Shown here: positions 1 through 35,637 of the stretch, one piece after another
How positions within the stretch are numbered: the first letter of the stretch is position 1
Layout of the letters: each line of letters starts with the position of its first letter
Assembly (NCBI GenBank): GCA_016929445.1
Contig: JAFGIU010000073.1
Span: 1 to 35,637, forward strand
Origin: Candidatus Omnitrophota bacterium
Lineage (GTDB): Bacteria > Omnitrophota > Gorgyraeia > JAFGIU01
Direction: 5' to 3'
Length of the DNA: 35,637 bases
Notes under the pieces: model-generated
Told to the model about the DNA's origin: nothing
Seen by the model: the letters and a program-made list of their open reading frames with translations, nothing else
Databases searched by the model: none
Position numbers and translations under genes: made by a program

Positions 1-830
1 ACAATCTCAGCCGCAGCCGACGGGGTGGGGGCGCGCACATCCGCCACCATGTCGGCAATGGTCCAATCGATCTCATGCCCCACGGCCGAAATCACAGGCA
101 ACTCCGATTCATAAATCGCGCGGGCCACGATCTCCTCGTTAAAGCACCAGAGATCCTCCAGGCTGCCCCCGCCGCGCCCCACAATCAAGACATCGACATT
201 CTTTAGCGCATTCATCACGCGAATCGCCGCGGCAATCTCCGGGGCAGCCTCCTCCCCTTGGACGCGCACCGGCGCAATCAAGACATCCATACCGGGCATA
301 CGCCGCGCCAGGACATGGAGAATGTCGCGGATTGCCGCGCCTGTGGGGGAGGTCACCACGCCGATGCGTTTGGGAAGCCACGGAACCGGCTTCTTGTGCT
401 CCGGATCAAAAAGGCCTTCGGCTGCGAGCTTCTTTTTGAGCTGTTCGAAGGCCAGTTGCAGCGCGCCCGCGCCCTTGGGTTCGGCTGTATCCACTTTGAG
501 CTGGTACTTGCCCTGGCGCTCGTACACCGTGACGCTGCCGCGCAAGACCACCTGAAGCCCGTCTTCGAGTTTGAATTTAAGGCGCTGGCTGGCAAATTTG
601 AAGAACACGCACGCGAGTTCCGCGCCTTCATCTTTGAGGGTGAAGTACATATGGCCCGAGGCTGGAGTGCGCAGATTGGAGATCTCGCCCACGACCCAGA
701 CGCGCGGGTAGATTTCTTCGAGGAGCTGTTTGACCTGGCGAGTGAGTTCGGAGACCGTGAGCGGACGGCTTTGCTCGGGTTGGGTTTCTTCGAGGGCGTT
801 TTCTTCTGGTATAGGGTCGAATAAATCCAT
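1..830 (-). CDS. xseA: Exodeoxyribonuclease VII large subunit, 3' end cut by window edge
   Basis: The reading frame opens at an ATG (828-830) and runs off the left edge without a stop, so about 276 N-terminal residues are visible of a protein that is usually 400-500 long. The start reads [15 protein letters not shown], followed by an OB-fold nucleic-acid-binding domain (around residues 22-115, including [19 protein letters not shown] and ACVFF). The start of the catalytic domain follows, with [16 protein letters not shown], the Gly-rich [17 protein letters not shown] and [16 protein letters not shown]; all are hallmarks of XseA. With XseB the enzyme degrades single-stranded DNA to oligonucleotides in the cytoplasm. 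No clear Shine-Dalgarno sequence precedes the ATG; only 17 bp separate it from the radC stop, so coupling is likely. Family assignment is firm; the C-terminal coiled region lies outside the window. Confidence 0.95.
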
Positions 831-843
831 TGGCTTCTACCTT

Positions 844-884
844 GGTGTCAGGCACCGGTGCCTGGCACCGGTGCCTGGCACCGT
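844..884. repeat. GGTGCCTGGCACC palindromic repeat, three units in tandem
   Basis: Three near-identical 13-mers follow each other: one variant (GGTGTCAGGCACC) and two copies of GGTGCCTGGCACC. Each is close to a perfect palindrome, so the array can fold into hairpins on either strand. The same units recur around 27063-27192. The array covers the last codons and the stop of radC and ends 14 bp before the xseA start codon. Confidence 0.9.
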
Positions 885-1540
885 GAAGAAAAGACAGATG
901 AGTAGCTCCCCCCGCCGACAATGAGATGATCCAGCACCTCGATGCCCATGAGTTGGCCGGCGGCAATCAAGCGCTCCGTCAGCGCCCGGTCCTCAGGCGA
1001 AGCTTCCACATCCCCGCTCGGGTGATTGTGCGCCAAAATCACACTGGCCGCACCAAGCTCCAGGGCAGGCCCGAAGACCTCCCGCGGGTGGACCAGGCTG
1101 GCCGTAAGCGTTCCCACTGAAACCGTGTGCCGCTTAAGAAGCCGCTTACGCGCGTCCAAATAGAGCGCCACAAAATGTTCGCGCCTCCGTGTCTGCAGAT
1201 CAGCCACCAAAACCGCCACTTGCTCCGGCGAAGTAATGGACGCGGCCGGCCGGTCCCGGGCCCGGTGGGCCAACTCAAATGCGGCTTTCAGCTGGCAGGC
1301 CCTTGCCGGGCCGATCCCGCGCACCGCCTGCAGTTCCTCAGATGACAACGCAGCCAGCTCATGCAGGCTGCGGCCTTGCAACAAATGGCGCGCCAAGCTC
1401 TGCACATTGCGGCCGGCCACGCCCGATCCCAATACCACGGCCAAAAGATCCTCGTCTTTGAGGGCCTGTGTGCCGTGCTTTAACAAGCGCTCGCGCGGGC
1501 GGTGGGCCCAAGAGCGCGTTTTAAGTCGATGCGCCTCCAT
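848..1540 (-). CDS. radC: RadC family JAB/MPN-domain protein with repeat-derived C-terminal tail
   Basis: The 230-residue frame has an N-terminal helix-hairpin-helix region (ELQAVRGIGPARACQLKAAFELA). A JAB/MPN metallo-domain follows, carrying the signature VILAHNHPSGD and the end motif GIEVLDHLIVGGGSYSS. The biochemical role of RadC proteins is unsettled; they were once linked to DNA repair and often sit near mobile DNA. The start is chosen at 1540 because a perfect AGGAGG lies six bases upstream (1547-1552); an in-frame ATG at 1564 lacks this. The gene overlaps the end of ymdB by 20 bases. The usual C-terminus ends a few residues after the GxxYSF motif. Here about 12 extra residues (RCQAPVPGTGA and neighbours) and the stop codon are supplied by the palindromic repeat, so the native end has been replaced. 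Confidence 0.93.
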   Translation of the reverse strand: MEAHRLKTRSWAHRPRERLLKHGTQALKDEDLLAVVLGSGVAGRNVQSLARHLLQGRSLHELAALSSEELQAVRGIGPARACQLKAAFELAHRARDRPAASITSPEQVAVLVADLQTRRREHFVALYLDARKRLLKRHTVSVGTLTASLVHPREVFGPALELGAASVILAHNHPSGDVEASPEDRALTERLIAAGQLMGIEVLDHLIVGGGSYSSVFSSRCQAPVPGTGA

Positions 1541-2321
1541 CCAGTGCCTCCTGAATGCGTTCAATGGAACGCACTTTTCCGGTTGCCTCGTCCACGTCCA
1601 TAATCACACCACAAAGCTTGACGTTTCCTTCGGCAACGGGAAATCGGTTCGGCATCTGTGTCCTGAACTTGGACAACACAGAGTCCACCCGACGGCCGAG
1701 CACTGAATCATGAGGGCCGGTCATCCCTAAATCGGTGATGTATCCGGTGCCCCCGGGGAGAATGCGTTCGTCGGCGGTTTGCACGTGCGTATGCGATCCG
1801 ACAAGCGCGGTAATCAAGCCATCCAAATGCCAGCCGAGCGCGACCTTTTCGCTGGTGGCCTCGGCATGGAAGTCTACCAAGATAATCGGCGTCTGCTCGC
1901 GGAGCCGCCGCACTGCGGCCTCCACAGTACGGAAGGGATCATCAAAATGCACATGCATAAACACGCGCCCGCCCGCATTGAGCACACCCACGCGCGTGCC
2001 TCCTGGGCCGTCCACCACGACTTCGCCCGAGCCGGGTGCGCCTTCCGGGTAATTCAAAGGCCGCAACAGGCGCCGTTCATACCCCAGGTATTCCACGACA
2101 TCGCGCTGATCCCAAATATGATCGCCTGAGGTGATGACATCGAGTCCCATGTCAAAAAGTTCCATGGCCGCCTTTGCCGTGATCCCGCTTCCGCCGGCCG
2201 CGTTTTCGCCGTTGCCCACGGCAAAATCCACCTTGCCTTCGGCTTTGAGCCGGGGAAGAATATGGCCCACGGCCTTGCGGCCCGGGCTGCCCACAATGTC
2301 TCCACACATCAGGATTTTCAT
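1521..2321 (-). CDS. ymdB: YmdB-family (TIGR00282) metallophosphoesterase
   Basis: The 266-residue protein begins MKILMCGDIVGSPGRKAV and shows the full set of family motifs: Asp8 in GDIVG, NGENAAGGSG, VITSGDHIWD (the family usually has GNH; here Asp replaces Asn), DFHAEATSEK, VGSHTHVQTADE and YITDLGMTGPHDS. These residues hold the di-metal centre of a phosphodiesterase. Bacillus YmdB acts on 2',3'-cyclic nucleotides and affects RNA turnover with RNase Y, and rny is indeed in the same gene run here. The start at 2321 follows an AAGGA at a good distance. A longer frame would begin at 2336, but that ATG belongs to a palindromic repeat (GGGATGACA) and is discounted. The 3' end overlaps radC. Confidence 0.93.
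   Translation of the reverse strand: MKILMCGDIVGSPGRKAVGHILPRLKAEGKVDFAVGNGENAAGGSGITAKAAMELFDMGLDVITSGDHIWDQRDVVEYLGYERRLLRPLNYPEGAPGSGEVVVDGPGGTRVGVLNAGGRVFMHVHFDDPFRTVEAAVRRLREQTPIILVDFHAEATSEKVALGWHLDGLITALVGSHTHVQTADERILPGGTGYITDLGMTGPHDSVLGRRVDSVLSKFRTQMPNRFPVAEGNVKLCGVIMDVDEATGKVRSIERIQEALDGGAST
1547..1552 (-). promoter_or_regulatory. Ribosome binding site of radC
   Basis: On the minus strand an exact AGGAGG is followed by six bases (CACTGG) and the ATG at 1540. It settles the radC start against the longer in-frame alternative. Confidence 0.85.
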
Positions 2322-2330
2322 TGCAATCCT

Positions 2331-2404
2331 TGTCATCCCCGCGCAGGCGGGGATCTAGTTTCTTTCAGTTATCCAAGTAGATTCCCGCCTTCGCGGGAAT
2401 GACA
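2331..2404. repeat. 74-bp MITE-like element, deletion derivative of the GIY-YIG element
   Basis: The element starts TGTCATCCCCGC and ends GCGGGAATGACA, so its ends are inverted repeats, and each end is itself a hairpin. Its left 30 bases (2331-2360) are identical to 4163-4192. Its right 39 bases (2366-2404) match 4483-4521 at 37 of 39 positions. Only five bases (TCTTT) separate the two ends, where the full element carries a GIY-YIG gene. It lies 9 bp upstream of the ymdB start codon. Confidence 0.9.
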
Positions 2405-2410
2405 ATACTT

Positions 2411-2436
2411 CAATCCGCATTCGCGGGAATGACAAT
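2411..2436. repeat. Partial copy of the palindromic repeat (right-end type)
   Basis: CGCATTCGCGGGAATGACAA repeats the distal half of the right end of the neighbouring 74-bp element with a changed loop. It is a half-unit between ymdB and the glnS stop codon. Confidence 0.75.
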
Positions 2437-2462
2437 GGTTACGGCCTCTGGCCTGAAACCCA

Positions 2463-4130
2463 TTAACCCTTTGCCGCGATTTTGGCCCAGGAGTCCTTGA
2501 GTGTCACGGTGCGATTGAACACCATCTTTTGATCCGAACTCTTCGGATCCACACAAAAATAACCCATGCGTTCAAACTGAAAACGCGTACCCGGGGCCGC
2601 GCCCTGCACACTGGGCTCCACAAAGGCATTTTCCAGGATCTCCAAGGAATCCGGATTAAGCCCGGCCTTCCAATCCACCCCTTCCTCCACTGCGCTGGGG
2701 TCTTTCTGCAAAAACAGCCGGTCGTACAAACGCACCTCAGCCGAGACCGCGTGGCCGGCCGAAACCCAGTGCAAAGTACCGCGCACCTTGCGGCCGTCCG
2801 GGGCATCACCCCCGCGGGTTAGCGGATCATAGGTGCAGCGCAACTCCACCACCTCTCCGTTCTCATCCTTAATGACTTCCTCACAGGTGATGAAATACGC
2901 GTAACGCAAACGCACCTCGCTCCCGGGCGCCAACCGGAACCACTTGCGCGGGGCCTCTTCCATAAAGTCATCGCGCTCCACATACAAGGTGCGGCTAAAA
3001 GGCAGCTTACGCGTTCCCATGCTCTCGTCTTCGGGATTATTCACCGCATCCAATTCCTCGACCTGGTCTTCAGGATAATTGGTGAGGACCACCTTGAGCG
3101 GTCTCAAAACGCCCAACACACGCGCGGCGCTTTGGTTCAGGTCCTCGCGCACACTGTTTTCCAGCACGCCCACATCAATCATGGAATTGAATTTGGAGAG
3201 CCCGATCACCTGGCAAAAGTTGCGGATAGAAGCGGGCGTGAACCCCCGGCGTCTCAATCCCGCAATCGTGGGCATGCGCGGATCATCCCAGCCCTGGACC
3301 AAGCCGTCTTCAACCAATTCCAGGAGCCGGCGCTTGCTCATCACGGTATACGTCAGGTTCAGGCGCGCAAACTCGATTTGCTGCGGGTGATGCAATTCGA
3401 GCTGATCCAGAAACCAATCATAAAGAGGCCGCCGGATCTCGAATTCCAAAGTACACAAGGAGTGCGTGATCCCCTCTTTGGAGTCCTCCAGGCAATGCGC
3501 AAAATCGTACATGGGATAGATGCACCACTCGTCGCCCGTGCGATAGTGATGTTCCCGGCGAATCCGGTACACTACCGGGTCCCGCATATTCATATTGGGC
3601 GAAGCCATATCGATCTTGGCGCGCAGGACCTTGGAGCCGTCTTCAAATTCACCCGCGCGCATGCGCCTGAAGAGATCCAGATTTTCCTCCACACTGCGAT
3701 CGCGATACGGGCTGTTTCGGCCGGCCTGCTTGACCGTGCCGCGGGTGGCCCGGATCTCCTCCAGGGACTGATCGCAGACAAAGGCCGCGCCCTTTTGAAT
3801 GAGTTTTTCCGCGCACTCGTACATAAACTGAAAATAGTCCGAGGCATAGAACAGGCGGTCGTCCCAGTCATAGCCCAGCCAGCGCACATCATTCTGGATG
3901 GACTCGACGTACTCGATCTCTTCCTTGGTAGGATCCGTATCGTCAAAGCGCAGGTTGCAAAGCCCTTGGAACTCCCTGGCCACCTCAAAGCTCAGGCAGA
4001 TTGCCTTGGCGTGCCCGATGTGCAAGTAGCCGTTGGGCTCCGGAGGGAAGCGCGTGTGCACGCGGCCTCCGTGCTTGCCGGCCTTGACGTCGTCACTGAC
4101 AATCTGGCGGATAAAATCAAGTTGAGTCAT
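2463..4130 (-). CDS. glnS: Glutaminyl-tRNA synthetase
   Basis: The 555-residue class I synthetase charges tRNA-Gln directly with glutamine in the cytoplasm. The HIGH motif is at residues 37-40 ([16 protein letters not shown]) and the KMSKS-type loop reads VMSKRRL with its Lys near residue 266. The catalytic core also has [18 protein letters not shown], and the C-terminal anticodon-binding barrels contain [11 protein letters not shown] and [21 protein letters not shown], typical of bacterial GlnRS rather than GluRS. Length matches the E. coli enzyme (about 554). I use the ATG at 4130 (MTQLDFIRQ); the in-frame ATG at 4145 is the end of a palindromic repeat. No good Shine-Dalgarno is visible, perhaps because the repeat replaced the leader. 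Confidence 0.97.
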
Positions 4131-4139
4131 TGGCGTAAA

Positions 4140-4162
4140 TGTCATCCCCGCGCAGGCAAAGA
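4140..4162. repeat. Half copy of the palindromic repeat upstream of glnS
   Basis: TGTCATCCCCGCGCAGGC repeats the start of the adjacent element end, then breaks off into AAAGA before the complete left end begins at 4163. The half copy lies 9 bases from the glnS ATG. Confidence 0.8.
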
Positions 4163-4521
4163 TGTCATCCCCGCGCAGGCGGGGATCTAGTTACCCAGGA
4201 TCTCCGAATAAAGGTCCTTCCAGTCCGGATTTCTGTCTTCAATCAGGCGAATCTTCCACGCCCTGTTCCACTTCTTGATTCGCTTCTCTCGACTGAGGGC
4301 GCTGTGGACATCCTCAGTCTCCTCAAAATACACAAGGCGGTGCACACAATATTTCGAAGTGTACCCTTCCAGCAGGTTGTTCCTGTGCTGATACACACTC
4401 TTCACGAGGTCATTGGTCACGCCCAAATACAAAGTTCCATTGGCGCGGCTAGCCAAAATGTAGACGTAATAGCTTGCCATGTCAGTTATCCGAGTAGATT
4501 CCCGCCTGCGCGGGAATGACA
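4163..4521 (-). mobile_element. Putative GIY-YIG-encoding mobile element with hairpin inverted ends
   Basis: This 359-bp unit begins TGTCATCCCCGC and ends GCGGGAATGACA. The left end (4163-4192) and right end (4483-4521) are inverted relative to each other and each contains its own short hairpin. Between them lies only one gene, coding a GIY-YIG nuclease. The coding frame starts two bases inside the right end and its TAG stop is made by the CTAG of the left end, so the gene fills the element completely. The 74-bp repeat at 2331-2404 is the same unit without the gene. No clear target-site duplication is visible, and mobility is inferred from structure. Confidence 0.7.
4187..4480 (-). CDS. Small GIY-YIG nuclease-domain protein (UPF0213-like)
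   Basis: The 97-residue protein [20 protein letters not shown] consists of a single GIY-YIG domain. The two signature tripeptides are replaced by YVY and YLG as in the UPF0213 group, followed by [11 protein letters not shown] (the place of the catalytic Arg/His region; Lys-Ser stands where many relatives have Arg-Arg) and a YFEE segment carrying the metal-binding Glu region. The ATG at 4480 is the natural start; a longer frame to 4558 only translates the flanking repeat (SFPRRREST). GIY-YIG domains make single-strand or double-strand DNA cuts in UvrC and homing endonucleases; the role of this small group is not known. Its position exactly between inverted hairpin repeats suggests it may act on them. 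Confidence 0.9.
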
Positions 4522-4571
4522 GTGCTTGCGAATTCCATCCTTCGCTTGCGCTCCACAACTCAGGTCCTCAT

Positions 4572-6146
4572 TCACTTGGCATATTCAACGGCCCGGGTCT
4601 CGCGGATAATCGTCACCTTGATTTGGCCCGGAAATTCCAAACCATCGCTGATCTTTTTGGACAGCTCGCGTGCCATCAGAGGCATTTCCCGGTCCGAGAC
4701 CTTGTGCGGTTCCACAATCACCCGGACCTCCCGGCCCGCCTGGATCGCATAGGCCTTGCCCACTCCCTTAAAAGTATCGGCGATCTTTTCAAGATTTTCC
4801 AATCGCTTCACATAACTTTCAAAGACTTCACGCCGCGCTCCGGGACGCGCCCCGCTGATGGCATCCGCAGCCTGAGCCAAAACCGACATCACGCTGCGCT
4901 GCTCCACTTCGCCGTGGTGAGCCTCCACTCCGTGACAAACTTCCTCGCTCTCGCCGTACTTGCGCACAAGCTGGCCGCCGATCACCGCGTGCGGGCCTTC
5001 CACATTATGGCTCACGGCCTTGCCCACATCGTGCAACAAACCAATCCGCCGCGCCAGCCAAAAATCCAGGCCCAGCTCTGAAGCCATTACCCCCATCAAA
5101 AAGGCGCACTCCTTGAGATGCTCCAAAACATTTTGGCCGTAACTGGTGCGGAAGCGCAGCCGGCCCAGGAGTTTGATGAGTTCCGGATGCAAACCCTGAA
5201 CCCCCACCTCCATCACGGCTTTCTCCCCTTCCTCCCAAATGATACGGTCCATCTCCTGTTTAGTTTTGGTCACGACCTCTTCGATGCGCGCCGGGTGAAT
5301 ACGGCCGTCGGTAATCAGAGTTTCCAGAGAACGCCGCGCTATTTCACGGCGCACGCCGTCAAAGGCCGAAAGCGTCACTGCCCCGGGGGTGTCGTCGATG
5401 ATTACATCCACGCCCGTGATCATTTCCAGCGCGCGGATATTGCGGCCCTCGCGCCCGATAATCCGGCCCTTCATGTCGTCCGAAGGTAACGGCACCACAC
5501 ACACGGTGCTTTCCATGGTCTGCTCTGCGGCGCAGCGCTGAATAGCCTCGGCCACGATCTTGCGTGCCTTGTGATCGGCGGCCATGCGCGTCTCTTCCTC
5601 AATTTGCTTGACCCTGACTCCTGCCTCATGCCGCAGTTCAAGCTCCAATTTGGATAGGAGCAGCCGGCGGCCTTCCTCGGCGCCCATTCCGGAAACCCGC
5701 TGCAAGAGGCGCTTTTCTTCCTCGATCAGGGACTGCAGTTCTTCTTCGTGCTCATGCAATTCCTTTTCGCGGGTTTTGATCCCCTGCTCCAGCGCCTGGA
5801 TGGACAGATCCTTCTTCTCCACCACCTCGAGTTTACGTTCCAGGTTTTCCTCGCGCTGCACCAGGCGCTGTTGCTGCTCGCTCAGCTCCTGCCGCCGCGT
5901 TTGGGTTTGCTTCTCAAATTCGGTTTGCATATTGAGAAGGCGGTCTTTGGAATCCAACTCCAGTTGGGTCCTGCGGTCTTCGATCTCTTGATCAGCAATC
6001 TGCACCCGGCGACTGGCTTCGGCCTCCGCACTCCCAATGCGGCGTTCTCCGATTCTCTTGCGCGCTCCATAGCCCAAGAAAATACCAATCACTGCGGCGG
6101 GCACAGCTGCTGCTAATAGCCATACGATGGAAATGGGGGTGGACAC
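4572..6146 (-). CDS. rny: Ribonuclease Y
   Basis: The 524-residue membrane-anchored endoribonuclease has an N-terminal transmembrane helix (residues 6-25, IVWLLAAAVPAAVIGIFLGY) and a long charged coiled coil (about 30-190). A KH RNA-binding domain contains GRIIGREGRNIR near residues 226-238. An HD metal-dependent domain carries LLHDVGKA, with the HD pair at His372-Asp373, and HHGEVEQ further on. The C-terminal part ends EFPGQIKVTIIRETRAVEYAK, the family norm. RNase Y starts mRNA decay at the inner membrane. The start is a GTG at 6146 preceded by GGGAGG seven bases upstream. The gene lies 41 bp after the folate cyclo-ligase and in the same run as ymdB, its functional partner in Bacillus. Confidence 0.97.
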   Translation of the reverse strand: MSTPISIVWLLAAAVPAAVIGIFLGYGARKRIGERRIGSAEAEASRRVQIADQEIEDRRTQLELDSKDRLLNMQTEFEKQTQTRRQELSEQQQRLVQREENLERKLEVVEKKDLSIQALEQGIKTREKELHEHEEELQSLIEEEKRLLQRVSGMGAEEGRRLLLSKLELELRHEAGVRVKQIEEETRMAADHKARKIVAEAIQRCAAEQTMESTVCVVPLPSDDMKGRIIGREGRNIRALEMITGVDVIIDDTPGAVTLSAFDGVRREIARRSLETLITDGRIHPARIEEVVTKTKQEMDRIIWEEGEKAVMEVGVQGLHPELIKLLGRLRFRTSYGQNVLEHLKECAFLMGVMASELGLDFWLARRIGLLHDVGKAVSHNVEGPHAVIGGQLVRKYGESEEVCHGVEAHHGEVEQRSVMSVLAQAADAISGARPGARREVFESYVKRLENLEKIADTFKGVGKAYAIQAGREVRVIVEPHKVSDREMPLMARELSKKISDGLEFPGQIKVTIIRETRAVEYAK

Positions 6147-6187
6147 GGGTCGACCTCCCTGTTCTTAGCTGATATTGGATTTCGGTC

Positions 6188-6757
6188 TTAAGCCCAAAGG
6201 ACGTCCGTGAGAGAGATATCAGTGGGTTCTGAGGGAATGGAATCCACCCGCTGCTGCGCAAAGGCCAACCCGATCATCGGGGTGCCCTCTGACAGGCCCG
6301 CAAGAAAACGGTCATAATAGCCACCCCCATGGCCCAGACGCCGGTGCCCGGCGTCAAAGCCCACACAGGGAACAAACACCAACTCGATGGCACCGACCTC
6401 CACCTTCGGGGCAAAAGCCTGCGGCTCCATAATCCCAAAGGCCCCGCGAACCAAATGCATCTCATCCCCAGGCCGGATCAGCCTGGGTTCAATTGTCTTC
6501 TCTCTAACAGATGTCACAGGTACTGCCACCTGCTTGCCCGCTGCCCAGGCCGCTTGAATGATGGGCCAGGTATCGACTTCTTCCGGCAACGGCAAGTACA
6601 TCATCAACAATGCGGCAGATATAAACGCTTTCGAAAAAGTCGCAGCCTGAGCAATGGATTCGCTACGGTGCCACTTCTCTTCCGCACTCAATTCCCGAAC
6701 CCGGGCTTTGATTTCCTGCCGCAGGTGTTTCTTAATGGATTCGGGTTCAAGGTTCAT
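6188..6757 (-). CDS. 5-formyltetrahydrofolate cyclo-ligase
   Basis: The 189-residue enzyme of the YgfA/MTHFS family converts 5-formyl-THF with ATP into 5,10-methenyl-THF, returning the folate to one-carbon metabolism. Visible motifs are the N-terminal KKHLRQEIKARVRELS helix, MMYLPLPEEVDTWPII, and the diagnostic PCVGFDAGHRRLGHGGGYYD, which builds the ATP and folate site. Length is as expected. The ATG at 6757 sits two bases after the cysteine desulfurase stop (TAA at 6760-6762), with no separate ribosome binding site, so translational coupling is likely. In many bacteria 6S RNA lies beside this gene, but the 41-bp gap to rny is too short for it. Confidence 0.95.
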   Translation of the reverse strand: MNLEPESIKKHLRQEIKARVRELSAEEKWHRSESIAQAATFSKAFISAALLMMYLPLPEEVDTWPIIQAAWAAGKQVAVPVTSVREKTIEPRLIRPGDEMHLVRGAFGIMEPQAFAPKVEVGAIELVFVPCVGFDAGHRRLGHGGGYYDRFLAGLSEGTPMIGLAFAQQRVDSIPSEPTDISLTDVLWA

Positions 6758-6759
6758 GG

Positions 6760-7920
6760 TTAAGCCAGAATAGCCCGCAGCTTTTTGACCACCGCAGGCA
6801 AAACTTCCAAAATCCGTTCCACGTCCGCACCGGTGTCCGTGCGGCCCAGAGAAATCCGGATTGAGCTGTTGGCGCGCTCGCGCGGCATGCCCGTGGCCAT
6901 CAAGGCGTGCGAGGGATCCACCGCGCCCGAGCTGCAGGCCGCGCCCGTGGAGACTGCCACGCCTTCCAAATCCAGATGCACGACCAGCGCCTCGCCCTCG
7001 ACTCCGTCGAAACTCACATTCAGAGTATTACACAAACGCTCCCTGGGGTGGCCGTTAAGATGGGCGCCCTCGATACGCTCCTGGATCCCCTTCCAAAGCC
7101 GGTCCGTAAGGACACGCAGCCGGGGTGTTTCCGTGGCAAGCTCCCTGAGCGCCAGCTCCGCGGCTTTGCCCATGCCCACAATGCCGGGCACATTTTCCGT
7201 GCCCGCGCGCAGGCCGCGCTCATGCGTGCCCCCGTGAATGAGCGGCACCGGTATCGTGCCCTTTTCCAAATACAAAAGGCCCGCGCCCTTGGGCCCGTAA
7301 AACTTGTGCGAGGAAATGGACAAGGCCTGCACCTTCACTTCCTCTATATTAAGCGGCAGTTTGCCCACAGCTTGGACCGCGTCCGTGTGCAGGGGCACGC
7401 CCGCCTCATTGGCAAGGGCCGCGATCTCAGGCATGGGCTCCACGGTGCCCAGCTCATTATTGGCCCACATGATGGAAATGAGAATAGTGTCCGGCCGGAT
7501 GGCGGCCTTGAGGTCCTGCGGGTCGAGCCGGCCCGTGGCGTCCACCGGAAGGAACGTAACCTCAAAGCCCTGGGTGGCAAGCCACTTACAGGGATTCAGG
7601 ACTGCGCTGTGCTCCACAGTCGAGCTGATGATATGGCGGCCCTTGTCCTGCCGGGCCCAGGCCAGGCCTTTGACAGCGAGGTTATTGGACTCGCTGGCGC
7701 CGCTGGTAAAGAGAATCTGCCCGGGTTTACAACCCAAAAGGGCGGCACACTGCGCCCGCGCCTTTTCCACAGCAGCGCGGGCGTGTTGCCCGAACTGATG
7801 CAGGGACAAGGCGTTACCGAAATTTTCAGCAAAAAAAGGCGACATCGCCGCCGCCACTTCGGGGTGGACCGGCGTGGTCGCGTTGTGATCCGCGTATACC
7901 AGGTGCATGACAGTTGTCAT
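6760..7920 (-). CDS. iscS: Cysteine desulfurase, NifS/IscS type (class V aminotransferase fold)
   Basis: This PLP enzyme takes sulfur from cysteine and delivers it to Fe-S assembly or tRNA thiolation. The protein starts close to VYADHNATTPVHPEVAAAM and contains FTSGASESNN, TVEHSAV, the PLP lysine in SSHKFYGPKG (Lys206 counted from the ATG at 7920), GGTHERGLRAGTENV, and the catalytic Cys329 in STGAACSSG. These positions nearly equal Lys206 and Cys328 of E. coli IscS, which supports this start. The ATG at 7908 (MHLVYADH) is also possible, and neither has a strong Shine-Dalgarno. The full Cys loop places it in group I. No iscU or iscR is visible in the window, so the client pathway cannot be told. 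It is the first gene of the minus-strand housekeeping run. Confidence 0.95.
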   Translation of the reverse strand: MTTVMHLVYADHNATTPVHPEVAAAMSPFFAENFGNALSLHQFGQHARAAVEKARAQCAALLGCKPGQILFTSGASESNNLAVKGLAWARQDKGRHIISSTVEHSAVLNPCKWLATQGFEVTFLPVDATGRLDPQDLKAAIRPDTILISIMWANNELGTVEPMPEIAALANEAGVPLHTDAVQAVGKLPLNIEEVKVQALSISSHKFYGPKGAGLLYLEKGTIPVPLIHGGTHERGLRAGTENVPGIVGMGKAAELALRELATETPRLRVLTDRLWKGIQERIEGAHLNGHPRERLCNTLNVSFDGVEGEALVVHLDLEGVAVSTGAACSSGAVDPSHALMATGMPRERANSSIRISLGRTDTGADVERILEVLPAVVKKLRAILA

Positions 7921-8057
7921 TCTATCCGAGGGTGGGAGGAGGGGCAAGGGCTGATCAAACCAGCGGGGACGGATTTCCCAGGATTCTCAGTGGGAGGTGT
8001 CTGGCACTGGAGTCCCTGCAGAAGGATGCTTCACTGCCAGTGCCTGAGACCTGGGAC

Positions 8058-8115
8058 TAGGGGACGGTTCTCACGTAACTTGCTGCAGTACAGCGGGATG
8101 GCGAGAACCGTCCCT
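8058..8115. repeat. Inverted repeat GGGGACGGTTCTC / GAGAACCGTCCC
   Basis: The arms GGGACGGTTCTC and GAGAACCGTCCC are exact reverse complements about 30 bp apart. Related arms recur at 7964, 9432, 9499, 25811, 25882 and 25928, so this is a dispersed family. In other genomes I associate such GGGGACGGTTCT motifs with REP-like elements; that link is from memory and is not shown by this window. Confidence 0.8.
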
Positions 8116-8141
8116 GACTGGAGAGCAGAGTCCCATGCAAG

Positions 8142-8167
8142 GTTGGATAGGGCCGTTGGATAGGGCC
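8142..8167. repeat. Exact 13-bp tandem duplication
   Basis: GTTGGATAGGGCC occurs twice without a gap just before the ATPase promoter. It may be a replication slip or the scar of an insertion. Confidence 0.85.
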
Positions 8168-8168
8168 C

Positions 8169-8196
8169 TTGAAAATATGCAGATTTGCAGTATACT
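8169..8196 (+). promoter_or_regulatory. Sigma70-like promoter of the AAA+ ATPase gene, with overlapping dyads
   Basis: TTGAAA (8169-8174) and TATACT (8191-8196) are 16 bp apart, predicting transcription from about 8203. The -10 box is covered by a dyad TTTGCA...TGCAAA (8185-8203) and by GTATA...TATAC (8190-8207), a possible operator for an unknown repressor. The predicted start site lies downstream of the in-frame ATG at 8177 and so argues against that start codon. Confidence 0.6.
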
Positions 8197-8211
8197 TGCA
8201 AATATACAAAC

Positions 8212-8217
8212 AGGAGG
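8212..8217 (+). promoter_or_regulatory. Ribosome binding site pointing to an ATT start
   Basis: Perfect AGGAGG followed by seven bases and ATT at 8225. The nearest in-frame ATG lies upstream of this site, and the next usable codon downstream (CTG at 8234) is 16 bases away. Confidence 0.6.
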
Positions 8218-8224
8218 AAGGGCT

Positions 8225-9430
8225 ATTCTCTACCTGAAACGAACCATCGAGCCTCTGCTAAAGGAGGCGGCACAGCAATTCCCGGCACTAATGGTCACCG
8301 GGCCCCGCCAATCCGGGAAGACCACGCTTCTCAAGCACCTGTTTTCGAAAAGCCACAATTATGTCACGCTTGACGACCCGGAGGCACAGCTGGAGGCCAG
8401 AGAAGATCCGAAGCTCTTTCTCAAGAACAATCCCCCGCCGCTAATCATTGATGAAATCCAATACGCTCCCGGGTTGCTTCCCTTCTTGAAGGTCCACATT
8501 GACGAGCACCGCTCAAACCGCGGCGACTTTCTATTGACCGGCTCCCAAGTCTTTCCGCTTATGGCCGGAGTCAGCGAATCCTTGGCAGGGCGAATCGCCC
8601 TTTTTTCCCTCCTCTCTTTTTCCCTTCAAGAGGAATTCCGGAATCAATCCGATCTCCAATTGGGTCAACTCAAGAAACGAATTCTGCGGGGTGGATATCC
8701 GGAGCTGGTTGTCCAAGAAAAGATGAATTCCAAACTCTGGCACACAGGATACCTCCAGACCTATCTTGAGAGAGACGTTCGCCAACTCAAGAAGATCGGA
8801 GATCTCACTGATTTTCAGCGCTTTCTGCGTCTCTTGGCCGCATTCAACGGCCAGGTTTTGAATCTATCCGCCCTTTCCCGGGATCTGGGCGTGGCCGTCA
8901 ACACAATAAAGAACTGGGTCTCCATCCTCGAAGCCAGTCATCAGGTTACGCTGGTGCAGCCTTACTACCGAAACAAGGGAAAGCGCATTATCAAGAGCCC
9001 CAAAATCTATTTCTCGGACACAGGCTTTGTGTGCTATCTCAACGGGATCACCTCTGTTGAGCAAGTGTTCAAAGGCCCTCAGGCAGGTCCTCTGCTTGAG
9101 ACGCTGGTGCTCAATGAGATTGTTCGGGATTTTCACGGGCGGGGTGAGATCCCCCAAGTCTACTGGTGGAGAACCTCGGCAGGAGAGGAAGTCGACTTTG
9201 TGGTGGAAGTTGCCGGGGCGCTTATTCCCATTGAAGTGAAGCTGGCAGCCAAACAAAACCACGGCATGATTAAGGGAATGACAGCGTTCAGCCGCTTGTT
9301 TGAAAACGAGGTGAAGGCAGGCTACCTTGTCAATCTTTCGGACAAACCTCATGCGCTCGCCGAAAACATTGTGGCCTTGCCTATTTTTGAGATGGCCCGG
9401 CGATCCCTTCTCGATACGTCAACCGCATAA
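8225..9430 (+). CDS. AAA+ ATPase with DUF4143-type C-terminal domain
   Basis: The 401-residue protein has an AAA_14 ATPase domain with Walker A GPRQSGKTT (Lys32) and Walker B LIIDEIQY (Asp76, Glu77), an LLTGSQVF sensor segment, then a winged-helix-like middle (LSALSRDLGVAVNTIKNWVS). The C-terminal DUF4143 region ends with EVDFVVEVAGALIPIEVKLA, which resembles the D...ExK core of PD-(D/E)XK nucleases. The cellular role of this widespread family is unknown; it is patchy and often linked with mobile or defence regions. An AGGAGG (8212-8217) stands seven bases before an ATT codon at 8225, giving (ATT)LYLKRTIEPLL, which fits how relatives begin. An upstream ATG at 8177 would place this ribosome site inside the gene. 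It is the only plus-strand gene in the window. Confidence 0.88.
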   Translation: MLYLKRTIEPLLKEAAQQFPALMVTGPRQSGKTTLLKHLFSKSHNYVTLDDPEAQLEAREDPKLFLKNNPPPLIIDEIQYAPGLLPFLKVHIDEHRSNRGDFLLTGSQVFPLMAGVSESLAGRIALFSLLSFSLQEEFRNQSDLQLGQLKKRILRGGYPELVVQEKMNSKLWHTGYLQTYLERDVRQLKKIGDLTDFQRFLRLLAAFNGQVLNLSALSRDLGVAVNTIKNWVSILEASHQVTLVQPYYRNKGKRIIKSPKIYFSDTGFVCYLNGITSVEQVFKGPQAGPLLETLVLNEIVRDFHGRGEIPQVYWWRTSAGEEVDFVVEVAGALIPIEVKLAAKQNHGMIKGMTAFSRLFENEVKAGYLVNLSDKPHALAENIVALPIFEMARRSLLDTSTA

Positions 9431-9431
9431 G

Positions 9432-9505
9432 TGGGGACGGACCTCGGAAGTTCTCAGGGGACATATCTCCGAAGGAGATGTGTCCCCTGTGTCCTTGGAA
9501 CCGTC
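9432..9505. repeat. GGGGACGG-type repeats and hairpin between convergent genes
   Basis: The gap between the convergent stops at 9430 and 9511 contains GGGGACGG, a strong hairpin at 9457-9487 (14-base arms GGGGACATATCTCC and GGAGATGTGTCCCC, one mismatch, loop of 3) and GGAACCGTCCC. The hairpin could act as a two-way terminator, though it lacks a clear T-run. With the copies upstream of 8117, these repeats bracket the ATPase gene. Confidence 0.65.
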
Positions 9506-9510
9506 CCTGG

Positions 9511-12500
9511 TTAGAGGGCGGAAGTCAAGTCCACGGTGGCAAAGGCGGCGTCGGTGAGGGTGCCTGTGGCATCCGGCAATGGCGTCGCAGCTGCTGCGTG
9601 CCAGTCATCGAGCGTCTTCTCGCCATTGAGAACCTGCCGCGCCAGGGCAATGCGGGCGTTAACGGCCCGCACAACGGGTTCAACAAATTTTCTCAATTCC
9701 TCATGCTCCCCGCTGAGGGGCTCCACAGTCCAAGCTGGATGCCATTCGCGCTCCAAAGAGTCCATTAAAAGTCTTGCCTTGACCGGATCCGCTGTCCTAA
9801 CAATCTCAGTGAGAGATCTCTCCACATCACGGGGTAATTCCAAACCCAGCAAACGCGAAGCAGCCGCTTTTCCCAATCCACCGGATAGCCGGGGCCGCAG
9901 CCCGGGAATGTTAATGGCCGACGGAATTCCTTCGAAACGCAGCATTTCTCTCAGGAGTTCATCCAAAACCGCCAATGCGTCTGAATCATTGGCGAGCACA
10001 ATTTTGATGACCCGCACAGCCTTACGCTCCCGTGATGAATCCGTCATCCACACAGAATCATAGTGAGAGAAAGCCAGTCGCGTGGTCTCCGCTCTAGCAC
10101 TAAAGTCACTGGCATCAGAGTACTCAACCAGAACTTGCATGGACTCTCCATCTGCGCGGTCCAGGGTTACTCCCGATTCCAGAAGCGATTCAAAAAGCTG
10201 TCTCTGCGAAGACCCCTCATCCCAACGCAAACGCACCGCATTCAAGAGAGCCTGCTTCCTTTCCTTAATTTCACGGGGGTTTATTTGAGTGCCCGTGCGC
10301 ATCTCAGCCACCAGGGCATCAGCAAAGGCCTGCGCCGGATCCTCATCCCTCATAAAATTCTCTATCAGAACCCGGGGCCGGATCCCAAGCTCTTCGCACT
10401 TTTCAAGCATTGACTGCAATCTTGTTGCGCGATCGCCAAGAAACATATGAATTCCGCTCATGTAGAGGGGTCCCGAAGCATCCACTGCCAATGCAGCGAT
10501 CCTTTCCTCAAGTCCGGAAATCTTTTGAAAAACTTCCCCGGATACTTGGATTTCGAGCTCTTGCCTGGCAAATTCAGCATAAGTCATAGGTAACATCCCG
10601 GCATTCTTGGCGCGGTGGAATACCGCTTCCACAAGATCCATAAGCACTTCCAGCCCTACGGGTTTGCCTTGAACAGGAAAATAACCCGTAAATCTTGTTC
10701 CGGATCCGGCACCCCCTTCATGACTGTCCACATGCAAATGCCCGCCGGACGCGGTTACTAATTCATGAATGCTATGCAATCCCCTTCCAGTGCCCTTTGC
10801 AGTCTCTTGATTCTCCGGCGCCCTCCACCCCAGCGGGAAAAACCTCAACTCATCAAGGCTCTTTTGCGCAAGCCCCGGACCTTGATCTTTCACACTGACC
10901 GCAACCACTGGACGAAACTCCAGCGCATTACTTTCACACAAGAGCCCGTCTAAATCGGCCTGACCGGCGTCCACTTGCCGCAAGCGCAGAACAACCGACC
11001 CCCTCCCCAGCTTCTGTTGTATTTCTTTGTAGTCGAGCACCCAAGGCACTCTCACACCTTCCACCGATTGGGGAGAAATAGAAACCGGATCTCCCCGACT
11101 CAGGACCTGCTCCGTGCCGCCCTCCACATAAACAAGCTCTGCCTGAACCACAACTGCTGCGCTCCCCCTATTGGTGATCCGGCGCTCAATCGCCAGTTCA
11201 GCATCAGAAACCCCGCCCCGCAGCATTTTTGCTTCCCAGGGACCCCGGGCCAATCCTTCAGAGGGAACCGAAATACGGTCATCGACCGTTGCACCCAAAA
11301 GAACTAACGGCAGAATGGCATTGTCCAAACTCACGTCCACATTCTTCGGATCTCCCGGGCCAGTGGAACTCCCATACTTCCAGGCATTGGTCAGGAACTC
11401 CCACACAGTTTCCCTGGCAATAAAAGGCAGACTCGGTCCTTGAACATTCAGAGTATTTCCGCCATCCACGATTTGATAACTGAACGATGGAGATCCAAAC
11501 TGACGGGTGGCCTGATTTACTAAGTCATGCGTCAGTTGCCGGACATCCACCCCCTCTGCAAGCTGAGCCAACTCCCCTCCTTGCGCAAGATCCCTAAGGA
11601 GCTGCAACTGAGGCGCCACTTGGGTTTGCCAATATCCTTGTCCGGCCCCCGGAGCGAAGGAATATGCACTGCGGGTGTCCCGGAGTGGATCCAAAAATTC
11701 CCGGGCTTCCTTATTTAGAGCATCCGAAGGGATAGCCTGCTCGAACTCATCGATGAGTTCGTAAATTTCTTCATAGCGCGCATCCATGGCTTGAGCAGCC
11801 ATTGCAGCCCGTTCCAGCACAAGGTAAAGCATTCGATTGCGATACTGCGCGGCATCTTTGGAATAACCCGGCTGCCACCGGGCCGCATCCACTAAATGCG
11901 CAGCGACAACCAGAAATTCACCGGGGCTAAGTTCCGGCAACTGGATCCGGACCCCAGCCAAACTCAGCATAAACTCGTGCAATTCATTCTCATGAGTCTC
12001 AGCAGCAGCGGCCGCGGTTTCCGGCATCAACCCCGCCTGCACAGCCCAATTTCGAAGACCTTTATGAGAAGCCCGCCCCTCTCCAATACCCTCATTGATC
12101 AGAGGCGATAAGAAATACGGGTCAACTGCAAGGCCCTGGATCCAACCCTCCATTTGCCCAGTCACAAAAGTACTGAAACCAAATAGAGCAGCCTGTTCTG
12201 CCGAAGCCAAGCGGTGCGCCAAGCGCTCCAAAAGGCGCCCATCCAGAACATCTCCATTTGGATACTGTCCTTTTAATTCGCTTATCAGCTCTTGGGCAAA
12301 CGGCTCTTGCCGCAATTCCTCCAGACGGCTTCCAAGTGTCTGAATCCACTTAACCTCCTGAACCTCATGATAGAGGGCTTCCAACCGGAGCGCAGGATCG
12401 CGGCGTGCGCTATTGAGAACAACAACGCGGCTAGACGATCCACTTAGCGGATCACGGAGAAGCCCTTCGTAGGCAGGCGGCCCGTCTTCTCCCAGATCGG

Positions 12501-15500
12501 TAATATAAACAGGCAGACTCTGCAGCCCTTCCTCCAACTGATCCAAAGCGGCTGATCTCTTTTCAGCTGGAATCGCATGCGAGCCCTGATCGAGGAGTTT
12601 CCGCAACTCCTCCTGCGCGATGGGCGCTGCCCCGGAAAGGAGGCTGTTTAAGTCATATGTCCGCAACTCTTGCTGGTTCCACACTCCGATATCCTTGAGC
12701 GCGCCGCCTTCAGAAGAAGCAGCCAGGTTTAAACGGCCCCCAGAATGGCTCAGCCATCTTTGCTCTTGCCACAAGACAACACCGTCTGGACCCTTTATCT
12801 CGACTGTGATTGCAAGCGCCCCTTGTGACGCAGCCTGCAGAAGGCTGGAAATATCCAGAAGCAGATTCCCGTTTTCGATTAGGGTGCCTCTCGGCGCATT
12901 TCCCTGCCGGAATCTGAGATCTCCAGCAGGCCATTGCATTCTTATCCTGCGCGTGGGGATGCTTATCACAACCTGCGCGTCTTGAGGCAAGATACGTGCC
13001 CAAAACTCGGCATTGGCAATTTGCAGATAAGGGGTTTGGCCTGCGTACAGGCTTAAAAGACCGGGCGCATAGCGCCCAGACACATGGATAAGTTGACCCA
13101 GGCTCAATCCGCCGGCTTTTATCACAAGCCCAATAGCTTGGATATGATGATGCTGCAGCAGATACTCCACGAGAGCCAATCCGAGCTGCTCGTCATTCAA
13201 TGAAGTTTCTGCTCCAATTGCACGCGCCAAGCCTGCGCGCGGGTTGAGTAATGGATTATCAAGATACCTTGCGAATTCAGCTTGCTTATTTGTTTCAACC
13301 TCAAGAATCTTTCCGAGAATTACCACGGCATTCTCCCTAACCGCAACCACCTTGCCCAACACTTGTGCCGGACTGAGCCCCCCGCCCTGGCCGTCGCCGG
13401 TGAGAATGCCAAGAAGCCGCTCTCCGGCAAGTTGAGGGGATCTCTGATGCGCAGGTATTTGCAGAGACTCATACAGAGAATCCAACCATCTTGAAGAGCT
13501 CGGCGGATTATCAAGAACTTCTTCAATATGTTCGATCAATGCATAGGCAACATGCAAAGAGGTTTTTCCGTACGGCAGAGACAGCTGTTTTTGTCTCAAC
13601 AAATAATCCACGATTGCGTTTAAACCAGCGGCTTGGATGTCGGAGGTAACCGCCGCTTCGCGCTCCGATGCAAAACCAAGCAGCGAAGGCACGCCCGCTA
13701 AAACATCTGCAAACCCAATCCGGTTCTGTTGCGAGGCTGCTAAATAGGCTCGGTCAAGGCGCTTTGCCCAAGATTGCGGCGCCTCGGCACTGGGAGGCTC
13801 CTCAGCAAGCGGTGGATCGGTTTTCAACCGCTCATGGACTGTTCGCAATATACCTCCAAAACTCTCTTCTCCTAATCCTAAAGAATCAAGCAATGCTGCC
13901 CTAAATGCTCTTGCCTCAACGGACAGATTGCCGCCTTCTGATTCCATGCTGTCACGTATCCCGATGTAGCACACAACAAGAAGAGCCAAACCTTGCCGCT
14001 TGGCCGCAAGGTCCCCACCCTCCATAACCGGGAGTCTCAAATCCCTCATCGTGGGCCCGAGGCTCCTGAAAGCTGAGTCCACCGCTTGATCGCCATCAGA
14101 ATGGTAGCTTGTGTACTCTGAGCCCCGAACCAGTGAAACCAACCGATAAAGCACATCAGGGGAAGTGAGCGCCTCGCAAAGCGCTTCGGAGTGGGCACCC
14201 CCATCAACTGCTGTTTGCCAAGAGACAACTTGTTCAAGGCCCCAAACTTGGTGAAGCTCAATGGCTGCGCGGCTCAAGTCATCCCAATACTTCAGACTCC
14301 CACCCCCGCCCTGGCCGTCGATTTGCAGCCTCACAGACTTCGTTGCCAGGATTGTGCGAGACGATGGAGTCGAATTGCGATTCGACAGCACCCTCAGCGA
14401 AGCGGTCTCATAATTGGGTGGATTGCCCGCTTTGAAGGGCAGAAGAATATTGCAGGTGTTGTTTGGAGCCTCCTCCAAAACCACCCGACTTAACAGCGAC
14501 TCCTGCAAGACGTCGACTCCACCCAATACCACCGGGTAATCAGAATCGGAAACCAACTGCAAAGCTACCGCTCCAGACTGGATTTCATCCCCCAAGGCCC
14601 TCGGAAGGCCACCGAGACGTATGTAGTAAGTGTATGCTGCAAATGCTGTTCCCGGGCCTATACCTGTATTCCCTTCTTCTGCAACCCAGTCCGGCAATTC
14701 ACTCACTTGCCGCAGGGTTAATTCTCCGGAACAGGAAGCCAACGCCGTCTCCCATGAAACCTCTCCGCCCCCGCCCTGGCCGTCGGTAAGCCACGCTTGA
14801 ATGGACTTGGTGAGCGATTCCATACTCTCAAAGTCCAGGCGAGGAGATCCCGGCTTCTGCGAAAAAACAGCTTTGAGACCTGGGAGAAGAATGTCCTGGG
14901 CCAGGCCTACCCAGAAGTATTCAGGATCATTTATATTTGCAGCGCCTGAGAGAGCCCCCAGTTTCTCCAGTTCATGCATCATTGCCAAAGGAACTCGGTC
15001 TTTCGGTGACTCACCAATTGGCTGATAAGAAAATACCGAAGCCGTCTCTATCAGAATATCTGCATCTGAGATCCCAGATGTCGACCCTATTTCGCCCATA
15101 AAATAATCATGCCAGACTCTTAAGCTTGCAGGGTCTGTCAAGGCCTGTCTCAGGGCCAATAACTGCGGGGAGTCTGGAGCCGCTTGCGCTATTTCTCTCA
15201 AAAGAAGCGGCAGCGATAACGACGGAGTCGTCCGGGCAGCGCTGGCCTGGATTCCTAGGGAGCGCCCAGGCATTCTCACGGGCACTTCACCGGACAGCGC
15301 CGACACTTCTTGCTCCCCGCTCAGAACCCCGGAAAGGACAACACAGGCCTGCTCGGGACTTCCGTGGATATTTTGTACATTGCACAGATGGTGCACAGCT
15401 GTAATCAAACTGTCATAGCTGATCAGATAACCCACGCCGCCATCGGATCGAAGGCTGTCGCTCAGCCGTCCAATTTGGGCAAGCAACCCTTTGGTCACGG

Positions 15501-18500
15501 CCCGTTTGAGAACTGCCTCATTGTGCAGGTTCTGTGTGCCTATTGCGCCAGGCCGAAGCAAACCCTCCGCTTCCATCCTGTAGCAAGCCCAAGACAGTAC
15601 ATCCGGATTCACCTCTGCATTTTCCAAAAAGACATCAATAAAGTCTGGAATGTCAATGGGTTGCCTGTTCTGCTGTGGCATTTGACGGATTGTGCGGTTG
15701 TACTTGTGGATACGTGCAGTCATGTCCCGGACCCACGGAACCAGAATGGCCGGGGACACAAGTTTTTCCGTGAGCTGGGCCTGCAAGTCCTCCGAAGCCC
15801 ACTCATACTGGGCTCTTAAAAGCGCCTCACCGGCCCACGTGTCCATCTCCCGTGTAAAGGCTTCATTGGCTTCAGGCCCGAAGATCTCGTCTTGGATTCC
15901 GTAGAGCAGCGCGCGGCCTCGAACACCGAGATTCCAGTTAAATGTAATCAAACCCTCTTCCGATGCAGTCAGCCGGCGAACACACTCAGCCTCCAACGCA
16001 TTGAGAAAGTCTGGAAGATTGCGGGCGCGTTCCATCCCTTCATTAGTATCATGAGCATCCCGCACATCCTGTCCCACCCCGCGCCAGCGCGTGTGGTTGG
16101 TAACTGCATCAGGCATGTCTTGCGGACGGTCATTGGGGTTGACTGCGCCGTAGAGTTCCAGCGCTTCATGGAAAGGCCCTATGCCGCTGGGATGGAAGGC
16201 AGCTTGCGGGGTGAGGGAAACCGGGTTGTCGAGGGCGGGAACAGGCTGACTTGCGGTTAATTCCCAGAAACCGCGCGCATTTCCGTTGTCTTCAATGAGC
16301 TGAATCTCGCGGCCGCTTGCGTTAAAGCCACGGATATAGTCCGCCAATTCACGCGAGATCACCCCATCCGTGTGGAGTTTGCTTATCCGGAGCGATTCCA
16401 TTGTACCCAAAATGCCTTGCCCCAACTGCACCGTCTGGGCTCTCCCCTGGCTGTCCACCACATCTCGAACTCGAATCGGGGAGGAAGCCGCCCCGGGCCC
16501 ATCCCGGAGTTCGGCTCCGTCCGCGTCCAGCAGCGTGTATTCATTGGACACTCCCGTGGATTGCCGCTGCACTCCGCCCCGGTCGTAGAGCCCACCCTCA
16601 GGATCATAGCTTTTGCCCATGAACGCGCTCGAGGGACCCGAATTCGGGGGGGGATAGCGGTCTGCTCCGGCTCCAGCTGCTTTGGGATCAAAACCATCCT
16701 GGTAGGGGTCTTGATAACCCCGTCTTTCATTCTCCCGGATATAGATATTCCGCATCGCAGCGTAAGAGAATTGTGGGTAATCCCTCCAATGGGCGTATAT
16801 ATCGAGAAATGTCGCGTAGGGATCTAGCGGATCGTCCCCGTGCAATCGCAGGACCTCGGCCCAAATCCGGAGTTCTTCGGTGAAGGCTTCGTTGGCTTCA
16901 GGGCCGAAGATTTCGTCCTGGATGCCATACAGGAGTTCGCGGCCGGTTTTGCCACGGGCTGCGTTGTATCGAATGAGAGCCTTTTCCGCATCGGTCAGAG
17001 TGCGGGTGCTACCGTCGGCTTTTTCGATTGGATTTTGACTCAATGCGGTTTCCAATGCGGCAACAAGATCTTCTGCGCTCAAAGACGACCAGGCCGGGGC
17101 ATTCTGGTCAAAGAGATTGCGCAGGTCCTTGCCCGCGCCACGACCGAGGGTGTGGGGATTGAGGCCTTCCGGTAAGTTTACGTCCCGGAAATACCCTTCA
17201 ATGAGGAACTCGTGGAAAAAGGCAATGGGGTGGGTTGCGAGGCGTTTGGATATCCAAACAATCCCATCTTCATCCACAAAACCCCGGATATTCTCGTTGT
17301 CCTGGATGAGGTGCACTTGGGCCCCGGACTGGCGAATTATGCCAAGAAATTCCCGCACACGGGTGGCGGCTTCCGGCCCGATATCTTGGAACTGTCTTTC
17401 AAGCTCAGCCAACGGCTGCTCAAGCTGCCTAGCCAGCTCATCCGCTTGGCGCTGCGTCAACTTATCTGTCTGGTCCTCGGTAACTCTGGCTTGGATTCGC
17501 TCATTCATACCTGGCTTCCGCACCCACAACGGGTCCCATGTTTCCGCGTCCTTCAAATACCCGTTCTCGTCAACACTCACCCGCCCGGTGTGGAGGGTTT
17601 GAGAATCAACTGACGCATAAATCTTGCCCATGGCTGCGGTGGCAAGGCCAGATGCTAGCTTTTGTTCCCTATTTACGGCCGCAACGAGAATTTCCTGAAC
17701 TTTGGCTTCATGGGCCTGGATTGCGCGGGCCGCCTTTGCCCCCAAATAACGGCGGTAGGCCTTGTGATGGAAACCGCGGGAACCCTTAAGGTACTCCTCG
17801 ATGAGTTCGTTTCGACCGTCAACGTCTTGTAACGCAGCGCTGACTTCAGAAGAAGCCATGCTCTTTTTCCCTTTGTTCCCCTCGGCCAGCACGCGCTCCC
17901 CAGCGCCCAGCACATGGGCCAGATGCCTTTCGTCCTCTTCAATTTTCCGTAAGAGATTGGTGGCATGATCAAAGTCCGGGGCCTTAAACCAACTGCCCGC
18001 AAGCACGCGCATGGCGAATCCTGCGAAGAGACCGGCGATTCCCCTCAGGTTTGCATCGTGAAGCGCAGTCACCGCATTCCAGCGCGCAAGCTTGAGCTTG
18101 CGGCCCAGGGAAAGATGGCCGTTTAAGATCCGGAAACGGTGTTGCGCAAAACGCTCCCGCCAATAGATCTCCCGAAGGTCCTGGTAGGCAGCCGCGGATT
18201 GAACAGCGGGTTGATCGTCATATCGGGTGTTGATCGCCAGGACCCATTGAGGCTGGGTCTGACCCTGCAACTGGACTTGCATATAGGCTGCCGGGGGCCC
18301 CTTTTCCCCTCGGTTGCCCAGATCCGCTCGATAGATCGGCACCTGCCTGAAGTTGTAATAGCGGCGCGGGCTGAAGCGCAGCCAAACCCGAGCAGCCCCT
18401 ACAAAAACTGCCGCAGCAACCAGACTCAGGCCCACAGCACCCACAATGGTGGTAGCCAAAGGCACGGACACAGCCACTCCAAAGGCCACAAAACCCACTC

Positions 18501-21500
18501 CAAAAACGGCGAGTCCCTGATAAAGGCGCGCATCTCTCAACAACTTTCCTTCGTAGGGCCGCACTAGATTTTCGAAGAGGCTCCCTGCCGCGCCCCGCAA
18601 GAGCCCCCAGAGCGTGGTGCCGCGGCCGTTGACGCGGTCAACGGCCGAGCTAATGCCGCTCCCGGCCCGGCGGCCCATAGCGCGAAATACAGGCCTGAAG
18701 ACTCGCCTCAATCCCATCACCACAACCGGCACAACCAAAACCACCCCTGCAGCAGCAACACCCATAGCCGCGCCCGCTGCCAGACCCGCGCCCGCGCTCA
18801 GGGCAATCCCCAAGCCGGCGATTCCCGCAACAGGCACCCCAAGGATCACCGCGCTGCGCGCAGGATGCCGCAGCACCAGACGAGCCAAGCCCAGGGCCAG
18901 ATGAACCAAGAAAGGCGAGACCAGCACGAGCGGCACGGCGACGACTGCAAGAGAAAGTCCTCCCGCACTCAAGGCCGCGGCCCCGACCGCCAGACCCGCG
19001 GCAAACCCAAGGGAGCCTAAACGCACGGGCCGGGACAAAATTAGACGCACAATCCTGCGCACAACCCGCACCGGAACCAAAAGTGTTTGAACAGCCTTGA
19101 TGCCTGCAAGGGACTTGGCGCGCTCGGAAAGCCACTGCCTGAATGGCTTCAATGCTGCGTCAATTTCTGCTCGAGCCGCGGCCCACTCGGCCCGGGCTTC
19201 GCGTGCTGCCCCTGCGGTGGCCTGCCTTTCCCGCGCAAAATCTTGGCTAATAGCGGCCCTCCCTGCAGCCCATTGCTCGCCAACTTTCACTTCCGGCACC
19301 TCGATCTCTCCCAAACGGGAAGCGATTACAGGCGCAAAGATCCGGGAAAGACCCAGTACCATCAAACCTACACTCAAGGCAGGAGCCAGTTGAATCCCAG
19401 CGACCAGCGCCACGCCTGCGGCCAGAGCCGCCCCCGCAGCCACGAACACCCGCCGCTGGGTCACCCAGGCATGGAATCCCGCAAGTCCGGATGCCTGAGC
19501 GCGTTCAAGGGCCGGGGCCGTGCTGGACTTTACACGCCCCACTGCAGCCATTCCAGTCTGGTGTTCTTCCTCCGGGGAAGCCGGCCCTTGATCCCAACGG
19601 CGCCTGGCCACACCCGCGTAATACGCCAAAAAGCCCGCGGAAATATCCAACGGTGACACAAGGAACGCGGCCAGTCTCGAGAGCGGGCTGGGTCTTGTGG
19701 CCCTTTGGATATGCTTTGCAATCAGTCCGGTGCGGGGTGTGTTCTTGCTCAAAATCGGGGCAAAAAGTTCTTGTGTGTCTTCCCCGGTCAGCGGGCTGGC
19801 AGAATTCAATTGTGCCTGTAAATTCGCCGGCAGTTCAGAGTCTTCCACCCCGCGCACAGACATTAACTTGGCCGTATCCCAACGGATCGGAGTTGCGTCC
19901 TGCGCAGGTTCGGGCCACAACCAGTCCACATTGGCCACCAAGGCATAGGCCAAATTGCGGAGTTGGTCTTGATTGATCGCGCTTCCCCATTTGCGCGTTG
20001 AAGAATCCCAGGTCAGCAAGGTGCCGACGGACGCAGCGGCGGAATTTACATACAGAACCTGGTCTTCCCCCTCTTGAGCCAAAAGAACATGGACGGGTTT
20101 TCTCTCCGAGTTGAAGCCGCTCTCCTCAAAAAACCGGATTGCCCGGACAGAGGCCAAACCCGCTGACACTCTCCCAACTGCAATTGCTGCTTGGGAATTG
20201 CGGCCCAAAGTATCGGCTATCTCGTTAAAGACCTTCTCCAGTTCTGCACAGATTGGATCCCCTTGCGATAGCGCATAACCCGGAGACGGTTTCACCTTTG
20301 CCTTGCCTCTGGCAGGATCCTTGGCGTCTGCGGGGTACAAAGACCACCCTCCAGGACTGCTGAGTGGGCGCACAGCCCCTTTCCCAGGCAGGGAAACAGG
20401 CCCCACGTACGGATGAAAGGCTTTTGATTGGGCGCCTTGTGCTTTTCCATGCCACATCAAACCGCCATTCTGCATCGCTCCTATACCGTTTGCCACTCGT
20501 CCCTGTCGTTCCTGGGCATCGCTTGCGGCTTTAGCTTGTTGAACAGGATCCTCTCCCGCAGCCCAGATGCGCGCGCCCGTGGTGGCGGAGTTCCACGCCT
20601 TCCAAGACCGCACCACATCGTCTTTGCCCACCAATCGCGCCATTGCGGCAAAAGCAGTTGGAGAGCCGGCATAGGAGAGAACGGCTACAGCGTGCTTCAG
20701 CCGTGTGCCGAGAACGCCCTCTGCCGCCACCTCTTGAGCCCGGCCGCTGAGGACTGCCCGCACCACCGCAAAAGGATGGGATCGCATCAAGCTCCGGACG
20801 ATTTTCCGTGTCACATCATCTGGGGGTGCATTGCTCATCCGGCTCCGAATCAAATTCTCACGGCGATTCCACTCCTCTTGCCCCACGGAAGCTTTGAGGA
20901 CCTCTCCCAAGACTTTAGGATCGCGGCTGATTTGATCCCAGTGAAGACCAACGGCCAAAGGCATGCCCGCCAGTTCGGCAATCGCGGCAACCGCCTCCGC
21001 ATCCAGCGAAGTCCCGTAACCCGAGGCCAGAGCCTCCAGAATCATTTGATGCGAGGCCAGGGCTGACCGCAAGTCAGTGGTCCCGGGATTCAACATTTGT
21101 TGGCGCAGGTTGAGCATCAAACCGGTTTCCTTGAGCCCGTCCAGGGCTTGCTTGCGCAAACTTTCCGGCAAACCGCTACTTCCCAAAATACGCGCCAGAT
21201 GACGGACTTCCGGATTCGGCCCGGTTGCATCCAGGAAACTGGGGACTATTTCAGTGTGGGGGTTTATATTTAATCGACTTCCAAGCGAACTCAAAACCGG
21301 AACTCCCTGCTGCGCCGGGGCCAAGGCCGGGTCGGTCCATTGATTGTTCAGGACTCGGTGGACAGCAAGTTGGGTGGCGGCTTCAGCCGCATCACCGATC
21401 ATCCGGGCCTTCTCATGCCCCTGCATTTTCAAATCATTCAGGTTGTCGGAGCCTATCAGACCGCGCAAATCAGACAGCGGGATTGTGTCCCCGGTCATTC

Positions 21501-24500
21501 TGCCGCGAATCTCCTCCGCCATGGGAATCCCTCCCGGCGGCCCCTGCACCGGAACACCAAAAAGGCTGTCATAATCCCGGAAACGGATCTGCTCCAGGGT
21601 AAAGCGCTCTTTGCGCAGGAGAGAGCCCGCAGCCCAGATAGACACGGGAATCCAGGACAGATCGCCCCTCTTATCCATGACATCTTGCCAAGCCACTTCG
21701 CCCGCCACCACGCCGCAGAGCCATGCCATCTTGCTTTCCATGCTGGCCGCGGCGTTGCCGCGTTTGCCCAATTCAGCGTCCCATCCCAGGAACACGCGGT
21801 ACAGTGCCTCGTTGCGATTTTTCTCGCCGTTCATCTTGCGCTGCATGGCCCGCGCGATTTGCGGGTAGCGCTCCCAGTCCCGGAGCTGCTTGCGGCGGTA
21901 CGCGCCCAAACCAAACTGCGCGTACAAGTCCGCGTCTGCCAAAACTCCGGCCGCCTCTTCAACGCTTTGCCAATCCTCGGACACCGCAGCAAACTGAAGG
22001 CGTCCTGGATCGCTGCGCAGGGTGCGCAGCCAGTGCTGGCGCCGGCCTTCCCTATATAGGGCTTCTGCGATTAATTCAGTCTGGCCTTCATAGGCCTTAT
22101 TGAGCACAATCACATCCTGGCTTGTGACCGGATCCTTGCCTATGAAGAGAGGGCCACCCTTGAGCCCGTTCGGATGCGTGCCCCAATGCACGGCAGGCGC
22201 CTTTTGGTATCCCTTGTCCACCAGGGCAAAGGTGCTAAAGCCAAGGGCGGAAATTCCAAAGCAAAGGGCGATGACCCCCACCGGAGCCAGTAGGATGCCC
22301 GCGCCCACGGCTCCTGCAGTCCACAGAGTTTTTCCGGCCCCTGCCCAATCCTTGGTGATAAGCTGGACGGCAAAGGTGATTCCAAACACCATCACTCCCA
22401 AGGCAGTCAAGAGAGCTAATGCCAAACTCGCCGATACAGCAACCAGGAATCCTGAAGCCACTAAGGCCGTCCCCACCAGTAAAGCCGTCCCGGTGCGCAG
22501 ACCCAAACGCCCCAGAACTGAACTGACGCGGCGCAAGCCGGGGCGCAACCGCCAGCCCTGGGCCTGGGGCCAAAGGCCCTCCTGAAATTCAGAGAACACT
22601 GAAGACTCTGATTTCACCATGGGATGATCCAAGAAAAGGTCTTGGATCTCTTGCTGAGACCTTGCCAGAGATTCTGCCGCCGCATCCGGGACTGCGGAAA
22701 AATCGCCCCAGACCACTCTTTGAGGCCCGCCCAGGCGGCGCTCCTCCGCCTCGATCCACAACTGTTCCAACTTGGCTGGCGGAGGGTTCTCACCGTGAAG
22801 CACGGAGGCCAGGGTTTGAATCGCAGGCATTCGAAGCGGCTTGTCTTCATGCCTACCTTCAGGCGTAATATTCACTTCAAAGGTGGCCAGGAGTTCCAAG
22901 GTTTCTATGATTTCCGCGCGGGCCTGGGGGGCATTCTTGGGACGCAACTCGCTTAACGTCACCCCTCCCGGTGAGGTCGTGGCATGCGAATCCAGCGCCA
23001 TCGCGAGGCTACCCAATAACTCCACACTCTTTTCGCGAATCGTTTGACTTTCCTCCGGCGCCAGCTTGCCGCCCGCTGATTTCATCTGGATGTCGCGAAG
23101 GACGCGGACCAGAAGAAGGACAGGGTCGGCCTGCGCAGCTTTATCCGCTGTCCGCAGCTCTGTATCGGAGGAATAGTTCCGAATGAGCTGCACGGCTTGT
23201 ATTGCCAAGACCTCAAGCGCGCTGAAGGCCTGCTCACGCAGCTCCTGTGAAGGCAATTGCTCGTGTTGCCCCGGCTCGCCGTTGATCAAATGGCCCAGGA
23301 TTTGGATTTCTTGGGCAAGGGATTGCCACGAGCTCGGAGGATGCTGCCGGACAAAGTTTGCGTAAGCCCGAACTGCCGGGGCGGCAAGGGCCGGCGGGCC
23401 CTGGAGACAGTGTTGCAGGAAAGCACGGGCTGCCTCTGGGTTGCCGATTTCCGTGCCTTGCCCCAAGTTCCAATCCAGATACCAAGCACTGGCAATTTGA
23501 TCCTCGAGTGAAGCGGATAACAAATTCTGTATGGGTGTCCATGGCCTCTTCGCTAGGACAGATGCCCAGACCTTCTGATTCGAATTTTCGTAACGCAATA
23601 GCTCTTGATCTTCTATGCGGCCCAGCATTGCCTGAGCCACGGCATGGTGCAGGCTGCGGTCTTCCTGAAGCAACCAAGCCAAGTCCTCAGTGTTTCCCTC
23701 ACGGTGGCCTTGGGCCAAGCGCTCCCACTCATGCAACGTGTATGCAGACACACCAAAGTCCCGGGTATGAACTTCCGCGCCAAGCCGGTGAGCCCAAAGT
23801 TCGACCCATTCATCCCCCTGAAGAGCAAGCTCCTGTTCCAGACGCTCTAGGTTGGCTTTGAGTCTGGTGACCTCAGGACTTTGCAGCGCTTGAGCTCCGG
23901 CTTGTTCCAGCCGGGTGCTGAGTTCCTTTTGGTGAGCCCGGGCAAGGCCTTTGATTTTTCTCCGCCTGAGCCACGCCCCGGGACTCCGCCCGCCCAATCG
24001 CGCAACCCAGGCAAGCTCCGCCAATTCGCGGTGAATGGCTTCGGCTTGTTCAGCCTCGGAACGGCTGGCGTTCACCACAATTACGGACTTGCCGCCCACC
24101 ATCCCGTGATACGCCAATTCCTCTCCGCTGACCAAAGGCACTTGGTAAACCGGCACTGCGCTTTGATCTTCCCCCACACCCCATGCCCTTGCCTCCCGGC
24201 GCAAACCATCCAAGCCCGGAAGTTGAAGCGCCAGCGGTGCGGCCACGGCCAAAATTCCCAAGCCGATCAAAACTGCCGGAGCTGCGGCAGGAGCCGCCAG
24301 CAAGGCCATTGCCACACCCAAGCCCGCGACAGCCAGGCCTAACACCGGTGCCTGAGATCGCAGATAGGAGCTGAGGGACCAGCGAGTTCTATAATCTTCA
24401 CCGATTTGCGTATCTGGATATTGCCTTTGAGCTGCCTCAATGCGTTGCTTCTCGTTGTAGCGGTGAGCGCGCCACAAATTGCCTCCGCGAATGATCACAT

Positions 24501-25743
24501 AGCCCAGCAATCCGACCGGAGCCGCCAACGCCGCTACAGGCAACACAGCCGGAGCAAAGACAACGGCCAGGCCGGCTGCCGCTGCCAAGACTCCGACTCC
24601 GCCGATGCCCCATCGCAAACGCATGATCTGCATTCCCATGCGACGCACACCGCCCGCAAATCCGCGGGCTGTTCCCCCAGGCCACAGATTCTGATTGATG
24701 CGCTTCTGAATGCGCTGCACGCGAGGGTCTTTGGGATCTGCGGAAGGCAAGGGAAGATTCTGAAGTAAGGTTTGGACTTGGCCGCGCGAAAGAAGTGTTG
24801 CGTCATCCCGCGCCAGCGTGTCTGCCAAATCAATAGGTTTAAACTGATCCGATGGGCCCATGCTTTTTTGGGCATAGGCGGAAACGGCTGCTGGGGCGTC
24901 TGCCGATGCAGCTCCAGGCTGATCATCAAATGCAGCTTGGGCCGTTAATACAGTCCGGAAAGCCAGTGCTTGCTCAAGACCGTTAACTAAAGCCCCAGCA
25001 AGCTCCAGTGCAGGCTTTTCCGGTAAATCATTAAACACCCTTTTTAATTCCTCCGGCAGGCCTCTATAATCATCGGTTTTTTGCCACTCATTGAGGGCTT
25101 CTTGCCACACGGCTTGGCTGATCTGAGCACTGATATGGTGCTCTCTAAAAAAGCGGTCCAAATACTGTTCTTGAATCGAGACTTCTCTTGTGAAAAACTT
25201 TCCAGCGGTAACATAATTCAGTTCCTGATCACCCTGATACCGAATAACCGAAGGCCTATTTTCACTTATTTCCCGCACCAAATTTGCCAGGAAACTCGAT
25301 ATCTCAGGTTGAACCATGAGGCCCCACATTCGAACTTCAGCTTTTTCATCAAACAAATTCTTTGCTCTGAGTATCTCGAAGAAGCGCAGATAATCGTCTT
25401 TGTGCGAAGGACCAAACCAGGAGCGCGCCACTTGCCAGGCTGCCTCATCCTCTGTTTTCTGCGCTGCGGCTGCAAGCATGGCAAAGGAATAGCTGAGTTC
25501 CGGTTCTACAGAGCCTACTAGATTGGATTCTCGGAGGACCTGACGGAGCCTGGCAGCAAAGGGAGCGCTGACGGCGAGCTCGTGGGTCACAGATTGCTTC
25601 GCCTGCGGCTCGCAATGACGAGCCAGGGGTCGCAATGACTCGATGGGCGCGGCGACACTCAGGTCCACGCTCGTAAACACAAAGACCTGCGCCATGACCA
25701 CAGCGATCAACCGAAACCAAAGTTTTTGGGTGAGTTTGCTCAT
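9511..25743 (-). CDS. Giant 5,410-residue exported or membrane protein with C-terminal GHKL ATPase domain
   Basis: One uninterrupted frame begins with ATG at 25743 after an AGGA. Residues 1-32 form a signal sequence (basic start, WFRLIAVVMAQVFVF, then SVAAP), followed by SLRPLA, a sequence style I associate with Omnitrophota giants. Ala/Val-rich hydrophobic segments lie near residues 375-420, 463-510, 1085-1176, 2098-2138, 2253-2351 and 2408-2458. A diverged module recurs near residues 531, 1186, 2466 and 4404. A duplicated segment covers about 2799-2963 and 3141-3303. Gly-rich DGQGGG linkers lie near 3650, 3805 and 4110. A HATPase_c domain occupies about 4730-5020 with His4739, Glu4782/Asn4786 (N box), Asp4953-x-Gly-x-Gly (G1) and Gly4984-T-G-R-G (G2). 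Long helical stretches fill the rest. Function is unknown; surface, adhesion or predatory roles are guesses. It is transcribed alone. Confidence 0.9.
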   Translation of the reverse strand: MSKLTQKLWFRLIAVVMAQVFVFTSVDLSVAAPIESLRPLARHCEPQAKQSVTHELAVSAPFAARLRQVLRESNLVGSVEPELSYSFAMLAAAAQKTEDEAAWQVARSWFGPSHKDDYLRFFEILRAKNLFDEKAEVRMWGLMVQPEISSFLANLVREISENRPSVIRYQGDQELNYVTAGKFFTREVSIQEQYLDRFFREHHISAQISQAVWQEALNEWQKTDDYRGLPEELKRVFNDLPEKPALELAGALVNGLEQALAFRTVLTAQAAFDDQPGAASADAPAAVSAYAQKSMGPSDQFKPIDLADTLARDDATLLSRGQVQTLLQNLPLPSADPKDPRVQRIQKRINQNLWPGGTARGFAGGVRRMGMQIMRLRWGIGGVGVLAAAAGLAVVFAPAVLPVAALAAPVGLLGYVIIRGGNLWRAHRYNEKQRIEAAQRQYPDTQIGEDYRTRWSLSSYLRSQAPVLGLAVAGLGVAMALLAAPAAAPAVLIGLGILAVAAPLALQLPGLDGLRREARAWGVGEDQSAVPVYQVPLVSGEELAYHGMVGGKSVIVVNASRSEAEQAEAIHRELAELAWVARLGGRSPGAWLRRRKIKGLARAHQKELSTRLEQAGAQALQSPEVTRLKANLERLEQELALQGDEWVELWAHRLGAEVHTRDFGVSAYTLHEWERLAQGHREGNTEDLAWLLQEDRSLHHAVAQAMLGRIEDQELLRYENSNQKVWASVLAKRPWTPIQNLLSASLEDQIASAWYLDWNLGQGTEIGNPEAARAFLQHCLQGPPALAAPAVRAYANFVRQHPPSSWQSLAQEIQILGHLINGEPGQHEQLPSQELREQAFSALEVLAIQAVQLIRNYSSDTELRTADKAAQADPVLLLVRVLRDIQMKSAGGKLAPEESQTIREKSVELLGSLAMALDSHATTSPGGVTLSELRPKNAPQARAEIIETLELLATFEVNITPEGRHEDKPLRMPAIQTLASVLHGENPPPAKLEQLWIEAEERRLGGPQRVVWGDFSAVPDAAAESLARSQQEIQDLFLDHPMVKSESSVFSEFQEGLWPQAQGWRLRPGLRRVSSVLGRLGLRTGTALLVGTALVASGFLVAVSASLALALLTALGVMVFGITFAVQLITKDWAGAGKTLWTAGAVGAGILLAPVGVIALCFGISALGFSTFALVDKGYQKAPAVHWGTHPNGLKGGPLFIGKDPVTSQDVIVLNKAYEGQTELIAEALYREGRRQHWLRTLRSDPGRLQFAAVSEDWQSVEEAAGVLADADLYAQFGLGAYRRKQLRDWERYPQIARAMQRKMNGEKNRNEALYRVFLGWDAELGKRGNAAASMESKMAWLCGVVAGEVAWQDVMDKRGDLSWIPVSIWAAGSLLRKERFTLEQIRFRDYDSLFGVPVQGPPGGIPMAEEIRGRMTGDTIPLSDLRGLIGSDNLNDLKMQGHEKARMIGDAAEAATQLAVHRVLNNQWTDPALAPAQQGVPVLSSLGSRLNINPHTEIVPSFLDATGPNPEVRHLARILGSSGLPESLRKQALDGLKETGLMLNLRQQMLNPGTTDLRSALASHQMILEALASGYGTSLDAEAVAAIAELAGMPLAVGLHWDQISRDPKVLGEVLKASVGQEEWNRRENLIRSRMSNAPPDDVTRKIVRSLMRSHPFAVVRAVLSGRAQEVAAEGVLGTRLKHAVAVLSYAGSPTAFAAMARLVGKDDVVRSWKAWNSATTGARIWAAGEDPVQQAKAASDAQERQGRVANGIGAMQNGGLMWHGKAQGAQSKAFHPYVGPVSLPGKGAVRPLSSPGGWSLYPADAKDPARGKAKVKPSPGYALSQGDPICAELEKVFNEIADTLGRNSQAAIAVGRVSAGLASVRAIRFFEESGFNSERKPVHVLLAQEGEDQVLYVNSAAASVGTLLTWDSSTRKWGSAINQDQLRNLAYALVANVDWLWPEPAQDATPIRWDTAKLMSVRGVEDSELPANLQAQLNSASPLTGEDTQELFAPILSKNTPRTGLIAKHIQRATRPSPLSRLAAFLVSPLDISAGFLAYYAGVARRRWDQGPASPEEEHQTGMAAVGRVKSSTAPALERAQASGLAGFHAWVTQRRVFVAAGAALAAGVALVAGIQLAPALSVGLMVLGLSRIFAPVIASRLGEIEVPEVKVGEQWAAGRAAISQDFARERQATAGAAREARAEWAAARAEIDAALKPFRQWLSERAKSLAGIKAVQTLLVPVRVVRRIVRLILSRPVRLGSLGFAAGLAVGAAALSAGGLSLAVVAVPLVLVSPFLVHLALGLARLVLRHPARSAVILGVPVAGIAGLGIALSAGAGLAAGAAMGVAAAGVVLVVPVVVMGLRRVFRPVFRAMGRRAGSGISSAVDRVNGRGTTLWGLLRGAAGSLFENLVRPYEGKLLRDARLYQGLAVFGVGFVAFGVAVSVPLATTIVGAVGLSLVAAAVFVGAARVWLRFSPRRYYNFRQVPIYRADLGNRGEKGPPAAYMQVQLQGQTQPQWVLAINTRYDDQPAVQSAAAYQDLREIYWRERFAQHRFRILNGHLSLGRKLKLARWNAVTALHDANLRGIAGLFAGFAMRVLAGSWFKAPDFDHATNLLRKIEEDERHLAHVLGAGERVLAEGNKGKKSMASSEVSAALQDVDGRNELIEEYLKGSRGFHHKAYRRYLGAKAARAIQAHEAKVQEILVAAVNREQKLASGLATAAMGKIYASVDSQTLHTGRVSVDENGYLKDAETWDPLWVRKPGMNERIQARVTEDQTDKLTQRQADELARQLEQPLAELERQFQDIGPEAATRVREFLGIIRQSGAQVHLIQDNENIRGFVDEDGIVWISKRLATHPIAFFHEFLIEGYFRDVNLPEGLNPHTLGRGAGKDLRNLFDQNAPAWSSLSAEDLVAALETALSQNPIEKADGSTRTLTDAEKALIRYNAARGKTGRELLYGIQDEIFGPEANEAFTEELRIWAEVLRLHGDDPLDPYATFLDIYAHWRDYPQFSYAAMRNIYIRENERRGYQDPYQDGFDPKAAGAGADRYPPPNSGPSSAFMGKSYDPEGGLYDRGGVQRQSTGVSNEYTLLDADGAELRDGPGAASSPIRVRDVVDSQGRAQTVQLGQGILGTMESLRISKLHTDGVISRELADYIRGFNASGREIQLIEDNGNARGFWELTASQPVPALDNPVSLTPQAAFHPSGIGPFHEALELYGAVNPNDRPQDMPDAVTNHTRWRGVGQDVRDAHDTNEGMERARNLPDFLNALEAECVRRLTASEEGLITFNWNLGVRGRALLYGIQDEIFGPEANEAFTREMDTWAGEALLRAQYEWASEDLQAQLTEKLVSPAILVPWVRDMTARIHKYNRTIRQMPQQNRQPIDIPDFIDVFLENAEVNPDVLSWACYRMEAEGLLRPGAIGTQNLHNEAVLKRAVTKGLLAQIGRLSDSLRSDGGVGYLISYDSLITAVHHLCNVQNIHGSPEQACVVLSGVLSGEQEVSALSGEVPVRMPGRSLGIQASAARTTPSLSLPLLLREIAQAAPDSPQLLALRQALTDPASLRVWHDYFMGEIGSTSGISDADILIETASVFSYQPIGESPKDRVPLAMMHELEKLGALSGAANINDPEYFWVGLAQDILLPGLKAVFSQKPGSPRLDFESMESLTKSIQAWLTDGQGGGGEVSWETALASCSGELTLRQVSELPDWVAEEGNTGIGPGTAFAAYTYYIRLGGLPRALGDEIQSGAVALQLVSDSDYPVVLGGVDVLQESLLSRVVLEEAPNNTCNILLPFKAGNPPNYETASLRVLSNRNSTPSSRTILATKSVRLQIDGQGGGGSLKYWDDLSRAAIELHQVWGLEQVVSWQTAVDGGAHSEALCEALTSPDVLYRLVSLVRGSEYTSYHSDGDQAVDSAFRSLGPTMRDLRLPVMEGGDLAAKRQGLALLVVCYIGIRDSMESEGGNLSVEARAFRAALLDSLGLGEESFGGILRTVHERLKTDPPLAEEPPSAEAPQSWAKRLDRAYLAASQQNRIGFADVLAGVPSLLGFASEREAAVTSDIQAAGLNAIVDYLLRQKQLSLPYGKTSLHVAYALIEHIEEVLDNPPSSSRWLDSLYESLQIPAHQRSPQLAGERLLGILTGDGQGGGLSPAQVLGKVVAVRENAVVILGKILEVETNKQAEFARYLDNPLLNPRAGLARAIGAETSLNDEQLGLALVEYLLQHHHIQAIGLVIKAGGLSLGQLIHVSGRYAPGLLSLYAGQTPYLQIANAEFWARILPQDAQVVISIPTRRIRMQWPAGDLRFRQGNAPRGTLIENGNLLLDISSLLQAASQGALAITVEIKGPDGVVLWQEQRWLSHSGGRLNLAASSEGGALKDIGVWNQQELRTYDLNSLLSGAAPIAQEELRKLLDQGSHAIPAEKRSAALDQLEEGLQSLPVYITDLGEDGPPAYEGLLRDPLSGSSSRVVVLNSARRDPALRLEALYHEVQEVKWIQTLGSRLEELRQEPFAQELISELKGQYPNGDVLDGRLLERLAHRLASAEQAALFGFSTFVTGQMEGWIQGLAVDPYFLSPLINEGIGEGRASHKGLRNWAVQAGLMPETAAAAAETHENELHEFMLSLAGVRIQLPELSPGEFLVVAAHLVDAARWQPGYSKDAAQYRNRMLYLVLERAAMAAQAMDARYEEIYELIDEFEQAIPSDALNKEAREFLDPLRDTRSAYSFAPGAGQGYWQTQVAPQLQLLRDLAQGGELAQLAEGVDVRQLTHDLVNQATRQFGSPSFSYQIVDGGNTLNVQGPSLPFIARETVWEFLTNAWKYGSSTGPGDPKNVDVSLDNAILPLVLLGATVDDRISVPSEGLARGPWEAKMLRGGVSDAELAIERRITNRGSAAVVVQAELVYVEGGTEQVLSRGDPVSISPQSVEGVRVPWVLDYKEIQQKLGRGSVVLRLRQVDAGQADLDGLLCESNALEFRPVVAVSVKDQGPGLAQKSLDELRFFPLGWRAPENQETAKGTGRGLHSIHELVTASGGHLHVDSHEGGAGSGTRFTGYFPVQGKPVGLEVLMDLVEAVFHRAKNAGMLPMTYAEFARQELEIQVSGEVFQKISGLEERIAALAVDASGPLYMSGIHMFLGDRATRLQSMLEKCEELGIRPRVLIENFMRDEDPAQAFADALVAEMRTGTQINPREIKERKQALLNAVRLRWDEGSSQRQLFESLLESGVTLDRADGESMQVLVEYSDASDFSARAETTRLAFSHYDSVWMTDSSRERKAVRVIKIVLANDSDALAVLDELLREMLRFEGIPSAINIPGLRPRLSGGLGKAAASRLLGLELPRDVERSLTEIVRTADPVKARLLMDSLEREWHPAWTVEPLSGEHEELRKFVEPVVRAVNARIALARQVLNGEKTLDDWHAAAATPLPDATGTLTDAAFATVDLTSAL
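10690..11550 (-). other. GHKL (HATPase_c) domain inside the giant protein, split by an inserted domain
   Basis: The order on the protein is LTHDLVN (His4739), N box ETVWEFLTNAWKYG (Asn4786), a stretch of about 160 residues, G1 VKDQGPGL (Asp4953), G2 GTGRGLHSIHEL and the closing GSGTRFTGYFPV. In sensor kinases N and G1 boxes are only some 30 residues apart. The inserted part (RRITNRGSAAVVVQAELVYV and following) looks like a beta-sandwich. All nucleotide-binding motifs are intact, so ATP binding is plausible. Confidence 0.8.
13383..13400 (-). repeat. DGQGGG linker, copy 3 of an 18-mer
   Basis: The 18-mer CCCCCGCCCTGGCCGTCG on the plus strand encodes DGQGGG on the minus strand. It occurs around here and at 14303-14320 and 14767-14784 within the giant gene. 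This copy lies near residue 4115. Confidence 0.7.
14303..14320 (-). repeat. DGQGGG linker, copy 2 of an 18-mer
   Basis: Same exact 18-mer, encoding QIDGQGGGGSLKYW near residue 3808 of the giant protein. Confidence 0.8.
14767..14784 (-). repeat. DGQGGG linker, copy 1 of an 18-mer
   Basis: Same exact 18-mer, encoding LTDGQGGGGEVSW near residue 3653. Copies 1 and 2 are 464 bp apart and enclose one module of about 150 residues. Confidence 0.8.
15835..16330 (-). repeat. Internal duplication of the giant gene, second copy
   Basis: Encodes IQLIEDNGNARGFWEL, PFHEALELYG and GRALLYGIQDEIFGPEANEA in order, matching the copy at 16855-17345. The last segment is nearly the same in both copies at DNA level. 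The HExxxxxY pattern is not the HExxH of zinc peptidases. Confidence 0.85.
16855..17345 (-). repeat. Internal duplication of the giant gene, first copy
   Basis: Encodes VHLIQDNENIRGFVDEDG, FFHEFLIEGYF and GRELLYGIQDEIFGPEANEA. The GIQDEIFGPEANEAFT segment is identical in the two copies; the parts before it have diverged. Confidence 0.85.
25591..25640. repeat. Dispersed repeat fragment inserted in frame behind the signal sequence of the giant protein
   Basis: The minus strand reads GTCATTGCGAGCCGCAGGCG and then AAGCAATCT, translated as RHCEPQAKQS at residues 42-51. This string is a common translation of intergenic repeats in many bacteria. The 10-mer TCGCAATGAC occurs twice, 20 bp apart (25610 and 25630). 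Confidence 0.7.
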
Positions 25744-25763
25744 GAAGTCCTAGCTCAGCTTCA

Positions 25764-25817
25764 GGGACAGGTCTCGCCTACTCTTACTCCGCCAACCACT
25801 TACGCGAGGTCCGTCCC
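25764..25817. repeat. Imperfect hairpin in the giant-gene leader
   Basis: GGGACAGGTCTCGC pairs with GCGAGGTCCGTCCC (11 of 14 positions, more with G-U pairs). It lies 20 bp upstream of the start codon, inside the predicted untranslated leader. Confidence 0.6.
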
Positions 25818-25881
25818 TTCACAACGTCCTTTGATCTGACTTCTCCGGTGCCGACAACTTCAGGGATTCAAACACACAGGG

Positions 25882-25936
25882 GGGGACGGTTCTCACCTAA
25901 TTTATTATGCCAATTGGTGTTAGAGAGACCTGTCCC
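25882..25936. repeat. Second hairpin repeat in the giant-gene leader
   Basis: Outer arms GGGGACGGTTCTC and GAGAGACCTGTCCC, inner arms CACCTAATT and AATTGGTG, loop TATTATGCC. It belongs to the same family as 8058-8115. Confidence 0.65.
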
Positions 25937-25979
25937 TAGGTTTGGGCAGAATGGCCCTTACCCTGCGTATATAGGTGGA

Positions 25980-26008
25980 AGTATAGCACACGACCCTATC
26001 TTCTCCAA
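25980..26008 (-). promoter_or_regulatory. Sigma70-like promoter of the giant gene
   Basis: On the minus strand TTGGAG (26008-26003) and TATACT (25985-25980) are 17 bp apart in an A+T-rich setting. Transcription would begin near 25973, giving a leader of about 230 bases that carries both hairpin repeats. Confidence 0.6.
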
Positions 26009-26112
26009 TACTTATGTTAAATATTTATCATTTTATTGTAATCGTGGCAGAGTATAACAGAACATCTTCTTGTCTATTGGGTTAGGAATATGATGCTAAT
26101 CAGATTCAGGGG

Positions 26113-26808
26113 TTAGCGGGGTACTTGTTCGCGATTGAGGCCGGCTGTGCCGCCCGGAGCCGTGGTGAGTCCCAGCACTTCAACCACGGCCAAACAAAAA
26201 TGGGTGTGGGCCGAGACGGCTTCCACCCCTCGATCCGGGTAGTTTCGAAGGTCAGCTTGGAGTTCCACCTTGGAAAAATCGGTCTTGCCCACCACTCGAC
26301 GCAGGAACCGGTCCTTCCACAGCGAGTAGCGGTAATCCTGCGGCGCCTCCATCACAGTCACGTCCAGGATGCGGCCAAGCGGATCCACGGCACAAAAGAG
26401 CTTCAACGGCTCGGAACCGCGCGTGCCCTGCGTGATGACCACAAATCCTGCGACGTGGCGCTGGTCAAGCACCTTCTTGACCCGCACCTTGGTCTTGTCC
26501 CAATCCAAACCTGAACGCGTTTCAATGCGGCGGATCGTCTCAGCGTCCGGATCCAGCTTCAGCAGCAGAGTCGTTTCCATGATGGGAAAGGCGCGTTGCA
26601 TGGCTGCTTGGGTGCCGTCCATGCGCACAAGTTCCCGCTCTTCCGGCACAGCGGCAGCGGATTCAGGAATACAAACAAAGTATTGGAGGATACCAAAGAG
26701 AACCACCAAATAGATCCCCGCCTGCGCGGGGATGACAATAGGCCACCCGGAAAAGACTTTCTTTTGCGGGGATGACAATGTTTTGCCACCTTTATCGGTC
26801 TGAATCAC
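26113..26808 (-). CDS. Exported FMN-binding-domain-like protein with palindromic repeats in its N-terminal coding part
   Basis: The body resembles the FMN_bind domain of RnfG/NqrC-type proteins: QRAFPIMETTLLLKLDPDAE, VRVKKVLDQRHVAGFVVITQ, then VDPLGRILDVTVMEAPQDYR, WKDRFLRRVVGK and VEAVSAHTHFCLAVVEVLGL. Where the family has SGAT, whose Thr carries FMN, this protein has SAHT, so covalent flavin is doubtful. A hydrophobic stretch YLVVLFGILQYFVCIPESAAA looks like a signal peptide. The start is uncertain. I chose GTG at 26808, which has AGGGA six bases upstream and lies 16 bp after the previous stop. Residues between it and the signal (SSPQKK... and VIPAQAGI) are translated repeat. TTG/GTG codons at 26709/26706 are alternatives. 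Frame upstream of 26808 is only a shadow of the next gene. Confidence 0.6.
   Translation of the reverse strand: MIQTDKGGKTLSSPQKKVFSGWPIVIPAQAGIYLVVLFGILQYFVCIPESAAAVPEERELVRMDGTQAAMQRAFPIMETTLLLKLDPDAETIRRIETRSGLDWDKTKVRVKKVLDQRHVAGFVVITQGTRGSEPLKLFCAVDPLGRILDVTVMEAPQDYRYSLWKDRFLRRVVGKTDFSKVELQADLRNYPDRGVEAVSAHTHFCLAVVEVLGLTTAPGGTAGLNREQVPR
26711..26776. repeat. Two partial palindromic repeats inside the FMN-binding-like gene
   Basis: 26711-26737 is a complete hairpin end (TAGATCCCCGCCTGCGCGGG then GATGACA); 26763-26776 is a half unit (TTGCGGGGATGACA). Both belong to the family of the 74-bp element and are read in frame. Confidence 0.8.
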
Positions 26809-26824
26809 AAGCTTTCCCTGTCCC

Positions 26825-27052
26825 TTAGCGCTGCGTCGCGCGGACCTTAATGGCGGCCAGCTCCGTATCCACATGCTTCTGCCACTCAAGAGCCTGCTCT
26901 TGGTTGGCCAGAACCTGGTCGATCTTTTTGCCCAGCTTGGCCATGTCCGGGTCGTCAAAGCTCAAGACCGGACGCTCCAGCAGCAAAAGGGCAAAGGCTG
27001 CAAGAAACAATACAAAAGCTACTACGGGAATTTGGATGGTGCGGAAATGCAT
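26825..27052 (-). CDS. Small single-pass membrane protein with a helical tail
   Basis: The 75-residue product has one transmembrane helix (IPVVAFVLFLAAFALLLL, about residues 8-25) and a charged helix likely to form a coiled coil (DMAKLGKKIDQVLANQEQAL to the end). I do not recognise a family. The ATG at 27052 has a GGGGAG six bases upstream, so it is a real gene. It precedes the FMN-binding-like protein by 16 bp and is probably co-transcribed with it. A role as membrane anchor or partner of that protein is inference only. Confidence 0.75.
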   Translation of the reverse strand: MHFRTIQIPVVAFVLFLAAFALLLLERPVLSFDDPDMAKLGKKIDQVLANQEQALEWQKHVDTELAAIKVRATQR

Positions 27053-27062
27053 TGTATTCTCC

Positions 27063-27192
27063 CCGGTGTCAGGTCTGCACTGAGTCTGGTATCAGGCACC
27101 ACTTGTGAAGCATCTTATCCGGACTGTGGTGCCTGACACCTTGCCTAATCCCGTGCCAGGCACCCGTGCCAGGCACCGGTGCCTGGCACCGA
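27063..27192. repeat. Cluster of GGTGCCTGGCACC-type repeats
   Basis: The cluster has a variant GGTGTCAGG (27064), an inverted pair TCAGGCACCAC / GTGGTGCCTGA (27091 and 27126), then two GTGCCAGGCACC units and one GGTGCCTGGCACC (27153-27189). It matches the array at 844-884. It lies between the protease stop (27208) and the small membrane protein (27052), and its hairpins may end transcription. Confidence 0.85.
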
Positions 27193-27207
27193 GTATATCA
27201 AATATGC

Positions 27208-28535
27208 TTAGGGTTCGACGATGCGAATGTAATCGATAGCCACGGAATCACCAGGGGCGGGGTTCTTCAGGGGGTCAAGCCGCACACGGGTCACAATGCC
27301 GCTCCAGGTGGATTTCTGACTGAGGTCCACCGCGGCTGTATGGGGATTGCCGTCGGCAATCACCGGAAATTCGATCCAGCGTCCGCCGCTGCCGGGCATC
27401 AGGGTCCCCTCAGCCCACATGAACTGCATCAAGGCGTCGGAACTGTTGAGTGTGTAGCGAATCTCCACGCGGGTTTTTCGCGCGGAGTCGATTTCCAGGC
27501 CCGCGGCACTGCGCCAGTGCGGGTCGGTGCCGGTAACCACGGCGCGCAACTGGCCTGCGCTCACGGCTTCGGAACCCAAGCTCCGAACTGAAATCCAGCC
27601 CTCAAAATTCCCGCTCTCATTAAACTCCCACACACCGGCCGGAGCGGGCGTTGCGGAACTCTGAATCAAACGGACATAATCGATGTCCACGGAATCGCCG
27701 GTTTCCGGACTCTGCAGCGGATCCAGGCGCACCTGGCTGACAACCCCGGACCACAAGGCATTGGAACCCAGGTAAACCGACACCTCGCGCAAAGTTCCGT
27801 CCGCAATCACCGGGAACTCCACTCGCTTCCCGCCCCCGCCCGGCACATCCGAACCCGCGGCCCACATGAAGGCAGCCATGCGATCATTGCTCCACATGCG
27901 ATATCCCAGTTGAAGCGTATTCTGTTGGCTCGCATTGATGTTCTGGCCGGGCGCGCTGCGCCAATGAGGATCTGTCCCGCTGATATCCGCGTGCAAAAAT
28001 CCGGATCGGACTTCCTGGTTGCTCAAGCTGCGCACCGGCATCCAACCCTCGGCATCCCCGGATTTATTGAATTCCCAAACGCCGCCTGTGGGCAGAGCCG
28101 GCAAAACCTCATCCGAAAAACGAATGTAGTCAATGGATACCGCGTCCCCAAGCTCAGGCGCTTTCAACGGGTCCAGGCGGAATTGAGTTGCAATGCCCGT
28201 CCAGGTGGACTGTGCGCTCAGGTCCACCGCAACCTCATGCGGGCTCCCGTCTGCGGTCACCACAAACTCAATCCAACGCCCCCCGCTGCCGGGCATCAAA
28301 TCCCCTTCCGCCCACATAAACTGCGCTACCGCATCGGAGCTGGTCAGCGTGTACCCGATGCGAAGCGTGCGGAACAAGTCCGTGTCCAGAGTATAACCGG
28401 CCGCGCTGCGCCAATGCGGGTCTGTGCCGCTCACCACAGCCCGCAACCGGCCCCCGCTCACAACCTCATTACTCAAACTCCGGATCGATTCCCAGCCTTC
28501 AAAATCCCCGGCTGTGTCAAACTCCCAACCAAAGC
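27208..28535 (-). repeat. Three C-terminal repeat modules of the protease
   Basis: Modules lie at about 28535-28100, 28095-27650 and 27640-27208. Each starts W-E-F and ends with RLDPL, a GD pair and IDY(I/V)R. The outer two are closest to each other (FMWAEG, MPGSGGRWIEF); the middle one has diverged (FMWAAG, PGGGGKRVEF). They resemble carbohydrate-binding jelly rolls, but ligand residues cannot be assigned. Confidence 0.85.
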
Positions 28536-31500
28536 TCTCTCCCGCAGCCGGCGGATCCGGGGAAGGCGGCGGCGGTTCCGGATCCGGCTCCGGGGCTGGA
28601 TCTGCGCCGCCTGATCCACCGCCTCGAAGGGACTGACCCGTATGCACCAGAAGCGCATCCTCGCCAAAAATATTTGTGAGCAGGATATCGGGCCGTCCGT
28701 CTCCGGTCAGATCCCCGGCATCCGCGTCCAGGGTCCAATTCGCATCCGGAGGAATCGCCACTGTCGTGATGTCGGAAAAACGGCCTCCCTCGTTCCTCAA
28801 AACCACATTGGACCGGGCATTGCCGTAACCATGCCCGGAGAAAATATCCATGGCGCCGTCGTTGTCCACATCCACTGCTGCGGCAACCATGCTGTAAGCA
28901 TCCCCTGCGTCCGGCAAAGCATTGGGCGACAAAACAAAACTCCCCTGCCCGCTATTGATCCAAAGCCGCTCCGGAACCGTTGCAGCCCCGGAAAAACCAA
29001 TGGTGCTGACAAAAAGATCTTTGTCGCCGTCGCCGTCCGCGTCAAAGAACACCGCATCCGCTGAAATGTCCGCAGGCATGCCCGGCATCCGCGTGCTGGT
29101 CCTGTTGCTGAAATAGGCCGAGCCATTGTTCAGCCAAAGCTGATCTGCTGCGCTCAGGGCCAGATAAAGATCCAGGTCGCCGTCGCCGTCCACATCCGCA
29201 GCATCCGCCCCGCGGTCCTGGGTAAGCGCCCGGGGCAAACGGTTTAGCGTTTGATCGACAAAAATTCCCCCGTAATTGAGGAAAAGCTGATTCTGTTCAC
29301 CCGGATCCGCTCCCCAGCGCGACACAAAAACATCCCGGTCCCCGTCGCCGTCAAAATCCTCTGCCAGCAAAGTAATGGACCCGATGGCCGTGAGCGTGAA
29401 GGCCGTGTTCGTGTTCCGGAAATATCCCGCGCCATCGTTATACATCACGACCACACTGTCCCCGTTGGTGCCGATCATATCCAAGTCGCCGTCATTGTCC
29501 ATGTCGGCCAGCTCATTGGCCGTGCTGGAGGTGGAGCCCAGAAAGCGGAAGCGCTGCAAACTCTGGTCGGTGAAGTGCCCTGTCCCGTCATTAATCAAGA
29601 GAAAGTTCTGAACAATCCGCGTGAGAGTTCCGGTGGTGGACTGGCAGCCGAGGATATCCAAATCTCCATCCCCGTCCACATCGCCCAGAGAACTGCTCTC
29701 CCCGGCGCCTAAGGCCACAGATGCCGGATAACGCGTTGCCATCTCGTCGGCGTAAAGCCGCGGCCCGCGCACCAAAACCGTATCCAAAGCAGTGGCCCCG
29801 GTCCCTGAAGCCCGCACCTGCAGCAAATGATCTCCCGGCCCCAAATTATCCATATCCAGAGGCACGGCCACACTGCTGCCGCTGCCGCCGGCAATCCGGG
29901 TCCACTGCCCAAGCCAGAGAGATTGATGATAGGCCTGCCAGCCGGAGGCATTCTGAGTTTGAGCCCGCAAGGTCGCCGTGCCCTTGAGGGTCGTGTAATT
30001 GGAGGGCGAAGTAATTTCAACTGTGGCAATCTGGTCGATCTGCAGCGCCGCATTCGCATCCAAGACTCCGTAGCCGGACCACAAATCAAATCCCGGCAGA
30101 TTCCCGCCTTCACCGAGCGGGTCGTTCAGGTCCGCCGCGCTGGAACGCAAAATCTGCCGCACCTCCTGCGCGGAAAGCTGAGGCCGCCGCGAAAGAATCA
30201 ATCCTGCCACACCCGCAACATGCGGGGCAGCCATGGAGGTCCCGGACAAGCGAAGATAATAATTCCCGACTGTGGCGGAACCGCCGTAAGGGTCCTGACC
30301 GTCTGTCGCAAGAAGGGACAAAATCTGCTCGCCCGGAGCCAACACATCCAGTCCCGCGCCAAAATTCGAAAAGTAGCTGCGCCGGCTGTCGGGCCCCACA
30401 GAACCCACGGCAATTACATATGGATAACTGGCGGGAATGCTTTGATCCAGCCACAGATCCGCGCCGTCGTTGGACGCGGAGGCCACCACCACAACCCCGT
30501 TGGCTGCGGCATAGTCGATCGCGCTTTCGAGGGTCTGTGAAACCCCGTTACCCGCCCAACTGTTATTGATGACACGCGCTCCGTTATCCACTGCATAGAT
30601 AATGGCCTCTGCCAGCCAGGAGGAATACCCCACGCCGTTGTCGGCCAAACCCTTCAAAGGCATCACAGAGCTCTGCCACATCACACCCGCCATTCCCCGG
30701 CCGTTATTTGTGGCTGCTCCGATAATCCCGGACACATGGGTTCCATGAAAGGCGCCATCCACCGGCGTATTGTCCGATTGCGTGAAATCCCAGCCGTTCA
30801 AGTCGTCGACATACCCGTTGTTGTCGTCATCCCTCCCGTTATTCGCGATCTCGCCCGGATTTCTCCACACAGTGCCGCGGTCCGCATGCTTCATATCAAA
30901 TCCCGTATCCACCACCGCGACGGTAATATTCGAATTCCCTGTGGATCGGTCCCATGCCTGCGCCGCATGAACGGCCTGGAGTCCCCACTGATCCCCATAG
31001 GACTGGCCCCAGCTGCCGCTGGAAGAATAGTACGGATCATTGGGGGAACGCGTGGTCTTCACCTCCAGGTCCGGCTCGGCCCAGGCCACATCCGCGTGTT
31101 TGCGCAACCCGCGACACAGCTCAAGCAAATCCGCGGCCGAGGCGTCTACCTCTAATACAAAGGAGTCTTCGAGTTCAGGATGCTGCTGCAGGCGCCGGAG
31201 ATTCTTGCGGATCAAACGCCGCGCCTTGCGGATGCGATGCCTGGCGTTAAGTTCTACAAGAGGCGCGATTCCGTCCAGAGAAGGCAACGGCTCAAGCGGC
31301 TGCCGGAGGGATTTGCCGCGCGATGTCTTCCTGAGTTGGTTCTTGAACCGGCCTGCGGCATCGGATTTGAGCCGGACTACAATGCGCGTCTGTTTGGGGA
31401 ATTGATCGCAAAGGCCAAAGGGATGATTCAACTTTTCGTTATGTCTGGAAGAAGGATCAGCGGGCAGAGAGCTGGCGTAACTCCCCGGCAAGCACATGAA

Positions 31501-31566
31501 CAGCGGGAAAAGAGTTACGGCCACAAACAACGACAGACGCCGCGAGTGCGTTTGAAAGGCCGTCAA
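27208..31566 (-). CDS. Secreted subtilisin-like (S8) protease with FG-GAP propeller and three C-terminal jelly-roll-like modules
   Basis: A signal peptide (THSRRLSLFVAVTLFPLFMC then PGSYA/S) and a propeptide (to about residue 170) precede the S8 domain. The catalytic triad is Asp220 (VAVVDTGFD), His277 (FHGTHVSG) and Ser444 (LSGTSMAAPHVAG), with oxyanion Asn366 (ASASNDG). A calcium-type loop NGRDDDNNGYVDD is present. Seven FG-GAP/VCBS repeats with Dx[D/N]xD loops follow (for example DVDGDGDLDILG), forming a likely propeller. After a Pro-rich linker come three copies of a module of about 140 residues (WEF...EGW, SGTDPHWRSA, RLDP...GD, IDYIR). The TTG at 31566 has GGGGAG four bases upstream and gives a proper signal peptide; a TTG at 31638 lengthens the frame by 24 residues. 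An extracellular protein-degrading role is likely. Confidence 0.93.
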   Translation of the reverse strand: MTAFQTHSRRLSLFVAVTLFPLFMCLPGSYASSLPADPSSRHNEKLNHPFGLCDQFPKQTRIVVRLKSDAAGRFKNQLRKTSRGKSLRQPLEPLPSLDGIAPLVELNARHRIRKARRLIRKNLRRLQQHPELEDSFVLEVDASAADLLELCRGLRKHADVAWAEPDLEVKTTRSPNDPYYSSSGSWGQSYGDQWGLQAVHAAQAWDRSTGNSNITVAVVDTGFDMKHADRGTVWRNPGEIANNGRDDDNNGYVDDLNGWDFTQSDNTPVDGAFHGTHVSGIIGAATNNGRGMAGVMWQSSVMPLKGLADNGVGYSSWLAEAIIYAVDNGARVINNSWAGNGVSQTLESAIDYAAANGVVVVASASNDGADLWLDQSIPASYPYVIAVGSVGPDSRRSYFSNFGAGLDVLAPGEQILSLLATDGQDPYGGSATVGNYYLRLSGTSMAAPHVAGVAGLILSRRPQLSAQEVRQILRSSAADLNDPLGEGGNLPGFDLWSGYGVLDANAALQIDQIATVEITSPSNYTTLKGTATLRAQTQNASGWQAYHQSLWLGQWTRIAGGSGSSVAVPLDMDNLGPGDHLLQVRASGTGATALDTVLVRGPRLYADEMATRYPASVALGAGESSSLGDVDGDGDLDILGCQSTTGTLTRIVQNFLLINDGTGHFTDQSLQRFRFLGSTSSTANELADMDNDGDLDMIGTNGDSVVVMYNDGAGYFRNTNTAFTLTAIGSITLLAEDFDGDGDRDVFVSRWGADPGEQNQLFLNYGGIFVDQTLNRLPRALTQDRGADAADVDGDGDLDLYLALSAADQLWLNNGSAYFSNRTSTRMPGMPADISADAVFFDADGDGDKDLFVSTIGFSGAATVPERLWINSGQGSFVLSPNALPDAGDAYSMVAAAVDVDNDGAMDIFSGHGYGNARSNVVLRNEGGRFSDITTVAIPPDANWTLDADAGDLTGDGRPDILLTNIFGEDALLVHTGQSLRGGGSGGADPAPEPDPEPPPPSPDPPAAGESFGWEFDTAGDFEGWESIRSLSNEVVSGGRLRAVVSGTDPHWRSAAGYTLDTDLFRTLRIGYTLTSSDAVAQFMWAEGDLMPGSGGRWIEFVVTADGSPHEVAVDLSAQSTWTGIATQFRLDPLKAPELGDAVSIDYIRFSDEVLPALPTGGVWEFNKSGDAEGWMPVRSLSNQEVRSGFLHADISGTDPHWRSAPGQNINASQQNTLQLGYRMWSNDRMAAFMWAAGSDVPGGGGKRVEFPVIADGTLREVSVYLGSNALWSGVVSQVRLDPLQSPETGDSVDIDYVRLIQSSATPAPAGVWEFNESGNFEGWISVRSLGSEAVSAGQLRAVVTGTDPHWRSAAGLEIDSARKTRVEIRYTLNSSDALMQFMWAEGTLMPGSGGRWIEFPVIADGNPHTAAVDLSQKSTWSGIVTRVRLDPLKNPAPGDSVAIDYIRIVEP

Positions 31567-31609
31567 AAGACTCCCCAATCGGTTTTTCTTTGGTTTTAAA
31601 GCTAATTTA

Positions 31610-31638
31610 AAGATAACGCGGAGTATGATTGGAATCAA
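31610..31638 (-). promoter_or_regulatory. Possible promoter of the protease gene
   Basis: TTGATT (31638-31633), 17 bp, TATCTT (31615-31610) on the minus strand. A start near 31603 leaves about 37 bases before the TTG start at 31566. The -10 box is weak. Confidence 0.35.
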
Positions 31639-31650
31639 GGTGGCCGGGCA

Positions 31651-31681
31651 TTAATAAAAGTTTCAATGCGTTAATAAAAGT
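31651..31681. repeat. Direct repeat TTAATAAAAGT, two copies 20 bp apart
   Basis: Exact 11-mers at 31651-31661 and 31671-31681, two helical turns apart, just upstream of the possible -35 box of the protease gene. This is a layout typical of a regulator binding twice on one face. Confidence 0.6.
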
Positions 31682-31706
31682 CCCGGAAGACGCTAAGAGC
31701 CGGACT
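31672..31706 (-). terminator. Possible intrinsic terminator after the large partial gene
   Basis: On the minus strand AGTCCGG (31706-31700), a 13-base loop and CCGGGACT (one bulge) are followed by TTTATT. The stem starts at the stop codon of the upstream gene. It shares bases with the direct repeat, so the two roles may conflict. Confidence 0.4.
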
Positions 31707-34700
31707 AAAGCTGCCCGGCAAGGATTTCGGCGGTGCGGGCCGGATTAACGGTTGTGAAATCTCTCACTCCGGGAAACAGGTCCCTCCGGCCCGGCCTGCG
31801 TTCTGTCTCCTGCGCAGCCTGCCACTCCAAGAGGGCTGCCTTTTCCCTCAAGCCGCGGGCGCGTCCCAAAGCATCAATGGTTGCCTCTGCAGATAAGGCA
31901 GGAGCAAACCGAGTGTCCGCTGCCTGCTCCATCATTTCAGCCACCCGAATATAGTCAGCCGCTTCCGGAGGACTGTCTCCATATCCCCGGAGATAGAGCT
32001 CATAGATCTCCAGGCCTTGGGCCATGGCCCGCGCCTGTTTCATGATCTGCTCGCCCTCCTCAATCAGCTGAATCTGGCTGAGCGCCCTTTCGAGATTTCT
32101 GATCTCACGCGTTATCTCCCGGTATTCAGCGTTTTCTCCCAAATCCAGGTATAGTTGCGCAGACTCCCTGAGATTGGCCAATCCATTCTGGAAGTGCTCC
32201 CGCGCCGTATCGTTCCAGGCCTGGAGCTGCCAATGTGTGTACCGGCCTATCTGCGACCGTCCACTGGCTTGAAGAATCCGCGCCAGTTCCCTGCGGGCTT
32301 TTTCAGCCATTTCAAAGGCCCGGGTGTCTTCATACAGCTGAATGGCCTGACGCATAGAAGCCGCGGCAGGAACTGTGTAGCGGCCTAAGTGGCTTTTCCA
32401 CCCTGCCAAGGCCTCATTTCTGAGACCCATCGCCTGGAGCCGTTGACGAAAGATTTCAAAAACATGTTCTTCCATATGCAGCGGCACATAACGCGCCAAC
32501 TCCGCTTTCAGAGCCTCGTCTTGATCCAGCAAGTAGATGGCCATCCTCAGCTTGGTCAAGGCTTCTTCATAGTGGTCCAAAGCATCCTGGGCCCGGGTAT
32601 CTCCTGCTCTATCAGCAGACTGCGCCTCCCCCATGTGATAGTGGAACTCCTCGACAAAGGACATCACGAGTTCCGGCGACACAGACAGTATCTGCTCGAC
32701 TCGACTCCAATTACCATCCTTCAAAACAAGGGATTCGACTCTCAGACCCTGCCGCACCGGATAAACGCCCCCTAGTTGGAAGCTGCTTTGCGCATCCAAA
32801 CCCGTAACAGCCAAAGTCACATCATAGGTTCCGTCCTCTCGCACAGCAAAAAAATCCTCAGGCTTGAGAAACCGGTCCTGGGTGTCGGCGGCTTTCTCTG
32901 CGCATGTCGCATCAAAGTCTTGGCTCCGTTGGGTCAGGGTTTCCCATTCCCTCTTAGGCAAACCGTTTTCTCTTAAACGAGCTTCCAGCTCTCCTCTGAA
33001 GCGGGTGAACACAGCGCTATCGCGGTTGGGATTGCGCCTGAGTAAACCCAGTGCCCTTGGCGCTTGCCAATTCCAGGTATTGGCCTTCTCCGGCCAATCT
33101 TCTTCTGAAACAAGCACCCCCGGTTCTTTTTCCAAAGCCCCCAAAGGAAAAGCCACGGCCTTCAGTCTTGCATTTTTGAGGACTGCGGCCATGGCAAACT
33201 GAGCCTCCATGGGATCCACCACGCCCCAAATCACTGAATGGGGATCCTCATTGAACTCCCGGTCCAAATCAGGACGCAGGCCGGCGGCCCAGGCCGCAGC
33301 CACCAGGCCCGGGGACTCCACCTCTTCCACAGGACGCTCGGGCTCCCTTGCACCCAAGATTTTTCGAATCGCCCGTCCCACCCAGGAGCGATAAGGCTTG
33401 CGCTGATAGCGCTCGTAGTGCTCGATCCGATGCAGACTCTCAAGAGACACACCCTTGGCTTTGGCAATCCGTTCTAGAATTCGCCCCGGATCGCGGGCCT
33501 CTTCGCCGCTCAATGCATCCAATCCCCGTGTGACCGAGCCCTGCTCGTCGTCCTCATACACAATGACGGCAACACGCATATCGCAGGGCAACGGCACCAA
33601 AGACTCCCCCCAAAGCACCATGCTGGAAGCACCTCCCTCGCCTCTTACCTGGTTCAGGGAACCGTCGACCACATCAGCAACCAAAGGCACCGCCTGTTCC
33701 ACCCCATCGCGAGAACCCAGGAGTTCTCCAACCAAGAACTGCTCGTCCTCATCGTGCTGGACTTTGCGTGTCTCCGTACCCACAATGGCTACCTGGAAAC
33801 CCTGCTGTTGCAGGTGCCTGCGCAGCACCGCAGTCGCAAGTTTGTCCGGACCATGTTCAAGACCCGGCATTTGATCTTCGGTTGCTCCGCGAGCCGAACG
33901 AACCTTCGCGGCCGCATACCCTCCACTGAGGGCCAGTCCTTCCAAAATGGCAGAGTCTCTTTCAGACAGACCCAGTTCTGCGCGCGTCGCCCGGTTGATG
34001 CGCGCAGAGTAAAGCACCCGCAAATGCTCTTTTAAAAGATCCCGCTGAGTCTCCAGCAAATGGGTCATAATCGCCTCTACGTTTTGGCCAGTCCCGAACC
34101 TTTCCGAGTACTGAAGACGATATGCCAATCGCAGAGTTAAGTCGGCGCGCAAGGCAGCTCCTTGGACCTGACTTTGAAGCCAGTCCCTGGCCTCCCTCCA
34201 CTCCTGACTCGAGGCCCTTCTGCCGTGATAAATATACGTGGCCAGTTCCCTGGCCAAAGGTCTCAATTCGGTCTCCAAATCTGCAGGAAAGACCCCGTGT
34301 TCAATACGTTGATTCGGAACCGGGACAATTCCATCCAGAATGTGCTGCAGTTCATTTGCAAGTTGAGACCTTATCAAAAGAGACGGAGCCGCCGGATCCC
34401 CGACTAAACGCGTGTTCCACCAGAGGACTTCGATTGGGATAACGAAACTCCCGATCTCCGGCTCACCATCCCGGCTTGTCGCCATAGTGGCATTGAAATT
34501 ACCGGTCAACCGCAACTCAACCCTCTTGTTCGTGTCCGTGTGACGCAATTCGAACACAACGGGCTGAGATCCGCGGTGGCGATCAAAGTCGGGGGCCGTG
34601 AATTCCCATTCCCCATCCAACCGGTCTACTACTGCTTGAATTCTTGATGCGTACTCTTTGAGAATCCCAGGGTCCCTGATCCAATTCTCCTCCAAAGCCT

Positions 34701-35637
34701 CGTAGTCCACTATGCCTCCCTTAAAATTCATGCCCAAGCCTGAGGCAGAGGCCAGGGCAGCGGGGTTGCCCGCACGCTCGCTGGAACCAGGCATCCCAAA
34801 CCGCGGGCTGTCCAAGGCCGCAACCGGAGTGCCCAAGGTGCGTGTGTTCACAAAACCCTGCGGATCTGCAAAGTATTCCCTCAGGCCCCCGGCAGTCTCT
34901 TCTTCGCTTGCCAGGTACCCGGCAATCTGGCCGGCAGCCCAATCAAGAATCCGGCTTTTAACAATTTGGACGCGGTCATTCTTCCCCGCACCCTTCTCCG
35001 CCTTTAATGCCTTGAGTTTTGTGAGGCCCTGTTCCGGGCCAAAAAGCGCAATGAGGCCTTCCCTTGCCCCGGTTTCGTCCGACCCAACCAGCTGTTCGGC
35101 AATGCGTTCTGCTTTGTGCCTGATCTCGGAAGGCACGATCACCACAACCGGATATGCAGATTCTCCTTCGCCTAACGTGACTCTCCGGACTCTATAATCC
35201 GGAAAACGACCCGGCACAGGTTCTGAACGGAACCGTACGGCCAGTTCCCCGTCCGGATCGGTCTGCTCAAAAATCTCGCTCAGCACCAGAGGAGTCCTGG
35301 GATCACTCTCAACACCCATGCTCTCAAGCGCTCCGTTGGCGCGATCCAGCAAGATTGGGTAAGGATAGCCTTCAATCAGAAGAAAGCGGTCTGCGATATT
35401 GCGCAGCACAAAAGAATTCTCCGCCTCGGGCAAGCTGGGATCCCGGACTTGGACCACTCCATACTCGTAGAGGCGGCTGGGATATTTCCCGCCGCGAGCC
35501 TGCGCCCCAAACGGAGGCAATTGTCTCCCGGGTTTGAGCACCTGCAATTCCATTTGAGAGGGGGCTGAAAGCCGGACTCCTGCCACCATGGGACGGGCAT
35601 AACCGGTCCCGCCCAAAGAAACTGTCTCGATCGATTG
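31705..35637 (-). CDS. Large protein of unknown function, 5' end outside the window
   Basis: The frame is open to the right edge; 1,310 residues are seen, ending ...ARTAEILAGQL at a TAG. A TTG at 35616 is merely an internal Leu (ETVSLGGTGY). I recognise no named family. The N-terminal visible part is mixed alpha/beta. Around residues 418-440 a segment LANELQHILDG resembles the zincin helix HExQH but has Asn428 in place of the first His. The text ASGLGMNFKGGIVDYEALEE recalls sequence stretches I associate with other giant Omnitrophota proteins. Residues about 990-1200 are Ala/Glu/Leu-rich helices in TPR-like pairs (DHYEEALTKLRMAIYLLD, EMAEKARRELARIL). Style and neighbourhood suggest kinship with the 5,410-residue protein. 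No transmembrane helix is visible in this part. Confidence 0.8.
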   Translation of the reverse strand, partial: QSIETVSLGGTGYARPMVAGVRLSAPSQMELQVLKPGRQLPPFGAQARGGKYPSRLYEYGVVQVRDPSLPEAENSFVLRNIADRFLLIEGYPYPILLDRANGALESMGVESDPRTPLVLSEIFEQTDPDGELAVRFRSEPVPGRFPDYRVRRVTLGEGESAYPVVVIVPSEIRHKAERIAEQLVGSDETGAREGLIALFGPEQGLTKLKALKAEKGAGKNDRVQIVKSRILDWAAGQIAGYLASEEETAGGLREYFADPQGFVNTRTLGTPVAALDSPRFGMPGSSERAGNPAALASASGLGMNFKGGIVDYEALEENWIRDPGILKEYASRIQAVVDRLDGEWEFTAPDFDRHRGSQPVVFELRHTDTNKRVELRLTGNFNATMATSRDGEPEIGSFVIPIEVLWWNTRLVGDPAAPSLLIRSQLANELQHILDGIVPVPNQRIEHGVFPADLETELRPLARELATYIYHGRRASSQEWREARDWLQSQVQGAALRADLTLRLAYRLQYSERFGTGQNVEAIMTHLLETQRDLLKEHLRVLYSARINRATRAELGLSERDSAILEGLALSGGYAAAKVRSARGATEDQMPGLEHGPDKLATAVLRRHLQQQGFQVAIVGTETRKVQHDEDEQFLVGELLGSRDGVEQAVPLVADVVDGSLNQVRGEGGASSMVLWGESLVPLPCDMRVAVIVYEDDEQGSVTRGLDALSGEEARDPGRILERIAKAKGVSLESLHRIEHYERYQRKPYRSWVGRAIRKILGAREPERPVEEVESPGLVAAAWAAGLRPDLDREFNEDPHSVIWGVVDPMEAQFAMAAVLKNARLKAVAFPLGALEKEPGVLVSEEDWPEKANTWNWQAPRALGLLRRNPNRDSAVFTRFRGELEARLRENGLPKREWETLTQRSQDFDATCAEKAADTQDRFLKPEDFFAVREDGTYDVTLAVTGLDAQSSFQLGGVYPVRQGLRVESLVLKDGNWSRVEQILSVSPELVMSFVEEFHYHMGEAQSADRAGDTRAQDALDHYEEALTKLRMAIYLLDQDEALKAELARYVPLHMEEHVFEIFRQRLQAMGLRNEALAGWKSHLGRYTVPAAASMRQAIQLYEDTRAFEMAEKARRELARILQASGRSQIGRYTHWQLQAWNDTAREHFQNGLANLRESAQLYLDLGENAEYREITREIRNLERALSQIQLIEEGEQIMKQARAMAQGLEIYELYLRGYGDSPPEAADYIRVAEMMEQAADTRFAPALSAEATIDALGRARGLREKAALLEWQAAQETERRPGRRDLFPGVRDFTTVNPARTAEILAGQL

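Follow-up and report, generated by a model that had tools for sequence, protein, structure and literature searches.

The window, a stretch of 35,637 nucleotides that makes up one whole contig of a 2.43-Mb genome (137 contigs, 97% complete), encodes on its reverse strand a giant protein of 5,410 residues. From its sequence we read this protein, with a probability of roughly 0.6, as a Sec-exported, membrane-tethered, multi-module envelope protein within an Omnitrophota-wide class that is defined by its two ends and not by its middle. The frame is intact, it has a leader and a tail at the exact C-terminus in common with other long frames, and one of its domains, for which a fold was predicted, is shared with other giants. 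The frame and its two ends are:

9511..25743, reverse strand: complete frame of the giant, 5,410 residues, ATG at 25743 and stop at 9511
25636..25743, reverse strand: N-terminal leader, residues 1-36, predicted Sec-type signal peptide with Q19 within the hydrophobic core and an AAP end
9514..9537, reverse strand: C-terminal tail, TVDLTSAL-COOH

At the base composition of the 16.2-kb gene, a run of 5,410 codons without a stop has a chance of about 10^-80. The GC content by codon position is 66/46/58% overall, and the order is constant in nearly all blocks of 500 codons, which gives no hint of a frameshift. The frame contains no N, and in a k-mer check no exact 25-mer occurred twice within it, which makes a collapsed or mis-joined internal repeat unlikely; an assembly chimera was rejected on this basis and on that of the single codon phase. 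The original prediction of an intact gene without stop or frameshift, with a signal sequence and multiple hydrophobic blocks, thus agrees with the open reverse-strand frame, the Sec-type N-terminus (MSKLTQKLWFRLIAVVMAQVFVFTSVDLSVAAP) and at least six hydrophobic blocks beyond the leader, as judged from Kyte-Doolittle hydropathy only. The promoter that had also been proposed did not stand out, since one promoter-like site lies upstream (26007-25980) and 1.0 +/- 1.2 are expected in shuffled sequences; the promoter and terminator scans around the gene were at chance level and were not counted as evidence. Rfam and tRNA scans of the window gave nothing of use. The suggested Omnitrophota host is borne out, as the genome belongs to the same class as Candidatus Omnitrophota DeMMO3_15, where giant frames are known according to the available part of the source (PMC10066038).

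The leader has a basic n-region, a hydrophobic core and small residues before the predicted cleavage site, which are features of Sec/SPase I substrates, and it would route the chain through the Sec translocon. When the N-terminal 1,080 residues were searched against the own genome, only the first 49 or so recurred, on other long frames. A 48-aa leader query matched 18 places in this genome, the window included, and the 17 others were all N-terminal in their translated frames. The aligned leaders have the consensus RLxALxxAQVFLxTSxxxxxAAP, with a conserved polar Q or E inside the hydrophobic stretch; this is unusual, and a generic signal peptide has no need for it. Profile A1, built from 18 of the own-genome leaders, identified 23 leader frames in the genome at E <= 1e-3, namely the giant (E 8.4e-18 to a profile that contains it) and at least 22 others, and the other members had first been found from the leader of the giant alone. 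Beyond this genome, profile A2 matched leaders in 50 of 384 class genomes (E <= 1e-3), and a sample of the phylum contained the leader in 38 of 285 genomes, eight of which are outside the class. The 95 places outside the own genome, including nine that were rows of A2, fall mainly in large frames (63 in frames of at least 1,000 aa, 17 in frames shorter than 300 aa, median 1,407). The lengths of these frames include 20,415, 9,878, 9,619, 8,666 and 8,031 aa. In the own genome, several leader-bearing frames run off contig ends, which indicates that this assembly breaks inside such genes.

Two arrangements of leader genes were also observed. Candidatus Omnitrophota DeMMO3_15 (contig C94; L132, L134) has two leader frames in tandem, one 20,415 aa long and the other at least 8,666 aa. 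In four genomes of family f17 (L135, L136, L137, L139), a leader protein of about 160 aa is located upstream of a large leader frame, and in three of these loci (L135, L136, L139) there are additional small frames between the two.

A dispersed repeat adjoins the leader of the giant:

25591..25619, reverse strand: repeat copy (CGTCATTGCGAGC...GCGAAGCAATC), in frame directly behind the leader

This palindrome-like repeat (CGTCATTGCGAG...GAAGCAATC) is present inside several leader-bearing frames (window 25591-25619; L026 697; L035 6723-7215; L037 12378), and in the giant it is in frame and supplies the codons just after the leader. In contributing in-frame codons, here near the N-terminus, the dispersed repeat resembles the palindromic elements of the Rickettsia type that are inserted within genes, although the sequence differs. 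A 13-bp tandem palindrome (GGCACCGGTGCCT / CCCGTGCCAGGCA) occurs at window positions 851-883 and 27150-27190, between genes or at gene ends.

At the other end of the protein, the motif [LI]xx[ASG][LI]-COOH terminates 14 of the 16 complete leader frames of the own genome, a few of which have weak leader scores (down to E 1.65), and four of 109 other frames in the fetched regions, with a P value of 3e-13 that is optimistic because the pattern was written post hoc from the own-genome tails, that of the giant included. The count of four overstates the background, since one comes from a leader protein, as a fragment fetched a second time, and three are large frames, of which one has an N-terminal hydrophobic stretch and two are cut at the 5' end. 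The matching tails are LTSAL (the giant), LERSL, LQSAL, IQSSL, LQGAL, LAEAL, LQSAL, LESAL, LELGL, LESSI, LAASL, LEQSL, LASAL and LDSSI, and the two remaining leader proteins end in AAAIIARQV and AAAIIDRMV. None of the 19 leader frames of other families has this motif, and a looser ending, [ASGN][LI], is present in nine of the 19 versus none of 22. Frames picked by the duplicated domain described below, and not by leader or tail, provide a less circular check: [ASGN][LIV] ends 11 of 16, compared to five of 40 neighbours (P 7e-5), and two of those five are tails of neighbouring large frames.

Several of the domain-picked frames share a longer tail, LRITxIDxEEIxEWxxAQxEVLRSL-COOH. The corresponding profile, A7, matched 77 places in 27 of 292 genomes, with up to 13 per genome, and 55 of the 77 are in frames of at least 1,000 aa. 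Among the 30 places with a locus at hand, 27 matches run right up to the stop codon; 20 of the 30 had played no part in building the profile, and of these, 17 end at the stop and the other three within 4 to 7 codons of it. A7 had no match in the own genome, which contains the short form only. There are also leader relatives without such a tail: the 20,415-aa frame ends in EFKQL, and others in RHQVQ, YHIN or HLYF. We dropped two known signals as models for the short tail: a T1SS signal, because an N-terminal Sec leader is present, and the beta-signal of outer membrane proteins, because the last residue and the spacing differ.

The conserved C-terminal residues may be a recognition signal for a putative sorter, retention factor or C-terminal protease. 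A tail that is this short and has no transmembrane stretch could instead mark unfinished or mis-sorted giants for degradation or quality control, through a tail-specific protease or a PDZ reader, and the S-A-L-COOH end of the giant would fit the form of class I PDZ ligands. It would be costly, however, for every giant to carry a degron, and the R-S-L ending of the other families misfits the class I form. We find this explanation unlikely.

The giant has neighbours on both sides. Upstream, a small frame is accompanied by a subtilase of 1,476 aa that has FG-GAP repeats, and another large frame is present in part:

31705..35637, reverse strand: 3' portion of this other large frame, which the contig end truncates, with no Pfam or NCBIfam family and the tail EILAGQL

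Downstream are genes of ordinary kinds, for RNase Y, YmdB, RadC, XseA, a Glu/Gln-tRNA synthetase, 5-formyl-THF cyclo-ligase, a class-V aminotransferase and an AAA_14/DUF4143 ATPase. The published view of Omnitrophota giants, as far as the available text goes, is that they have few domains, are poorly conserved and serve in adhesion or predation (PMC10066038), and the protein could accordingly be an ordinary giant surface adhesin or coat protein whose ends resemble those of others in composition only. The leader, with E-values that reach 1e-16 per genome, and the tail profile, with about 65 non-seed places, nevertheless go beyond compositional likeness, and the neighbouring subtilase, a useful contrast on the same contig, starts with an ordinary signal peptide and lacks a tail of the giant type. 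We consider this alternative highly improbable.

The body of the giant contains hydrophobic blocks, two families of repeated modules and one recognizable ATPase domain:

24211..24615, reverse strand: hydrophobic blocks, residues 377-421 and 463-511, two likely transmembrane hairpins by hydropathy only
23986..24171, reverse strand: four-copy module, copy 1, residues 525-586
22216..22494, reverse strand: hydrophobic blocks, residues 1084-1176, Kyte-Doolittle only
21853..22212, reverse strand: four-copy module, copy 2, residues 1178-1297
18379..19455, reverse strand: hydrophobic blocks, residues 2097-2142, 2242-2353 and 2407-2455, Kyte-Doolittle only
18064..18360, reverse strand: four-copy module, copy 3, residues 2462-2560
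16849..17361, reverse strand: duplicated domain of about 145-170 aa, copy 1, residues 2795-2965, with H2844-E2845...E2849...H2864 and a zincin-like predicted fold
15826..16359, reverse strand: duplicated domain, copy 2, residues 3129-3306, HEALE at 3192
12124..12534, reverse strand: four-copy module, copy 4, residues 4404-4540, predicted strands and then a helix bearing HExxE, HEVQE at 4459
10669..10905, reverse strand: GHKL/HATPase_c domain, residues 4947-5025 (E 6e-10, 40 bits, cut-off 26.4)

The hydrophobic blocks would tether the protein in the membrane as hairpins. The hydropathy peaks end at residue 2457, and the last 45 residues contain no transmembrane stretch followed by a basic cluster. 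HATPase_c is the sole Pfam domain above the cut-off, and most of the body had no match in the Pfam and NCBIfam scans. The domain is also found in sensor histidine kinases, from which the giant differs in that it has no reported HisKA or receiver domain (none at E <= 1 in the Pfam scan, which divergent forms could escape) and in that the domain is placed behind an export-type leader. A BLAST of fragments of the giant against each other produced one strong pair, residues 2797-2962 and 3131-3304 (38-43% identity), and otherwise weak matches confined to the four-copy module; growth mainly by self-copying was rejected on these grounds. The predicted internal duplications are thus present as one two-copy domain and one diverged four-copy module, but most of the 5,410 residues are not copies at the sensitivity used; growth by copying of modules accounts for the two repeat families and not for the rest of the body. 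The four-copy module is also carried by a second leader protein of the own genome (L085 551-1003). No orthologue was found in the named genomes for a 4,990-aa part of the giant, in a search that possibly left out the own genome, and only the duplicated domain and the leader gave matches to the first 3,000 residues in other genomes.

The duplicated domain, which corresponds to no Pfam family, recurs in long frames and giants of other genomes in the class. It was found by a search with matches in 24 of 292 genomes, a number that includes the own genome and one genome, DeMMO3_15, that matches through the leader. In 22 aligned rows, H2844 is conserved in 19, E2845 in 20, E2849 in 19, H2864 in 20 and R2875 in 21, while E2920, N2927, G2940, D2943 and N2951 are kept in all 22. 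The giants selected by the domain (L216-L235) often have a HIQDAHCNxxAQ motif near the N-terminus; a protein with a related HIQDIHA motif (L087) had a weak match to ChaN/Tiki (E 0.023).

The model of the duplicated domain has a pLDDT of 88, and its best VIA match is selecase, a minimal zinc peptidase (rmsd 3.6 over 92 residues), with a Z score of 6.2, a level (below 8) that according to the note of the tool may reflect a common arrangement only. Other zincins came next, and it is because zincins recur near the top that these lists of middling Z scores were used at all. The model of the four-copy module has a pLDDT of about 80 in the core and 68.5 on average, and its weak VIA matches include IrrE/PprI (Z 4.8 for IrrE) and selecase, beside unrelated folds. 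Foldseek gave no match at E <= 0.001 for either model, and the best hit of the domain alignment in a profile search of the PDB was to designed helical proteins (E 0.019). The zincins, among them selecase and the minigluzincins, IrrE/PprI and SPRTN, have in common with the modules a predicted core of strands followed by a helix that carries the HE pair. They differ in that nearly all members here have HExxE (HExxxE in copy 1) instead of HExxH, and the scores are weak. The motifs in the giant are HEFLIE, HEALE and HEVQE, and the canonical HExxH is present in only one of the 22 aligned rows (a relative, L194). On the basis of the models, we tentatively read both modules as zincin-like, with HExxE replacing HExxH.

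The middle of these proteins appears to be a variable payload between the shared ends. In the giant it would consist of a zincin-like domain in duplicate, whose H-E...E...H pattern is conserved, four diverged modules of a possibly related fold and the GHKL ATPase, and in other members of diverged copies of cytosolic metabolic enzymes. Ten of 25 large frames scanned in the own genome, 23 chosen by leader and two by tail, have a Pfam domain above the cut-off: glutamate synthase with ferredoxin and FAD domains, an NTPase plus NDK, phosphorylase, SIS, ARMT1, HAD, a sigma/LuxR helix-turn-helix, glycosyltransferase and methyltransferases. In other families, five of eight proteins have such a domain, and the payloads are PGK; GlpX FBPase with class II aldolase and TIM; phosphorylase; PGM; and glutamate dehydrogenase with aminotransferase, phosphomannomutase and phosphomannose isomerase. 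One of six further proteins had a domain above the cut-off, TPR. Two leader proteins (L034 2540-4573 and L088 2728-6927) share a stretch that recalls SelO-type pseudokinases by eye and has no Pfam match. Growth elsewhere in the class seems to have proceeded largely by capture of domains between conserved ends.

An ordinary, separate PGK is present in 186 of 197 genomes and a separate NDK in the own genome, and the embedded copies of PGK, GlpX and NDK are diverged. PGK and GlpX are missing conserved residues, and the embedded PGK keeps 50 of the 111 columns that are invariant in 27 ordinary PGKs (from 30 loci, after removal of two and of a third that had a stop in the slice). The embedded NDK scores 64 bits, compared to 138 for the separate gene, and retains what we take to be its His-containing motif. 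The decay of the embedded enzymes, as judged from sequence, is mixed.

The two shared ends might be relics of common descent, from one gene that was duplicated and whose middles diverged past recognition, with ends that nothing reads. Most complete members do have both ends, there are many paralogues within one genome, and the four-copy module links the giant to another leader protein. The bodies nevertheless carry unrelated Pfam domains, and phmmer detected essentially only the leader between the giant and 32 other large frames of its genome. Neutral ends should moreover erode first, yet the long tail is flush with the stop codon at nearly all places checked (27/30). We give this scenario little credence.

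The hardest point for an exported protein is that ATP- and cofactor-dependent domains are located behind an export signal, with no obvious supply outside the cytoplasm. The domains could act in the cytoplasm of another cell or be non-catalytic binding modules, or the leader could be merely an anchor. In the last case, the leader would stay uncleaved and the long C-terminal part would be a cytoplasmic, membrane-bound scaffold with GHKL sensory and metabolic modules, as the GHKL ATPase, glutamate synthase, NDK, PGK, aldolase and other cytosolic-type domains behind the leader would suggest, along with the presumed His-containing motif of the embedded NDK. However, the basic n-region and the AxA- or AAP-type ends predict an N-in orientation and export of what comes after, the hydrophobic regions resemble hairpins that return the chain to the same side, and the loss of conserved residues in PGK and GlpX is expected of copies freed from cytosolic duty. 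An anchored scaffold is accordingly improbable in our view. For the exported, membrane-tethered protein that we favour, the most likely role would be at the cell surface, in contact with other cells or their components or in the processing of these. It is conceivable, though doubtful, that the dedicated signal peptide and the C-terminus of a small residue plus leucine represent an undescribed sorting or secretion route that marks up to dozens of giants per genome and delivers captured, diverged copies of the cell's own metabolic enzymes to sites beyond the cytoplasm, such as the surface or interior of host or prey cells.

Omnitrophota giants were already known and have been described as poorly conserved and of obscure function. 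The conserved ends provide a handle by which the whole class can be listed per genome and genes that co-occur with the tail can be found, and they permit export to be tested on a short fusion in place of the 16-kb gene. The duplicated domain, common to giants of many families, is a module small enough to express and solve. If the diverged metabolic enzymes behind the leader are exported, this would change the view of how these host-associated nanobacteria feed.

Seymour et al. 2023 described giant ORFs of Omnitrophota with a cut of 20 kb (PMC10066038), and a surface role towards other cells has been proposed in print (PMC10066038; PMC12057145), as far as the available parts of these papers go. 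Those ORFs resemble the protein described here in phylum, very long frame, several hydrophobic blocks and few annotated domains, but the giant, at 16.2 kb, is below the cut, and the shared leader, C-terminal tail and duplicated domain are not mentioned in the available part of that paper (PMC10066038). No shared leader or C-terminal tail of Omnitrophota giants was described in the literature covered, mostly open full text with few subscription papers or preprints. According to the available portions of the sources, the combination of an N-terminal signal peptide and a shared C-terminal signal around unrelated middles is also seen in the PEP-CTERM/exosortase, GlyGly-CTERM/rhombosortase and type IX CTD systems. 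No CTD family was matched in the giant in Pfam or NCBIfam. The tail described here, at 5-25 residues, differs from the PEP-CTERM, GlyGly-CTERM and LPXTG signals in being flush with the last residue, with no transmembrane stretch or basic cluster, and it is far shorter than the type IX CTD, which is Ig-like and spans about 70-80 residues.

Follow-up and report, generated by a model that had tools for sequence, protein, structure and literature searches.

What an ATPase domain of the histidine kinase type is doing in a giant protein that begins with an export signal is the question raised by open reading frame P0001 (5410 aa; 9511..25743, minus strand, as are all P0001 features below), which lies in the 35,637-nucleotide stretch of Candidatus Omnitrophota DNA analyzed here (the window). 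Giant open reading frames of Omnitrophota are already known, though poorly understood (PMC10066038; PMC11573180). The closest relatives of the source genome in our comparison set came from the same class only. No internal repeats were found within P0001 by blastp (1e-4), and near the end of the protein lies an ATPase domain that is apparently intact and is split by a second, unrelated domain.

Inspection of P0001, by eye only, also picked out recurrent short motifs around residues ~545, ~1190, ~2460, ~2740, ~3060 and ~4490 that resemble a degenerate zincin motif (HExx), examples being IHRELAELAW, FHEFLIEGY, FHEALELYG and LYHEVQEVKW. Elsewhere in the window, positions 27208-31638 (minus strand) encode a subtilase (Peptidase_S8) bearing both FG-GAP and C-terminal repeats, whose ordinary-looking signal sequence differs from the shared leader described below.

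A GHKL domain with its three boxes in order

The HATPase_c (GHKL) domain, identified by Pfam and by AlphaFold2 combined with Foldseek, spans residues ~4731-5023 of P0001 (10675..11553), insertion included, and the N, G1 and G2 boxes follow one another in order inside it. The N box (residues 4779-4790, TVWEFLTNAWKY; 11374..11409) contains Glu4782, Asn4786 and Lys4789; its sequence is TVWEFLTNAWKYGSS, and Asn4786 follows T4785 within TNAWKYG. The G1 box, KDQGPGL (residues 4952-4958; 10870..10890), has Asp4953 preceded by K4952, and the G2 box, GTGRGL, occupies residues 4984-4989 (10777..10794). Both were recognized by Pfam, in which the G1-G2 half matched HATPase_c with 41.6 bits (E 1.9e-10), above the curated cut-off. 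Asn4786, Asp4953 and Gly4984 stand where an earlier reading of the letters without database searches (the sequence-only reading) had put them, and its identification of a histidine-kinase-type ATPase domain, here in a giant leader-bearing protein, is supported by the three boxes and the Pfam match.

The solved structures nearest by sequence were catalytic domains of histidine kinases, namely ZraS and YycG, with CckA weaker. The domain is remote from the kinases of its own genome, in which ~30 HATPase matches were counted, the best partial match reaching 40% over ~105 residues. It resembles HATPase_c (PF02518) and the kinase CA domains of CckA (5idm) and ZraS in its boxes, the order of its elements and the sequence similarity of the G1-G2 half. 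Unlike those of CckA and ZraS, it carries a predicted beta-sandwich of ~133 residues between N and G1, is without a dimerization/phospho-acceptor domain, has a Glu four residues before the N-box Asn, and is embedded in a 5410-aa leader-bearing protein. This residue, Glu4782, replaces the Asn found in the own-genome kinase L039 and takes the position of the general base in GyrB, MutL, Hsp90 and SpoIIAB-type proteins. The Glu four before the Asn is shared with the SpoIIAB/RsbW-type GHKL kinases (HATPase_c_2, PF13581), the cut-off of which was passed once the insertion had been excised. SpoIIAB/RsbW-type kinases are small cytoplasmic anti-sigma factors that have no insertion.

A domain nested between the N and G1 boxes

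Asn4786 and Asp4953 are 167 residues apart in P0001, compared with ~28 for the same pair in L039, a histidine kinase of the same genome. The nested domain (residues ~4809-4941; 10921..11319), a predicted beta-sandwich delimited by AlphaFold2/Foldseek and by a Pfam excision test, received no Pfam match of its own. When residues 4809-4941 were excised, with splice points picked by eye, once, the HATPase_c score rose from 41.6 to 53.9 bits and the match covered profile positions 7-110 of 111, N box included, while HATPase_c_2 scored 28.0 bits and so exceeded its cut-off (27.4). In control runs the isolated G1-G2 half reached 38.8 bits with HATPase_c, and the same half placed behind five foreign upstream sequences (two hand-scrambled sequences and three other segments of P0001) gave 36.7-37.4 bits, all from profile position ~38. 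Because excision extends the match to the N box and the controls start at ~38, the N box is taken to belong to the HATPase domain. With an HMM built from own-genome kinases only, the N half added just 2.8 bits, which is not clearly above the controls, so the support for the N box comes from the broader profiles of Pfam.

The excision test supports the insertion that the sequence-only reading had placed between N and G1, at a net size (~133 residues) somewhat smaller than the ~160 residues first estimated. The nesting of one domain in another is likewise upheld, and its identity as a beta-sandwich is only probable, being drawn from an AlphaFold2 model with a pTM of 0.46 and a Foldseek match to 3but. 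Relatives with the same insertion numbered zero in sets of 99 and 292 same-class genomes and zero in the genome contig database.

Predicted fold of the ATPase domain

Fold prediction had been put forward by the sequence-only reading as a check on whether the three boxes come together around one nucleotide site. Two AlphaFold2 models were obtained from shallow alignments, with mean pLDDT values of 60 and 63. The first, in which the N half was poor, gave no Foldseek matches below 1e-3. The second (pLDDT 63, pTM 0.46) is of low confidence and runs in the order alpha-beta-beta-alpha(N)-beta-(sandwich)-beta(G1)-alpha-alpha(G2)-beta-beta, which is the Bergerat order with an added beta-sandwich, the core of which reached a pLDDT of about 77-86. 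Foldseek searches of the PDB matched this second model to the AMPPNP-bound CckA CA domain (5idm; E 5.5e-4, probability 1.00) and to the beta-sandwich protein 3but (E 3.0e-4).

The placement of the N box is biased by the structure alignment (A8), in which rows were split and those aligning at the N box selected; alignments A2 and A3 were left out of the structure prediction because in them, with whole kinases aligned to the query, the insertion was matched to the N box. Given the Bergerat order and the CckA match, a single nucleotide site enclosed by all three boxes is likely in the model, and no more than likely at a pTM of 0.46.

Export signal and hydrophobic blocks

Judged by its parts, the N-terminus of P0001 (residues 1-34, MSKLTQKLWFRLIAVVMAQVFVFTSVDLSVAAPI; 25642..25743) is a Sec-type signal sequence, with a positively charged n-region, a hydrophobic core and a small-x-Ala site that forms a signal-peptidase-I-like site after Ala31. 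Hydropathy analysis located seven hydrophobic blocks of roughly hairpin length, one of them probably double. Block 1 (residues 377-421; 24481..24615), of hairpin length and with positive flanks, is followed by block 2 (residues 463-511; 24211..24357), blocks 3 and 4 (residues 1084-1130 and 1140-1176; 22216..22494), block 5 (residues 2097-2142; 19318..19455), block 6 (residues 2242-2353; 18685..19020), which is probably two hairpins, and the last block (residues 2407-2457; 18373..18525). After residue 2457, hydropathy gave no hydrophobic block in the ~2950 residues that follow.

Since the blocks are of hairpin length, the number of membrane crossings is probably even, which would leave the C-terminus of P0001 on the side of the membrane where residue 40 lies. 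The flanks of the blocks, in turn, contain 54 K/R versus 22 D/E in 308 residues, so that by the positive-inside rule cytoplasmic flanks are favored, which argues against export of the ATPase domain. With the leader for and the flank charges against, we consider export of this domain somewhat more probable than its retention. For the exported giant of the sequence-only reading, which had suggested a topology prediction of its hydrophobic blocks, the evidence is divided, the leader pointing out and the flank charges pointing in.

A set of proteins marked by the same leader

The leader of P0001 is shared. Its consensus, W.R.IAL..AQVF..TS....AAP or W.R.IAL..AQVF..TS...S.AAP, begins ~24 proteins of the source genome (18 strong matches and six weaker ones), which are mostly large or giant and otherwise mostly unrelated. 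In the alignment of the 18 leaders the one invariant column is the Ala of the small-x-Ala site (Ala31), and by hydropathy most leader proteins are without a further hydrophobic segment. Weaker matches to the leader also stand at the start of giants, 4031 to 20415 aa long, from G009, G020 and G047, which belong to other families of the class.

The complete leader proteins also have in common a hydrophobic, mostly Leu, end, which in P0001 is the C-terminal TSAL (9514..9525). All 13 of the 13 complete proteins end in Leu, Ile or Val, and 10 of them in Leu, often as [SA][AS]L (TSAL, QSAL, ESAL); the pattern is also found in L093, L095, L096, L098, L099, L102, L104, L106, L178, L180, L181 and L182. 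Among other long ORFs sampled, ~3 of ~64 ended in Leu (rough Fisher p 7e-8), a comparison in which the reference set consisted of ORFs, not curated genes, and the last four leader proteins were checked after the pattern had been noticed. At the edge of the window, a 1310-aa frame (31705-35637, minus strand) that runs off the contig end terminates in AGQL and has no Pfam match; it may be the end part of a further giant of the leader set.

Going by their sequences, several normally intracellular enzyme domains are fused behind one export signal in this genome. The leader protein at L070:11880-18995 (plus strand, contig C41 of the source genome, G000) is ~2366 aa or longer and combines a HATPase with several HTH modules of the LuxR/sigma-70-region-4 type. 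Another leader protein, a 3481-aa frame truncated at the contig edge (L092:2-10444, minus strand, G000:C85), has domains of the glutamate synthase, FAD-binding and 4Fe-4S types. A third leader protein, a 605-aa frame (L102:384-2198, plus strand, G000:C4), joins NTPase_1 to nucleoside diphosphate kinase (NDK); in it the Walker A motif GSSYVGKT and the NDK motif HASDS are kept and the active sites look intact. A phosphorylase domain is carried by L094 and a HAD hydrolase domain by L100. HATPases also occur in large frames of two other genomes of the class: G020 has one of 2719 aa, whose start is leader-like, and one of 9075 aa that the contig end truncates, and G044 has one of at least 1891 aa. 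With HATPases recurring in a sister protein and in these large frames, an ATPase domain in a protein of this kind is no isolated accident.

In nine proteins (L091, L092, L093, L096, L099, L101, L103, L105 and L106; alignment A5) the leader is followed by a conserved domain with the motifs HIQDLHAHxEAQxN and EGAxG, for which no Pfam family was reported. Among the loci with this domain, 33 of the 34 named records are Omnitrophota or Omnitrophica. This leader-marked set is a more interesting observation than the variant ATPase domain itself.

Possible functions of the ATPase domain

The nearest sequence matches of the domain, being histidine kinase CA domains, would fit a sensor histidine kinase of the orthodox kind in which His4739 is the phospho-acceptor; the sequence-only reading had noted a His ahead of the boxes. 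The residue is present, within LTHDLVN (residues 4737-4743; 11515..11535), but this segment belongs to the ATPase domain's own helix 1 and is not an H-box: VDVRQLTHDLVNQATRQF aligns with the first helix of a kinase CA domain, and VDVRQLTHDLVNQATRQFGSPSFSYQIV of P0001 matches in position the opening helix and strand of the catalytic domain itself, the counterpart in L039 being VDLEKLVLGLAKTFQSELKKRSQKLQIEL. His4739 is 47 residues before Asn4786, versus a His-to-N-box-Asn spacing of 113-114 in the 11 own-genome kinases with a recognizable H-box. No His occurs between residues 4617 and 4738 of P0001, no HisKA-type domain was matched by Pfam, and a DHp/HisKA domain with a His ~100-115 residues before the N-box Asn is absent. 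Contig C73 has no response regulator that could be a nearby cognate partner, though the genome has 32 Response_reg matches; orphan kinases exist, so the missing neighbor is a weak argument. Because it has no dimerization/phospho-acceptor module at the required spacing, the P0001 domain is probably not a classical sensor histidine kinase. The orthodox kinase was rejected on its H-to-N spacing and the missing HisKA, and we consider it highly improbable.

Signaling across the membrane would place the C-terminal half in the cytoplasm, where the ATPase domain would phosphorylate a partner or relay a signal sensed by the outer part. Although the positive charge flanking the seven hydrophobic blocks, of which one is probably double, and the genome's ~30 HATPase and 32 response-regulator matches are consistent with such a role, it is made doubtful by the signal-peptidase-like Ala, invariant in 18 paralogues of which most have no other hydrophobic segment, by the even crossings that hairpin-length blocks make probable, with the C-terminus on the side of residue 40, and by the absence of an H-box, a HisKA and a neighboring response regulator alike. 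Alternatively, the ATPase domain of a housekeeping kinase may have been captured and kept, without catalysis, to serve a surface giant in structure or adhesion. Extracellular ATP is scarce, a nested beta-sandwich would suit adhesion, and giant Omnitrophota ORFs have been proposed as adhesins (PMC10066038). However, the nucleotide-contact motifs are all kept despite the remoteness of the domain from the kinases of this genome (best partial match 40% over ~105 residues), and catalytic motifs are kept in other leader proteins too, which makes a captured, inactive module unlikely.

The domain with its three boxes and its insertion was directly observed, as was the leader common to the set. The explanation that we prefer, and to which we give an even chance, is a GHKL ATP-binder with a nested sandwich in a giant bearing a Sec signal, which is not a classical histidine kinase and probably acts outside the cytoplasm of its producer. 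The GHKL domain would bind ATP and may work as an ATPase or as the kinase of a protein partner, and the sandwich nested in the N-G1 hairpin could be a binding or regulatory module. P0001 would then be one of the leader-marked fusions of intracellular-type enzyme modules, would be exported from the producer, and would act at a site outside the producer's cytoplasm where nucleotides are present, such as the inside of a host or prey cell. The general view is that GHKL enzymes, when ATP-dependent, function in places that contain ATP. It is rather unlikely, on the sequences at hand, that some Omnitrophota release a dedicated set of mostly giant proteins, with one conserved leader and a conserved hydrophobic C-terminus, that carries working enzymes of intracellular type (GHKL ATPases, nucleotide kinases, redox enzymes and DNA-binding modules) destined for the cytoplasm of another cell or another nucleotide-containing space.

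Relation to other Omnitrophota giants

P0001 resembles the giant Omnitrophota ORFs described in the accessible parts of Seymour et al. 2023 (PMC10066038) in phylum, size, hydrophobic helices and few recognizable domains. Those parts report adhesion-type domains and few annotated domains, and make no mention of an ATPase, or of another enzyme domain of intracellular type, placed behind a shared leader. Searches of the accessible literature turned up no relevant paper on GHKL ATPases that are exported or extracellular. The P0001 domain is a known domain varied, inside a recognized but still puzzling class of giant proteins. Omnitrophota are suspected predators or parasites of other microbes. An intact GHKL domain together with an export signal provides a testable lead to the role of their giant proteins, and the shared leader is a simple handle for listing the whole protein set in a genome.
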